A stretch of DNA of 49,989 bases from a virus: positions 1 to 49,989 of the IMG/VR virus record IMGVR_UViG_2199352024_000001; one strand, written 5' to 3'. Position numbers and translations under genes: made by a program. Under the pieces are notes generated by a model. It was not told the DNA's origin. It ran no database searches and saw only the letters and a list, made by a program, of their open reading frames with translations. Shown here one piece after another: positions 1 through 49,989 of the stretch. How positions within the stretch are numbered: position 1 is the stretch's first letter; each line of letters begins with the position of its first letter.

Positions 1-839
1 GGTACTGGATCGCTGTGTGTCACAACCGTGAAAGTTCAGGTGACTTCTCGGGTGTCCTCCATAATGGCGAGAAGATCATAGGTACTGGAAGGAAAACGAA
101 ACTCGTGCCAGCGGGCCGTGGCCCCTTCGATACGTGGGAGGACGCTGCTATCGACGCCCTGAGAATTAAACAGCTCGATCAAAAAGTCGAGTGGAACGTC
201 GGTAGATTTTGGTTTGAATGCGAACGTTTTAATGGGTTTGGCTACCGAAACAAGGGCGTACCGTCCCCTTATCTCTGGTCCCATACGAACCACTACAAAG
301 ATTATGCCAGTGACAATGACGCCGGAGGCGGGAAGTACGTAGCCGATCATGTTTATGATCCTAATGTCCGTGACACCCAATTTGGGTGTGCTGCTATCTT
401 GCTTGCCTTGATGACACTGGACTCTACCATACGCCTCGGTCGTCCCGGTCTACCTTCTTCGCAACCTGAGACACCAAAACCACAACCAAGTAAACCACAA
501 GGACAACCAGTACCGGGTACAAAACCAAATCCATCTAAGCCCGATCACGCATTGCTTGGTGGCGTTCTTGGAGCCGTTGGTGCTCTCGGAGTATGGCTCG
601 GCGAACACTGGTATCTCGCAGTTCCCGTAGCCATAGCCGTAGCTCTCTATAGCTGGCACCGATATAAAGCAAAGTCAAAGGCACTTCCAAAAGCAGAAGC
701 CCCCAAAGCTCCTGACGAAGTATCAGTATCACCCAAGGAACCTGAGCGATCAGAGACACAAGGTTCCCCTGTCGTGTCACCCCCCGAGATAGATACCATA
801 TCCCGAGAAGGGTCAGGGCAGACGCCAAAACCTGAATAA
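1..839 (+). CDS. Endolysin (muramidase-like), 3' part; gene continues from the right edge
   Basis: This is the C-terminal 279 codons of a 331-residue endolysin whose first 52 codons lie at 49833-49989. The first two bases complete a TGG codon begun by the last base of the window. The N-terminal domain has the muramidase signature V-P-W-Y-x-I-A followed by H-N-R-E-S-S, with the Glu (about residue 63) as presumed catalytic acid. Later motifs such as W-E-D-A-A-I-D-A-L and F-N-G-F-G-Y-R fit phage lysozyme-like enzymes that cleave murein. A Pro/Gln/Lys-rich linker (about residues 208-233) leads to one or two hydrophobic segments (about 237-270) and a charged tail, which is unusual for a soluble endolysin. 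A GTG at base 15 is not the start, because the frame is open upstream. The last 305 bases overlap a probable antisense gene. Confidence 0.9.
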   Translation, partial: YWIAVCHNRESSGDFSGVLHNGEKIIGTGRKTKLVPAGRGPFDTWEDAAIDALRIKQLDQKVEWNVGRFWFECERFNGFGYRNKGVPSPYLWSHTNHYKDYASDNDAGGGKYVADHVYDPNVRDTQFGCAAILLALMTLDSTIRLGRPGLPSSQPETPKPQPSKPQGQPVPGTKPNPSKPDHALLGGVLGAVGALGVWLGEHWYLAVPVAIAVALYSWHRYKAKSKALPKAEAPKAPDEVSVSPKEPERSETQGSPVVSPPEIDTISREGSGQTPKPE

Positions 840-849
840 ATAAATCCAT
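535..849 (-). CDS. Small membrane protein, antisense to the endolysin 3' end
   Basis: A 104-residue protein with two or three hydrophobic helices in the first 70 residues and a charged, Arg-rich tail. The pattern V-P-W-V-I-L then W-G-L-L-L-L then L-L-Y-I resembles small phage membrane proteins distantly like PnuC transporters, recognised from memory only. The ATG is preceded by GGAG five bases upstream. It is the last gene of the leftward arm and runs opposite to the endolysin C-terminal region, sharing 305 bp. The start lies just past the rightward terminator hairpin. Both strands look like plausible membrane proteins here. One could be a composition shadow, but the ribosome site and family-like pattern favour this frame being translated. 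Confidence 0.55.
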   Translation of the reverse strand: MDLFIQVLASALTLLGIWYLSRGVTRQGNLVSLIAQVPWVILILRQELWGLLLLEVPLTLLYIGASYRELRLWLRELRDTSVRRAILREHQRLQERHQAMRDRA

Positions 850-867
850 TACTACTCCAAAAGATTA

Positions 868-890
868 GGGGGCCTCGCGGCCCCCTTTTT
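868..890 (+). terminator. Rho-independent terminator of the late (rightward) operon
   Basis: A 7-bp GC stem (868-874 with 879-885) closes a TCGC tetraloop and is followed by five T on the plus strand. It lies 29 bases after the endolysin stop. The leftward strand lacks an immediate U-tract, so leftward transcripts should read through. Confidence 0.9.
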
Positions 891-892
891 CT

Positions 893-1039
893 TTACTCTT
901 CGATGATTTCGTCAATGGTTGGAACGGGCTTCCACAATTCAGTGAGTTCGTCGAAAGCTTCTAACCGAATAGAGCTTCGTTTTGTGGTGAGCCACCAACC
1001 TTTTTTAATACGAACAGTTCTGTACCATCTAATTTTCAT
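893..1039 (-). CDS. Small protein of 48 residues, unknown function
   Basis: An ATG-started frame of 48 codons filling the gap between the DUF5664 gene and the terminator. The N-terminus is basic and tryptophan-rich (M-K-I-R-W-Y-R-T-V-R then K-G-W-W-L), and the C-terminus is acidic and ends I-I-E-E. No strong ribosome site precedes the ATG. Its support comes from exact fit into an otherwise empty stretch of a densely packed operon and from a protein-like sequence. No family recognised. Confidence 0.5.
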   Translation of the reverse strand: MKIRWYRTVRIKKGWWLTTKRSSIRLEAFDELTELWKPVPTIDEIIEE

Positions 1040-1057
1040 TTGAATATCGCGTTATGG

Positions 1058-1474
1058 CTACTTAGCCGGGCTGTCAGTTCGTGGTCTGTCGTCTGTACCT
1101 CTTCCTTTGGCTTCGTAGAAGATAAGGAAGAAGAGATTGGTAGCGGCGTGCCACAAGTGGGACATACCTGTATCGGGGTCTTTGTTTTCACCTTCCCACC
1201 ATGCTGTTAGGTGCCGGACAGCACCATCGTAAGGACGGCTCCAATCCATACCGAGTTCCCAATTCCTTGGGGCGTACTTCTTGGCACCGTAGTTAAGGAC
1301 TTGGGCTACTGCTTTGACAGCAACCCAAGGGATCAAAGCGTAAGAGACTTTACCGGCATCAAACTTGACACCGCCTTTGGTAACGTCGTCGCTTTCTCGA
1401 AGCTGCTCAATCAAAAACTCTACCTCCATCACGTCTGTACCTAGGATATGCTCACCCGGAAGCCACTTAACCAT
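1058..1474 (-). CDS. DUF5664-like dATP/dGTP pyrophosphohydrolase-family protein
   Basis: A 138-residue protein matching the phage DUF5664 family, described as the N-terminal domain of dATP/dGTP diphosphohydrolases. Conserved elements are G-G-x-K-x-D-x-G-K near residues 34-42, L-N-Y-G-A-K-K-Y followed by N-W, R-H-L-x-A-W-W-x-G-E, and H-L-W-H-A-x-x-N. The acidic and His residues fit an all-alpha, metal-dependent nucleotide pyrophosphohydrolase. Its ATG overlaps the stop of the preceding 45-codon gene. With two deoxyribosyltransferase-like genes just upstream, it suggests dNTP pool handling. The family assignment is firmer than the substrate. Confidence 0.75.
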   Translation of the reverse strand: MVKWLPGEHILGTDVMEVEFLIEQLRESDDVTKGGVKFDAGKVSYALIPWVAVKAVAQVLNYGAKKYAPRNWELGMDWSRPYDGAVRHLTAWWEGENKDPDTGMSHLWHAATNLFFLIFYEAKGRGTDDRPRTDSPAK

Positions 1475-1604
1475 TTACCAATCCCATGGGGTCTATCCCG
1501 TAAGGATAAAATCCTGTGCCGACCCATTGATGGCCGTCCCAAACATAGACTTCACCAGTAACAGGGTTCACCCATTTTTCACCGACAGTAATTTTCGGGG
1601 TCAA
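1467..1604 (-). CDS. Small protein of 45 residues, TTG start
   Basis: A 45-codon frame starting with TTG, nine bases after a GGAGG ribosome site that lies inside the upstream DUF4406 gene. An in-frame stop just upstream of the TTG excludes a longer start. The stop overlaps the first codons of the DUF5664 gene, so the three genes are probably translationally coupled. The sequence is rich in Trp, Val and Gly (K-W-V-N-P-V-T-G-E-V-Y-V-W-D-G), typical of a small beta-rich phage protein. Function unknown. Confidence 0.6.
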   Translation of the reverse strand: MTPKITVGEKWVNPVTGEVYVWDGHQWVGTGFYPYGIDPMGLVNG

Positions 1605-1950
1605 GGTAGATTACCTCCAAGCCGAGAGCAACTGCCGTAGCGCGTTCAGCGTTAGCACCTTTTGAATTTTCCCATCCGGGGAGCAAAGCAATAGCGTCGG
1701 CGTGTGCGCAGATAAACGCAAGGTCAGCCCCCAGTGCTTCTCTAAGATTGAAGCCATGTTGGGATGCAGCAACGCTTTCATCACCCGTAGCGTTTCCCTT
1801 ACTGATATCAGTACCATGCTTCTCATTGTCTCGTTCAGCAGGGTTGAAAACAAAGTGACCAGCTTTACGAAGTTCAGCAGCAGCGGCGTAAAACGCCGGG
1901 AAGTTAAACTCCGGTATCCCTCTCATGGGTCCGGCGAGGTAAATCTTCAT
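1579..1950 (-). CDS. DUF4406 / nucleoside 2-deoxyribosyltransferase-like protein
   Basis: A 123-residue protein opening M-K-I-Y-L-A-G-P-M-R-G, the hallmark of the DUF4406 branch of the nucleoside 2-deoxyribosyltransferase superfamily. It continues with the F-N-F-P-A-F motif and, near the C-terminus, A-D-A-I-A-L-L-P-G-W-E-x-S-x-G-A-N-x-E. That Glu is probably the catalytic nucleophile of this fold. Members break or transfer N-glycosidic bonds of deoxynucleosides or their monophosphates. The ATG overlaps the stop of the upstream zinc-ribbon gene (ATGA). The true substrate cannot be read from sequence. Confidence 0.75.
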   Translation of the reverse strand: MKIYLAGPMRGIPEFNFPAFYAAAAELRKAGHFVFNPAERDNEKHGTDISKGNATGDESVAASQHGFNLREALGADLAFICAHADAIALLPGWENSKGANAERATAVALGLEVIYLDPENYCR

Positions 1951-2123
1951 CTGTACTCCTCAAATGTTGATTGTTGTTGAGCAGCAGAACCACTATAATT
2001 TTGGTTAACCTGTGACCAAATCGTAGACATACAAGACCCGCACAAAAAGTGTTCTTGACGTTCTGTTTTACTGCCGTTTACAGTCCACTTGACTTCAACA
2101 GGCTGTCCACAGCGGCATTTCAC
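1947..2123 (-). CDS. Small zinc-ribbon-like protein, 58 residues
   Basis: A GTG-started frame of 58 codons with overlapping junctions on both sides: GTGA with the stop of the upstream deoxyribosyltransferase-like gene and ATGA with the downstream DUF4406 gene. Cysteines occur as C-R-C near residues 3-5 and C-G-S-C near 28-31, enough for one zinc site. The C-terminus is Gln/Ser-rich. It may be a small nucleic-acid-binding or regulatory protein. Function unknown. Confidence 0.65.
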   Translation of the reverse strand: MKCRCGQPVEVKWTVNGSKTERQEHFLCGSCMSTIWSQVNQNYSGSAAQQQSTFEEYR

Positions 2124-2536
2124 TTCAAAGCCTCCAAAAATTCCTTTTGTGAAAAGAATACGTCAGTAGCAAAATTGTACATTACGTCGTATCGTTCTGG
2201 CACAGTATCAAAGAGGATATAAGCAGGCTTGCCAAGACCCACAGCGTACCCAAATTCCAGATGGCCAGATTTCCCGGCAGGAAGGACGAGAACGGCAGCA
2301 TTAACACGGCTAAGATGAAACTGGTCAAAAGCAAAAACATGACGAGCCGCTGCACCATTCAAAGCTTCCTTGTACGTTCTACCACGGAGGTTCTCGTACT
2401 TCTGCCATTCATCGTCTGCTTCGTGTCCTGCTCCGTACCAATCATCGAAAGCCTCCCAACCAATAGCCCGCAGCTTGTTACCAAGCTTAGGAACCTCCGG
2501 GTTACGGAGGCTCCCTATAAGATAAATACTCCGCAT
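2120..2536 (-). CDS. Nucleoside 2-deoxyribosyltransferase-like protein (second copy)
   Basis: A 138-residue protein beginning M-R-S-I-Y-L-I-G-S-L-R-N-P, with V-N-A-A-V-L-V-L-P-A-G-K-S-G-H-L-E-F-G near residues 78-96. This is the core of the nucleoside 2-deoxyribosyltransferase fold, and the Glu in H-L-E is the likely nucleophile. It differs clearly from the nearby DUF4406 protein, so the two probably act on different substrates. Its ATG overlaps the stop of the preceding 55-codon gene (TAATG). Likely role: nucleotide salvage or production of an unusual nucleotide. Confidence 0.7.
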   Translation of the reverse strand: MRSIYLIGSLRNPEVPKLGNKLRAIGWEAFDDWYGAGHEADDEWQKYENLRGRTYKEALNGAAARHVFAFDQFHLSRVNAAVLVLPAGKSGHLEFGYAVGLGKPAYILFDTVPERYDVMYNFATDVFFSQKEFLEALK

Positions 2537-2703
2537 TAATTAACTTTCTGAACCTCAAAAGACGACACAGGCAAGATCGTCTTCTTACCACCCTTGCCGT
2601 GTTCGATATACTCTACTAGAGCGTCGATCTCGTCAATAGTCTTAGTCGCAGCCAACGTGGCGACGAGGTTAAACCGGATTTGAGTTTTCTGTTCAGGGGT
2701 CAA
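2536..2703 (-). CDS. Small protein of 55 residues, TTG start
   Basis: A 55-codon frame starting with TTG that overlaps the TGA stop of the upstream DUF6899-like gene (TTGA). Its own stop overlaps the next ATG. The sequence starts M-T-P-E-Q-K-T-Q-I-R-F and contains helix-forming and acidic stretches, then a Gly/Lys-rich turn. The coupling on both sides and sensible composition support a real gene. No family recognised. Confidence 0.6.
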   Translation of the reverse strand: MTPEQKTQIRFNLVATLAATKTIDEIDALVEYIEHGKGGKKTILPVSSFEVQKVN

Positions 2704-2948
2704 AAGACATCTCCATTTTCTTTAATTTTCTTGTCTTCGTAAGGCGCTGCTACACGCCTGTAGAACTCTAGCTTAGCCCCTTCAAGGGCACCTAGAACAT
2801 CATTAATCTGTTGATAACGCTGACCGTTCCGATTGTAGTAATCCAAAATCAACTGAGTGATTTGAAAGTTAAGCTGACCGCCGTTTTCTGAGCTTTGTTC
2901 CAACGGCCAACCGAGGTACTCGCGCTCTTCTTGTTTCACATAAGGCAT
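2700..2948 (-). CDS. Conserved phage protein (DUF6899-like)
   Basis: An 82-residue protein of a small family common in tailed phages. It opens M-P-Y-V-K-Q-E-E-R, has the central segment Q-L-N-F-Q-I-T-Q-L-I and I-N-D-V-L-G-A-L-E-G-A-K-L-E-F-Y-R-R, and ends with P-Y-E-D-x-K-I-x-x-N-G-D-V. No function is established for the family, to my knowledge. It is coupled to the upstream 21-codon membrane peptide by TAATG and to the next gene by TTGA. Confidence 0.75.
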   Translation of the reverse strand: MPYVKQEEREYLGWPLEQSSENGGQLNFQITQLILDYYNRNGQRYQQINDVLGALEGAKLEFYRRVAAPYEDKKIKENGDVF

Positions 2949-3013
2949 TACTGAAACCTATACAGCAAATACAATGCTAGAATAATACCGCCACCTAAAA
3001 GAATAATCTCCAT
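2948..3013 (-). CDS. 21-residue single-span membrane peptide
   Basis: A tiny frame encoding a 21-residue peptide dominated by I, L and G with a C-terminal Y-R-F-Q. It is one continuous hydrophobic segment long enough to span a membrane. Both junctions are TAATG overlaps: with the stop of the zincin-like gene upstream and the start of the DUF6899-like gene downstream. This makes translation by re-initiation very plausible. Function unknown. Confidence 0.55.
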   Translation of the reverse strand: MEIILLGGGIILALYLLYRFQ

Positions 3014-3366
3014 TACTTCAAGCCTTTATTAATCCACGAAGTTAACCAAGGATTAGCAGCTAAGATTGTAACCAGTCCTTGCGACACGCCTTCTACTGTT
3101 TTTTCTTGAGGGTCAGTGTCGTCGATATCATGCAGCCAGTAAGCCGCATGTACGAGTTCGTGTAAAAAGGTTTCTACGACACAGGATGCGACCCTAGTTT
3201 CTAGTCTTGGTCTGGCAAGAGCAATCGTACTGTCAACAGGAGAGAACATACCTAAGACCAACTGGGTTCCAACGTACAGGTCTTCATCGAGTACTTGTAA
3301 CCGAAACTTATGTCCTCCAATAAACACAGTCTTAGGCAGAAGGTCTAGGAGTTTACTGGCTTTCAC
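3013..3366 (-). CDS. Zincin-like putative metalloprotease, copy 2 of a tandem pair
   Basis: A 117-residue protein with the zinc-protease motif F-L-H-E-L-V-H-A-A-Y-W near residues 67-77. A downstream Glu in T-V-E-G-V-S-Q-G could be the third ligand. The N-terminal half resembles the small beta-sheet region of SprT/ImmA-type domains. The last segment N-P-W-L-T-S-W-I-N-K-G-L matches the end of the neighbouring gene, showing that the two arose by duplication. It starts inside the stop of that neighbour (ATGA). Possible roles are cleavage of a host regulator or an inactive DNA-associated fold; the target is unknown. Confidence 0.65.
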   Translation of the reverse strand: MKASKLLDLLPKTVFIGGHKFRLQVLDEDLYVGTQLVLGMFSPVDSTIALARPRLETRVASCVVETFLHELVHAAYWLHDIDDTDPQEKTVEGVSQGLVTILAANPWLTSWINKGLK

Positions 3367-3728
3367 TTCAAACCCTTCTTACGGTCTGTAAGACCTTTCT
3401 TAATCCAATTAATCAGCTTAGGATTGTCTTGAAATAAGGCTACTAAAGCCGTACCAAAAGCTTCGACTACGGTTTCTTCGTCTGCCCGTTTCTTAAGCTT
3501 CCGCTCCGACCACATAGCGTGGCAAAGCTCATGGATCAATGTGTCTACAGCAAACTCACACGACGGAGCCTCAGCTTCGAGTTCTACCGTTTGCTTCTCG
3601 TAAGAGCATAGACCAGCACAACGCTCTCCATGCTCGTCCTTAAGATCAGGGACGATCACTATGGAGTACGTAAGTGTACCGACCTTAATCTTCTTAGGAA
3701 GAGCCGTGAGAAGTTCTTCTACAGTCAT
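3363..3728 (-). CDS. Zincin-like putative metalloprotease, copy 1 of a tandem pair
   Basis: A 121-residue protein with L-I-H-E-L-C-H-A-M-W near residues 64-73, the HExxH core of a zinc-dependent peptidase, followed by E-E-T-V-V-E-A-F-G-T-A-L with candidate third-ligand Glu residues. It is a paralogue of the next gene: same length, same motif position, same W-I-x-K-G-L C-terminus. The Lys-rich tail is specific to this copy. It is coupled to the HNH-like gene by TAATG. Confidence 0.65.
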   Translation of the reverse strand: MTVEELLTALPKKIKVGTLTYSIVIVPDLKDEHGERCAGLCSYEKQTVELEAEAPSCEFAVDTLIHELCHAMWSERKLKKRADEETVVEAFGTALVALFQDNPKLINWIKKGLTDRKKGLK

Positions 3729-3955
3729 TAGTGTTTCGCTCGGTTCTTACTCTTGCTAATCACCCGGAGGTTCTTTTTCTTATTATTCCTCGGGTTGCCG
3801 TCTTTGTGGTCTACGTCCTTACCGTCACCCTTACGAGCCTTGCCAGCGCGAACTGCGGCAGCACGGGCTTTGTTACGGGACATTCGATTTTTTACTTGTT
3901 CCGGCCTATTCTCATAAGCCGTGTCGTAACTGTAGTCTCGTTTCTTCTTTGTCAT
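3728..3955 (-). CDS. HNH-like small nuclease
   Basis: A 75-residue, very basic protein. The segment D-V-D-H-K-D-G-N-P-R-N-N-K-K-K-N-L-R-V (about residues 47-65) matches the D-H-x-x-G-x-x-x-N-N-x-x-x-N-L core of phage HNH endonucleases. An N-terminal zinc-binding extension is missing, so it is a minimal version. It may be a homing-type nuclease or a packaging or recombination accessory. Coupled by TAATG to the secreted protein gene upstream. Confidence 0.7.
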   Translation of the reverse strand: MTKKKRDYSYDTAYENRPEQVKNRMSRNKARAAAVRAGKARKGDGKDVDHKDGNPRNNKKKNLRVISKSKNRAKH

Positions 3956-4401
3956 TATTTTTTACTCTTACACAGAAGGTAAATTCTGTCAGCTTTCAGG
4001 TAAATCAAATCGGCTTGACGATCCCCATTTGAGCCATCCCACCCCTGCTCTTTAAGCATGTCTTGAAGCCAATCAGGATACAGCCGCCACAGAAGCCTAG
4101 TAGCGTCAGGTGAGTGGACGTTGCCAAAAGGTGTCACAAAGAACGGGGAATGAAAAGCAAGCCAGCCCCGCTCGGTAGCGCAGATATTCTCTGGCTCGAT
4201 TAGACCTGTAATCAACGTACACGCTGAAATACACATACCGTCGAGTTCAAACTTTGACTCGGCGTTTCTAGCGGCGTTGTACTTCTCAATGTGTTCAACA
4301 AGACTGCCGCCCGGATGCCATTGGATTTTTTCTGCTGCACTTGCATTCGCGACCATAGCAAGCAATCCAAAACCGATAAGCAGGGATTTAATAACATTCA
4401 T
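3955..4401 (-). CDS. Secreted/periplasmic protein, ClpP-like fold suspected
   Basis: A 148-residue protein with a clear Sec signal peptide: Lys near the start, hydrophobic core L-L-I-G-F-G-L-L-A-M-V, and a likely A-S-A cleavage site at about residue 22. The mature part has M-C-I-S-A-C-T-L-I-T-G and W-L-A-F-H-S-P. This resembles a rhizobial family of exported proteins with a Ser embedded in G-x-C-x-S-A-C, distantly like ClpP/enoyl-hydratase serine proteases. This is a family-level memory, not a search result. Export to the periplasm suggests a role in lysis or envelope change. Confidence 0.6.
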   Translation of the reverse strand: MNVIKSLLIGFGLLAMVANASAAEKIQWHPGGSLVEHIEKYNAARNAESKFELDGMCISACTLITGLIEPENICATERGWLAFHSPFFVTPFGNVHSPDATRLLWRLYPDWLQDMLKEQGWDGSNGDRQADLIYLKADRIYLLCKSKK

Positions 4402-4562
4402 TCCTTTTCCACCTTTGTTATGATTACAGTAAAATCATGGTCGTTGTCTATGGACTCAACGACTTCTTCATAATCGTGTATTAAAGACAAAGACCGAAGA
4501 TACAAAGTCAAAGCTTGATAAACGTGACTGTACACTAAATCTAATTCTTTGTATTTTTTCAT
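4398..4562 (-). CDS. Small protein of 54 residues
   Basis: A 54-codon frame with overlapping junctions at both ends (ATGA upstream, ATGA with the secreted protein gene). It is Tyr- and Leu-rich in the first half and acidic in the second, ending in a short strand-like stretch (D-F-T-V-I-I-T-K-V). Probably a small soluble helical protein. Not recognised. Confidence 0.6.
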   Translation of the reverse strand: MKKYKELDLVYSHVYQALTLYLRSLSLIHDYEEVVESIDNDHDFTVIITKVEKE

Positions 4563-4717
4563 AGTGGTTCTACCTCTGGTAGCTCTATAATGCCATCAGC
4601 TATAAGACGGTACAGAACCTCAGATTGCTCTATCCCCGCCAACTCTAGGATTTCCTCTAGAGTGTATGTTTGTAGCAGATGCTCGACCCTATCTTCTAGG
4701 GGATCGTATACTGTCAT
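4559..4717 (-). CDS. Small helix-turn-helix-like protein, 52 residues
   Basis: A 52-codon frame whose ATG overlaps the TGA of the exonuclease gene upstream and whose stop overlaps the next ATG. The middle section T-L-E-E-I-L-E-L-A-G-I then S-E-V-L-Y-R-L-I-A-D-G-I-I has the spacing of a helix-turn-helix followed by a short wing. It may be a small DNA-binding regulator. This is a shape-based guess. Confidence 0.6.
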   Translation of the reverse strand: MTVYDPLEDRVEHLLQTYTLEEILELAGIEQSEVLYRLIADGIIELPEVEPL

Positions 4718-5454
4718 GTCTTGATCTTTTCAATTTTACCAGAGTACCACGAACCACAATCGTTACAACGCCATCGTTGCCTCGTCTGGACTTTGGCGTA
4801 GTTAAACCCACGCCGTTGGACATTATGGCTGCCACACGTATGGCACCCTTCTTTATCGCCGTAGATAGTAAGATTAGGATGGCCTACAGCCCACGGACGG
4901 AGTTTAAGATACACACGTTCTAGAAGGAGGACATCTTGGATATTGTATTCTTTAAGTGTCTTCCAACTAGCTTCGTCCCCTGCCATACATCCTTTCCAAA
5001 CTGAAAAGCCAGTATGGGGTAGCTTAGACCCGACTTCGAGGTACTCTCCAAGATCGCCGAGTTTATTGCTCTCGAACTTAAAATGCTTCTTCGCCGCTTT
5101 GAGTGTGTCGAAGGTTTTGTATGTCGATGGAGGCAGTAAATCGTGTATAATGAAACGTGCATTACTTTTCTTTACGTCGAAGGCGTCGCCGTTATGGGCG
5201 ACAATGATATCAGCTTCATCGAAGACTTGCCACAAATCTTGAAGTAGCCTACGATCTGAGTAAGGGTCTTTAGAATAATCTTTGTAATCATTAAGCCCTT
5301 TACAATAAATCTCGGGAGCTTCTAGCCACTTCCAAGCGTAACTCAGCATAAACCACTGGCGCTCGAAAGCTATGACGTTCTGTTCCCACTTACCCCATGT
5401 GTAGCCGAGGTTGGGTGCCGTCTCGATATCTAGTAAGGCGATTTTTGCTGTCAA
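4714..5454 (-). CDS. DnaQ-like 3'-5' exonuclease with C-terminal zinc ribbon
   Basis: A 246-residue protein. The N-terminal RNase H-like exonuclease domain shows A-L-L-D-I-E-T-A-P (ExoI, residues 6-14), V-A-H-N-G-D-A-F-D (ExoII, about 85-93) and Y-N-I-Q-D-V-L-L-L-E (ExoIII, about 171-180). The D, E, D and D needed for two-metal catalysis are all present. The C-terminus carries C-x2-C (C-H-T-C) and C-x2-C (C-N-D-C), a zinc ribbon for nucleic acid binding. It starts with TTG in a TTGA overlap with the endonuclease VII gene. Likely role: DNA degradation or repair alongside the Cas4-like nuclease and endonuclease VII. Confidence 0.85.
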   Translation of the reverse strand: MTAKIALLDIETAPNLGYTWGKWEQNVIAFERQWFMLSYAWKWLEAPEIYCKGLNDYKDYSKDPYSDRRLLQDLWQVFDEADIIVAHNGDAFDVKKSNARFIIHDLLPPSTYKTFDTLKAAKKHFKFESNKLGDLGEYLEVGSKLPHTGFSVWKGCMAGDEASWKTLKEYNIQDVLLLERVYLKLRPWAVGHPNLTIYGDKEGCHTCGSHNVQRRGFNYAKVQTRQRWRCNDCGSWYSGKIEKIKT

Positions 5455-5873
5455 CGCTTCTTCTTCCTGCGCCTTCTTATGGGGCGCTTTTCAGGGACAA
5501 ACCAACCAGTATGCCCTGCGTCTAAGTAACGTCCAGCCCTGTAGAAGATTTCTGGATCAACCCGTCTTCCGATAACGTAACGGTTGCAGTGGATGCACAG
5601 AAGCCCCCTGATCTCGCCGGTTCGATGATTATGGTCAACCGCGAGTTTGGTTTTGAACTCCGTATGCGGCCTGAGACATACTCCGCAATTTCCGTTTTGT
5701 TTGGAAAGTAATTGAAGGTATTGTTCTTCACCAATGCCGTAGAACCTTTGTAAGTGTCTCTCTCTGGCCGAAGTTTTCTTGCTTGGGCAAAGTCGTCGTA
5801 CATTTCGTCTAGAAGTTTGTCTCGGATGCTGCCCATTAATCTTCCTGCGCTTCTTCGAGTGTGATTTCGTCAA
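5451..5873 (-). CDS. Recombination endonuclease VII-like nuclease (start uncertain)
   Basis: Up to 140 residues. The core C-G-V-C, L-A-V-D-H-N-H-R-T-G-E-I-R-G-L-L-C and I-H-C-N is the zinc-bound His-Me-finger nuclease of the T4 endonuclease VII family, which resolves branched DNA before packaging. The Arg-rich ends are expected for a DNA-junction enzyme. The only canonical start in this frame is a TTG inside the upstream gene with no ribosome site. An ATG at 5836 with AGGA and a TAATG junction lies in a different frame, giving M-G-S-I-R-D-K-L-L-D-E. Either the TTG is used, or a -1 shift or sequence error near 5780 joins the two frames. Confidence 0.8.
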   Translation of the reverse strand: MTKSHSKKRRKINGQHPRQTSRRNVRRLCPSKKTSARERHLQRFYGIGEEQYLQLLSKQNGNCGVCLRPHTEFKTKLAVDHNHRTGEIRGLLCIHCNRYVIGRRVDPEIFYRAGRYLDAGHTGWFVPEKRPIRRRRKKKR

Positions 5874-6693
5874 CTTGGGGCTGCTTCTTTACTGCCGTTA
5901 GAAACACGGGACGGTTAGAGTACTGGAAAACTCGCAAGCCGGGCCAGCAAGTAGCTTTGAATGAGCAGTATGAGCAAGGTAGATCAAGCTTCCTGTTACC
6001 AGACTTCCCATCAGGCACATCAGAATAACAACGGCTAGGCGGAGTGGGCCAAGCAAGCATTGCTCGCTTATCTCTGACCATCTGTTCATAGTCTACCTCA
6101 ATCCTAGGGTGTGTGTCAAGACAAATGTGACCTAACGTTTTATCTACAGCTAGGAAATGTGCCCTGTCTGGACGAACTGTGCTAACATCGCGAGTAAGAC
6201 CATGAAGGTACCCGTTAAGCTGAGTACGATACCCGAACGGGTCGTCTCGTTCCAGCCCATGATCTCGGAACTTCTTGAAGGAAAAAGATGAAGCAGACTT
6301 AACGTCAACGAGTTCACCGTCAATAACAGCATCAATATGTCCACGTACACCATAAAGGTCTACTTCCCGTTGTTGGAATTCTACGGTATGGCCGGAGGCT
6401 GCGGCGAGGAAGAGTACGGTGTGTTCGATGATATCGCCGTAGAGGAATTTAAGCCGGGCTGATGGGGGCAGGCGTTCCGCTGACTCAGGGCGATTGATAG
6501 AATACCACAGCTTACGATCAGGAGTACCAAGATTTGAAAGTCTGAGACTGGGGGTTCCGTGGGTTTCTGCGAGTCTGCTTGCGAGCATCGCAGCAAGGCT
6601 GTCAGAGAAAGTCTTAACAACCTCAGGATCAAAAGGATCGGCACTACTAATGCGATTACGAATATCTTGAACAAGAGTTTCAATGGATTTCAC
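5836..6693 (-). CDS. Cas4/RecB-like PD-(D/E)XK nuclease
   Basis: A 285-residue nuclease. The PD-(D/E)XK core is seen as L-Y-G-D-I-I-E-H, V-R-G-H-I-D-A-V-I-D and E-L-V-D-V-K-S-A-S, followed by Y-R-x-Q-L-N-G-Y-L. Four cysteines (one near R-C-Y, then C-S-Y-C and C-W-P-G near residues 230-255) fit the iron-sulphur cluster of Cas4/AddB-type nucleases. No CRISPR array or cas1 is nearby, so this is a stand-alone phage replication or recombination nuclease. It starts at GTG, six bases after AAGGA, downstream of the tRNA gene. Confidence 0.85.
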   Translation of the reverse strand: MKSIETLVQDIRNRISSADPFDPEVVKTFSDSLAAMLASRLAETHGTPSLRLSNLGTPDRKLWYSINRPESAERLPPSARLKFLYGDIIEHTVLFLAAASGHTVEFQQREVDLYGVRGHIDAVIDGELVDVKSASSFSFKKFRDHGLERDDPFGYRTQLNGYLHGLTRDVSTVRPDRAHFLAVDKTLGHICLDTHPRIEVDYEQMVRDKRAMLAWPTPPSRCYSDVPDGKSGNRKLDLPCSYCSFKATCWPGLRVFQYSNRPVFLTAVKKQPQVDEITLEEAQED

Positions 6694-6707
6694 TATACTT
6701 CCTTAAA

Positions 6708-6782
6708 TGGAGCCGCTGCTAGGAGTCGAACCTAGACCTCAAAGATACAAACCTCTTATGCTACCGTTAACACCACAGCGGC
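6708..6782 (-). tRNA. tRNA-Thr (anticodon UGU)
   Basis: A cloverleaf folds on the minus strand. It has a 7-bp acceptor stem (GCCGCTG with CAGCGGC), a D arm with two G-U pairs, an anticodon loop TTTGTAT giving UGU, a perfect 5-bp T stem (CTAGG/CCTAG) around TTCGACT, discriminator U and an encoded CCA. G1-C72, C2-G71, G35 and U36 are threonine identity elements. The anticodon stem is weak, with two G-U pairs and one mismatch. It sits between the ssDNA-binding and Cas4-like genes. Confidence 0.85.
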
Positions 6783-6788
6783 TAACCA

Positions 6789-7190
6789 TTACACCGGCAA
6801 CTCAGACTTGCCAGCTTCATCCTTCTTAGGTTCGTACACGATTAGATTAGTCACAACGATACTGTCTACAACACTCCGGGCGTTAGGCCCGTGGGCACTC
6901 TCAAACGTCTCTACAGTCAGTTTAAGGACGACACTAGAGCCGTTACCAACCATAGCCGTAATCGGGTTACCGGCTTCATCAGTAACTACGAACTTGTCCC
7001 CACCCGTTTTAAACGTGTAGTGCAAGCCGGAGTCGTCTTCTTTCATCTTGTTCTTAATGCCGCTTTCACGGACCTGAGAACGCACAGTACCATCAGCGGG
7101 GTAGAAATTCACAGTGTAATTACCCCATTGGTTAGGCTTCGACCGGAGCCAACTAACCGTGCCTTTAAGGAAATAATCTTTGGTAGCCAT
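6789..7190 (-). CDS. Putative single-stranded DNA-binding protein
   Basis: A 133-residue protein with a predicted beta-rich, OB-fold-like pattern: F-L-K-G-T-V-S-W near the start, N-F-Y-P-A-D-G, and alternating hydrophobic strands through K-L-T-V-E-T-F. The tail is acidic (K-K-D-E-A-G-K-S-E), as in phage SSBs that recruit partners. The position next to DNA polymerase and recombination nucleases supports this role. AGGA lies six bases before the ATG. Assignment is by pattern and context. Confidence 0.6.
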   Translation of the reverse strand: MATKDYFLKGTVSWLRSKPNQWGNYTVNFYPADGTVRSQVRESGIKNKMKEDDSGLHYTFKTGGDKFVVTDEAGNPITAMVGNGSSVVLKLTVETFESAHGPNARSVVDSIVVTNLIVYEPKKDEAGKSELPV

Positions 7191-7226
7191 TGTCTGTCCT
7201 ATCTTCGCCAGTTTATCTGGCTGATC

Positions 7227-7448
7227 TTAGTTGAGGGTGGTAGGTTTAACCGAAGCTGAAAGGTTTTCAGTATCTTCAACTTCTTCATCTACTTCCGTAA
7301 TACTTGTAATAACCGGCTTGTTAACCGTCTTCAACATCTGCAAAGCACCTGTGCCAGCAGCATCTTGGTCTTCCGCCACGATATGTAGGAACGCCCGATC
7401 CGTGTACTCGAAGTCAACTCTAAATGCTTTCAACTTTAGTTCCTTCAC
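7227..7448 (-). CDS. Small acidic protein, unknown function
   Basis: A 73-residue frame from a GTG that overlaps the upstream gene by 29 bases. A TTG at 7433 with GGA seven bases upstream is a better-supported start and would give 68 residues. The first half has a beta-alpha-like pattern (A-F-R-V-D-F-E-Y, A-F-L-H-I-V-A-E-D) like small ferredoxin-type folds. The end is acidic and disordered. Not recognised. Confidence 0.6.
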   Translation of the reverse strand: MKELKLKAFRVDFEYTDRAFLHIVAEDQDAAGTGALQMLKTVNKPVITSITEVDEEVEDTENLSASVKPTTLN

Positions 7449-7695
7449 CTTTTAACCACTTGATATAGTCCGAGGCTGCTTGATTAGCGTCTTGAGCAGA
7501 AATATACGGCCCGATAAAATGACTTGTTTCATCATGAAAAAACCATCCCCGCTGCATTGGATAGCTCTGGTCATTCCCTTCGTACCAGAAGTCTCGAAAG
7601 AAATGGAGCAAGTCCTTGTGTTCCAGACCAATTAGTTGGGGTTCATCAATCAAAACAGCTTCATCCATTCGAAAGTCTATGATATGGGCTTTCAA
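7420..7695 (-). CDS. Hypothetical protein, 91 residues
   Basis: A 91-residue frame starting with TTG in a TTGA overlap with the DNA polymerase stop; no ATG is available. It is rich in aromatic residues (L-L-H-F-F-R-D-F-W-Y, R-G-W-F-F-H) and ends in a helical segment. Its fixed place after the polymerase suggests a replication-linked accessory. No family recognised. Confidence 0.6.
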   Translation of the reverse strand: MKAHIIDFRMDEAVLIDEPQLIGLEHKDLLHFFRDFWYEGNDQSYPMQRGWFFHDETSHFIGPYISAQDANQAASDYIKWLKGEGTKVESI

Positions 7696-9692
7696 TGAGT
7701 AACCATCCAGTTGTCTCCTATGGCAAGTCTGCCATGAGCATTAAGGATGCTACCAGCCATAGGGCAACGAAGCTTAAGATCGACACCCACTTGTCTAATA
7801 GCATCCGCTTGAGTTTCAGCAATGTACTTAGCTACGTCCATATCGTTGATTGTTTCAGTCTGCCATTCATCGTGGACGAAGTTAACCCACCAGAACGGTA
7901 CCTTCTCTTTAATCAGCTTGGGGTACCAAATCTGGACGGCTCGCTTCATAATGACGGCTTCTCCATTTTGGAGATAACCAGCTAAGGCAAGGTGTTTCTT
8001 TTGGTTTGTGTCCTCGCCAAAGATACGCACGTACCGGCCATCGAAGCCTTGGAAGTACCCCCGCTCTGCGTCAACCGGGGCTACCTTATCCTTAATATAC
8101 CTTAATCCGGGGTATCTGTCAAGGAAATTCGTGTCAGCTTCCTTAGCTTCTTCTTTTGAGCATACAAGGATATGCGCAACTTGTCCAAGTCCGGCCCCGA
8201 GCAGCCACGCATAGATAAAAGTCTTAGCATCGTCTCTTGACTTGCAAGGAGGGCCGAGAGCGTTTCGATTAACTGAGTGTGGGTCTGTCCCATCTTCTTT
8301 GTTTCCTGATACTAGACTGGCTGTGAACTCTGCATCATCGATGTAGTGGGCAAGGATGCGAAGCTGGATGCTCTCAGCGTCGACCCCAACGAGCAACCTA
8401 CCCTTCCCTGCCTTCCACAGACTTCGCATTTCATCGGAGTAGGGTGTAGTCTCAGGGCGCTTTTCGTTGTATTTAGGAACGTTGCCCATATTGGGTCGGT
8501 CGTGAGACATACGGTGGGTCCAAGCACCGATATGGTTAAAGCTGCCATGTATCCTCCATTCTGGAGTATAGTCTTTCTCTGGGACACCCCCTAAAGGCTC
8601 AGAGACGGGCCGTGAGGCGTTTATCCACTGTTGGAGGGTGGAACTACGGCTAGCCAGCAAAAGCCTACGGGCGAGCTTTCTAGAACCTTCCGGTGCGTCA
8701 GGGGGGAGAGTGGCTAGATTGCCTTCTGATACAGTCCAGCCGTATACGAGATATTTCTTGAGCCTTTCCTCTAGGCTTTTGATTGCTTCGTGGTCTTCTG
8801 TGCCTTTACGGCGCTTCCTTCGTAGTTGATTTAACTCCCTTTCAGCTTCTTTGTGTCCTTTTGTCTTTTCGTAGGGCTTCCAGCCAGCTTCATTGAGCCT
8901 TTCGACACGTTGAGGGGCACTAGCTGGATTGAAGGACACATACTCGATTAAACTAAACGGGGCGTCTATCGTGTAGGGGGAGAAGTCTGGACCAAGGACA
9001 CGGGGTATTGATTGTTTGTTTATAGTCCCATGCTTGGTACCACGTGGTATCACGTGTTTAACTAAAGATACCTTTGGTAAGAATATATCCTTTAGTACCT
9101 TGTCTATTCTTAGTAGTTCTGTATCTATAGTATCCTTTAGAAGAATACTCTTAGGGTAATCAAAGGCAAAGCCATTCTGCGACAAAGTGTCACAGTGGTG
9201 TGCTATGAAGTGTTCTGTGGCAATGGCGTCTTGCCACGTAGGACTTAGGAGATACTTCCTAAAGTGATTATACAATAGGAAGTTAATCTCTACGTCACTT
9301 AAACACCTTTCCTCTAATTCCTTTGTGTACTGACTCCAATCCTCTATGTCTGCGTGTTGCTTCCTGTGTCCGAAGTGCTCTCCCCAGCTTTCAAGGGAGT
9401 GACCCGTAGGGCGATCTGCGTCAATAAGGCGACTAAGGACAAGGGTATCGCAGATACGAATAGGATCAATAGGAATACCAAGGAGACGGGAAATCGTAGG
9501 CCCGTCAAAGCTGATAAAGTTGTGTCCGATCCAAAGATCAATACCTTGTGCGTACTGTCGGAAAGCAGCGAGTGAAGCTTCTTCAAAAGGGTGGAAAACA
9601 TTGACTGTTCCTTTTTCTATTTCTTTACAAACAATAACCCAAATTTGGGTAGCGTTAAGGCCGTCTGTTTCTATGTCACAAATAACGTCCAA
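7692..9692 (-). CDS. T7-like family A DNA polymerase with 3'-5' exonuclease
   Basis: A 666-residue polymerase, close to T7 gp5 (704). The N-terminal exonuclease carries D-I-E-T-D-G-L (ExoI), N-F-I-S-F-D-G (ExoII) and a later Y-x-x-x-D segment. The polymerase part has motif A (D-A-E-S-I-Q-L-R-I-L-A), motif B (K-T-F-I-Y-A-W-L-L-G-A-G) and motif C (V-H-D-E-W). All catalytic Asp residues and the motif B Lys are present. The start is TTG, six bases after AGAGG. An upstream sigma70-like promoter gives this replication gene its own transcript. It probably uses host thioredoxin or acts alone; no processivity factor is visible. Confidence 0.95.
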   Translation of the reverse strand: MDVICDIETDGLNATQIWVIVCKEIEKGTVNVFHPFEEASLAAFRQYAQGIDLWIGHNFISFDGPTISRLLGIPIDPIRICDTLVLSRLIDADRPTGHSLESWGEHFGHRKQHADIEDWSQYTKELEERCLSDVEINFLLYNHFRKYLLSPTWQDAIATEHFIAHHCDTLSQNGFAFDYPKSILLKDTIDTELLRIDKVLKDIFLPKVSLVKHVIPRGTKHGTINKQSIPRVLGPDFSPYTIDAPFSLIEYVSFNPASAPQRVERLNEAGWKPYEKTKGHKEAERELNQLRRKRRKGTEDHEAIKSLEERLKKYLVYGWTVSEGNLATLPPDAPEGSRKLARRLLLASRSSTLQQWINASRPVSEPLGGVPEKDYTPEWRIHGSFNHIGAWTHRMSHDRPNMGNVPKYNEKRPETTPYSDEMRSLWKAGKGRLLVGVDAESIQLRILAHYIDDAEFTASLVSGNKEDGTDPHSVNRNALGPPCKSRDDAKTFIYAWLLGAGLGQVAHILVCSKEEAKEADTNFLDRYPGLRYIKDKVAPVDAERGYFQGFDGRYVRIFGEDTNQKKHLALAGYLQNGEAVIMKRAVQIWYPKLIKEKVPFWWVNFVHDEWQTETINDMDVAKYIAETQADAIRQVGVDLKLRCPMAGSILNAHGRLAIGDNWMVTH

Positions 9693-9724
9693 CGTGTACC
9701 TCTAGGTAGGTTAATCCTACTCTT

Positions 9725-9753
9725 AGTATCTCATAGATTGAGATTTTTGTCAA
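9725..9753 (-). promoter_or_regulatory. Sigma70-like promoter for the DNA polymerase operon
   Basis: On the minus strand a perfect TTGACA (9748-9753) is followed after 17 bases by GATACT (9725-9730), which matches four of six -10 positions. Start of transcription would fall near 9718, about 25 bases before the TTG start of the polymerase gene. The -35 overlaps the stop of the preceding small gene. Confidence 0.7.
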
Positions 9754-9908
9754 TCCCAATACTTCATACTGTACCAGTTAAACTGCCACCACAACCAACC
9801 AGCAAAATTTAAGTAGACCGCCCTTTGCCCGGGTGGTGGACAAGTCTCGTCTAGTAAAGAACTTTTCCAAGGAAGCCATTGGAATTTTGGAGAAATCTGG
9901 TATTTCAT
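9750..9908 (-). CDS. Small Trp-rich protein of 52 residues
   Basis: A 52-codon frame with an ATGA overlap to the upstream gene. It is notable for aromatic content: F-Q-W-L-P-W in the first third and a cluster A-G-W-L-W-W-Q-F-N-W-Y near the C-terminus. It could bind a membrane surface or a protein groove. Its stop lies within the -35 hexamer of the polymerase promoter. Not recognised. Confidence 0.6.
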   Translation of the reverse strand: MKYQISPKFQWLPWKSSLLDETCPPPGQRAVYLNFAGWLWWQFNWYSMKYWD

Positions 9909-10117
9909 CTTGTAGAACCGTACTTATCTCGCCAGTGCTGCTCCATTTCCCGTGCGGTGGAAAGCTCGGAGCGGAGGCGGGAGATTTCGTCGGCGGCTTC
10001 TTTAAATGCATTGCCCAAACAGTTGTCCGCATGAGTAGAATATTCTGGAAACGCCTCTTTCCCGCAGTCGCAAAAGTCGTTCTGCCTTTTCGACAGCATT
10101 TCAACAATATCACTCAT
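9905..10117 (-). CDS. Small coiled-coil protein with Cys/His motif
   Basis: A 70-residue frame. C-D-C near residues 16-18 and H-A-D-N-C near 29-33 could form a zinc site. The second half (A-A-D-E-I-S-R-L-R-S-E-L) is a typical short coiled coil seen in many small phage proteins of unknown function. Coupled to its neighbours by ATGA on both sides. Confidence 0.65.
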   Translation of the reverse strand: MSDIVEMLSKRQNDFCDCGKEAFPEYSTHADNCLGNAFKEAADEISRLRSELSTAREMEQHWRDKYGSTR

Positions 10118-10458
10118 TTCCTCCTCCCATACTTGTCATAGAGAGACTTGTCATAGAGAGATTGGAGGGTGCGGGCCTGTTGATCGAAGCTGCCGCCAGC
10201 AAGGAACACGTCACACAGAGTGGCTGATATTTCATTCTCACTCGGTCCCACCCCCTGTGAGGAAATGGCGAGGGAGGCGATCTGCGCTTCCAGCAGTCTA
10301 ATTTTATGGTCACGCCGTCCGATGGACCGATGCGCCGCGCAGATATAGCAGAGGCCGAACACGCGGAACTTTTCCGGTACGTCGCTGTCGTTGCATATTC
10401 CGCAGGACCAAGCCTCTGTCGGCTCTACCGGTACTAATTGGGAGGGGGAGGAAGTCAT
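10114..10458 (-). CDS. Hypothetical protein with zinc-finger-like N-terminus
   Basis: A 114-residue frame. The N-terminus has C-G-I-C and C-Y-I-C spaced about 20 residues apart, consistent with a small zinc ribbon, followed by a helix and a low-complexity linker. The C-terminus contains the duplicated peptide S-L-Y-D-K, encoded by a perfect 15-bp tandem repeat. The ATG overlaps the previous stop and the stop overlaps the next ATG. Confidence 0.65.
   Translation of the reverse strand: MTSSPSQLVPVEPTEAWSCGICNDSDVPEKFRVFGLCYICAAHRSIGRRDHKIRLLEAQIASLAISSQGVGPSENEISATLCDVFLAGGSFDQQARTLQSLYDKSLYDKYGRRK
10131..10160. repeat. Perfect 15-bp tandem duplication inside a gene
   Basis: The unit ACTTGTCATAGAGAG occurs twice head to tail. 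Being a multiple of three it keeps the frame and duplicates S-L-Y-D-K near the protein C-terminus. It looks like recent slippage. Confidence 0.95.
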
Positions 10459-10628
10459 TTGGCATCGTCCTTGTCCGAATTCATCGCCGCTCTCCGGTAC
10501 GCATTAATTTGACCCTCTTGTTGCTCTACCCGATCTCTAGCTTCACCCAAGAGCCGACCTAGACGGGTTACCGTGTCTTCTAGGTCTTTGATCCGGGCAG
10601 CGTGGGCATGGTTATGATGGAAGCACAT
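10455..10628 (-). CDS. Small coiled-coil protein, 57 residues
   Basis: A 57-codon frame that starts in the TAATG overlap with the preceding gene and stops in the ATGA overlap with the next. A His-rich start (H-H-N-H-A-H-A) could bind metal. The rest is a continuous charged helix (L-G-R-L-L-G-E-A-R-D-R-V-E-Q-Q). Function unknown. Confidence 0.65.
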   Translation of the reverse strand: MCFHHNHAHAARIKDLEDTVTRLGRLLGEARDRVEQQEGQINAYRRAAMNSDKDDAK

Positions 10629-10966
10629 TACTTTGCCTTAGCCTTCTTGGACTTCACCTTCTTAGCCTTGACTTTGGCCTTAACTTTCTTAGCCTTCTTC
10701 GGGTAAGTAACCCAAATCCAAGTCTGGATATCGTTACCAGAACCGGGGTTACGAACAACCTTGGAAGCGTGAACCGATCCGAGATTATGTTTACGGATAA
10801 GACCGGCTACTTTTCTACCGTTCCCTCGGTAAACTGCATCCGAGAACACAAACATTGCTGAGTAGTTGTAATTCCGGCGGAGGATGCGGAGGTCTTGAGC
10901 CGTAATACCTCCTAAGCTGAAAAGCTGGTGAACACCACAAGAAATACTAGTTGTGTCAGTCTGCAT
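10628..10966 (-). CDS. SCGV-family paralogue A, unknown function
   Basis: A 112-residue protein and one of three related proteins in this stretch. Shared landmarks are S-C-G-V near the N-terminus (residues 9-12), a F-V-F-S-D strand, L-I-R-K-H-N-L-G and a final I-x-T-W-I-W strand. The C-terminal 25 residues are almost only Lys, Ala and Val, a basic tail that may bind nucleic acid. I do not recognise the family. The fixed Cys and the paired helix-strand layout suggest a small alpha/beta domain. It follows paralogue B directly, with AGGA nine bases before the ATG. Confidence 0.7.
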   Translation of the reverse strand: MQTDTTSISCGVHQLFSLGGITAQDLRILRRNYNYSAMFVFSDAVYRGNGRKVAGLIRKHNLGSVHASKVVRNPGSGNDIQTWIWVTYPKKAKKVKAKVKAKKVKSKKAKAK

Positions 10967-10967
10967 C

Positions 10968-11348
10968 TTATTCGTCCTTTATGGTTTCGAGGAAAGCATC
11001 AAGTTTCGGGTAGTCAGGCGTCCATACCCAGACTTGGATAATCCGACGGCCTCCTTCTGGGTACACGACGTTAGGTGTCGGCTTCGTTTCGATTACGTCG
11101 CCGAGATCATTCTTGCGAATAAACTCAGCTAATTGAATTCCACTTTTGTTATTCGTGTTATCCGAGAAAGTATAGAACGTATACCGTTTTGGCTGTGCTG
11201 GTCTGTTCGATACTGCGTACTTAGACACAACCTTCGGCGGCTTTTCCGGCACGAACAGCCATTTCAAACCATCTTTTGGGTCTGTCCCCGAAAGATTGTG
11301 CAGCATCAGGACGCCACACGACATATTACAACTACTTGCTCCGTACAT
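10968..11348 (-). CDS. SCGV-family paralogue B, unknown function
   Basis: 126 residues when started at the second of two adjacent ATGs, which lies six bases after AAGGAG. A longer upstream frame exists but overlaps a real gene. Landmarks shared with paralogues A and C are M-S-C-G-V, F-Y-T-F-S-D, F-I-R-K-N-D-L-G-D-V-I-E-T and I-Q-V-W-V-W. It lacks the Lys-rich tail of A and the long tail of C. Unknown function. Confidence 0.7.
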   Translation of the reverse strand: MYGASSCNMSCGVLMLHNLSGTDPKDGLKWLFVPEKPPKVVSKYAVSNRPAQPKRYTFYTFSDNTNNKSGIQLAEFIRKNDLGDVIETKPTPNVVYPEGGRRIIQVWVWTPDYPKLDAFLETIKDE

Positions 11349-11358
11349 CATAATCTCC

Positions 11359-11538
11359 TTAACGTTTGCGGAGGTAGTACTGTGAATTGTGTTGACAGTC
11401 TTCTGCCTTTTCACAATCACAAAAAGCAGTACACCGACCAAACTTCTGAGGGCAACTATCCTTGCCCTCTTCTTGGTATCCGAAGTGGCAGTTACAGTTA
11501 GGAAAGTTGCAGCGGTCTATATTCGGTTTCTGTCCCAT
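11359..11538 (-). CDS. Small Cys-rich protein, 59 residues
   Basis: A 59-residue frame from ATG at 11538. It has eight cysteines, including C-N-F-P-N-C-N-C and C-T-A-F-C-D-C, with a few His, so one or two zinc sites are likely. A longer frame begins at 11595 but would overlap the upstream gene by about 100 bases. Directly before paralogue B. Function unknown. Confidence 0.6.
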   Translation of the reverse strand: MGQKPNIDRCNFPNCNCHFGYQEEGKDSCPQKFGRCTAFCDCEKAEDCQHNSQYYLRKR

Positions 11539-11692
11539 CGTAATATTTGTCCCAATTGATTTTGCGTTCGACGTATTCAAGCCACCGACAATCACAATTA
11601 CCTACTTTGACAGGTCGCCAAGCAAACCATCGATGCCAATGAGTTACTTTGTCATACCATTTTTTACGTGTCAGCCCGCAACGGAATTTCAT
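11498..11692 (-). CDS. Small Trp/Arg-rich conserved-looking protein
   Basis: A 64-residue basic protein. The string W-F-A-W-R-P-V-K-V followed by W-L-E-Y-V-E-R-K resembles small proteins seen in many phages and prophages of proteobacteria. The ATG overlaps the stop of paralogue C (TGATG). Role unknown. Confidence 0.65.
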   Translation of the reverse strand: MKFRCGLTRKKWYDKVTHWHRWFAWRPVKVGNCDCRWLEYVERKINWDKYYDGTETEYRPLQLS

Positions 11693-12351
11693 CAGATTGT
11701 CACTGTCCGGATACTCGGCTGACGCCGACGACCAGCTTGTTCGGTAAAGTCTGTGCGAGTGCTGTGCTTATACTCGATAATGTCATCCGCAGGCAGCTTT
11801 GCACGATTGGAGTTTTCCTTAACTTTAGCCACAGATTTGACTTCGGGCCTCTCAGCTTCGATCTCAGCTTTGACCTTAACGGTTTCAGCTTTAACCCATG
11901 CAGCGATAGCTTTACTGTCGTGTGCCCACACATACACCTTGATCGGGTTTCGGCTATTCGGGTTTACTCGTGGTGTCGGCGTCTCAATGACTTCACCTAA
12001 ATTATGCTCCCGGATCAGCCGTGTAAAGGTTTCCCCGTTTGATGCTGCTCCGAAACAAACGGGATCAGAGTACACGTAGAAAGCACAACTCCGTTTCTGC
12101 GCGCTATTTCGGAGCTGCTCCGCCGTTTGAGGTTCCAAGTGTCCGGTTTGATGGTTTGCGATGTGCGATTGAACCACTGGAGCAAGAAAACTCTCCATGA
12201 CCCGGAAGAACCCACGTTTCTGTATGAACTCCAAACTACGCTCCAAGTACTGGCCGTGTGGTTTTACATCTTCTTCCTTAAGCCAAGTTTGCAACCCTAG
12301 TCCACTGAGTTCATGGACTCCGCAAGAAACGACACTAAAAAACTTATTCAT
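11692..12351 (-). CDS. SCGV-family paralogue C, long form
   Basis: A 219-residue protein. The N-terminal part has V-S-C-G-V-H-E-L. After an insertion of about 60 residues come F-Y-V-Y-S-D, L-I-R-E-H-N-L-G-E-V-I-E-T and I-K-V-Y-V-W, the pattern shared with paralogues A and B. The last 70 residues are charged and rich in Lys, Glu, Ala and Arg, a likely disordered or coiled extension. It follows the primase-helicase with an ATGA overlap, which suggests early expression. Function unknown. Confidence 0.7.
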   Translation of the reverse strand: MNKFFSVVSCGVHELSGLGLQTWLKEEDVKPHGQYLERSLEFIQKRGFFRVMESFLAPVVQSHIANHQTGHLEPQTAEQLRNSAQKRSCAFYVYSDPVCFGAASNGETFTRLIREHNLGEVIETPTPRVNPNSRNPIKVYVWAHDSKAIAAWVKAETVKVKAEIEAERPEVKSVAKVKENSNRAKLPADDIIEYKHSTRTDFTEQAGRRRQPSIRTVTI

Positions 12352-13874
12352 GTAGGTAAGTCTCCGTTGATTTCTGATAACACAGACGTTGCCGGGTCAT
12401 AGATAAATCTGCCAGCCGGTCCCGTTTTCCACGACTGACGGTTTTTGAAGATCGTAGCGTAAATTACCCGTCGGAGGTACTCGTTATCCGACTTGAGATT
12501 GCGTTTCAGGTTGACCCAAACATCGAAGACCTTGCTGATGTTATGGCTACCACGGGTTTGTTCGTTGTCATTTTCGTGACTTATAACAACGAGAACAAAC
12601 CGTAATTCTTTAGCTAACATAACCAGCCGTGTACTAAGCCAGTCGAGTTCTTTGGTTGCGCTGTCTTGCATTCTCCCTGTAGTAAGAACCGTGATATTAT
12701 CTAGGAAGATATACTTACATTGGCAAGCTGCAACGAGGAACCTGATTTTTGAAAGAATAACGTCAGGTTCTTCGGAGCCATAGTGCTCAAGAAAATGGAT
12801 GCGGTCTTCCCTTCCAGCAACCTTTCTAAACGCCGCCTTGATCTCTTCAATTGAAATGTTACTGTCGTCAGCATGGGCTGGAACTCGGAGTTCATATCCG
12901 GCTTGCTTTTTGATCGTGTCTTCGGTTGGTTCCTCGAAGTGTAGGATACCGATGTTGGCGTCAGGGTCATTCTTCGCAAGATGGAACTCTGTTGCGTGAA
13001 ACAACTCGGTTTTACCGATACCTTCAAGGCCAGATATGAGGTAGGCTCTGCCACGTTTCAGTCCTCCTGTTAATGCGGTAAGGGTGGGGAAAGGCCAAGA
13101 TACTCCAGGTTCTTTGGAAGCACGATCAAGGATGCCGTCGATATCGGAAAATGAACTCTTGATCCCTTCCGGAAGAAATCGCCCGGCGTTGTACCAGCTA
13201 TTTCGGAACTCTGTGATTTTTCCGGCTTCCAAGAAATCATGGGCGTCTTTGTACGGCGCGAGTTTGACATGGTACACCTTTTGAAAGCCAAAAATAGCAG
13301 CTAGCTCTTGAGTAGCTTTTTTACCGGGGTTGTCATTGTCTAACGCAAGATAGATTTTCTCAAACGAGTTAAGCTTATCAAAATCTCGGCGTACATCTGC
13401 GACAGCAGAAGTCGCTGACCTGACCGAATAAACCGGATATCGTCCGAGCATTTGCCACACCGACATAGCATCGTCTTCACCTTCCGTGATAGTAATAGCT
13501 TTTGCGGACCCCGCTGGGAACTTCTCAGCAGCCCACCCCGAAGCCTCCGACATTGCCCCACGGCTAAAGAAACCTTTAGGATTAAGAGTTCTGACTTTGG
13601 TAGACCCGTTAGCATAAGGGTATGCTACAGAGACAGGAACACCTTTGTCGTTAATCTGGGTTAGAACACCAAAGAACTCATGGGTTTCTTTGGTGATCCC
13701 ACGGCGAGGTAGGTACTCATACGTATACGTTGTATCTTCTGACAACTCATTCCCTTTCTTTCCGAAGGGTTTATTACACGAAAAACAAAAACCTACCCCA
13801 TCCTTGTCTATGGAGTAAGCATCGGTACTAGGACACTCAGGACAAGGCAGATGGGTCTGGACCCATTTACTCAT
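12348..13874 (-). CDS. T7 gp4-like DNA primase-helicase
   Basis: A 508-residue fusion. An N-terminal zinc ribbon (C-P-E-C then C-F-S-C within residues 10-35) precedes a TOPRIM primase core with I-T-E-G-E-D-D-A and L-A-L-D-N-D. The DnaB-type helicase follows, with Walker A S-G-L-E-G-I-G-K-T-E near residue 285 and Walker B Y-I-F-L-D-N. Close in size to T7 gp4A (566). It would unwind DNA and prime synthesis for the family A polymerase encoded 3 kb downstream. It starts next to a small zinc protein gene and overlaps paralogue C by ATGA. Confidence 0.95.
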   Translation of the reverse strand: MSKWVQTHLPCPECPSTDAYSIDKDGVGFCFSCNKPFGKKGNELSEDTTYTYEYLPRRGITKETHEFFGVLTQINDKGVPVSVAYPYANGSTKVRTLNPKGFFSRGAMSEASGWAAEKFPAGSAKAITITEGEDDAMSVWQMLGRYPVYSVRSATSAVADVRRDFDKLNSFEKIYLALDNDNPGKKATQELAAIFGFQKVYHVKLAPYKDAHDFLEAGKITEFRNSWYNAGRFLPEGIKSSFSDIDGILDRASKEPGVSWPFPTLTALTGGLKRGRAYLISGLEGIGKTELFHATEFHLAKNDPDANIGILHFEEPTEDTIKKQAGYELRVPAHADDSNISIEEIKAAFRKVAGREDRIHFLEHYGSEEPDVILSKIRFLVAACQCKYIFLDNITVLTTGRMQDSATKELDWLSTRLVMLAKELRFVLVVISHENDNEQTRGSHNISKVFDVWVNLKRNLKSDNEYLRRVIYATIFKNRQSWKTGPAGRFIYDPATSVLSEINGDLPT

Positions 13875-14061
13875 TCTTAGCTGGCTCGTCTTCTGCGGCG
13901 TAATCAGCCAACGTCATTCCGACGGCTGCTAGACAAACATCGCAGTACTCGTTAGGGCCGTGTCTCCGAACTCTGCCGTTATGGCCGGGGCCTACGCCCC
14001 CGATGCTTGAGCCTTCGGCTTCGGAGTAGTCACAGATAACGCAACGGTCATGTTTTGCCAT
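13867..14061 (-). CDS. Small zinc-finger-like protein, 64 residues
   Basis: A 64-residue frame with C-V-I-C near residues 7-10 and C-D-V-C near 40-43 flanking a Gly-rich loop, a likely single zinc site. The C-terminus is acidic. It lies between the ATP-grasp gene and the primase-helicase, overlapping the start of the latter by 8 bases. Probably an adaptor or regulator; not recognised. Confidence 0.65.
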   Translation of the reverse strand: MAKHDRCVICDYSEAEGSSIGGVGPGHNGRVRRHGPNEYCDVCLAAVGMTLADYAAEDEPAKNE

Positions 14062-14080
14062 GCTTCTTTTTCTTTCTGAT

Positions 14081-14839
14081 TTAAGTTCTGGCGCGGATAG
14101 CTTCTACTACCTTTGCTTGATTGGCTTCGATGTACAGCGACGGACAAGCGTTTAGTTCCAAGACCACGGCTTGATGCTCAGCCTTAGAACTATACAAGAT
14201 ATCAGCAGCAACAATATGTGCAGCCCGAACAACGGGGCAAGCCACAAGGCGGGGAACAACATCAATACCATTCCCAGACAGCTTGCATCGAGGAATATCG
14301 TTAATAGTCTGAAAAAATGAACCATTGTGGTGTCCCCATGGTTGGGTGTAATCGACGCCTTCTCCCGGCTTTTTCCGCAGCCAAATCAAGGGGTTGCCAA
14401 AAACGAATATGACTCGGTACTCTCGTCGCTTAGCGTAGAGTTCCGAAATATACTCCGTTCCGGGAGCGAAGTCAAGTCTGTCATTTGTAACTCTGTAGCC
14501 GACGCCTCGGGAATGTCGAAGGGGTCTAACGACAAACTCGGTCCCTGTAAGAGTTCGAGCCGCTTCTGCGTCTGCCGCCAAGCGAGGAACTGGGATGCCG
14601 TGGCTTTCAAGTGTCTTACGTTGTCCATACTTATTCCTTGTCAAGAAGTTGTACAGCGTTCCGTAGCCAGCAGGAGCGTCTGTGACATGCTGCGGAGCCA
14701 CAGGCGTCATAAAAAAGTCACGCCGGTAAGAGAACGGGCGGGAGTGTTTCGGATTAGGGTAGAACCTAGTTTGCCCACCCAGAGCCATAGCCAACGAATG
14801 CGGCGTTCCTCGAATACCTTTCGGTCTTACGACAAACAT
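14081..14839 (-). CDS. ATP-grasp ligase of the amidoligase operon
   Basis: A 252-residue ATP-grasp enzyme. Visible elements are F-V-V-R-P-L-R-H-S-R-G-V-G-Y (nucleotide-binding strand and loop), Y-I-S-E-L-Y-A-K-R-R-E-Y-R-V-I-F-V-F-G, and V-V-L-E-L-N-A-C-P-S-L near residues 228-238 with metal-binding Glu and Asn. The family joins a carboxylate to an amine through an acyl-phosphate. It is the last gene of the operon, coupled by TAATG to the second cyclotransferase. In amidoligase operons described by Iyer, Aravind and colleagues, ATP-grasp proteins are expected to extend the amide product. Substrate unknown. Confidence 0.8.
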   Translation of the reverse strand: MFVVRPKGIRGTPHSLAMALGGQTRFYPNPKHSRPFSYRRDFFMTPVAPQHVTDAPAGYGTLYNFLTRNKYGQRKTLESHGIPVPRLAADAEAARTLTGTEFVVRPLRHSRGVGYRVTNDRLDFAPGTEYISELYAKRREYRVIFVFGNPLIWLRKKPGEGVDYTQPWGHHNGSFFQTINDIPRCKLSGNGIDVVPRLVACPVVRAAHIVAADILYSSKAEHQAVVLELNACPSLYIEANQAKVVEAIRART

Positions 14840-15429
14840 TACGATGATCCTTTCAACACAGCATCGTCGTCACATTTACGCCATGAGTAATATGGTTTAC
14901 TTTCAGGTAAGTCGATCACAGGCTGGAGTTCGAGGTAAGCGTTATCCATTTCTCGCACCCGTGGAGTAGCCTCGTACATGAAGCAATCCGTGACAAAAAA
15001 TTGCTTATCCTTCTTGTCTTTCACGGCTTTACTAAAGTACTGAATTACCCGCTTCCTCCGAGTATGGAAGAAACCATTTTGGAACCATCCGTCAAGGTTC
15101 GGAAGGTTCTCTACCTTCATGCTCCAGACTTCACCTTGGACACGGGCGGACCTAGGGTCTGCTGGACTGCTCAGAACAACAGGCTGGCCTTCCTTCTTAT
15201 GTTTGTACATCAAGAATGTTGGGTTGGTCGTAAACCCGTAGCCGACAAGCTTGGAGTCCCTCAAGATCAGATGATCTTGGAACTTGCCTTTCTCTGTACC
15301 ATAAATAAAGACTGGCACAGTCTCGAATTTGTATTGTAGCTCAACGAGATCAGGCGAGTAAACATTATCTTCGAGCCTGCACTTCAAGAATGAAGACAGA
15401 CTTATGGGAAACCGAGTAGCCACGGGCAT
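14839..15429 (-). CDS. Gamma-glutamylcyclotransferase-like protein 2
   Basis: A 196-residue protein with the AIG2/GGCT-fold signature V-P-V-F-I-Y-G-T-E-K-G near residues 38-48, then L-V-G-Y-G-F-T-T, and V-Q-G-E-V-W-S-M-K. Such proteins release gamma-glutamyl groups as 5-oxoproline or trim isopeptide-type bonds. It is longer than the other copy and has an extra N-terminal region. Coupled to the class II amidotransferase upstream and the ATP-grasp gene downstream by TAATG junctions. Confidence 0.75.
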   Translation of the reverse strand: MPVATRFPISLSSFLKCRLEDNVYSPDLVELQYKFETVPVFIYGTEKGKFQDHLILRDSKLVGYGFTTNPTFLMYKHKKEGQPVVLSSPADPRSARVQGEVWSMKVENLPNLDGWFQNGFFHTRRKRVIQYFSKAVKDKKDKQFFVTDCFMYEATPRVREMDNAYLELQPVIDLPESKPYYSWRKCDDDAVLKGSS

Positions 15430-16607
15430 TACATTGCCCTCGGGTGCTTCGGAGCCTCACTGAATTTAATAAGCTCTTTGCACCGCTGCAATTCAGCAGC
15501 CATGTCAACGAAACATTCCGCCATAGCCAACGGGAAGTTATCACACAAATCGGTGAAATCTTCTTTCGACAACCTCAAAACTTCTGAGATATCCTTGATC
15601 CCTGCAAGAGTTGCGAAAGACATTCTGTCCTTGTCGAGCTTAAGCAGGACACCGGTAGCAGCTTTTGTCATACTTTTCTCCGTTAGCTTCCATTTTTCTT
15701 TAAGTGTGTCTGAGACACGTTTGATCTCGTACCGCCGACGTTCTGGCGATGCTAGTCTGTCGCTGCCAGCATTGGGTCGCTGGAGTTCATCTTGCTCAGC
15801 GATCAATTTACACTGGGTGTCGTACTTATCCCACTCAGCCCAGATTTCTTTGTCTTGTGGAGTTATAATTGGGGTCCTAGAGACCGGCAGAAGCGCACCG
15901 CCGCCGTGGTTACGAACATACGGCGCAGAGGTCTGAAAGAGTTTATTCGGATCATCGTCATACCATGGGTCTTTTCGGGCGTAAGTCCTAATCGAAGACC
16001 GTTGATGGTTTGTATTGAACGAATAATCGTTACTCGCCCAATAGCCGTCGAACTCCTTACCTCTTTCTCCGTTAACCCGGATTACGTTTCCTTGGTTGTC
16101 AAAAAGAAGCAAGACTGACCAACCAAGGAAACTCTTATGAACGAGTTTGCTAAAGAATGCATCCTTGAGAAGATTAACTCCAGAGTGCTTAACCATCCTC
16201 TCGGCCAGCGGTATTAAGAACGTTTCGTTGTACCAATGAGTATCCGATATCCCCATGGTTTCAACAAGCTTAGCCGGGGGTTGGTACTCGTACATCGTAC
16301 CGTTGTGCATCATACACAGATCAAGACCGTCGGCCCCTTTAAGGGTGACAAACGGGTGGGAGTTAGCCTCGTTGATCTTACCGACCGTGGCGTGTCTTAG
16401 ATGCAAGAAAACCCTGTGTTTATTATACTTCTTGAGCTTCTTGGCGATTTCGTCAGGGTCGTTTTTCTCCGAAATCTTCCTTTCGATCTTGAGACGGCCT
16501 TTGTCGATAAAAGCTAGACCGTAACCGTGCTTGTTGATGTCACAAGCTGTTTCAAACGCATCGTCCGGGATCGTAGCACCGGGCTGAATATCCAGAATAA
16601 CGCACAT
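15429..16607 (-). CDS. Class II glutamine amidotransferase 2
   Basis: A 392-residue protein. The correct start is the ATG at 16607 in a TAATG overlap, because it places Cys at position 2, the N-terminal nucleophile of Ntn-type glutamine amidotransferases after Met removal. Other active-site elements are L-R-H-A-T-V-G and M-M-H-N-G-T-M. The C-terminal 180 residues are charged and helical with no domain I recognise. The glutaminase domain would supply ammonia or cleave gamma-glutamyl amides. It pairs with the amidoligase encoded just upstream. Confidence 0.85.
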   Translation of the reverse strand: MCVILDIQPGATIPDDAFETACDINKHGYGLAFIDKGRLKIERKISEKNDPDEIAKKLKKYNKHRVFLHLRHATVGKINEANSHPFVTLKGADGLDLCMMHNGTMYEYQPPAKLVETMGISDTHWYNETFLIPLAERMVKHSGVNLLKDAFFSKLVHKSFLGWSVLLLFDNQGNVIRVNGERGKEFDGYWASNDYSFNTNHQRSSIRTYARKDPWYDDDPNKLFQTSAPYVRNHGGGALLPVSRTPIITPQDKEIWAEWDKYDTQCKLIAEQDELQRPNAGSDRLASPERRRYEIKRVSDTLKEKWKLTEKSMTKAATGVLLKLDKDRMSFATLAGIKDISEVLRLSKEDFTDLCDNFPLAMAECFVDMAAELQRCKELIKFSEAPKHPRAM

Positions 16608-17644
16608 TATCGTGCCCTCACAGTGCGGAGACGGAGTTGTAAATCTGCCCATTGATCCCTTCCGGGATCAGCAAAGTTCACCTGAGGTTCATCGCGTACC
16701 TCCCACTCTGCTGCTTCGTCGATAGTGTCGATGTACGGTTTTTTACTTCTGGGCTTGGCTTTCTTTTCATGCCAGTCGAAGACAGGTTTCGCTGCTCTAT
16801 AAATCTCGTAAGCACCTTCAACACCTTTTCGGATCAATTCTTCTACGTCATTCGGACGAACAGCCGCAGCAATACCTCCGGGATGATCTGTAAAAATATC
16901 CCAAGCGAGAGACGCAGGATATTTCCAAACGTAATCGATCAACGATTTATACGTCTCATCTTGGCACTGTTCGGCTTTGTTGCGGATATTCGTGACCCAA
17001 GACGCCCAACGCATGATAGTATCCGGATCAGTACTTACCGGGAAACACCGAATTTCGACTGACCCAAACGTTTGCAGCGGGTCACTGTTCAACGCGGCGT
17101 ACTTGCCTCTTGAACCCCAGTGTGGGCTTTTTAAGGTTAAATGTTGCGCCCATCCGGCAACCGTACTCGGCATATCTCCGGTTTCAAAGTTCGGAAGGCA
17201 AAAGAGATTGCCATTCCGCTCAGGACCGCACAACCGGACAAGCACTGGCTCAATCATTGAGTACACAATAAAATACCCAAGAATAGACCTCAGTGATTGC
17301 TGTTGCATGTTAACGTGAATGTGCGTACTAGCTCTTGATACAAGCCGGACTTCTACGTTCTTTTCCCGCAGAGCCGCTGATAACGTATTCAGCCGTGTCC
17401 TGAGTGTCTGTAATGATACAGCACCACGGGTGACGTATTCCCGTGGAGTGTCAGGAGCGTTGTCATTAGGATGCACGGCGCGTCCATTAAGACCACGTAG
17501 AGAGTTCTCGGCTTTAGTTACCCATCCTTGAATTTCAATAGGCAAATTGGTGCCTTCGAGTTCGATTTCGACACCAACATCGCCGGTTTGTTTCGGAGGT
17601 TGCCAGAAATCTCTGGCAGTAAGAGACAGAATAGGATGAAGCAT
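16607..17644 (-). CDS. Putative amidoligase (Amidoligase_2 type)
   Basis: A 345-residue protein of the COOH-NH2 ligase superfamily, related to glutamate-cysteine ligase and glutamine synthetase. Signs are G-V-E-I-E-L-E-G near residues 24-31 (metal-binding Glu), the strand S-T-H-I-H-V-N-M and the following helix ending C-G-P-E-R-N-G. I place the start at ATG 17644 in a TGATG overlap; a GTG one codon earlier is less likely. The family forms amide bonds between carboxylates and amines using ATP. Coupled to the unknown 266-residue gene upstream and the amidotransferase downstream. Confidence 0.8.
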   Translation of the reverse strand: MLHPILSLTARDFWQPPKQTGDVGVEIELEGTNLPIEIQGWVTKAENSLRGLNGRAVHPNDNAPDTPREYVTRGAVSLQTLRTRLNTLSAALREKNVEVRLVSRASTHIHVNMQQQSLRSILGYFIVYSMIEPVLVRLCGPERNGNLFCLPNFETGDMPSTVAGWAQHLTLKSPHWGSRGKYAALNSDPLQTFGSVEIRCFPVSTDPDTIMRWASWVTNIRNKAEQCQDETYKSLIDYVWKYPASLAWDIFTDHPGGIAAAVRPNDVEELIRKGVEGAYEIYRAAKPVFDWHEKKAKPRSKKPYIDTIDEAAEWEVRDEPQVNFADPGRDQWADLQLRLRTVRAR

Positions 17645-18444
17645 CACACCGTCTTCATTTCACAGCCCACGATTTGCAGATCATTCTTGATCCACGGCTT
17701 ATCGTAATCTTCGTTGTCGACAATGACGACGTTACCTTCAAGGGTGCCGAGGAAACGCCCACGGTACTCGACCTTAAGGATATCATCGTCGTCCCGGTAC
17801 ACCGCAGTGTCCGAAGACAACCGAAGCGCCCGAAACACACGGAGTTTCGTCATTAAGTCGGCGTACTGGATATTCCACGGGCAAGCGTCGATTTTCTTCA
17901 TAGCCCGCATTAAACCACGATTACCGTTGAACGTCCGATACTGCTCTTCTCCGACACGTTTGATAGCACAATTGCTGTGAGACACCCCTTGCTGCTGCTG
18001 TCTCGTTGGTTTACGAGTGAAGTACACCGGGAAATCATCGAGAGTGACATACTGCGGCTCAGGTGTGCGCAGGTCGATACCCGGCGTCGAAAAATACTCA
18101 ACCCGAAAACTCCTGCCTTGATCGTCCTCGATAATCAACCACTGTTCTGCCTCGACTTGGCGGATATCCCGGACGTAGTACAATTCCGGACCAATCCAGA
18201 TCAACGTTCCTTGCAACCGGAGCCGTATATCAGCCCCAGTTTCGTAAGGCATTTTGAACTTAGGCTGCATCCACCGCCGTTTATGTTGTACGTCGGGAAC
18301 ATCAAGAACCTTGATCTTAGCCACCCGTATCTTCGAGGACGCGAGTTCAAACATCTGCCGTTCTTCGTCATTACCGACACGGCCAGTTTCGTTAACGTGG
18401 GCTAGTAATGCTTCTTCCGCAGGAGTAACCGTCCAGCCGGGCAT
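17644..18444 (-). CDS. Unknown 266-residue protein between the two amidoligases
   Basis: A 266-residue protein with no family I recognise. The first 60 residues are helical and charged. The middle is rich in beta-strand patterns (L-R-L-Q-G-T-L-I-W-I-G, then Y-V-T-L-D-D-F-P-V-Y-F), and the end is another strand-rich stretch (V-E-Y-R-G-R-F-L-G). It lacks obvious catalytic motifs. Translational coupling on both sides (TAATG and TGATG) places it stoichiometrically with both amidoligases. It could be the protein substrate, a carrier or a subunit of the ligase complex. Confidence 0.75.
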   Translation of the reverse strand: MPGWTVTPAEEALLAHVNETGRVGNDEERQMFELASSKIRVAKIKVLDVPDVQHKRRWMQPKFKMPYETGADIRLRLQGTLIWIGPELYYVRDIRQVEAEQWLIIEDDQGRSFRVEYFSTPGIDLRTPEPQYVTLDDFPVYFTRKPTRQQQQGVSHSNCAIKRVGEEQYRTFNGNRGLMRAMKKIDACPWNIQYADLMTKLRVFRALRLSSDTAVYRDDDDILKVEYRGRFLGTLEGNVVIVDNEDYDKPWIKNDLQIVGCEMKTV

Positions 18445-19268
18445 TAGGTAAGTCCCTCAAGAAGCAGATCAGCTAGCTTAGGCCGTTCATTCCGCCAGTT
18501 AAAACGGTCGTTTGAGTTAATCGCGTCCTTGGCGGTATTGCCAAATTCAAGGAACAAGCTATGTCCTTGGAAGTATTCTTTCGTCGCCTTCACGGCTTTG
18601 TCGAAGACAAAACCAGTGTGCTTTGGACTGGCACACCATGGATTGCCAAGGACACGGTACTCAAGGCCGTAAGACTTTGGCCTAAACGCACCGGCTTTGC
18701 CGTATAACCGACGCCGAAGTGGATCAGGCTCCCATAACAACGAAGGCAGACCAAGGTAGTAGTCAAGTTCTTTGACGATACCAAAGCAATGGCCCATATG
18801 CACGGGATTACGGATATTCGCGTTCTCCGTCCACCCAATATGAATATGCCCGGCACCAGTACGAACATGAGACGCCACGGTGCCGCTCGGGATATCGTTT
18901 AACTTACGCTCGTAGGCATTGTAATCAGGCTCACACCCAAGGGCGCGGGCCTCAAACGGCAATGCTTCAAGCTTTTGCTTGCCGAAGAAGACAGCGTTCT
19001 TCGGGATGATTTCACACTGTTTATCCTCTTTATGGACAAACTCCCTAAGGTCGTCGATAACCCCTTTGACGTTAGTAACGAATTCGAGTTTGTTTTTCGC
19101 AGGGCGGACGTTGCACTCCAAGGCGACACCATCGACTTGAATAAAGCCATGTTTTGTCTCCATGGGATTTACCTTGGTACCGCACTTAAAACCATGTCCA
19201 GAAATCCAGTGTCCATTTCGCTTGACAAAGAACTCCGGGTCTGCACCAACCGTGACCGTGATAGTCAT
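18444..19268 (-). CDS. Phage-type COOH-NH2 amidoligase
   Basis: A 274-residue protein of the phiEco32/phage-type COOH-NH2 ligase group. Landmarks are V-G-A-D-P-E-F-F-V-K near residues 7-16, Q-V-D-G-V-A-L-E-C-N-V-R-P-A near 44-57, and G-A-G-H-I-H-I-G-W near 138-146, matching the metal and ATP-binding acidic residues and His of glutamate-cysteine-ligase-like enzymes. It differs from the other amidoligase in this operon, so it probably joins a different pair of substrates. Overlaps the amidotransferase stop by ATGA. Confidence 0.85.
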   Translation of the reverse strand: MTITVTVGADPEFFVKRNGHWISGHGFKCGTKVNPMETKHGFIQVDGVALECNVRPAKNKLEFVTNVKGVIDDLREFVHKEDKQCEIIPKNAVFFGKQKLEALPFEARALGCEPDYNAYERKLNDIPSGTVASHVRTGAGHIHIGWTENANIRNPVHMGHCFGIVKELDYYLGLPSLLWEPDPLRRRLYGKAGAFRPKSYGLEYRVLGNPWCASPKHTGFVFDKAVKATKEYFQGHSLFLEFGNTAKDAINSNDRFNWRNERPKLADLLLEGLT

Positions 19269-20320
19269 TGTCCTCTCTTTATATTTCCAGCGTTGATACT
19301 CGCGTTTGCGTATTGCTGCGCAAACCCGTCATTTTTGTAACAAAATTCGCAGACAAATTCTGTCCGATTAGTCCAAATAAGTCTACCGTAATCGGTCATG
19401 CTCTGTGGTTTATCACAAATAACACAACCATGGTACAGGACATCTTGTAGCTCAGATAACGTCACAGTCTGACCGGCGAAAGTCATCATGTGAACGTGCT
19501 CTTTGTCTTCCGGTAGCTCAACGTCCGGCAAGGGGACATTAAGTGCCCGCTGTACTGCTTCGTTAAGCTGTTGTGCTGGAATGGGGACTACAGGAACACT
19601 TGTTGGTTTTTCTAGTTGCCTGTAAGACGCGGCTCTGAGCTTGCCGCCGGGAGGGTAAATACTGTATGTTATCAACGTATTAGGCTTCAACTGAGCCAAA
19701 GCGAGTTTTTCGTCAAGGACACGCTCAAACGAATACTGGAGCATTTCCTTTTCGGAACACCACCACAGAGTTGTTTGCTTTCCTTCGATATACGCGAAGT
19801 ATAAGTCTCGCTGTTCGTTGCGAAGGAAGTTAATTTGGCTCTTAGTTCTGTCTAGCCACACAAGAGCGTAACTACCTTTGACGCCTTTGATAGCCTCGTC
19901 GATGCCTTTTTCAGCAATACTTTTAAATAAGAGTTGACTGTCGCTTTGGTCTTTATCGACTTTTTTACCATCGACTTCGGTAAGTGTACCGTTGTGCATC
20001 CCGACGATATGCCCGCACGTATGGGGGTGGCAATCTCCGAGATCGTTACTTCCTCTCGTCGTTGCTCTAGAATGCCCCATCCACAACGACGTATGGTTCT
20101 TAGCGTGCTTCTCCATATCGGCGTAAGCTTGAGAGTACGCTATCGTCGAAGCTAGTTCCGTGCTTCGGAAGACTTTAATCTCCTTGGCTTTCTTTTGAGG
20201 AACATTGACAAGACCACAACCGTCGCTACCCCGGAGCGTAGACATAAAGAAAAGGTGTCTAAACACTTCTGTTTCCGGGCCAGTCAACCAGTCAGATAGA
20301 GCGCCAGTAAGACCACACAT
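19265..20320 (-). CDS. Class II glutamine amidotransferase 1 with C-terminal zinc ribbon
   Basis: A 351-residue protein. The start at ATG 20320 gives M-C-G-L-T-G, placing the Ntn nucleophile Cys at position 2; a longer frame from 20341 would bury it. The active site is completed by L-R-G-S-D-G-C-G, G-H-S-R-A-T-T-R-G and M-H-N-G-T-L. The C-terminus adds C-V-I-C and C-E-F-C, a zinc ribbon absent from the second copy. It resembles the glutaminase domain of PurF/AsnB. It may deliver ammonia or a gamma-glutamyl group to the adjacent amidoligase. Confidence 0.85.
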   Translation of the reverse strand: MCGLTGALSDWLTGPETEVFRHLFFMSTLRGSDGCGLVNVPQKKAKEIKVFRSTELASTIAYSQAYADMEKHAKNHTSLWMGHSRATTRGSNDLGDCHPHTCGHIVGMHNGTLTEVDGKKVDKDQSDSQLLFKSIAEKGIDEAIKGVKGSYALVWLDRTKSQINFLRNEQRDLYFAYIEGKQTTLWWCSEKEMLQYSFERVLDEKLALAQLKPNTLITYSIYPPGGKLRAASYRQLEKPTSVPVVPIPAQQLNEAVQRALNVPLPDVELPEDKEHVHMMTFAGQTVTLSELQDVLYHGCVICDKPQSMTDYGRLIWTNRTEFVCEFCYKNDGFAQQYANASINAGNIKRGQ

Positions 20321-20493
20321 TATGCGCTCACGATGCTCCAAGCTGGCGGCGTCAACTCGTTATTCATATCGAGGAACTCGTGGTGCCGGAGATACGCGTA
20401 CACCATGTTAGGTACGTGGAACAAAGCTTGCGTCTTGTCCGCCGCAAACGCGGCAAGCCAATCACGCATTTCAATCATAGTTGGAGTGTCCAT
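20320..20493 (-). CDS. Small protein of 57 residues in the amidoligase operon
   Basis: A 57-codon frame between cyclotransferase 1 and amidotransferase 1, with a TGATG junction at its start and a TAATG junction at its end. It reads as a short helical domain (M-I-E-M-R-D-W-L-A-A-F) followed by a Tyr/His segment. The tight coupling in an operon of enzymes suggests an accessory subunit or carrier peptide. Not recognised. Confidence 0.65.
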   Translation of the reverse strand: MDTPTMIEMRDWLAAFAADKTQALFHVPNMVYAYLRHHEFLDMNNELTPPAWSIVSA

Positions 20494-20873
20494 CACTGTC
20501 CCCAGTTATATTGTCCGTCCGCAACCGGGACGGCGTGAAGATGGGCTACGTGTCCGCGCCAGAAGTTTTCGACGCCAATGTACGCCAAACACACAGTCGG
20601 GACACCTTGAACCATAACAGTCGTAGCCTCACGATTGTACATAACACCGTTACTTTCCAACCTGTCCAACCGTGATAGTGTGTTCGTGTCAACCTCATAG
20701 ACTTCTCCTGAGGCTTGGGCTTCGTTACCTCGTAACAGGACTGGAAACCCTCCTGAGAGCATCCAGAAGCGATCTTGTGTGACTCCGTTGCCAACGAAGC
20801 GACTATTACAAAGAAGGCCGTTGTTGCCGTGGCCTTTCTTCAATGTCCCGTAGACGAAGACTAGGTGTTTCAT
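20493..20873 (-). CDS. Gamma-glutamylcyclotransferase-like protein 1
   Basis: A 126-residue protein from ATG 20873, which overlaps the preceding stop (ATGA). H-L-V-F-V-Y-G-T-L-K-K-G at the N-terminus is the AIG2/GGCT phosphate-binding-like loop; A-S-G-E-V-Y-E-V-D and L-D-R-L-E follow, with the E of the latter segment close to the usual catalytic Glu. The size is typical of gamma-glutamylamine cyclotransferases. It would release 5-oxoproline from a gamma-glutamyl amide, either trimming or recycling the amidoligase product. Confidence 0.8.
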   Translation of the reverse strand: MKHLVFVYGTLKKGHGNNGLLCNSRFVGNGVTQDRFWMLSGGFPVLLRGNEAQASGEVYEVDTNTLSRLDRLESNGVMYNREATTVMVQGVPTVCLAYIGVENFWRGHVAHLHAVPVADGQYNWGQ

Positions 20874-21028
20874 GAAGCTTCTACCTCCCTGACTATGGTT
20901 GTCCATTCAGGCGCTCTTTCCCCCAAATACTTCACCCTGTCACGGTGGGCTTCTTTGAAGGTGTCAAATGGACCCATGACTTCGATCATGTTAACAAGAT
21001 TAAGCCAGTAATACCTGCGCTTAGCCAA
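20870..21028 (-). CDS. Small protein of 52 residues, TTG start
   Basis: A 52-codon frame starting with TTG inside the stop region of the upstream 235-residue gene and ending in an ATGA overlap with cyclotransferase 1. Sequence A-K-R-R-Y-Y-W-L-N-L-V-N then F-D-T-F-K-E-A-H-R-D-R reads like a compact alpha/beta fragment. Part of the coupled operon; role unknown. Confidence 0.6.
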   Translation of the reverse strand: MAKRRYYWLNLVNMIEVMGPFDTFKEAHRDRVKYLGERAPEWTTIVREVEAS

Positions 21029-21728
21029 TGCCGTAGCCTTCCGTGAGATTGACTTGTTTCAACGCAATAACCCCCGGTGTCTTTTTTGCCCAAGCTTGGG
21101 CTTGTTCTTCGGTCTTAACCGAAGCCGCAGCCAGCAGAAAGTTCTTTCCAGCGTGAAGGCCGATCCACCGGGATACAACAACGGGTTTGAGCGGTGCCAG
21201 AGGGACGTTAATCAAATTAAGAGAGTGGTCGCTCCAGTCGTGTGCCCAATGTTGTCCGTTAATTGTCCAAGAAGTAATAGTATTGCCTACCACACCTACC
21301 ACTGGATAGGCACCCAAGGGACCATTGGTACACAGGATACGTACTGGCTGCCCGTCCCGTGTCTGGACAGGCTTGGTCAGGTCGAGTTTGGGCTGTTCTT
21401 GGGCAATCCAAGCCATGCACTTGGCGAACGAATTACCGCCAGTCTCGTCGCCGACGATCCAATTATCACCGTCTTCGCCAATGACTTTCAGGAACTTAGT
21501 CCAGTGAGACAGCCTGACGCTACCGCCTACTCTGACTTTCGCAGCCTTGTGGGCGATGGGTTCAGCGACAAATCTGGAAGCGGAGCATAAAACGTCTCCC
21601 CGCCTACCTTGTACTAGGATACATTGTTTATAGCTTTCCAGAACCTTGTAGACACTGTATAGTTCTAGGTCCAAAAAACGAAATCCTTCGTTTCTGACAC
21701 AGCGTACCAAACTACCTTTCGCGAACAT
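21021..21728 (-). CDS. Hypothetical protein heading the amidoligase operon
   Basis: A 235-residue protein from ATG 21728, chosen because GGAGG lies five bases upstream; an earlier ATG would place this ribosome site inside the gene. The N-terminal 100 residues look like two small beta-barrel (SH3-like) units. The middle has D-L-T-K-P-V-Q-T-R-D-G-Q-P-V-R-I-L, a repeat-like domain common in phage proteins of unknown function. The palindromic site at 21739-21754 sits immediately upstream of the ribosome site, so it could control the whole downstream operon. Confidence 0.7.
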   Translation of the reverse strand: MFAKGSLVRCVRNEGFRFLDLELYSVYKVLESYKQCILVQGRRGDVLCSASRFVAEPIAHKAAKVRVGGSVRLSHWTKFLKVIGEDGDNWIVGDETGGNSFAKCMAWIAQEQPKLDLTKPVQTRDGQPVRILCTNGPLGAYPVVGVVGNTITSWTINGQHWAHDWSDHSLNLINVPLAPLKPVVVSRWIGLHAGKNFLLAAASVKTEEQAQAWAKKTPGVIALKQVNLTEGYGIG

Positions 21729-21738
21729 ATTTACCTCC

Positions 21739-21754
21739 ATCTAAAACATTAGAT
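21739..21754 (-). promoter_or_regulatory. Palindromic site 1 (ATCTAA-N4-TTAGAT)
   Basis: ATCTAAAACATTAGAT: perfect 6-bp arms around four bases. It overlaps the sequence just upstream of the ribosome site of the amidoligase operon. On the minus strand it is preceded by AAATCA-like bases, as at sites 2 and 3. Confidence 0.7.
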
Positions 21755-21774
21755 TTTCGTGATTTCGGGCAGAA

Positions 21775-21861
21775 TTACCCGAAGAAGTACAGGACGCCGA
21801 ACGTCACGAAGACAGCACCGCCTAACGCGATGAAGGCTTCATTGATACCGTCGTTGAACAT
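21775..21861 (-). CDS. 28-residue membrane peptide
   Basis: A 28-codon frame with a strong ribosome site (GGAGG five bases before ATG). The peptide is M-F-N-D-G-I-N-E followed by one hydrophobic span of about 18 residues (A-L-G-G-A-V-F-V-T-F-G-V-L-Y-F-F-G). It overlaps the 3' end of the preceding gene in another frame. Possibly a small envelope-targeted early peptide. Confidence 0.55.
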   Translation of the reverse strand: MFNDGINEAFIALGGAVFVTFGVLYFFG

Positions 21862-22040
21862 TTGTCCCTCCGTTGCTGTTTGAACACGCTTTTGAAGCGT
21901 GTCATTTTGTCCGCCATTGCTTCGCCGGACGATAGCCGCAGCCCATCGGCGATGCCTATGTGCCGTTTGTAGCTGCGGTAATCGCCGTTGTTGTAGTGAC
22001 GTATGGCTTGGTTTGCGTGCCAGTCTGCCATGTTCGACAT
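21822..22040 (-). CDS. Small basic protein, about 72 residues
   Basis: An open frame continues far upstream, but the part before residue M-S-N-M-A-D-W-H is a shadow of the membrane protein gene, so I start at ATG 22040 (ATG 22031 is also possible). It contains W-H-A-N-Q-A-I-R-H-Y-N-N-G-D-Y, tetratricopeptide-like in spacing, and a basic end. The ribosome site is weak. Function unknown. Confidence 0.45.
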   Translation of the reverse strand: MSNMADWHANQAIRHYNNGDYRSYKRHIGIADGLRLSSGEAMADKMTRFKSVFKQQRRDKCSTTVSMKPSSR

Positions 22041-22092
22041 TTCCCGTATCCCATCCTTCCTTAATGATTGAGCCGTGATAGTTGCTTTTTGG

Positions 22093-22494
22093 TTACTTTT
22101 TCGTTTCAGGCTCGATCTGTCGCTTGATCCACTGTTGCAGCGCTTTTGTTGCGTCGCCAGCAATGCCTTGGACGGCTTCGTTTGTCGCGATCTTTTCGCC
22201 AATCTCGGAAGCAGCGATGGCGTACATCGTGTTTTTCGATGGTATAAGTGTTGCCAACAAACCACCGACTAATGCTATGACCCAAGCATAACGAAGGAAT
22301 AGTTTTGAGGCCGCAGCACCTTTCTGGTGCCACCATTCTTTAGCGTCGTCGTCGCAGGACAGGTCAACGTTTATAGCACACACAAGAACTGAACCCCCGA
22401 GGAATATTGGTCCGCCAAACGTTGCGAACAAAAGAAACGTATGAAGAGACGCAAGAACGTCGATCAGGTACAAAAACAAAGAGAGCGAGTTCAT
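22093..22494 (-). CDS. Inner-membrane protein with two or three spans
   Basis: A 133-residue protein from ATG 22494, five bases after GGAGG. Hydrophobic segments lie at about residues 2-45 (one or two spans) and 70-90 (W-V-I-A-L-V-G-G-L-L-A). The C-terminal part is a soluble helix (Y-A-I-A-A-S-E-I-G-E-K-I, then D-A-T-K-A-L-Q-Q-W-I-K) resembling small membrane proteins seen in other phages. It may alter the host membrane. No function known to me. Confidence 0.65.
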   Translation of the reverse strand: MNSLSLFLYLIDVLASLHTFLLFATFGGPIFLGGSVLVCAINVDLSCDDDAKEWWHQKGAAASKLFLRYAWVIALVGGLLATLIPSKNTMYAIAASEIGEKIATNEAVQGIAGDATKALQQWIKRQIEPETKK

Positions 22495-22653
22495 AGTAAC
22501 CTCCAAAGTTATCGAGCCTTTTAACGTCATGCTCAGGACGACTTTTTCTAAATCGAAACCTCTCTAAGTACCAATGCGTAAGGCCGCCGCCTGATTTACT
22601 TCATAACTAGTCTCCGTTTAGGTGCGGCTTGCGCCGGGTACACAGTAGGCACG

Positions 22654-22687
22654 AAAAAACCCCCACTGTCCGTTAAGACAGCAGGGG
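22654..22687 (-). terminator. Rho-independent terminator (leftward)
   Basis: On the minus strand a stem of CCCC plus CTGTC pairs with GACAG plus GGGG around a small asymmetric bulge, with loop TTAACG, followed by six T. It lies just after palindromic site 2 and ends the transcript of the 106-residue gene. Confidence 0.85.
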
Positions 22688-22691
22688 CTAA

Positions 22692-22707
22692 ATCTAACGC
22701 ATTAGAT
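22692..22707 (-). promoter_or_regulatory. Palindromic site 2 (ATCTAA-N4-TTAGAT)
   Basis: ATCTAACGCATTAGAT with perfect 6-bp arms. It sits between the stop of the 106-residue gene and the terminator, and is identical to site 4. Confidence 0.7.
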
Positions 22708-22717
22708 TTCAGTGATT

Positions 22718-23038
22718 TCAGGTGGAGTTACGGTTAACCATACACTGATCGTACACCGTGCGTTCTTGACCGGGCCGTTTCTTCCATACTGACCTAGTGC
22801 GAGACTGAGAGCCAGAATGAAAATACTTGGGACTCCGCTTAGCAACGGCTTCTAAACGGCCTTTGTCGTTGGTAAAGACTTTCTCAGGCGCAGGATCGTA
22901 CCGGACACTGAGTTCGGCGCTCTCCGGCAACCGTGATAGTGAATTAGCAAGGGCTTGCCTTGCTTCCATAATTAACCCTTCGCGGGCAAGATAGACAGTA
23001 GGATATAACAGGCGACCAGATTTAACTGGCTCTGTCAT
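22718..23038 (-). CDS. Hypothetical basic protein, 106 residues
   Basis: A 106-residue frame from ATG 23038, with GGGGA five bases upstream. The first half forms a helix (E-A-R-Q-A-L-A-N-S-L-S-R-L). The second half is basic with K-K-R-P-G-Q-E-R. It is a single-gene transcription unit, since terminators flank it. No family recognised. Confidence 0.55.
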   Translation of the reverse strand: MTEPVKSGRLLYPTVYLAREGLIMEARQALANSLSRLPESAELSVRYDPAPEKVFTNDKGRLEAVAKRSPKYFHSGSQSRTRSVWKKRPGQERTVYDQCMVNRNST

Positions 23039-23171
23039 TTTAATCCCCATTATCGAACTAGGACACTAGCCTAGTCCATACCCCATTAACCGTGATAGTG
23101 GAGTACTCGTTCACGGTTTTGTTTGTTTGTGTTGGTGTATGAACAATACACGCCAGCAAGCTGGCTAAGAC

Positions 23172-23198
23172 AAAATAAAAGCCCGCGAAATGCGGGCT
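23172..23198 (-). terminator. Leftward terminator A after the GC-rich gene
   Basis: A 7-bp stem (AGCCCGC with GCGGGCT) and a five-base loop, followed on the minus strand by TTTTATTTTG. Second of two consecutive terminators. Confidence 0.85.
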
Positions 23199-23212
23199 AA
23201 GAAACACAAAAG

Positions 23213-23236
23213 AAAAGGGCCGGTGTTACCCGGCCC
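23213..23236 (-). terminator. Leftward terminator B after the GC-rich gene
   Basis: A 7-bp stem (GGGCCGG with CCGGCCC) and a six-base loop, followed on the minus strand by TTTTCTTTTG. Lies 25 bases after the stop of the 278-residue gene, so that gene is closed off by two terminators. Confidence 0.85.
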
Positions 23237-23260
23237 TAATCCTAGGTATGGTCGGTAGGC

Positions 23261-24097
23261 TTAGGCAGTAGCGGTAGCCGCCGACTTCGCCTTAGCCTTC
23301 GGCGTAGATTTGGCGGCTTTCTTTTCCGCCTTGTCGAGCCGATCCGTCAGAGCCGAAGCCTGCTTGTCGATAAACTTGGCGAAGTCAAGCAGCAGGTCAA
23401 CGTCAGCGTCAGGAAGCATAACGAACCGGGTAACGGCTTCCTTCGCCAAGGCCAGCGGATTGCTGACCGCATTGGCCGCAGCACGGGCCACGACCTGCTC
23501 AGACAGCTTCTTGTCCGAAACAAGCTTTTCGACCGACTGGATAGCCTTGGTAACACGATCTGGCGCGGCCTTGATCCGTTCGGCGTCGGTCGGAGGGGCT
23601 TCCGGCGCTGTCGCGAAACCAAGCTTGGCATTCAACTGGTTCAGCGACGTGACCTTGAAGTCATTTTCCAGCCATTGCTGGATCATGCCAACGATGGCGT
23701 CTTCATTGGCTTCCGCGCCGATACGCTCGATCAGCCCAGAGAACTTCTTGCGGCTGTCAGTGATTTTGTCGAACAGCGCCGCAGCCCGGCTTTCGTAGAT
23801 TTGCAGCATCTTGCCGCCGACGTTGGTATTGCTTTCCAGATGCTCACGGATTTGCTCTCCGGCCTTGCCTTTGGACAGGTAAGCATCGGTGCCCGGCTCT
23901 TGGAGCATGTTGGTGACGATGTAGAACCCGGCACAGGCACAAACGAGGCTCAGCGCCGCAGTGCTGGCACCCATGCCTGCCTTGATAACGGCCCGCATTG
24001 CCCGCTCAGGGGTGCAAGCCGCCGCAGTGATAGTGGGGACGCCTTTTCCAGCCGAAGATTTCAGGCCGGGCTTAGCGTTTGCCTTGATAGGGACCAT
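23261..24097 (-). CDS. GC-rich hypothetical protein, 278 residues
   Basis: A 278-residue protein from ATG 24097, with GGAGAG upstream; the longer frame from 24214 lacks support. After a basic, Gly-rich start there is one short hydrophobic segment (residues about 45-65, S-L-V-C-A-C-A-G-F-Y-I-V) and then a mostly helical body. A Lys/Ala-rich tail ends A-T-A-T-A. A 60-base sample counted by eye (23461-23520) is about 62% G+C, well above neighbouring genes, and suggests recent acquisition. Site 3 and two terminators isolate it as its own unit, possibly highly expressed. Not recognised. Confidence 0.7.
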   Translation of the reverse strand: MVPIKANAKPGLKSSAGKGVPTITAAACTPERAMRAVIKAGMGASTAALSLVCACAGFYIVTNMLQEPGTDAYLSKGKAGEQIREHLESNTNVGGKMLQIYESRAAALFDKITDSRKKFSGLIERIGAEANEDAIVGMIQQWLENDFKVTSLNQLNAKLGFATAPEAPPTDAERIKAAPDRVTKAIQSVEKLVSDKKLSEQVVARAAANAVSNPLALAKEAVTRFVMLPDADVDLLLDFAKFIDKQASALTDRLDKAEKKAAKSTPKAKAKSAATATA

Positions 24098-24142
24098 TTT
24101 TCTCTCCATATGCGTTGACCATTGGACGGTACGTCCGCTGCA

Positions 24143-24158
24143 ATCTAACGCTTTAGAT
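24143..24158 (-). promoter_or_regulatory. Palindromic site 3 (ATCTAA-N4-TTAGAT)
   Basis: ATCTAACGCTTTAGAT with perfect 6-bp arms, overlapping the stop of the 73-residue gene and about 45 bases upstream of the GC-rich gene start. Confidence 0.7.
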
Positions 24159-24374
24159 TTGCCCTGATTTGGGCAAAGTAGTACCGCCCCTTTGTACGGG
24201 GCGATTGTGGCCAAAGTATGACGGATTAAGTGTGTACTCCGTCAAGACCTCAACCCGAACAACGCAAGAGCTTGGTTTTTGTTCCGACTTCGTTGCAGCC
24301 ACTGCTACAAGATTATGCAGGACACAATCAACACTTGAGCCATCACGAAACCAAAGCCTGTAAAAACGTTCCAT
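24153..24374 (-). CDS. Hypothetical protein, 73 residues
   Basis: A 73-residue frame with AGGGG seven bases before the ATG. It begins M-E-R-F-Y-R-L-W-F-R-D-G-S and alternates short hydrophobic strands, compatible with a small beta-rich domain. Site 4 lies about 20 bases upstream and the stop falls inside site 3. Unknown. Confidence 0.55.
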   Translation of the reverse strand: MERFYRLWFRDGSSVDCVLHNLVAVAATKSEQKPSSCVVRVEVLTEYTLNPSYFGHNRPVQRGGTTLPKSGQI

Positions 24375-24394
24375 TTCAGTTCCCCTAACAGAGT

Positions 24395-24410
24395 ATCTAA
24401 CGCATTAGAT
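24395..24410 (-). promoter_or_regulatory. Palindromic site 4 (ATCTAA-N4-TTAGAT)
   Basis: ATCTAACGCATTAGAT, identical to site 2. On the minus strand it is followed at once by GATACT, the same -10-like hexamer as in the polymerase promoter. A half-site (TTAGAT at 24441-24446) lies about 30 bases away. Confidence 0.7.
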
Positions 24411-24616
24411 TTTCACGCTTTGATACCTGTTTTAGCGTCATTAGATTGAAGGTGAATTGCGGCTTAATTAAGGCGAAATTGTGGCGAAATTAAGGTATTT
24501 TAATAGGATTACAGTCCTAGGTATAGGACTATATTCAGTACCTAAGTACAACCTAGGATTGCTTGACTTAGGGCAGGTTGTATCTATATGCTTATGGGTT
24601 TTGCCTTTTGACTAGT

Positions 24617-24632
24617 ATCTAATGCGTTAGGA
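24617..24632 (-). promoter_or_regulatory. Palindromic site 5 (one mismatch)
   Basis: ATCTAATGCGTTAGGA: arms match except one base in the right arm. On the minus strand the left arm is followed by ACTAG, giving GATACT again as at site 4. It lies about 200 bases upstream of site 4 and downstream of a terminator. Confidence 0.6.
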
Positions 24633-24704
24633 CAATGGCCCACACTAGGACACATAGGATAAACAATGATAGTGACACTGCCTCGCATAGACCTTTGAGC
24701 ATAA

Positions 24705-24733
24705 GAAAATCCCCCGTTGGTTAGACGGGGGAT
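24705..24733 (-). terminator. Leftward terminator after the first early genes
   Basis: A 9-bp stem (ATCCCCCGT at 24709-24717 with ACGGGGGAT at 24725-24733), seven-base loop, followed on the minus strand by TTTTC. It closes the transcript of the four genes between 25525 and 24761. Confidence 0.8.
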
Positions 24734-24760
24734 CATAGCATCTTAGATGTAAACACCGGG

Positions 24761-24853
24761 TTAACGGGTATCAATCCAAGCCATGATGACAAAGGCAATC
24801 ACGTAAGCCACGAACAAGATGGCTAAGAGATTACCTAGTGTAGAGCTTAGCAT
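24761..24853 (-). CDS. 30-residue membrane peptide
   Basis: A 30-codon frame whose ATG lies nine bases after GGAGG and overlaps the end of the preceding gene in another frame. After M-L-S-S-T-L-G-N it is one hydrophobic span (L-L-A-I-L-F-V-A-Y-V-I-A-F-V-I) and ends W-I-D-T-R. The third single-span peptide in the leftward arm. Function unknown. Confidence 0.55.
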   Translation of the reverse strand: MLSSTLGNLLAILFVAYVIAFVIMAWIDTR

Positions 24854-25043
24854 AGGTCATATCCTCCCTAGTTGATTGCTCAAGGATAACAAGCAGGGTA
24901 ACGCTTGTAACGTCAGGTCGCCTTGTCCAGCCAGTATAAGCCGCCATTGCAGCCGGAAGTGACAGAAAGGCTTTGTCCTCTTGCCAGCGTTTCATGCCAG
25001 TCTTGCGACCAACACGAAGTATAAAGGGTTCATTAGGGATCAT
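24831..25043 (-). CDS. Small early protein, 70 residues
   Basis: A 70-residue frame beginning in an ATGA overlap. It is basic in the first third and has a strand-like end (V-T-S-V-T-L-L-V-I-L-E). One of the first three leftward genes, so probably made immediately on infection. Not recognised. Confidence 0.6.
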   Translation of the reverse strand: MIPNEPFILRVGRKTGMKRWQEDKAFLSLPAAMAAYTGWTRRPDVTSVTLLVILEQSTREDMTYAKLYTR

Positions 25044-25222
25044 TGTCTCACCCGTACAGGTTGAATTTCATAGTCGATCCAGTCACTACCCCAAGATAAG
25101 GGGTTAGCTTCTTTCACAGCGTCAGCAAGCTTTACTGCCTCAGTAACCCCGTCTGCGAACGTGTCTCCCCAAGCCATTAACTCACGGCCTAGGATTACAG
25201 CGTATCTGTATCTCTGTATCAT
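25040..25222 (-). CDS. Small early protein, 60 residues
   Basis: A 60-residue frame, M-I-Q-R-Y-R-Y-A-V-I-L then a helix (V-T-E-A-V-K-L-A-D-A-V-K) and a final strand. It is compact and could be a ferredoxin-like mini-domain. Coupled to the next gene by ATGA. Unknown. Confidence 0.6.
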   Translation of the reverse strand: MIQRYRYAVILGRELMAWGDTFADGVTEAVKLADAVKEANPLSWGSDWIDYEIQPVRVRQ

Positions 25223-25225
25223 GGC

Positions 25226-25525
25226 TTACTCCCGGTAGTCAATAAAGACTACAGCGCCCTTGTAGTCGGTTAGCCATTGAAACAAGGGCCAATCAGGATC
25301 ATACGCTGGATCGAATAGCCGAATTTCTGGCTGACCTAGGTAGTTAGTGCATATTTCTACTTCATAGATGATCGCGGGAACGTGCCTCGGGTTGTAGAAA
25401 TCTGCCGCCCATGCCTCACGGCTATAGACGTAGTTATCGGACAAGACCTGAGCATCGTCGGCTAAGTCTCCGAATAAATGCTTTGCAGGTCCGCAGTTGA
25501 TTAACACCATTCCATTGACACGCAT
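25226..25525 (-). CDS. First leftward early gene, 99 residues
   Basis: A 99-residue acidic protein with AGGAG six bases before the ATG. It is rich in aromatic and acidic residues (Y-N-P-R-H-V-P-A-I-I-Y-E-V-E, F-D-P-A-Y-D-P-D-W-P-L-F). Its place closest to the control region and its acidity are typical of phage proteins that inhibit host enzymes, but no homologue is recognised. Confidence 0.6.
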   Translation of the reverse strand: MRVNGMVLINCGPAKHLFGDLADDAQVLSDNYVYSREAWAADFYNPRHVPAIIYEVEICTNYLGQPEIRLFDPAYDPDWPLFQWLTDYKGAVVFIDYRE

Positions 25526-25699
25526 TTCATTCTCCTATTAGGCAGGATTGCCATGCTTACCATCCGCCAAGGTAACGCCTAGGTCAAGCCATAGGTCAAT
25601 CACTTTGTGTTACACTACCTCACGGGTAGAGTATCGCAGCTATGGGTGACGCCAGCTAGGTACAGTTCCCCTGTAGTGTCTGAGGGTTAGGCAAGATAC

Positions 25700-25772
25700 A
25701 GGTGCTCTGTAGTTTAAGACACCCTCCGACTAGCTTCTCCAGCTTACTATCATTATTTATCTCAGAGCACCT
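25700..25772. repeat. 10-bp inverted repeat in the control region
   Basis: AGGTGCTCTG at 25700-25709 is the exact reverse complement of CAGAGCACCT at 25763-25772, with 53 bases between. It could form a large stem or bind a dimeric protein. Confidence 0.75.
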
Positions 25773-25862
25773 TGCGTAACCAAGGCACTCGCCCATCCTT
25801 AGTTACCATTTGATACCTAACGATGATTTATCTTGACAAATACAAAAGGCTAGTAGCTCGAA

Positions 25863-25897
25863 GGGGGTAGCAGGGGGCAGGGGGTGGCTTAGAGGGG
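25863..25897 (+). other. G-rich tract with four G-runs
   Basis: Runs of 5, 5, 5 and 4 G are separated by 5, 2 and 9 bases on the plus strand. This fits the loose definition of an intramolecular G-quadruplex and is the only such tract I noticed. It lies about 85 bases before the late promoter. Confidence 0.6.
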
Positions 25898-25981
25898 TAG
25901 AAGACACCTCAAGAATATCTCACAGAAATTCCGGGTATCTGGTATTTTTATAGAAAAATGCCCATGTACAGAAGATATTCC

Positions 25982-26010
25982 TAGACATTTAGTCCTATTA
26001 GTGGTATAAT
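25982..26010 (+). promoter_or_regulatory. Late (rightward) sigma70-like promoter
   Basis: TAGACA (five of six matches to the -35 consensus) at 25982-25987, a 17-base spacer and a perfect TATAAT at 26005-26010. Transcription would start near 26017, about 165 bases before the first late gene. Confidence 0.85.
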
Positions 26011-26060
26011 TACCTCTACACCCTGAGAACAAAGGGTATAGGCTTCGCCGGTACCAACAG

Positions 26061-26130
26061 GTATCTGTAGATACCTTTAGATACCTAAAGATATATTCTT
26101 AGTATTCTTAGTATCTTTAGTCCCTTTAGT
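26061..26130. repeat. Short palindromes and four tandem 9-bp repeats
   Basis: GTATCT-GT-AGATAC (26061-26074) and CTTTAG-ATAC-CTAAAG (26075-26090) are adjacent palindromes. They are followed by ATTCTTAGT twice (26095-26112) and two degenerate copies, ATCTTTAGT and CCCTTTAGT. It is iteron-like and AT-rich. Confidence 0.75.
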
Positions 26131-26180
26131 TTATTTGTGTATTCTTATATTTTTAGTGTCCTAAGATAACCTAAGGTACC

Positions 26181-26200
26181 TAATGATACCTAGTGATACC
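26181..26200. repeat. Tandem 10-bp repeat over the small terminase start
   Basis: TAATGATACC followed by TAGTGATACC, one mismatch in ten. The first copy contains the ATG of the small terminase gene. GATACC also recurs several times upstream. Confidence 0.7.
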
Positions 26201-26704
26201 AAGAACCCCTTTAAGAACACCATGGGTACTCGCTACCTCAAAGGGTTGTTCTACGAAACGACGTTGCAGGATAAGTCCTCCGTCGTCTATACCCTTAAGG
26301 ATCAAGACCATCTTGGGTATGTGTCCCTTTACCGGCTCTACACAGAAGCCGATGACCCTACTGAATACAAATTCGCTACACAGCATCTAGATGGTTGGGA
26401 GCATTGGGAAGCCCTTTGTCAGTGTTCATGGTTCAAACCGTACCTCGATAGGTGGCGGCGTGAGCTTGAAACTAGACTCCGCGCCCGTGCCCTCCTTGAA
26501 ATCCGGGCTGTAGCCAACGACCCAGACCACCCTTCATCGTACCACGCTAATAAATACCTCCTAGACGGCTCTTGGAAGCCCACTGGTGAGTCTAAACGCG
26601 GGCGGCCTACCAAGGAAGCCATCAAAAAGGAAGCCGCTCTACAGGCTTCTAATGAGCAGCAGATCACATCTGACTTTGAACGCATCATAGCTAGGACGAA
26701 CTAA
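26183..26704 (+). CDS. Terminase small subunit-like protein
   Basis: A 173-residue protein placed first in the late operon. The start ATG 26183 has AAGG six bases upstream; an internal ATG at 26222 is also possible. The central helix-rich part (L-C-Q-C-S-W-F-K-P-Y-L-D-R-W-R-R-E-L-E) has the layout of podovirus small terminases, and the basic stretch K-R-G-R-P-T-K-E suits DNA binding. It would recognise the packaging site, possibly the repeats immediately upstream. Identification rests mainly on order: small terminase, small genes, large terminase, portal. Confidence 0.65.
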   Translation: MIPSDTKNPFKNTMGTRYLKGLFYETTLQDKSSVVYTLKDQDHLGYVSLYRLYTEADDPTEYKFATQHLDGWEHWEALCQCSWFKPYLDRWRRELETRLRARALLEIRAVANDPDHPSSYHANKYLLDGSWKPTGESKRGRPTKEAIKKEAALQASNEQQITSDFERIIARTN

Positions 26705-27150
26705 TGGCCTATAAAACGATTACAGTCACCCTAACCCCAGATACAGCTATTCTAGCTTCTGGTGATATCATCGCTGATACCCAGATCATAGCTGGTGTAG
26801 CTCGGTCAGGTGGCGATGCCGTCCAGCTTCAATCTATTACCCTCGTAGACGAGGATGACCAAGGTGCGGCCTTGGATATCTATATCCTATCTACGTCAGC
26901 TTCTCTGGGCACAGAGAACTCAGCTCCTAATATCTCTGACGCCAATGCCAGAAACGTCGAGGCTGTGATCCCGGTAGCAACCGGGGACTACAAAGACCTT
27001 GGTGGTGTCCGGGTCGTGAACCTTGGAAACCTTTGGAAAGTCCTACAGACCGTTGGAGGCCGTGACTTGTACGTCGCCGTAGTCAATGGTGCTGGTACTC
27101 CTACGTACACTGCCTCCGGCCTGAAACTCAAGTTGGGCTTCGATATCTAA
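26704..27150 (+). CDS. Putative head decoration or structural protein
   Basis: A 148-residue, strand-rich protein (T-I-T-V-T-L-T-P-D at the start; D-L-G-G-V-R-V-V-N-L-G in the second half), lacking charged helices, as in head-surface proteins. It overlaps the small terminase stop (TAATG). Position between the terminase genes is unusual for a virion protein but occurs in other podoviruses. Its first part loosely resembles the protein encoded at 32581-33129. Confidence 0.5.
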   Translation: MAYKTITVTLTPDTAILASGDIIADTQIIAGVARSGGDAVQLQSITLVDEDDQGAALDIYILSTSASLGTENSAPNISDANARNVEAVIPVATGDYKDLGGVRVVNLGNLWKVLQTVGGRDLYVAVVNGAGTPTYTASGLKLKLGFDI

Positions 27151-27302
27151 TGGCTAACGAGGATATCAAGGCAGCTATCAAAGAAGCCACGGATGAATGG
27201 CTTGAGAAGAAGTTCGCTGCCATCGGGAAGTGGACGGTAGGTTCTTTGTCCGCCATTGTCTTAGCAGGACTTATCTATATTGCGGTGAAATTTGGCTCGT
27301 AG
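27150..27302 (+). CDS. Small membrane protein of 50 residues
   Basis: A 50-codon frame starting in a TAATG overlap and ending over the large terminase start. An amphipathic charged N-terminal half (D-I-K-A-A-I-K-E-A-T-D-E-W-L) is followed by one hydrophobic span (L-S-A-I-V-L-A-G-L-I-Y-I-A-V). The layout is like small holin-type or packaging-linked membrane proteins. Not assigned. Confidence 0.6.
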   Translation: MANEDIKAAIKEATDEWLEKKFAAIGKWTVGSLSAIVLAGLIYIAVKFGS

Positions 27303-28827
27303 TAAAAAGGACATCATCCGGGAAGCAGCGGAAACAGACCTTGAAGCTTTTATCCGGTTGGTTCATCCCAACAGGGTTCTTGGTGCTGTTCATACAGAGC
27401 TGATCCGTTGGTGGTATAGTGAAGATGCAAAGTCCCATCAACTCGTTCTACTCCCCCGCGATCACCAGAAGTCCGCTATGGTCGCTTATCGAGTTGCATG
27501 GGAGATCACCCGAAATCCTAGTCTCCGTGTACTCTACATATCTGCCACGGCTAACCTTGCTATTAAGCAGCTAAAGTTTATCAAGGATATTCTGACTTCT
27601 GATATCTACCGCTTCTATTGGCCTGAGATGGTTAACATCGAAGAAGCCAAGAGAGAGAAGTGGACAGAGACAGAAATCTCTGTAGACCATCCCACTCGAA
27701 AGGCTGAGAATGTTCGCGACCCTACGGTCTTTACTGCTGGTCTTACGACTACGGTTACCGGCCTACACGCTGACATCACAGTACTCGACGATGTTGTCGT
27801 CCAAGAAAATGCATATACCGAGGAAGGTCGGAGCAAGGTAGCTGGACAGTACTCGCTCCTAGCGTCTGTTGCCGCTACTGGTTCAGTCCAATGGGCTGTT
27901 GGTACCCGATACCATCCTAAGGATTTGTACGAAACACTGTTGACCCGGAAGGTCAAACGTTACGACGATGCTACAGGAGAATTTCTTGACGAGTACGAAC
28001 TCTATGAAGTCTTCCAGCGTGTCGTCGAAACTCAAGGTGTCTTCCTGTGGCCAAAGCAACGCCGATCAGACGGTAAATGGTTTGGTTTTGACCGTTCTGA
28101 ACTCGAAGTTAAACGGGCAGGATACCTTGATACTGTACAGTTCTATGCCCAGTATTACAATAACCCCAACGACCCCTCAGGTGGTGGGATCAAGCGTGAG
28201 TACTTCCAGTACTTCGACCGTGCGTTCTTGTCCAGATCGGCTGGTAAGTGGTTTTACAAAGGCGCTAGGTTAAACGTCTTCGCCGCTGTTGACTTCGCTT
28301 ACAGTCTCCGAGCGAAATCAGATTACACGGCGATTGTTGTCGTAGGCGTCGACCCGCATATGAATTACTACGTCCTTGATATCGACCGTTTCAAAGCTGA
28401 ACTACCTTCTGACTACTTCTCTCGCATTTTGACACTACATCAGAAATGGGATTTCAGGACGATTAACGCAGAAGTCACGGCTGCACAGCAAGTCATCGTG
28501 AACGAGCTAAAGCAAACGTATATCCGTAAACATGGTCTAGCGTTGTCGATTAAAGACCATAAACCAACTCGTCATGACGGCGACAAGACTGAACGTATAA
28601 CTGCGATCTTGCAATCGAAGTACAACAACCGTCAGATGTGGCATTACCAAGGTGGGTACTGTCAAACGTTAGAAGAAGAACTTGTTTTGAATAATCCACC
28701 GCATGACGATATCAAGGATGCCTTAGCGTCCGCCGTCAGCATTTGTCTAGCCCCTACAGGTAGCCACAACACTGTGTCGGCTCCTTCTGTGACAAGCTTT
28801 CATTCCCGTTTCGGGGGAGTATGTTAA
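27292..28827 (+). CDS. Terminase large subunit
   Basis: A 511-residue DNA-packaging motor starting at TTG. The ATPase has V-L-L-P-R-D-H-Q-K-S (Walker A-like, residues about 52-61) and I-T-V-L-D-D-V-V (Walker B, about 162-169). The nuclease domain shows F-A-A-V-D-F-A-Y-S near residue 330, then D-Y-T-A-I-V-V-V, and P-H-D-D-I-K-D-A-L near the end. The order and size match the large terminase of T7-like phages. No canonical ribosome site precedes the TTG; re-initiation from the overlapping membrane gene is likely. Confidence 0.9.
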   Translation: MARSKKDIIREAAETDLEAFIRLVHPNRVLGAVHTELIRWWYSEDAKSHQLVLLPRDHQKSAMVAYRVAWEITRNPSLRVLYISATANLAIKQLKFIKDILTSDIYRFYWPEMVNIEEAKREKWTETEISVDHPTRKAENVRDPTVFTAGLTTTVTGLHADITVLDDVVVQENAYTEEGRSKVAGQYSLLASVAATGSVQWAVGTRYHPKDLYETLLTRKVKRYDDATGEFLDEYELYEVFQRVVETQGVFLWPKQRRSDGKWFGFDRSELEVKRAGYLDTVQFYAQYYNNPNDPSGGGIKREYFQYFDRAFLSRSAGKWFYKGARLNVFAAVDFAYSLRAKSDYTAIVVVGVDPHMNYYVLDIDRFKAELPSDYFSRILTLHQKWDFRTINAEVTAAQQVIVNELKQTYIRKHGLALSIKDHKPTRHDGDKTERITAILQSKYNNRQMWHYQGGYCQTLEEELVLNNPPHDDIKDALASAVSICLAPTGSHNTVSAPSVTSFHSRFGGVC

Positions 28828-30621
28828 TTGGCCGGTAAAGTCATACATTTTAAAACGATTGCTTCTCCTGACCAACTCGGGACTAACATCGCTAATAGCT
28901 GGTGTCAGTGGAAGACATTCAAGGTAGGGCACGAACTCGCTGGACAAGAACTCCGGAAGTACGTGTTCGCTACCGATACTACCCAGACGAGCAACTCAAA
29001 GTTGCCGTGGAAGAATACGACGACTATTCCTAAGCTATGTCAGATCAGAGATAACCTTTATGCGAACTACATGGCCTCGCTGTTTCCCAAGAGGAAATGG
29101 CTTATGTGGGATGCAGACGCTCAAGACAGCAACTCCAAAGCTAAACGCGACGCCATCGTAAACTACATGAGTTGGACCATCGGCCAAGACCGCTTTAAGC
29201 AGGAAATGGCAAAGTGTGTCCTAGATTATATCGACGACGGTAATTGCTTCGGCACCGTGGAGTGGGTCGATGAACGCTCGAATATCAAAAGCCCACCTAC
29301 TCAGGTCGGGTACGTCGGTCCTACTATCCGTCGGATTGCGCCTACTGATATTGTATTTAATCCTACGGCTCCTACTTTCCTCGAAAGCCCGAAGATCATC
29401 CGGTCGCTAGTCTCTATTGGCGAACTCAAGCAAATTCTTGAGAGCCAGAGTTCAAGTGAAGACAAGGAAGCGTGGCAAGACCTTTATGACTACCTCATAG
29501 AACTCCGGACGACTGTTCGCAACAGTCCCGGTGTAGACGTTCGTGTTGAAGACTCGTATTACCAAATGGATGGGTTTACGAACTTTCGTGCGTACCTCGA
29601 AAGTGACGTAGTAGAAATCCTAACATTCTATGGAGACATATTCGACTGGGACACAAAAGAACTCTTACATAATCATAAGATCATGGTTGTTGATCGACAC
29701 AAGATCATCAGCAAAAAACCTAACCCGAGTTACTTCGGCTTCCCACCTATCTTCCACGTAGGCTGGCGTGTCCGACAAGACAATCTCTGGGCTATGGGTC
29801 CGCTTCACAATCTCGTTGGTCTGCAATACCGTGTAGACCATATTGAGAACTTAAAAGCAGACGTATTTGATCTCTTGACGTTCCCTCCCCTCAAGATCAG
29901 GGGCTACGTAGAAGACTTTACATGGGGACCGTTTGAAAAGATTTATGTTGGAGACGAAGGTGACGTTGAAATCCTTTCCCCTCCTTTCCAAATCCTCCAA
30001 GCTAACGTCGAAATCGCGAACTACACGCAGACGATGGAGGAAATGGCAGGCTCGCCGAAGGAAGCTATGGGTTTCCGAACTCCGGGCGAAAAGACGGCGT
30101 TTGAAGTCCAAAGGCTCGAAAACGCAGCCGCGAGGATATTCCAGAGTAAAGTCGTTCAGTTTGAAGAACAATTCGTTGAACGACTTATGAATGCGATGCT
30201 TGAACTCGCCCGCAGGAATTTGTCCTCGGTTCAGTCAATCGCTGTGTTCGACGACGAGTTTAAAATCCAGACGTTCCAAACGCTGACGCCGCAGGATATT
30301 ACTGGCGCGGGTCGTATCAAACCGTTGGCTGCAAGACATTTTGCAGAACGGGCTGAAATGGTGCAGAATGTTAATAACTTCTATATGTCTGGTCCGGGCC
30401 AAGACCCTGAGGTTCGCCAGCATATCTCTAGTATCGCTATCGCCCAGCTTACGGAAGAACTCCTGAATTGGCAAGACTTCCGGATCGTACAGCCTTACGT
30501 CAGACTGTCCGAGCAGGCCGAGGCTGCTAAGTTAACTAACGTCGCTCAAGAGCAAGTCTTGATGGAGTCCCAGACTTCCTCAGGTTTGAACCCTGACGAC
30601 GTTGACTTAGAAACGCCATGA
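28828..30621 (+). CDS. Portal (head-tail connector) protein
   Basis: A 597-residue protein with a TTG start eight bases after GGGGGAG. It has the podovirus portal layout: an N-terminal region with L-Y-A-N-Y-M-A-S-L-F-P, the core with V-G-L-Q-Y-R-V-D-H-I-E-N-L-K-A-D, and a Gln/Asn-rich C-terminus. It forms the ring through which DNA enters and leaves the capsid. The ATGA junction with the next gene is at 30618. Assigned by order and family-like motifs. Confidence 0.85.
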   Translation: MAGKVIHFKTIASPDQLGTNIANSWCQWKTFKVGHELAGQELRKYVFATDTTQTSNSKLPWKNTTTIPKLCQIRDNLYANYMASLFPKRKWLMWDADAQDSNSKAKRDAIVNYMSWTIGQDRFKQEMAKCVLDYIDDGNCFGTVEWVDERSNIKSPPTQVGYVGPTIRRIAPTDIVFNPTAPTFLESPKIIRSLVSIGELKQILESQSSSEDKEAWQDLYDYLIELRTTVRNSPGVDVRVEDSYYQMDGFTNFRAYLESDVVEILTFYGDIFDWDTKELLHNHKIMVVDRHKIISKKPNPSYFGFPPIFHVGWRVRQDNLWAMGPLHNLVGLQYRVDHIENLKADVFDLLTFPPLKIRGYVEDFTWGPFEKIYVGDEGDVEILSPPFQILQANVEIANYTQTMEEMAGSPKEAMGFRTPGEKTAFEVQRLENAAARIFQSKVVQFEEQFVERLMNAMLELARRNLSSVQSIAVFDDEFKIQTFQTLTPQDITGAGRIKPLAARHFAERAEMVQNVNNFYMSGPGQDPEVRQHISSIAIAQLTEELLNWQDFRIVQPYVRLSEQAEAAKLTNVAQEQVLMESQTSSGLNPDDVDLETP

Positions 30622-30878
30622 AGCGGATATCGTTAGAATGGCTCAAAGGTATTCCCGAGGACAAGAGGGCGTCTTTTGAGGAAGTCCTGAGAAACAGCTC
30701 GCAGGCGTTAAGCCGTCTGTACGATATGTTATCAGAACGAGAAGAAGAACTGACCCGGCAGGAGAGCAATATCGGAGATTACGATACTCCTAACTGGGCA
30801 GTACGCCAAGCTCACCGTAACGGTGAGCGTTCACAAATTCGCAAGCTCAAAGACCTCTTGAGCTTCTTGAAAGGATAA
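30618..30878 (+). CDS. Small helical protein before the scaffold
   Basis: An 86-residue charged, helical protein (L-Y-D-M-L-S-E-R-E-E-E-L-T-R-Q-E) overlapping the portal stop by ATGA. Similar small genes between portal and scaffold occur in related podoviruses with no known function. Confidence 0.65.
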   Translation: MKRISLEWLKGIPEDKRASFEEVLRNSSQALSRLYDMLSEREEELTRQESNIGDYDTPNWAVRQAHRNGERSQIRKLKDLLSFLKG

Positions 30879-30881
30879 GTT

Positions 30882-31610
30882 ATGGCTGATGACCTTTTTC
30901 AGCAACTCGACCCTACCGATGTTATCGAAATTGACCACACGAAAGACTACCTACCCGAACTCGTAGGCGAAGGCAAGAAGTACAAAGACAATGAAACTCT
31001 TGCCAAGGCTGCGGTTCACAAGGATGCGTTTATCGAACAGTTGAAGCGTGAGAACGCTGAAACCCGACGGGCGCTATCCGAGCGGATAAATATGGAGCAG
31101 TTTCTAGACAAAATAGAAGCCGCGAGAAAGACGACTCCTAGCGAACCGGGGACACCCCTCGTAGAGCAGGACGGGTCAAAGTCCGCCGTTACCTCTGAGG
31201 ATATTGAAGCCCTGCTTGAGAGGCGCGAAACCGACCGTGCTCGGAAAGCAAATCTCGTAGCTGTGGAAGACAAACTCAAAGGAACTCTTGGACCAGACTA
31301 TAAACGTCGAGTCCAAGAAAAAGCACTTGCACTGAAAGTCGACACTACTTGGTTGACTGACGTAGCTGCGCGCAATCCTGATGCGTTCTATGAACTCATG
31401 GGATTGAACCAGACTACAGAACAATCAGGTTACACACCGCCTCCGCGTAGCTCTGTTACTGCGCCTTCTGTTTCAAACCAGAAGAACTATGCGTACTATA
31501 ACAAGATGCGTCAGGAGAAAGGTGAGGGTTGGTATTTCAGTGTTCCTGTCCAACAAGAACGGTGGAAGGCCCTCCAAGAACTTGGTGAGGATGCCTTCTA
31601 CAAAAAGTAA
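30882..31610 (+). CDS. Capsid scaffolding protein
   Basis: A 242-residue acidic protein. Its first 90 residues are charged helices (F-I-E-Q-L-K-R-E-N-A-E-T-R-R-A-L), the centre is coiled-coil-like (L-L-E-R-R-E-T-D-R-A-R-K) and the C-terminus is compact. Size, composition and place just before the major capsid gene match podovirus scaffolds, which shape the procapsid and are then released. Confidence 0.8.
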   Translation: MADDLFQQLDPTDVIEIDHTKDYLPELVGEGKKYKDNETLAKAAVHKDAFIEQLKRENAETRRALSERINMEQFLDKIEAARKTTPSEPGTPLVEQDGSKSAVTSEDIEALLERRETDRARKANLVAVEDKLKGTLGPDYKRRVQEKALALKVDTTWLTDVAARNPDAFYELMGLNQTTEQSGYTPPPRSSVTAPSVSNQKNYAYYNKMRQEKGEGWYFSVPVQQERWKALQELGEDAFYKK

Positions 31611-31623
31611 CTAGGAGGATACC

Positions 31624-32568
31624 GTGGCTCATTCATCCACGAATACTGACTACCTAACTCGGGCCAATTTGTGGTCGACCGAGCTGAAAGATATTCAGCA
31701 GTTCGATCTTCTTGGCACGCAGTACGTTCGTATGCTTGACTTCCCTGACGGCGATACGTTGAATATCCCGTCGATTGGTCAGCTCGAAGTCCAGGACTAC
31801 GCAGAGAACATGCCTGTTCGCTACACTGCGATGGATACTGGTAACTTCACCTTCACTATCACGGAGTACAAATCTTCGGCGGTGTACATTACTCAGAAGG
31901 CGCGGCAGGACTTGTTCTATGCTTCGCAGCTTGAGTCGCAGTTCGTCCCGAAGATGGCCCGTTCGATTGCGGAAGATATGGAAGCGTTTACGCTTGCTAT
32001 CGGTCCCGATGGTCAGACGGCTAGTAACGCCAACACCATCAATGGCGCAAGCCATCGTTGGATTGGTTCCGGTGCGAGTGAGACGATTGATGTCGTAGAC
32101 TTTGCCAAAGCTCTGTATTCGTTGCAGAAGGCTGGCTATCCGTCGACGAACTTGATCGCCATTGTTGACCCGTCGGTAGAGTATAAATTGAATACTCTTA
32201 CCAACCTTACTAACGTCAGCAACAACCCCCATTGGGAAGGCATTATCACTACGGGTCACCGTACTGGTATGCGCTTCGTTAAGAACATCTATGGCTTCGA
32301 CGTTTACGTCAGCCACTTCTTGAAGTCTGGGTTGACCGACTCCATCAGCGGCCTCACGGCTGGTGCAGGCGTCGCCAATCTGTTCTTCTCGGCGACTCCA
32401 GATGTTCTCCCCTTCGTTGGTGCCATCCGGCAGGCTCCGAAGGTGGACGCTTCCTATAACAAAGATTTCCAGCGCGAGGAATATGTCACTACCTGTCGGT
32501 ATGGCATGAAACTCTTCCGCCCGGATAATCTGGTTGTCGTCATCACTGACACCGACCAAGTGTTCTAA
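31624..32568 (+). CDS. Major capsid protein
   Basis: A 314-residue protein starting at GTG behind a strong AGGAGG site. It has the HK97-like pattern of T7-type capsid proteins: an N-arm, a beta-rich E-loop region (T-L-N-I-P-S-I-G-Q-L-E-V), and a long spine helix segment (K-M-A-R-S-I-A-E-D-M-E-A-F). The leader AGGAGGATA before the start recurs before the next gene, consistent with high expression. Confidence 0.85.
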   Translation: MAHSSTNTDYLTRANLWSTELKDIQQFDLLGTQYVRMLDFPDGDTLNIPSIGQLEVQDYAENMPVRYTAMDTGNFTFTITEYKSSAVYITQKARQDLFYASQLESQFVPKMARSIAEDMEAFTLAIGPDGQTASNANTINGASHRWIGSGASETIDVVDFAKALYSLQKAGYPSTNLIAIVDPSVEYKLNTLTNLTNVSNNPHWEGIITTGHRTGMRFVKNIYGFDVYVSHFLKSGLTDSISGLTAGAGVANLFFSATPDVLPFVGAIRQAPKVDASYNKDFQREEYVTTCRYGMKLFRPDNLVVVITDTDQVF

Positions 32569-32580
32569 TAGGAGGATATC

Positions 32581-33129
32581 ATGGCTGTTGTTTCCCTTAA
32601 TAGCGGTGCTGCTGCTAACCCGACGGGTGATAATCTTTTGATTATCTATCCGAACGGTCGTGGCACCGAAACCCGTGCAGGCGAAGTGTCATCTGCGGGG
32701 AGTAAGCATATTACGGAAGTGTTTGTTACACTTGCGTCGTTGCCTACTGTGGCCTCTGGCAATAAACAAATTCTTGCCGAGAACGTCACTATTCCTGCTC
32801 TTGCTTTCATTGAAAAAGTGGAAGTATTCGTCTCGAAAGAAACGGCTGGTGTAAACGCCAACCTCGATCTCGGTTTTGTTAAAGCCGTAGACCGGACTAC
32901 CGAAGTTGACTTCAATGGCTTGTTGGCCGCTGCGGACGCCTTCAATGGTGGTACGGACCTTGGTACTGTTACCGAGTTCGTTGTCGGCACGACTGAGGCA
33001 GGTGCCGTTATCGGTACTCAGCTTCCGTTTACCAGCCTTATCACCGCCAACGCGGAAACTGCTGATTGGACTGCGGGTGTTCTTCGCATCCGTATCCATT
33101 GGTCGGTTGTCCTCTTGGCCGACGATTAA
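32581..33129 (+). CDS. Head decoration-like protein
   Basis: A 182-residue strand-rich protein without Cys or Trp-rich cores (P-A-L-A-F-I-E-K-V-E-V-F-V, then A-N-L-D-L-G-F-V-K-A). Strong AGGAGG site. Placed right after the major capsid protein, as head-stabilising or vertex proteins often are. Structure-based inference. Confidence 0.6.
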   Translation: MAVVSLNSGAAANPTGDNLLIIYPNGRGTETRAGEVSSAGSKHITEVFVTLASLPTVASGNKQILAENVTIPALAFIEKVEVFVSKETAGVNANLDLGFVKAVDRTTEVDFNGLLAAADAFNGGTDLGTVTEFVVGTTEAGAVIGTQLPFTSLITANAETADWTAGVLRIRIHWSVVLLADD

Positions 33130-33141
33130 TCTCTAACTGGT

Positions 33142-33158
33142 GGGGGCCGTGTGCCCCC
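33142..33158 (+). terminator. GC hairpin between head genes
   Basis: GGGGGC and GCCCCC pair around a CGTGT loop, without a proper U-tract. It may slow transcription or protect the capsid mRNA 3' end rather than fully terminate, because genes continue downstream on the same strand. Confidence 0.5.
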
Positions 33159-33181
33159 GCCTCTCTTGAAAGGAGATTAAT

Positions 33182-33808
33182 ATGTCTAGCTCAGAAGTTG
33201 ACCAAGGTGGTCTAACCCTTATCGTCAAAGATATTAAGGTTGGGGCTACTCGTCCGGGAATGGAAGCGTCGGCAACGTCGTTGTCTAGTACCGAACTTGG
33301 TTTCCTTGATGGTGTCACGGCTTCATCTGGTGTCGTTGCCAGTAAAGCAGTGATTGCAAACTCTAGCGGTCAAGTCCCGTATGTTCCGCAGGTGATCCGT
33401 CATACGACGGGTGCTACGCGGACACTCACGGCTGCCCAGAGTGGTGCTATTGTCTACCTTGACAAAGCAGATGGTGTCGTAATTACGATGCCTGCCACTT
33501 CGGTTGGTTTGATGTACCGTTTCATCGTTCTTACATCGGTTACGTCTAACGCATATAAACTGTCTTCGGCGACTCAGGGAACTGAGTTCTTCGACGGAAC
33601 TGTGAATAGCGCTCAGGACGCTGCTGTGGCTTCGACGGTGTTTACGGGCGACGGTAGTACCCACGATAACGTCAGTATGAACGGTACCACTACTGGTGGC
33701 CTCGTTGGTACTGATATTCTTGTCGTGTGTACGGCTGCTAATAAATGGAGTGTTTGCGGCGACGTTCGTGCGAACGGTACGGAAGCAACTCCGTTCTCTA
33801 CTACGTAA
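33182..33808 (+). CDS. Head/tail fibre-like structural protein
   Basis: A 208-residue protein with AAAGGAG before the ATG. The segment S-T-E-L-G-F-L-D-G-V-T-A-S-S-G-V-V-A-S-K-A is a widespread fibre-type repeat, followed by beta-rich sequence. It is very similar in style to small head-fibre proteins. Probably displayed on the capsid or tail. Confidence 0.65.
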   Translation: MSSSEVDQGGLTLIVKDIKVGATRPGMEASATSLSSTELGFLDGVTASSGVVASKAVIANSSGQVPYVPQVIRHTTGATRTLTAAQSGAIVYLDKADGVVITMPATSVGLMYRFIVLTSVTSNAYKLSSATQGTEFFDGTVNSAQDAAVASTVFTGDGSTHDNVSMNGTTTGGLVGTDILVVCTAANKWSVCGDVRANGTEATPFSTT

Positions 33809-33814
33809 CGTTAT

Positions 33815-33840
33815 TAGAGGGGGTGTAGAAACCCCCTCTA
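33815..33840 (+). terminator. Perfect 10-bp hairpin between fibre genes
   Basis: TAGAGGGGGT (33815-33824) and ACCCCCTCTA (33831-33840) pair perfectly around a six-base loop; only a weak T-tract follows. Likely an attenuator or RNA-stabilising stem. Confidence 0.6.
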
Positions 33841-33859
33841 TTCTCTGTAAGGGATTAGC

Positions 33860-34471
33860 ATGGCAACAATCGGCCATAAGAATTTAACAGGCACACAGCT
33901 ACACGAACCGAAAGGTATCGCTGCGGCTGCGGCTAACAAACTTTATGTGTCCAACGGTTCCGGGTCGGGGACTTGGCAGAAAATCACTGCCGACCAGTTG
34001 ACTGGCTCTGGCAATCCATACGGAGGCCAGCTTTTCCACCTGCAACACCAAGAGTCGTCTGGTGTTTCTGGCGGTACATTCACTAGTGGATCGTGGGCTA
34101 AGCGAACTCTTAACACGACTTTGACAAACGAAATCTCTAGCGCCTCTGTGGCGTCTAGTGTACTGTCGCTGCCTGCTGGTACTTACGAAGCCGACGCTCT
34201 AGCTATCGCCTACCGAGTAAACGGGCACCAATTAAGACTATACAATACGACAGACGGCAGCACCTTGCTGGTAGGACTAACAGGTCGAAACGATAGCGCA
34301 GATACGCAGAATAGTATCGCCCATGTACGCGGTCGTTTTACTCTATCAGGAACTAAAAACGTAGAATTACAACATCAAGGTGCGACGACCAGAGCGGCAG
34401 ACGGATTTGGTATTGCTGCGTCGTTAAATACCGAAGTCTACGTTGATATTCAGATTAGAAAAGTAGCGTAA
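33860..34471 (+). CDS. Fibre protein with C1q-like jelly-roll C-terminus
   Basis: A 203-residue protein. The N-terminal segment H-K-N-L-T-G-T-Q-L-H-E-P-K-G-I-A-A-A-A-A resembles the attachment region of phage fibres. The second half (L-N-T-T-L-T-N-E-I to A-G-T-Y-E-A-D-A, then N-G-H-Q-L-R-L-Y-N-T-T-D-G-S) has the pattern of C1q/TNF-like trimeric heads. Likely a receptor-binding or adhesive fibre. Joined by TAATG to the long fibre gene. Confidence 0.7.
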   Translation: MATIGHKNLTGTQLHEPKGIAAAAANKLYVSNGSGSGTWQKITADQLTGSGNPYGGQLFHLQHQESSGVSGGTFTSGSWAKRTLNTTLTNEISSASVASSVLSLPAGTYEADALAIAYRVNGHQLRLYNTTDGSTLLVGLTGRNDSADTQNSIAHVRGRFTLSGTKNVELQHQGATTRAADGFGIAASLNTEVYVDIQIRKVA

Positions 34472-36681
34472 TGGCAAAACTGGTTCTATCTGATCTTGCC
34501 AACACAAGTAATCCGACTACGACAGCTAGCACTGTTAACCTCAATAACGACCGAATTGAGGCTGCTCTAGAGAACACGCTATCTCGCGACGGCACAAGCC
34601 CGAACAATATGGATGCTGACCTTGATATGGACAGCAACCGTATTATTAATCTTATTGCCGCTGTTGCTGCTACCGAACCAGTCAGAAAAGCTGAACTTGA
34701 CGCCGAGATTGTTGATTTAACTGCTGTAGTTAATGATGCCGTATCTGACGTTAACGCTACTGCAAGCACTCTTCAAACTCAAATTGACACGATAACGCCG
34801 CAACTAGCGACGCTAAACAGCAGTGTGGCATCGGCAGCTTCATCTGCCACGGCTGCGGCTGGATCAGCGGTGTCGGCTGCGGCGGCACAAACTGCTGCCG
34901 AGGTAGCTAGAGCTGCTGCCGAAGCTGCTGCTATCGACGCACAGAATATCACGGCTGCGGAAATAACTTCCTCCGCAACAGGTAGCATTGCTGCTACTAC
35001 TGTTCAAGGAGCTATTGCAGAACTCGCTAGTGAGAAAGCTGATAAAACTCTTAGTCTAACCGCTGGCAGTGGTCTGACTGGTGGCGGAGATTTATCAGCG
35101 AACCGAACGTTTGCTGTCGGTGCTGGAACGGGTATTACTGTAAACGCAGATGATGTAGCACTCGATACGGCTAGCACTAGAAACACAGATCACAGTTCAG
35201 TTGTCCTTACTGCCGGTGCAGGTCTAACTGGTGGTGGGGATATCTCCGCTTCAAGAAGTCTTGCGGTAGGAGCAGGAACAGGTATCACTGTTAACGCTGA
35301 CGATGTTGCCATTAACTTCGGCAACGCGAATACTTGGACAGCAGCGCAAAGTTTCAATACTCTGTTGGATGCCCAGCAGGATGTACGTTTATCCGGTGAT
35401 ATCACACCGACTCAAATAACGAGTAACCAAAACAATTACTCGCCGACTGGCCTTTCTACAGCTTCGACAGTACGGCTGAGTACCGACGCTTCTAGGGATA
35501 TCACAGGTTTGTCTGGTGGGGCAGATGGCCGTGTCCTTGTCCTTCATAATATTGGGTCTTTTAATATCGTCTTAAAAGACGAAAATGCTTCATCTACCGC
35601 TGCTAATAGATTTGCGCTAAGCGCAGATTTGACTCTAAATGCTGACCAGTCTACGTTAATCCACTACGATAGCACGGCTTCTCGTTGGCGGGTAGTCGGC
35701 GGTTCGTCTGGTGGCACACTGACAGACGGTGACAAAGGTGATATAACCGTCTCCGGCACCGGAGCAACATGGACTATAGACAACACAGTTGTATCAAATG
35801 CTAAACTAGCTGATGTTGCGACAGCTACATTCAAAGGCCGCACTACAGCCGGAACTGGTGTTCCGGAAGATTTAACAGTGGCGCAAGCTAGGACGCTTCT
35901 TAGCACCAGAGAAGTGTTAACTGCTACCCGGACTTATTACGTTCGCACCGATGGCTCTGACTCCAATACAGGGCTTGCAGACACGGCTGGCGGGGCGTTC
36001 CTGACCATCCAGAAAGCCGTTGACACGGTTGCTACTTTGGATACCGCGACGTTCGACGTAACCATTCAGGTTCGGAGTGGAACATACACAGGCGGTGTTA
36101 TTCTGAAAACTATCGTCGGTGCTGGACGCGGCCTCTTGGTAGGGGACACTGCAACACCGGCCAACGTCATCATCAGCAAGACCAGCGCCAACGCGGTGAA
36201 GGGCGAAAACATTTCCGGCGCGTGGGAAATCCACGGCTTCAAGCTTCAAACAACGACTTCTGGTTCCGGTCTGTATGTGTCCGGTCCATCGGTCTCTCTT
36301 GTATACGGGCAGATGGACTTCGGTGTTTGCGTCGACGGCCACACATGGGCGACGGCTGGCGCGCGGTTGGTGTGTGACGCGAACTACTCAATCACCGGCG
36401 GTACCGGATTTCATTGGCTGGTCGAACAAAGCGCATCGTTGCTGTGCAAGAGCAAGACTATCACGTTGACGGGAACGCCAGCGTTTTCTTCCGGTTTTGC
36501 GTTTTGCCGTAACTGCGGCTCGATGGATATTTCGGCCAACACGTTCTCAGGTGCTGCAACTGGATCGCGGTACTCGGTCTCCCGTGTTGCGATCATCGAT
36601 ACCGGCGGAGGTGGGGCGACCTATCTACCCGGCAACTCTGCCGGAACCGAGACGACAGCCACTTTTGGTAAATATGAATAA
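34471..36681 (+). CDS. Long tail fibre / tailspike
   Basis: A 736-residue protein. The N-terminus (L-S-R-D-G-T-S-P-N-N-M-D-A-D-L-D-M) is the podovirus fibre adaptor. The coiled coil and Ala-rich part (about 95-180) is followed by two tandem repeats of L-T-A-G-x-G-L-T-G-G-G-D (about residues 194-285). The C-terminal 250 residues start Y-Y-V-R-T-D-G-S-D-S-N-T-G and look like a pectate-lyase-type beta-helix. G+C rises from about 40% to about 62% in hand-counted samples before and within this end, so the receptor-binding part was probably exchanged. Likely attachment or polysaccharide-degrading protein. Confidence 0.8.
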   Translation: MAKLVLSDLANTSNPTTTASTVNLNNDRIEAALENTLSRDGTSPNNMDADLDMDSNRIINLIAAVAATEPVRKAELDAEIVDLTAVVNDAVSDVNATASTLQTQIDTITPQLATLNSSVASAASSATAAAGSAVSAAAAQTAAEVARAAAEAAAIDAQNITAAEITSSATGSIAATTVQGAIAELASEKADKTLSLTAGSGLTGGGDLSANRTFAVGAGTGITVNADDVALDTASTRNTDHSSVVLTAGAGLTGGGDISASRSLAVGAGTGITVNADDVAINFGNANTWTAAQSFNTLLDAQQDVRLSGDITPTQITSNQNNYSPTGLSTASTVRLSTDASRDITGLSGGADGRVLVLHNIGSFNIVLKDENASSTAANRFALSADLTLNADQSTLIHYDSTASRWRVVGGSSGGTLTDGDKGDITVSGTGATWTIDNTVVSNAKLADVATATFKGRTTAGTGVPEDLTVAQARTLLSTREVLTATRTYYVRTDGSDSNTGLADTAGGAFLTIQKAVDTVATLDTATFDVTIQVRSGTYTGGVILKTIVGAGRGLLVGDTATPANVIISKTSANAVKGENISGAWEIHGFKLQTTTSGSGLYVSGPSVSLVYGQMDFGVCVDGHTWATAGARLVCDANYSITGGTGFHWLVEQSASLLCKSKTITLTGTPAFSSGFAFCRNCGSMDISANTFSGAATGSRYSVSRVAIIDTGGGGATYLPGNSAGTETTATFGKYE

Positions 36682-36705
36682 TACTCAAACTCATGGTGTC
36701 ATGAA

Positions 36706-37263
36706 ATGACTGAACGGTTTGCTCGTCCTGCTATTATCTACCCGGTAAACGGTAACGCTCCTGCTGCCGTGACAGGGAAAACCTCCTACGTCGAATTATT
36801 CAACCCGTTCGGCAGTGGCGTATTACTCAAGGACATTATCGCCCGCGTTAGCGAGGCAACGTTCGTCTCCTATGGCATCGTCGGCTCGACCATCACCGCC
36901 GCTCAGGGCGGCACCACAGAGGACCAGAACCGCCCACCGATCTTTGATAATGCGAACTTTAGTGAAAGCCGTGGTCTTAAGATGGACGAAACCGGCGTAG
37001 CCGCGCTCGCTCAAGCCCATACTCGTGTTAAAGTGTGTGGTCCGGGAACCGTGTGCTACGTAGAAGCGCAATCAGGCGTGTCTAAATATGAGTACGAGTT
37101 TGGCCAGTACGGCAATTTCAAACTCAATCCTGCCACTGTAACAGAGTTGCGGCTAGACGGTTTGGTGTTGGGTGAGCATCGACATTTGATCTTCCGAAAT
37201 GATGTATTTGGTCAGCCGATCCGCGTTGAGTTTAACTGGACCGAAGTTCCGACAACCCCTTAG
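36706..37263 (+). CDS. Possible spike accessory protein, 185 residues
   Basis: A 185-residue strand-rich protein directly after the tailspike. It shares the GC-rich composition of the spike end, at least in its first half, suggesting they moved as a unit. It opens M-T-E-R-F-A-R-P-A-I-I-Y and ends with a hydrophobic strand. It may be a chaperone, a second receptor-binding subunit or a fibre tip. Not recognised. Confidence 0.55.
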   Translation: MTERFARPAIIYPVNGNAPAAVTGKTSYVELFNPFGSGVLLKDIIARVSEATFVSYGIVGSTITAAQGGTTEDQNRPPIFDNANFSESRGLKMDETGVAALAQAHTRVKVCGPGTVCYVEAQSGVSKYEYEFGQYGNFKLNPATVTELRLDGLVLGEHRHLIFRNDVFGQPIRVEFNWTEVPTTP

Positions 37264-37274
37264 GAAACACGTCT

Positions 37275-37505
37275 TTGAAAAAGCTCTGGAATAAGTTTGT
37301 CTCTGGGTTTGAAACCGGAGTTTGGAACGTTGGTTTGTTTCTTGTAGGTCTTGCTGATAACCAAGAAGTCATGAGCCTACAAGGTATCCTGCCTGAAAAG
37401 TTTGGCAACATCTTTATGATTATCGGCGCTGTGGGTATTCTTCTGAGGTACTTTGTTTCCCTCGGTTGGATTAAACCGTTTAAGGATGAAGATGTGGTTT
37501 CTTAA
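37275..37505 (+). CDS. Small membrane protein, holin-like
   Basis: A 76-residue protein starting with TTG. Hydrophobic segments lie at about residues 14-26 (G-V-W-N-V-G-L-F-L-V-G-L) and 42-60 (K-F-G-N-I-F-M-I-I-G-A-V-G-I-L-L-R-Y-F), then a charged end. It resembles small phage membrane proteins of the DUF7940 type, from memory. Its end overlaps the next membrane gene. Holin or holin partner is plausible. Confidence 0.55.
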   Translation: MKKLWNKFVSGFETGVWNVGLFLVGLADNQEVMSLQGILPEKFGNIFMIIGAVGILLRYFVSLGWIKPFKDEDVVS

Positions 37506-37881
37506 ACTAATACTGGGTCTTGGGTCTGTCATAGACGGTGTGTTTGCATATCTGAATAAGAAACAAGACATTGACCTTGAGAAGTACAAAGTCGATGGTG
37601 TTATAGACGAAAGAATTATTTCAGCCGAGATTGCGATTATCCAAGCGCGTGCCTCAGTTATGTCCCATCTCACATGGGTTCATAAAGGGTTTGGTGCCGT
37701 TGCGTTACTATACTTCTCGGCTGTTGTTTACGATGCTCTGACAGAACAACTCTTCCCATCTGTCCATTGGGATGTTATGGAGCTAAAAGGTTTGTCAGCT
37801 ATTACATTCAACATGGTCGTAGGGTTTTACTTTCTCCAATCTGGCGTTAGCACTTTAGTTGGAAAGATTACAGGTCGATGA
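37492..37881 (+). CDS. Membrane protein, holin candidate
   Basis: A 129-residue protein from ATG 37492, which has AAGGA five bases upstream and overlaps the preceding gene. It has an N-terminal hydrophobic stretch, a charged middle helix (I-D-L-E-K-Y-K-V-D) and two later spans (G-F-G-A-V-A-L-L-Y-F and F-N-M-V-V-G-F-Y-F-L). The topology fits a three-span holin-like protein. Two adjacent membrane genes amid tail genes is a mosaic arrangement. Confidence 0.55.
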   Translation: MWFLKLILGLGSVIDGVFAYLNKKQDIDLEKYKVDGVIDERIISAEIAIIQARASVMSHLTWVHKGFGAVALLYFSAVVYDALTEQLFPSVHWDVMELKGLSAITFNMVVGFYFLQSGVSTLVGKITGR

Positions 37882-38642
37882 AGTACACTCTCTTAGACTT
37901 AACCCAGACAGTTTTGTCTAGCATGGATAGTGACGAGGTTAACTCGATCACTGATACTGTGGAAGCAGCGCAAGTTGCGAATATTATTAAAACAGTCTAC
38001 CTAGACATTATAAGTCGAGCAAATCTTCCTGAGCATTTTTCTCTATTCAGCTTAGACGCTAGTGGAGACTCGTCTAAACCGACACTTATGACTTTGCCAA
38101 GTACTGTCTCAGATTTGCTGTGGTTGAAGTATAACTGTGAAACGACGACAAATACAAACCAATTCTTTAAGGCGTTGGAATACTTGTCTCTCCCTGACTT
38201 CCTTAATAGGATGCACGGATTAAACGAAGACGATACAAATGTCATAGCTTTCTCTCATACGATTGACAGTAGTGTGGTGCAGTTCATGTACCGTAACGAT
38301 ATTGCTCCGTCGTGCTTTACATCTTTCGACGATAACACTTTAATTTTTGATAGCTATGACGCTACGGTCGATACTACACTACAATCTTCTAAAACCTTAG
38401 CCTACGGTAAGCTAGTTATTCCGTTTACACTGTCGGACTCTTTTACTCCTGATCTTGACGCCAGCCAATTTTCTCTTCTGCTTAATGAGGCTAAATCTTT
38501 AGCTTGGGCAGAACTGAAACAGACACAGCATACTAAAGCCGAAGGAACTGCTCGTCGTCAATGGGTGGCTCTTCAAGGTTCAAAAGACAGAGTGGATCAT
38601 AGATCATTTCGCGACCGCACCCCTAACTACGGACGAAAATAA
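37878..38642 (+). CDS. Tail adaptor (tubular protein A / gp11-like)
   Basis: A 254-residue protein overlapping the previous stop (ATGA). Its N-terminal helices (T-L-L-D-L-T-Q-T-V-L-S-S-M-D-S-D-E-V) and the acidic, Ser/Asp-rich middle match T7 gp11-like adaptors that bind the portal. It precedes the nozzle gene as in T7-type phages. Confidence 0.75.
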   Translation: MKYTLLDLTQTVLSSMDSDEVNSITDTVEAAQVANIIKTVYLDIISRANLPEHFSLFSLDASGDSSKPTLMTLPSTVSDLLWLKYNCETTTNTNQFFKALEYLSLPDFLNRMHGLNEDDTNVIAFSHTIDSSVVQFMYRNDIAPSCFTSFDDNTLIFDSYDATVDTTLQSSKTLAYGKLVIPFTLSDSFTPDLDASQFSLLLNEAKSLAWAELKQTQHTKAEGTARRQWVALQGSKDRVDHRSFRDRTPNYGRK

Positions 38643-38890
38643 TGCAGAATTTTTCTTTTGATGCAAGCCGTGACCAACGTACTAAAAGAGAAGTCGTGCT
38701 GAGCAACGGCAATAAATATTACATTCAATGCACAGACCCGTATGGTTTTTGGAAAATTTCTATGGATAAAGGTCAGGTCGCCGATGTCCTTTCCGGAGAC
38801 TACACCAGCCCAGAAAAAGCCGAAGTAGCGATTAAACAGTACGTCGAGAAAACGTTTGCTGTGAAGAAAGTCGTGGAAGTTAACAAGTAA
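38642..38890 (+). CDS. Small tail-region protein, 82 residues
   Basis: An 82-residue alpha/beta protein (K-R-E-V-V-L-S-N-G-N-K-Y-Y-I-Q then a helix) coupled to its neighbours by TAATG. Lies between the adaptor and nozzle genes. Not recognised; may be a tail assembly factor. Confidence 0.6.
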   Translation: MQNFSFDASRDQRTKREVVLSNGNKYYIQCTDPYGFWKISMDKGQVADVLSGDYTSPEKAEVAIKQYVEKTFAVKKVVEVNK

Positions 38891-41004
38891 TGCCTCGCGC
38901 AGCCGGTAGTTCTGTAGAAAATAATTTCAAGAACGGTTTAATTACCGAAGCCTCTGGATTAAACTTTCCGGAGAACGCTTGTACGGAAACGTATAACTGT
39001 GTCTTTAACTTTGATGGCTCAGTACAAAGACGGCTGGGTTTAGATTTTGAGTCACAGTACGTTGTTAAGACTATTGACCGTGATGACTCAGCGGTAACTA
39101 CATTTTTATGGAAGAATGTTGCTGGTGACGGTAGCACGACGCTATGTGTCGTTCAAGTAGGAGGTACGTTGTACTTCTACGAAACTGCCTCTTCTAGTAT
39201 CTCTAGTGGAGCTATTGCGTCAACGATAACACTTAGCACCTATCTTGCTTCTGGCGCTCCTACACCAGAACTCCTAGAATGTCAGTTTTCCTACGGCAAT
39301 GGATTGCTCTTTGTTACCCATCCGTATTGTGACCCGTTCTATGTCTCTTACACGCCAAGCACACAAACGGTTACTGGGACGCTTATCACAATTAAGATAC
39401 GTGATTTTGAAGGAGCTACCGCAGACTCTTTGCGTGTCGACGAACGCCCTACTTCTACTCTTGCTGGCTTGTCGGATAGCCACGAGTACAATTTATACAA
39501 CCAAGGCTGGACTTCGGCGAACCTAACTACATGGGACACGGCACAAACAACAATGCCGAGTAACTCTGATGTTATGTGGACGTTTAAGGATGCCACGAAT
39601 AACTTCGATGCTGGTAGTGGTGCTATCGCTCGTGTCGTCAGAGGCAATAGTCCAGCCCCAAAAGGACACTTTATTCTTGCCTTAGCGAACCAAGATCGTA
39701 ACACAGCGGCTGGAATGTCTGGTGTTACTGCAACTACGACTTCTTACTTCCGTCCATCGACTTCGGCGTTTTATGCTGGACGTATGTTTTACAGTGGTAT
39801 ACAGTATTCTGGTTTTAATGCGAGTATCTATTTTTCTCAGATTGTCGAACGTAGCGAGCAGTATGCTTTCTGTTATCAACAAAATGATCCTACGTCAGAA
39901 GATAATTCTGACCTGCTTCCCTCGGATGGTGGTGTTATACGCATACCCGAAGCTGGTACAGTATACAAGCTTGTAGCCATATCTGGCGCTCTTGTTGTCT
40001 TCTGTGCTAACGGCGTGTGGTCTATTACTGGTTCGACAGGTCTAGGCTTCTCTGCTGTTGACTTTACTGTTAGTAAAATCTCAAGTATTAACGCTATCTC
40101 GGCCTCGTCTTTTGTGGACGTAGGAGGTTTTCCTAGTTGGTGGAACGCCGAAGGAATATACTTACTATCCCCCGGCCAAGCAGGTGTTCAGATTTCTTCT
40201 TTGTCTGACTCACGTATTAAAACCTTTTTTGATGCAATTCCTCTTGCATCAAAACTCAGTGCTAAAGGTTACTTTAATTTGGTCGCTGGAGTAGTCCAGT
40301 GGCTTTACAGGACGACTACTGAGTCAGGGGCGACTGACAGATACGAGTATAATCAAATCCTAAATTTTAGCACTATGACTAGTGCGTTCTACCCGTGGAC
40401 AATTTCTGCTAGCAACGTTAAAGTAAACGGCATTGTTGTGTTGGAAAGCTCTGCGAGTGCTCTGACAGTTTCCAATGTTACCGACGACAGCAGTAATCTT
40501 GTTATCGACGATAGTGCTAATCAGGTGGTTGCGTACTCTACCTCAGACACAGCAAGCGTACCCTCGTTTGTTTATTTAACATCATACCCCAACGGTTCTA
40601 CTTACGACTTTACTTTTGCCGGAGCGAGAAACCTGGACTATCTAGACTGGCGAGAGTACGGAGACGACACTGATTACATAAGCTACTTTATCTCTGGATA
40701 CAAAATCCACGGAGACGGTATCCGTAAATTCCAACCGAACTGGGTTAGTATTTTTTCTAGAAACTCAGCGGATACAAGCTACTCTTTTCAGGGGTTGTGG
40801 GATTACGCCATAGCTTCTAGTACAGGACGTTGGAGTTCAGCTCAAACTGTGTCACATAGCAGCGCAGATTACTCTAACTTTATCCGAAGACTTAAAGTCC
40901 GTGGGCACGGCAAAGTCCTGCAGTTCCTTGTGACTTCTGTGTCTGGTGTTCCCTTTGATCTTTTAGGATGGTCTGTCTTTGAAACCGGAAACACTCTCCC
41001 TTAA
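38890..41004 (+). CDS. Tail nozzle (tubular protein B / gp12-like)
   Basis: A 704-residue protein opening with the nozzle signature N-N-F-K-N-G-L-I-T-E-A and F-P-E-N-A, followed by C-V-F-N-F-D-G-S-V-Q-R-R-L-G. The rest is strand-rich, as in T7 gp12, which forms the short tail tube. Size is near the T7 protein (794). Confidence 0.85.
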   Translation: MPRAAGSSVENNFKNGLITEASGLNFPENACTETYNCVFNFDGSVQRRLGLDFESQYVVKTIDRDDSAVTTFLWKNVAGDGSTTLCVVQVGGTLYFYETASSSISSGAIASTITLSTYLASGAPTPELLECQFSYGNGLLFVTHPYCDPFYVSYTPSTQTVTGTLITIKIRDFEGATADSLRVDERPTSTLAGLSDSHEYNLYNQGWTSANLTTWDTAQTTMPSNSDVMWTFKDATNNFDAGSGAIARVVRGNSPAPKGHFILALANQDRNTAAGMSGVTATTTSYFRPSTSAFYAGRMFYSGIQYSGFNASIYFSQIVERSEQYAFCYQQNDPTSEDNSDLLPSDGGVIRIPEAGTVYKLVAISGALVVFCANGVWSITGSTGLGFSAVDFTVSKISSINAISASSFVDVGGFPSWWNAEGIYLLSPGQAGVQISSLSDSRIKTFFDAIPLASKLSAKGYFNLVAGVVQWLYRTTTESGATDRYEYNQILNFSTMTSAFYPWTISASNVKVNGIVVLESSASALTVSNVTDDSSNLVIDDSANQVVAYSTSDTASVPSFVYLTSYPNGSTYDFTFAGARNLDYLDWREYGDDTDYISYFISGYKIHGDGIRKFQPNWVSIFSRNSADTSYSFQGLWDYAIASSTGRWSSAQTVSHSSADYSNFIRRLKVRGHGKVLQFLVTSVSGVPFDLLGWSVFETGNTLP

Positions 41005-41437
41005 GGTTGCGACGAATGACGAAGCCGAAGATATAAAGCAAATGGCTCTAGCCTTCTTTGAAGCGTCGCCTTATAGTAAATACGGCGTAGACGCTGAGAA
41101 AGTCGGTGTCATTATCCAAGAGTTTCTTAATAGTGACCCACTAGAGAAGATGCTTATAGCTCTCATGGATGGCGACAAAGCCGTTGGTGTCTTGGCTACT
41201 ATAGCCGCAGAGAATATCTTTAACAGACAAAAGTTATGTTGTGAACTTATTTGGTGGATTGATCCTGAGTACCGAAACTACGGCTCAGCCCGGAAGATGG
41301 TCCAAGCTTATGAGTACTGGGCTAAACACAAAGTCAAAGCTCAGATAATCCAGTTGATCTCTCTCGACGATAAAGACAAGTTGTATACCCATTTAGGGTT
41401 TACTAAAATCGAACAAGCGTACACAAAGGAAATCTAA
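40979..41437 (+). CDS. GNAT-type acetyltransferase-like protein
   Basis: A 152-residue protein starting with TTG inside the end of the nozzle gene. It shows an acetyltransferase layout: an N-terminal strand and helix, the strand K-A-V-G-V-L-A-T-I, L-I-W-W-I-D-P-E-Y-R-N-Y-G-S-A-R-K-M (acetyl-CoA loop region) and a final L-G-F. Such genes are common between nozzle and internal virion genes in podoviruses. Substrate unknown. Confidence 0.75.
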   Translation: MKPETLSLKVATNDEAEDIKQMALAFFEASPYSKYGVDAEKVGVIIQEFLNSDPLEKMLIALMDGDKAVGVLATIAAENIFNRQKLCCELIWWIDPEYRNYGSARKMVQAYEYWAKHKVKAQIIQLISLDDKDKLYTHLGFTKIEQAYTKEI

Positions 41438-41955
41438 TGGCCGCACTAACTTCAATTATTGCAGCGGCAGGACTCGGCCTTACCGCCGCTGGTTCTTACA
41501 TGGCCTATAAAGGCCAGCAGACACAGGCTAAGTATCAACAGCAGGCCATTGGTCTTCAACAAGAAGCCGAAGCCGAGCGTAAGAAACAAATGAACCTAGA
41601 GGCGATGCGTCGCCGCCGGGAGATCATCAGACAGGCTTTAGCGGCTAGGTCTATGGCATTGGCTACGGCAACAAATCAAGGCGCTTCTGGCGGCTCCGCT
41701 CTCGGCGGTGCTTACGGCCAGATTTCAGGCCGAGAAGGTACTAGTATCCTTGGCGTAAACCAGAACCAAGAAATCGGCAACAATCTCTTTGGGATCAACC
41801 AGAGCATCCTTGGGGCTTATAGAGGGGCTTCACAAGCTGGTGCGTCTGCTGCTATGGGGTCTGGTCTTGCCAGCCTTGGCGGTGCCCTTCTTAAGAACGA
41901 AGGTTCTATTAACCGTATCGGCACGTATGCGTTTGGCAAAATGGGCTTCGCTTAA
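41437..41955 (+). CDS. Internal virion protein (gp14-like)
   Basis: A 172-residue protein with a hydrophobic N-terminus (A-A-A-G-L-G-L-T-A-A-G), then a coiled coil (A-K-Y-Q-Q-Q-A-I-G-L-Q-Q-E-A-E-A-E-R-K-K) and a Gly/Ala-rich end. This matches gp14-type ejection proteins that insert in the outer membrane during DNA entry. Coupled by TAATG on both sides. Confidence 0.75.
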   Translation: MAALTSIIAAAGLGLTAAGSYMAYKGQQTQAKYQQQAIGLQQEAEAERKKQMNLEAMRRRREIIRQALAARSMALATATNQGASGGSALGGAYGQISGREGTSILGVNQNQEIGNNLFGINQSILGAYRGASQAGASAAMGSGLASLGGALLKNEGSINRIGTYAFGKMGFA

Positions 41956-44900
41956 TGCCTTCTTTAGAAGATGAAGTCCCGCCTGAGCTGACACTGACAG
42001 ACGAAGGCTCTAGTGTAATCCCACAAGAGCAGGCTGTAGACAGCCGTGTAGACCAGACACACTTCGGGTTAGGTCAGAAGTCTCCGGGCAAAGACGTTAT
42101 CAAGACGAATATCCTTTCCGGCGACGAGAAGGGTTTGCGTGAGCGTGTCGCTTACGACGAAGACCTTGAGAACGAACGGTACAAGCAAGACGTTATAGCC
42201 CGTATGGCTAAGCAGAAAGGCGGCAACCTTTCTAGGTCTGACCTGAATATCGTCCAGAGTTTGTCCGCTACCGATATTAGAACTGATCCAGTGACTGTCC
42301 TTGAAAAGAAGTTCGCTGATCGGTATGTTAACCAAATCCTTGCTGCTCAAGATAACTTCGCCTCTGAGCCTGTTCTAGAGGAAGCCAGTATCGCTTCTAA
42401 AGCGATTACTGAAATGCGGTACTACCAGCATGAGTCCGAGAACCTTGAGTCGGAGTGGAGCAAGACTGGATGGGGTACGTGGCTAGCTAACGAAGCCGCA
42501 CAGATCATTCCGTTCCTTCCGTGGTGGCGGCAAGAACAAGCTCTGAAAGAACGTCCCGGCCATTCGTGGCTCCTTGGTAACTCCGTTGCCGAGAACGTCC
42601 AGTATATGTGGGCCTTGGACCCGGAGACACGCAGAGCTAAGTACAAGCAGACTATCGACACGTTAAAGCAGACAAACCCGGTAGACGCAGTTACGTTCGC
42701 TCGTGCTATGGCTGCGTTCCCTGCTAGTGAACAGTATCTTGGCAATCTTATGTCGATTGCTGACTTCACAAGTCTAGGAGCTTTCGCTGGTAAAACTTTA
42801 GGCAAGCTCTTTGGGTTCGGTAAGAAAGCCGTGCCTGCTCCCCGTGATCCTCTGAAAGTCGTTGAGGATATCGCGGCTGGTGAAGCCAAAGTTGCCGAGC
42901 GAGAAGCTTCTGTAACTCCTAAACAACTCGACCTCTTCGGTGAACAGCCGGAGCAAGGATCGTTTCGGTTTATGAACGAACCCGGTATGGCCGGGCCTCC
43001 TGAGGCGGCTGATTTCGTCAACGCCAACGGTGGTATTCGCCGTCCTGACACTGGTAAATTCACTAAAGCAAGTGTCCGCGACAGCTTGCATCCTAACGGA
43101 GTGTCTATCCCCCACACCAGCCCTGAGGCCGAAGTCTCTCCTACAGGGCAGTTCCGTGGCAGTGGTGGGCGGTTTAACCGCAGCACTGAGGCTATGAAGC
43201 AGACTGAAATGGACTTGGCTAAGGCCGAGCACCAGTCTGATCTCTTTGGTGCCACTGGTGGCAAAGCCAGTACCGAAGCCCAGAAGTACGCCGAAGCCAT
43301 GGCCCAGACGGTCAGGGAAGCTAAAGTAGCCCTAGCTGACGCTGTAAAGGCCGTCAGTGGGCCTAAGCTGGAACCCGAGGCTGTACTATCGGCTACCGGG
43401 AACACGAGTTCAGCGGGCTTCCTAGGGGCTGTAAAGAGGCTCCTAAACCCTGTGTCTAATCAGGGCCTCGAAGGCGTCGCTGCCGAAATCCCGACTTTCG
43501 CTAATCCCGTGAAGTTCTTTGACTCGTCCAAAACCCTTGGTCGAGAGCAAGGACAGCGGCTTGCTGCCAAAATGGCTGAGCAGGCTGATATCATGTTGGC
43601 TGGCTTTAGAGACGCCGCCCGGCCTGTCAGGCTTACGCCTGAGGCTTTGGCTGTTGCTAAGAAAGAAGCTGAGCGAGCTTTGTCCAAGGAATACACACCT
43701 AGGATTAATAACGGCGTCCTTGACTTCGAGTATATCCCGTCTGAGCTTCATCCAGCTAACGTCGATACCCTTGTGGGTTGGGTAGGCAGAAATGACGCCA
43801 ACGTCTTCAAGAGTGAAGCCGAAGCTGGTACATGGGCTAAAGACGTTTACAAGCTAGGCGACAATGAGTATATTATCCGTCAGCAAGGCACTGGATACAA
43901 GATCGGTGTCTTCAAGCACCTTGACGAGACGACACAGGACGTTACCAAAGCTCTAGACGGTATTGGTAACAGGACTTCTGGCGGTATCATCAACATGCTC
44001 CTAGATCGTTTGACCGGCGGTGTCGGCCTACGGTCTGCCGACGATCTCCTGAGCAAGTTCCAAAATGAACAACGCATTGTAGCTACTCATGCGCCACAGC
44101 AAGTCCGTCGTGTCCTGAAAGACATTATCGACAAAGATATCTATAAAGCCTTGTCTGGGAAAGAACTCAGGGAAGTCGAGGATATTCTGCGGATCAATAG
44201 AGACATGCCTTCGGTGAAGTACCCCGGAGAGCGTGGCCGTTGGTACGACACTGCGGCTGAGCTTGAACAAGCCTTCCTTGAGAAGCATAAACACTTGCCG
44301 TCTTCTGAACAGATCGTAGCTTACGATACGTTCAAACGTGTATCTGACTTTGACTGGCTATTGAGGAATGTATCTTCGTACCGCGATAAAGCCCGCTTGG
44401 GTGTCGAGACGTTTAGATTTACGTTCCACAACGACGGTGCAGCCGCTAAGACGCCGCACTTCGAGGGCAAGCAGCTTGACGGTATTCCTTGGGAACTTCC
44501 TAAGACCGACCAAGACGCCGGTATCTGGATTTACAATTCTAATGCCCGCAAGGGTGAGTTCAAGTACAAGTACGACATGACCCCGGATGAACGGAAAGCC
44601 TTGGACAAGATGGTGTCCGATGAAGGCTATCGTGTTGTTCAAGTGTTCGATCCTAAGACACACCCGTTGAAGGGTATCGCCCAAGGCGCTCAGGCCCCGA
44701 TCTCAGATCAGATTAACTTCATCGTAGCGAATACGTGGGAAAAAGCTCCTCTGACTTGGAAGCAAGTCGAGTATCGCCCCGGTGGACACGTTATATACGA
44801 TCATCCTTGGTACATCAGCCAGCCTGTGATCCGTGAGGGTCGTAGCGGCAAGCTGACGTACTTCGGTGACAATAACGTCCTAAATGCAATGACGCAAGCC

Positions 44901-47213
44901 GAGGCTGTAAAGTGGGCTGAGCGTCTGGACACGATGCGCCAGCTATTAAAGGCTGGTAAGACTGATGCCGCAGAAGCGTACCGTAAGGCTAACCTGCCTC
45001 ACACAGCGGAACAGATCAATCACTTATTCTTCGATAACAATGCTCCACTATCCCTTGACCACCGTATCACTATCAAGGAAGCTGGAAGAAATACTCTTGA
45101 CACTGATCTAGAGTTGAAGAAGCTCTACAAGGAAGGCGGCATCGCCGACAGCACTAAGAACATCTATGACCTGTCTAACTTCATGGACAAGTCCTTTCTT
45201 GCTGAGCGCGACAACATCATCCAAACGGTTAAGGAAAATGGTGGACTGTACCGTCTAGAGAACGCAGAGCAACTTGATCCGTACTTGGCTCTTAACCGAG
45301 CCATGGCTCAAGGTATGCGTAACATCTGGATGAACGAGTACAAGATTGGAGCGGCTGAGTCGTTCCTCTCCGAGTTCAAAGACATTCTTAAGCCGACACA
45401 GAAGCAGTTGGCTGCCCACCCGATCTATTGGCTGTACCATCCCCAGTGGGAAGAAGGCGTAGCCAATCAATCCCGTTTGGCCGCAGCTAAGGCGAACCAA
45501 CGGGCTGTCGTACAGTTCCTTGGGGCGAAGTCTGAACTCTCAGCGAGTATGGACCATATCGGTGCCAAGCTTATGTCTAGCGTGTATCATGTTGCTGGAC
45601 AAAAAGGTGTTAACGCTGTCAACGCTGTTGGGAAGTTCACAGACAGTCTTGGCCTAGCTTCGGTTAAAGACCCTGTGTCGTTTATGCGAGCCGTGGCGTT
45701 CCACTCCAAACTTGGATTGTTCAGCCCTGTACAGCTATTCGTACAGATGCAAACGATGTCCCATATCCTCGGTGTCGCTGGTCCTGTTCATGCGCTGCCG
45801 GGTATGGCGGCTGGCGTATTTGCTAGATACATCGCACACAACCCTGAAATGACCGAAGCCTTCGCCAAGAAGGCTGCTGCTTTCGGCTGGAAGCCTGCTG
45901 ACTTCAAGGAAATGGTTGAGTCCATGAAGTCTAGTGGTATATTCCAAGTCGCTGGTGAAGCCGTCTTGCGTGACGACGTTATGGACCCGAGGCTGTTCCG
46001 TTCTGCTACTGGCAACTTCCTAGACAAAGGTGCGTTCTTCTTTAACGAAGGTGAGCGCCATGTCAGGTTGGCTGGCTTCGCTACCGCGTTCCGTGAGTTC
46101 AAAGCTGCTAACCCCGGTAAAGCCGTGGGCCAACGGGAACTCGCCTCGATCATGGATCGGAGTGATTTGTTGACAGCTAATATGACACGTAAGAGTGCCG
46201 CAGGGTGGCAAACAGGTGTCTTAGCCGTACCGACACAGTTCTTTGCGTTCAATGCTCGTATGATGGAACAGATGCTTGGTAAGCGGCTGACCCCCGTTGA
46301 GAAAATCCGTGCTTTGGCGACACATTCGGCTCTGTACGGTGTCCCTGTAGCTACTGGTATCCTGACAATGGGCACAAGCCCGCTGGCATCTTTCGGCGTA
46401 CCTTCGTCCTACGAAGATATCAAGGAAGAAGCTATTAAGCGTGGCTACGATATGAACAATAAGTACTTCGAGGCTTTCGCCGAGGGCGGGCTGTCTTTGT
46501 TGCTTAATTGGGTCACAGGCAAAGAGTACAACGTCGCGTCCCGCTATGGCCCCGGCGCTAGTACCGCTGTGTCTAACATGATCCGGGATGATAAGTCTCT
46601 CCATGAAATCTTGTTTGGTGCCTCTGGAACCATCCTAGGAGACATGATTAAGACTACATATCCGTTCCAACACGCCGCAGCTTCGATCTTCTCCGACAAC
46701 GGAGACTACCCCGTTAAGGCTTCGGACTGGATGAACTTGTTTAGAAACGCTGCTGTCGTAGACACAGGTGCTAAAATACACGGCATCCTTGCTTACGGCA
46801 AGTGGATCACTAAAACGGGGACACAAGTAGCCCCGGCTGAGAACATGGATGCTGTTATGGCGCTGATGGGCTTGTCCCCACAGGTCGTTGCTGAGACATA
46901 CCTCAAGATCAACGCTATTAAAGGCTTTGAGTCTGGTCAAGCTCCGCTTGAAAAAGATGCGATACATAACTTCCGTATGGCGATCCAAGCTGGTTCGGTT
47001 CAAGACTACAATGGAATGAAAGAGTACATGACACGGGCAAAGACCAGTATGCTTGCCGCTGACATGACTTACGAGAAACAAGTCCAAGCGTTCAACGCTG
47101 CTGTTAAACAATCCGGCGAACTCTCGTCTAAGATTGATTGGTCCGTAGTCAACAAGCTCGGTCTAAAGCATCAGCCTGATCGTCTACAAAACTTCCTTAA
47201 CCAGAAGAAGTAA
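41955..47213 (+). CDS. Giant internal virion protein (gp16-like)
   Basis: A 1752-residue protein, longer than T7 gp16 (1318). Long helical stretches dominate, with Ala- and Lys-rich sections. I see no transglycosylase motif. By position and size it is the ejection motor or channel core that spans the periplasm as DNA enters. A smaller enzymatic ejection protein follows. Confidence 0.75.
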   Translation: MPSLEDEVPPELTLTDEGSSVIPQEQAVDSRVDQTHFGLGQKSPGKDVIKTNILSGDEKGLRERVAYDEDLENERYKQDVIARMAKQKGGNLSRSDLNIVQSLSATDIRTDPVTVLEKKFADRYVNQILAAQDNFASEPVLEEASIASKAITEMRYYQHESENLESEWSKTGWGTWLANEAAQIIPFLPWWRQEQALKERPGHSWLLGNSVAENVQYMWALDPETRRAKYKQTIDTLKQTNPVDAVTFARAMAAFPASEQYLGNLMSIADFTSLGAFAGKTLGKLFGFGKKAVPAPRDPLKVVEDIAAGEAKVAEREASVTPKQLDLFGEQPEQGSFRFMNEPGMAGPPEAADFVNANGGIRRPDTGKFTKASVRDSLHPNGVSIPHTSPEAEVSPTGQFRGSGGRFNRSTEAMKQTEMDLAKAEHQSDLFGATGGKASTEAQKYAEAMAQTVREAKVALADAVKAVSGPKLEPEAVLSATGNTSSAGFLGAVKRLLNPVSNQGLEGVAAEIPTFANPVKFFDSSKTLGREQGQRLAAKMAEQADIMLAGFRDAARPVRLTPEALAVAKKEAERALSKEYTPRINNGVLDFEYIPSELHPANVDTLVGWVGRNDANVFKSEAEAGTWAKDVYKLGDNEYIIRQQGTGYKIGVFKHLDETTQDVTKALDGIGNRTSGGIINMLLDRLTGGVGLRSADDLLSKFQNEQRIVATHAPQQVRRVLKDIIDKDIYKALSGKELREVEDILRINRDMPSVKYPGERGRWYDTAAELEQAFLEKHKHLPSSEQIVAYDTFKRVSDFDWLLRNVSSYRDKARLGVETFRFTFHNDGAAAKTPHFEGKQLDGIPWELPKTDQDAGIWIYNSNARKGEFKYKYDMTPDERKALDKMVSDEGYRVVQVFDPKTHPLKGIAQGAQAPISDQINFIVANTWEKAPLTWKQVEYRPGGHVIYDHPWYISQPVIREGRSGKLTYFGDNNVLNAMTQAEAVKWAERLDTMRQLLKAGKTDAAEAYRKANLPHTAEQINHLFFDNNAPLSLDHRITIKEAGRNTLDTDLELKKLYKEGGIADSTKNIYDLSNFMDKSFLAERDNIIQTVKENGGLYRLENAEQLDPYLALNRAMAQGMRNIWMNEYKIGAAESFLSEFKDILKPTQKQLAAHPIYWLYHPQWEEGVANQSRLAAAKANQRAVVQFLGAKSELSASMDHIGAKLMSSVYHVAGQKGVNAVNAVGKFTDSLGLASVKDPVSFMRAVAFHSKLGLFSPVQLFVQMQTMSHILGVAGPVHALPGMAAGVFARYIAHNPEMTEAFAKKAAAFGWKPADFKEMVESMKSSGIFQVAGEAVLRDDVMDPRLFRSATGNFLDKGAFFFNEGERHVRLAGFATAFREFKAANPGKAVGQRELASIMDRSDLLTANMTRKSAAGWQTGVLAVPTQFFAFNARMMEQMLGKRLTPVEKIRALATHSALYGVPVATGILTMGTSPLASFGVPSSYEDIKEEAIKRGYDMNNKYFEAFAEGGLSLLLNWVTGKEYNVASRYGPGASTAVSNMIRDDKSLHEILFGASGTILGDMIKTTYPFQHAAASIFSDNGDYPVKASDWMNLFRNAAVVDTGAKIHGILAYGKWITKTGTQVAPAENMDAVMALMGLSPQVVAETYLKINAIKGFESGQAPLEKDAIHNFRMAIQAGSVQDYNGMKEYMTRAKTSMLAADMTYEKQVQAFNAAVKQSGELSSKIDWSVVNKLGLKHQPDRLQNFLNQKK

Positions 47214-47214
47214 C

Positions 47215-49836
47215 ATGGCCGTATTTAATCCTACTCCTGAATTTCCTAATGCTCAATCGTGGCTTGGATACTCCAAAGAACCGGAGAAAATTCCGGTTGA
47301 TAAAAGCATGGAGACGTTGTTCTCCGGTATCGGTGACACGGTTAGCGCCGCTGCAAATGGTATCGACACCGCTATTAAACACAATATCAAGGAAGACCTG
47401 TACTCTGAGTTCGATAAACTCAGGGATGCCCATGGCGCTGGTATTGATCCAGATGACGCAGCCAGTATCGCAGGCACAGGTGCCCGTGGCGCTAAATGGT
47501 CGGCTGTAACAGAAGGCGGAGGTACACCAGAGGATATCGCTGCGTCTCCTGCTAAGCTCCCGTCTGGTGTTACCTCGGGAGGCGAGACGCTGGCTAAGTA
47601 TAAAGCTGCCTTAGACGCTGGTGAAATGTCTGAGACGCATTTTGATCTCTCGGCTGAGAAGATCGTCCGGAGTATGCGGACGAAGTACCCCGGTTATCGT
47701 GATGAAATCGACAGCATGACTTCCTCGATCCTTGGGATCACACCGGCTAATGCCGCTAGGAAGTCTGTTCTTGCTGATCTTCTGAGTATGGAAAACGCCC
47801 AGAACACAGCTAAGAATAAGATCGAACAACAGTTCCTCAAGGACCGCGAATGGATCATGCGGTTGTACCCTGAGGCAGACGTAAGCTGGTACGCGGCTAA
47901 CAAGAGTGTCGTTGACACCAAGGTTGGTCAGTACATGGCAGAAGACCAGTTGTTGAAGTCAGACGCTTTGAAGCTTGCGAACTCCAAGAGTACGCGAGAA
48001 GAAAAGTCTGTCGAGTCCGAAAGGTTGTTTACCAACCAAGCTGGCTTTGAGGTTAAGTCCTTTCTTGACAGTGTTCAGAACACATTGATTAAGAAGAAAG
48101 ATCAACTTATTGCACAGGGCGCATCTGCTAGTGGTGCTGAAATCCAGCAGTTGCAGTTGCAAGCTGGGCAGGTCATAGATCAGGTCAAGGCGAGGTTGCT
48201 TAACGTAGCCAACGAACGCAGGACCGACTCCAACGGTAAGCTCGTTGACAGCCATGCTATGCACATAGGTATCGAGAAGACGAATAAGATCATCGACCAA
48301 CAGATCGAGCCGTTGAAGACTATCGCGAGTTCGTTGAGTAATAACAACAACGACGGTATAGCTAAAGCGACTAGCAACCTTATCACAGCCAATACAGACA
48401 GAGCTGTCCTAGAAATCCAGAAGAAGGTGCCTCAAGCTTTGGTCTTGGGTGCTCTTAGGAAATCCTTGGGTGATGCCGCTGTAGGCACTATTGTCGCAAC
48501 TTCCGATGTTCTAGCACCTGCTATGAAAGCCGTGCATGACGCTGGGGTAGCTGGCGTCATTGGTGACGGCAACGGTGCTGCGCCGCCTACTGCGACTGAC
48601 GTATTGAAGTCTATGGGCATAGGCCGTCCTAGAGGCAATGCGTCCGGCCAAGCCACCCGTATGGTGTTTAGTAACTGGCAGAAGTTGGCTACCCACGAAA
48701 ACCCTGAGACAGCGGCAAGAGCCGTAGAGTCTCTGTACACTGATCCCGGTATGCTGCCATCGTTCTCGTCTAAGGAACGGGAACAAGTGTTCACTATGCT
48801 AGCTTCTCCTGCGTTTTCACAGAAGATGATCGAGCTAGGGAAGACTAAACCACAGGCGTTCCAGCAGTATTCTCAATGGGTCGAACAGAGCTTCCAGACG
48901 GTAGCCAAGCCTGCTATCGATACACTACAAAATGATCTTGTTAAATTCAATCGTTTTGATACAGAGTTTCACCCTGACACGATGCAGTTCTCGGCTAAGC
49001 CGCGTCCGGGATACGAGAAAAACACAGGTTCTCCGATTATTAACGAAGACCCTGAAAAGTATGCGTTTCAAACACTAGCTCCTATAAACCGCTTTTTGAA
49101 ACAAGTACAGCCTGTCTTAGAAGAAAAATACGGCAAAGCGGACGCCCCAAGGAAACTTTTAGACCTGATGCAAACTGGAGGTTTGGATTTAGCTGCTGCT
49201 AAACAAGGAACAGTTTTGGAACAGCTCGGCAAAGCTATATACAATATGCTTCCCAGCCCAACACCCAATCCTACGTATCCTATTCCAGATAGAATTAGAC
49301 AGAGATCAGGTAATGTAGAACAAAGGTCTGAGGCTGCTCCTAGCGGTAAACTGTCGCTAATTGACACGACTATCATGGATGCTGCCAGTAAGTTCATTGG
49401 TTTACATGAGCAGACTGACGGCCCAGTCCTAGCTTCCTTTATCAAGAAAGCTACAGGAAAGACAGTTGATCCTAGTGTACAGCCGTGGTGTGCCGACTTC
49501 GTTAATGCTGTCCTTGGGGACACAGGTGAAGCCGGTACAGGATCGTCTTACGCACGGTCCTTCCTAGCCTATGGTAAGGCTACGGATAAGCCTACTGCGG
49601 GTGACGTTGTAGTTTTATCGAGGGGGAGTAAGGACGGTCCCTACGGCCACGTTGGCTTCGTAAAGGGCATCGTAGAACACGATGGACAGAGGTATGTCCA
49701 AGTCCTTGGTGGGAACCAAGGCAATCGTGTCTCGGTACAGGAGTTTCCTGTGTCGCGCGTCCTAGGGTACAGGCGGGTAGGCAAGAACGATCTTCAAGCG
49801 TTTAATGAAGCTTCTAATTCCGAGGATACAGCATGA
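47215..49836 (+). CDS. Internal virion protein with C-terminal peptidoglycan peptidase
   Basis: An 873-residue protein. The first 650 residues are helical like gp15-type ejection proteins. After a Pro-rich linker (about 675-695) comes a CHAP/NlpC-P60-like domain with P-W-C-A-D-F-V (Cys), G-D-V-V-V-L, G-H-V-G-F-V (His) and V-L-G-G-N-Q-G-N (Asn). It would cut cell-wall cross-links during infection, taking the place of the transglycosylase of T7. Its TGA overlaps the endolysin ATG. Confidence 0.85.
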   Translation: MAVFNPTPEFPNAQSWLGYSKEPEKIPVDKSMETLFSGIGDTVSAAANGIDTAIKHNIKEDLYSEFDKLRDAHGAGIDPDDAASIAGTGARGAKWSAVTEGGGTPEDIAASPAKLPSGVTSGGETLAKYKAALDAGEMSETHFDLSAEKIVRSMRTKYPGYRDEIDSMTSSILGITPANAARKSVLADLLSMENAQNTAKNKIEQQFLKDREWIMRLYPEADVSWYAANKSVVDTKVGQYMAEDQLLKSDALKLANSKSTREEKSVESERLFTNQAGFEVKSFLDSVQNTLIKKKDQLIAQGASASGAEIQQLQLQAGQVIDQVKARLLNVANERRTDSNGKLVDSHAMHIGIEKTNKIIDQQIEPLKTIASSLSNNNNDGIAKATSNLITANTDRAVLEIQKKVPQALVLGALRKSLGDAAVGTIVATSDVLAPAMKAVHDAGVAGVIGDGNGAAPPTATDVLKSMGIGRPRGNASGQATRMVFSNWQKLATHENPETAARAVESLYTDPGMLPSFSSKEREQVFTMLASPAFSQKMIELGKTKPQAFQQYSQWVEQSFQTVAKPAIDTLQNDLVKFNRFDTEFHPDTMQFSAKPRPGYEKNTGSPIINEDPEKYAFQTLAPINRFLKQVQPVLEEKYGKADAPRKLLDLMQTGGLDLAAAKQGTVLEQLGKAIYNMLPSPTPNPTYPIPDRIRQRSGNVEQRSEAAPSGKLSLIDTTIMDAASKFIGLHEQTDGPVLASFIKKATGKTVDPSVQPWCADFVNAVLGDTGEAGTGSSYARSFLAYGKATDKPTAGDVVVLSRGSKDGPYGHVGFVKGIVEHDGQRYVQVLGGNQGNRVSVQEFPVSRVLGYRRVGKNDLQAFNEASNSEDTA

Positions 49837-49989
49837 TCCAGCTAACCCCAACCCTCAGGGCTGAATACGAGTCCATGTGGGCTTCGTGCCAGATTGATTA
49901 TCAACCTGAGGTTGCAAAACAAAGTGCAGCTAAACTCCTAAGAAACAAAGCCCGCTACCAAGGTGTGTCCAAGGTAACGGGCGTTCCGT
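49833..49989 (+). CDS. Endolysin, 5' part; continues at base 1
   Basis: The first 52 codons and one base of the endolysin, from ATG 49833 in an ATGA overlap with the ejection protein gene. The sequence opens M-I-Q-L-T-P-T-L-R-A-E-Y and reaches V-T-G-V-P at the edge, the usual lead into the W-Y-x-I-A-x-x-H-N-R-E-S-S catalytic stretch, which begins at base 1. The two parts form one 331-codon gene. Expression from the late promoter is expected. Confidence 0.9.
   Translation, partial: MIQLTPTLRAEYESMWASCQIDYQPEVAKQSAAKLLRNKARYQGVSKVTGVP

Follow-up and report, generated by a model that had tools for sequence, protein, structure and literature searches.

Amidoligase-centered gene cassettes of phages were predicted by Iyer et al. 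in 2009, as related in later papers, and subsequently acquired the name "peptidoglycan modification cassette". In the core order, a class II glutamine amidotransferase (GAT) is followed by a type-2 COOH-NH2 ligase, a small conserved protein (the U protein), an Amidoligase_2 protein and a RimK-like ATP-grasp ligase, and then by a primase/helicase. Every core gene was present in about 90 or more of the 96 loci compared, in a recurrent order directly before the primase/helicase. The type-2 ligase occurs in about 310 GenBank phages, and the hosts named among the matches listed are all Gram-negative, which may simply reflect the lineages of phages sampled. The cassette predicted in 2009 is now known from hundreds of phages that infect important Gram-negative bacteria. 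Host peptidoglycan as its target is a published conjecture (PMC6256558, PMC5498523, PMC10580990). No product has been reported in the open-access literature searched, as a sequence-only reading of the present locus had also stated. Evolved isolates of Bruynoghevirus FJK have missense changes in the amidoligase gp22 and the GAT gp23 (PMC11450229); because the selection was for killing of biofilms and for host range, these mutations are anecdotal. As a clue to substrate, we scanned 84,980 genomes for cellular operons and obtained 13 matches, all in metagenome-assembled genomes. Most of these carried several further cassette genes and are therefore phage-like, so they give no clue to substrate.

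We analyzed a 49,989-nucleotide stretch of viral DNA (IMG/VR record IMGVR_UViG_2199352024_000001; here called the window), in which positions 14081 to 21728 hold a variant of this widespread cassette with one enzyme pair extra and one usual enzyme absent (Table 1). The genes are present as first described from sequence, with open reading frames, all on the minus strand, and Pfam or family-profile matches. For GAT-A (20320), GAT-B (16607) and GGCT-1 (20873), the likely true start is probably later than that of the longest ORF. If these starts are used, neighboring genes between 20873 and 14839 overlap at junctions of the ATGA, GTGA or TAATG type, in keeping with the near-universal coupling noted earlier. 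The assignment to the amidoligase-centered operons of Iyer and Aravind also holds: PF14395 and PF12224 ligases, a RimK-like ATP-grasp, class II GATs with an N-terminal Cys and a U protein between the ligases are all present, and GGCT-1, with its catalytic Glu, supplies a gamma-glutamyl-cleaving enzyme. Short homologues of the 239-residue protein that begins the run lie close to the cassette in three other loci (L019, L021, L068). Rfam yielded a single tRNA and zero riboswitches over the window, and promoter matches in the operon region were near chance (17 versus 12.2).

Table 1. Features of the cassette region of the window
Feature	Position	Strand	Basis
Terminator-like hairpin, 14-pair stem and T tail, upstream of the run	22658..22689	-	consensus match only
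239-aa protein, function not assigned; first in the coupled run	21021..21740	-	zero matches in Pfam scan
52-aa small protein, overlapping its neighbors	20870..21028	-	ORF
GGCT-1, GGACT/YtfP-like gamma-glutamyl(amine) cyclotransferase	20493..20873	-	PF06094, catalytic Glu (LDRLES), intact YGTL loop
58-aa small protein	20320..20496	-	ORF
GAT-A, class II glutamine amidotransferase, core GAT of the cassette	19265..20320	-	PF13522, Cys2
LIG2, phiEco32-type COOH-NH2 ligase type 2	18444..19268	-	PF14395, phrog_3815
U266, cassette core protein with N-terminal extension	17644..18444	-	family profile, model
AMID, Amidoligase_2	16607..17647	-	PF12224, phrog_7469
GAT-B, second class II glutamine amidotransferase, separate clade	15429..16607	-	PF13230, tree
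GGCT-2, GGCT-fold partner of GAT-B	14839..15429	-	PF06094; Glu replaced (LDGWFQ), YGTL to YGTE
ATP-grasp ligase, RimK-like family	14081..14839	-	family profile, invariant residues
64-aa protein with CxxC pairs, between ATP-grasp and primase/helicase	13867..14061	-	ORF
DNA primase/helicase, normal downstream neighbor of the cassette	12348..13874	-	phrog_239

The operon had been called duplicated, with its pairs taken to imply two amide-forming steps in series. This interpretation does not withstand comparison. The cassette normally carries two amidoligases (in 95 and 94 of 96 loci), and by their profile matches LIG2 (PF14395, 1.9e-9) and AMID (PF12224, 2e-7), which both pass the Pfam cutoff, represent two different families and not copies. 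The active-site motifs on which the earlier reading depended are intact in both, LIG2 keeping the invariant D-P-E, GHxH and ExR motifs and AMID keeping ExExE, HxH and ExR. A sequence search found no solved structure related to either. Both GATs (PF13522, 8.7e-13 for GAT-A; PF13230, 2.7e-9 for GAT-B) have the Cys2 originally reported, together with the HxRxxT arginine, HNG and SD, and GAT-A has a C-terminal CxxC...CxxC motif. In a GAT tree, GAT-B falls in a clade apart from GAT-A (support 100/99) that includes phiM6, RHph_N3_19, L073 and MEP402; since the branches are long, we use the tree for this clade only. The two GATs belong to old, separate clades, with no recent copying. Because GAT-B stands apart from GAT-A and the two ligases belong to different families, we reject a recent duplication of the operon, which is neither duplicated nor new in kind.

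The remaining core proteins are likewise recognizable. A Pfam scan gave no match for the ATP-grasp protein; against the profile of its phage family it scores E = 4.5e-37, and in alignment it retains all invariant residues (N64, K70, E140, R142, K156, D213, E228, N230). The family profile in turn matches RimK structures and RimK-type alpha-L-glutamate ligases, at best with 3.7e-12. U266, previously singled out as a 266-residue unknown of this locus, is a core cassette protein whose family is found in 93 of 96 loci (E = 1.3e-38 against the family profile) and whose model (pLDDT 87) matches CW02 and further phage homologues. In structure prediction, suggested earlier as a check, GGCT-2 models as a GGCT fold, and U266 has no confident PDB match (best Foldseek E, 0.016; best VIA Z, 4.8, over residues 66-175). 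Tudor, KOW and EF-P-like barrels are among the U266 matches, all with Z under 5, and in the model the first barrel is perhaps SH3-like.

The real additions in the window are GAT-B and GGCT-2 only, one linked, overlapping pair. GGCT-2 comes after GAT-B in 11 of 11 loci, the window included, and MEP402 has the sole GAT of the clade without it. Viral-contig scans with the window's GAT-B alone or GGCT-2 alone gave zero matches; an alignment-based search gave eight GAT-B loci, one of which (L111) is L073's own contig. The earlier count of two GGCT-like proteins stands insofar as both match PF06094 (GGCT-1, 1.9e-21; GGCT-2, 7.1e-8) and the GGCT family profile matches GGACT/YtfP, but GGCT-2 of the window lacks the cyclotransferase glutamate of LDxxE. 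This residue is kept in 32 of 32 GGCT-1 proteins, whereas among 11 GGCT-2 proteins it is Phe in the window, Met in two (L112 and L115) and Glu in the other eight, with a human GGACT sequence as reference that matches the PDB chain over residues 3-95. GGCT-2 is a degenerate subfamily, and its model in the window retains the GGCT fold (Z of 14-15 against GGACT structures; Foldseek, 5e-7 against 3jud). The extra GAT, then, travels with a possibly non-catalytic GGCT partner. It is conceivable, if somewhat improbable, that the two form an obligate complex in which the GGCT-fold subunit, its cyclotransferase activity partly or wholly lost, binds substrate or guides ammonia while the GAT feeds the phage amidoligase. 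Such a pair would be an amidotransferase complex of an undescribed type.

The usual enzyme that is absent from the whole window record is the C26 gamma-glutamyl hydrolase of its relatives. Of 51 whole records, 50 had at least one gamma-glutamyl-cleaving enzyme; the one without was a 41.7-kb contig. With this contig excluded, a GGCT was found in 5 of 5 C26-less records versus 19 of 45 (Fisher p = 0.02; 0.07 including the contig), a weak statistic that ignores relatedness among records.

From the gene content and order, the conserved active sites and the linkage of GAT-B with GGCT-2, we infer a two-armed amide and gamma-glutamyl chemistry whose acceptor is cytosolic and peptide-like, most likely a murein peptide precursor; we give this reading a probability of roughly 0.42. 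In the amidation arm, the class II GATs would hydrolyze glutamine, AMID would make an amide with the resulting ammonia (or an amine), and the RimK-like ATP-grasp would extend a free carboxylate by an amino acid, probably glutamate. In the gamma-glutamyl arm, a gamma-glutamyl-type amide built by LIG2 would be trimmed or removed by the C26 hydrolase in most relatives or by GGCT-1 in the window. GAT-B and GGCT-2 would feed AMID as one complex, GGCT-2 probably serving to bind or position, and not to cleave, a gamma-glutamyl substrate, and U266 may recognize the target. The division into arms is based on the gene content of a few records: the smallest unit is AMID with a GAT, which MEP402 carries alone, and a 47.7-kb record (L110) has the ATP-grasp, AMID, GAT-B and GGCT-2, with LIG2 and C26 absent. 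Modification of a murein precursor, murein being one of the targets that the earlier reading had listed, would alter host wall growth or later infections, as conjectured in print. The sequence itself gives no preference for murein over a protein or a soluble metabolite.

A soluble gamma-glutamyl metabolite would arise if LIG2 and AMID gamma-glutamylated a host amine, such as a polyamine, the GATs amidated it and C26 or GGCT-1 released the product, in the manner of the Puu polyamine pathway or the protecting-group step in butirosin synthesis. Making and cleaving enzymes do stand together in one operon; the C26 family profile matches PuuD and related hydrolases, and GGCT-1 resembles gamma-glutamylamine cyclotransferase. 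The Puu pathway pairs a glutamine-synthetase-like ligase (PuuA) with PuuD, a C26 hydrolase that acts on gamma-glutamyl amides, but is not known to include a RimK-like ATP-grasp, class II GAT or conserved non-enzymatic protein like the U protein, and the LIG2 and AMID families, found almost only in phages, are not PuuA's family. We consider this route rather unlikely. Similarly doubtful is modification of a host or phage protein, in which the RimK-like ligase and the amidoligases would attach amino acids or amides and so redirect translation, transcription or virion assembly. Among solved structures, the ATP-grasp is closest to RimK-type ligases that act on ribosomal protein S6, the cassette adjoins replication genes, and U266 may hold an SH3-like barrel (Z under 5), a common protein- and RNA-binding fold; however, the gamma-glutamyl hydrolase arm would have no obvious role, and no such mark is known from virion proteomics of relatives. 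An amide-bearing DNA base that shields phage DNA is very improbable even though in most genomes the cassette neighbors primase/helicase and DNA polymerase, since Rembedalsseter carries the canonical core cassette and Nanopore comparison of its native and amplified DNA revealed nicks only and no modification motif (PMC11780129), DNA of phage tf, which has the same ligase, is cut by HaeIII and was natively sequenced (PMC3517423), and zero base-synthesis genes were recognized among the window proteins scanned.

These comparisons narrow the tests of the murein-precursor reading and its rivals: Nanopore data speak against DNA modification, the two arms can be probed one at a time, and the U266-type protein is a real core part. 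BASEL phage Bas92 (PQ850610) has the cassette and is recorded with E. coli as host, which opens the question to direct tests in laboratory strains.

Compared with described phages, the window shares the type-2 ligase, U protein, Amidoligase_2, RimK-like ATP-grasp and class II GAT with the cassettes of phiEco32, LUZ24, PA11, CW02, RIO-1 and PSA-HP1. Cassettes of the phiEco32/LUZ24 type, like that of the window, adjoin the primase/helicase and usually have a GGCT or C26; the window differs in its extra GAT-B/GGCT-2 pair and in the absence of C26, which LUZ24 and phiEco32 themselves also lack. Sinorhizobium phage phiM6 and Rhizobium phage RHph_N3_19 resemble the window in having two GATs, two GGCTs, the same ligases, the ATP-grasp and a U homologue, with GGCT-2 directly after GAT-B. 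Unlike the window, both have C26, a Glu in GGCT-2 and the ATP-grasp before GAT-B, and their proteins are about 20-40% identical to those of the window. The local order AMID, GAT-B, GGCT-2, ATP-grasp recurs in L073 (IMGVR_UViG_3300048929_000021), which differs from the window in having C26, an intact GGCT-2 and LIG2 upstream of C26.

The window, a virus record of 49,989 bases, comes from a phage of podovirus type, with a terminase most similar (56-58%) to those of Celeribacter phage P12053L, Lentibacter phages, and the Zobellviridae phages MEP401/402. All the operon genes listed by the sequence-only reading are present on the minus strand and match the families named for them. When internal starts are used for three of the genes, short stop-start overlaps (ATGA, GTGA, TAATG) appear at the junctions from GGCT-1, a gamma-glutamyl cyclotransferase-like (GGCT) protein, to the RimK-like ATP-grasp ligase. 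The observation made in the sequence-only reading thus holds.

Features of the operon and of other parts of the window
Feature	Positions	Strand	Remark
Operon	14081-21740	-	
GAT-A (class II glutamine amidotransferase, GAT)	19265-20320	-	internal start used
GAT-A C-terminus	about 19265-19400	-	CxxC...CxxC motif, could bind zinc
GAT-B (second class II GAT)	15429-16607	-	internal start used
GGCT-1	20493-20873	-	internal start used
64-aa gene	13867-14061		pattern similar to GAT-A C-terminal motif
Terminator-like hairpins upstream of operon	23180-23237, 22658-22689	-	three strong hairpins within 600 bases
tRNA gene	6708-6782	-	anticodon unresolved by ARAGORN; tRNA also called by Rfam
DNA polymerase exonuclease-subunit gene (phrog_403)	4714-5454	-	separate from polymerase gene
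DNA polymerase gene	7692-9692	-	
Endonuclease VII gene	5451-5873		near exonuclease-subunit gene
Cas4-like exonuclease	5836-6693		near exonuclease-subunit gene

The operon is a variant form of an established phage cassette of predicted chemistry, named in the literature the "peptidoglycan modification cassette" with reference to Iyer et al. (2009) and to Hardies et al. (2013) (PMC5498523, PMC6256558, PMC11945000, PMC10580990). Its type-2 COOH-NH2 ligase (LIG2) matched 310 GenBank phage records. Among 96 loci searched with iterated profiles, LIG2 was found in 95 (not an independent count, because LIG2 retrieved the loci). The counts for Amidoligase_2 (AMID), the U protein, and the ATP-grasp ligase were 94, 93, and 91, respectively, and nearly every locus had a class II GAT. 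Having two amidoligases is therefore normal for this cassette, and the 266-residue protein previously called unknown is an N-terminally extended U protein. Its predicted model (pLDDT 87) matches proteins of other phages, one of them a CW02 protein that itself lies within the CW02 cassette. Copy number varies among loci: L074, L080, and L092 carry two ATP-grasp paralogues, one before GAT and one after AMID, and the window's single ATP-grasp resembles the former type; a second LIG2 copy lies near the cassette in L059 and L115, and a second C26 (gamma-glutamyl hydrolase family) copy in L013.

LIG2 retains D-P-E, GHxH, and ExR; AMID retains ExExE, HxH, and ExR; the ATP-grasp ligase retains every residue invariant among 33 relatives; and both GATs retain the nucleophile, HNG, and SD motifs. 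Thus, at the sequence level, the amidoligase active sites, whose absence was to count against the sequence-only reading, are present.

What sets the window apart is the absence from its record of C26 (a PuuD-related hydrolase resembling class I GATs), which lies just upstream of GAT in most relatives, and the presence of GAT-B. In a tree of 98 GAT domains, GAT-B and the GATs of phiM6, RHph_N3_19, L073 (IMGVR_UViG_3300048929_000021), and MEP402 fall together (support 100/99), apart from GAT-A; given the long branches, we claim only that GAT-B is separate on this tree. GGCT-2, the second GGCT-like protein, directly follows GAT-B in the window and in L015, L016, L073, L110, and L112-L117, MEP402 being the sole GAT-B locus found without it. 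The predicted GGCT-2 model has the GGACT fold (Z 14-15; Foldseek 5e-7). However, the catalytic Glu is replaced by Phe in the window's GGCT-2 and by Met in the L112 and L115 proteins, and the YGTL loop is changed in 9/11 GGCT-2 proteins. The Glu is kept in 32/32 GGCT-1 proteins, and all those showing the loop have YGTL or YGSL. The window's addition is thus a single two-gene unit, of which one member, GGCT-2, is probably non-catalytic. A reading as two parallel amide-forming pathways, though tempting, is therefore unsupported.

MEP402 has only AMID and a GAT, lacking LIG2, C26, and GGCT. In the 47.7-kb L110 record, GAT-B and GGCT-2 accompany ATP-grasp and AMID, with neither LIG2 nor C26. These cases suggest that an amidation arm can stand alone. 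C26 or GGCT occurs in 50/51 whole records, the exception being a short contig. With that contig left out, GGCT is present in 5/5 C26-less records versus 19/45 others (p 0.02, or 0.07 including it; relatedness among records is ignored), a pattern weakly consistent with a need to break a gamma-glutamyl bond.

Murein precursor, soluble metabolite, and protein remain as candidate acceptors. An experimental lead comes from evolved isolates of Bruynoghevirus FJK, in which missense mutations fell in amidoligase and GAT, at positions differing between two isolates, alongside changes in structural genes, one transglycosylase-bearing (PMC11450229). These mutations link amidoligase to GAT, and perhaps both to the cell wall, although the selection was for biofilm killing and host range. 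DNA is an unlikely target, because Nanopore comparison of native and amplified DNA found no modification motif in Rembedalsseter (PMC11780129), which carries the canonical cassette.

The BASEL phage Bas92, a laboratory E. coli phage, also carries the cassette, and our locus comparison makes the long-open question of the cassette's product easier to test there. The crAss-like phage cr108_1 (L120, 4682-10268) has type-2 ligase and ATP-grasp, amidotransferase, and GAT genes, so cassette parts reach far beyond Zobellviridae and the phiEco32/LUZ24 groups. The recurrent order among the 96 loci is GAT, LIG2, U, AMID, ATP-grasp, primase/helicase; phiEco32-like genomes have the same gene set, as do LUZ24-like genomes, although the latter place GAT after AMID.
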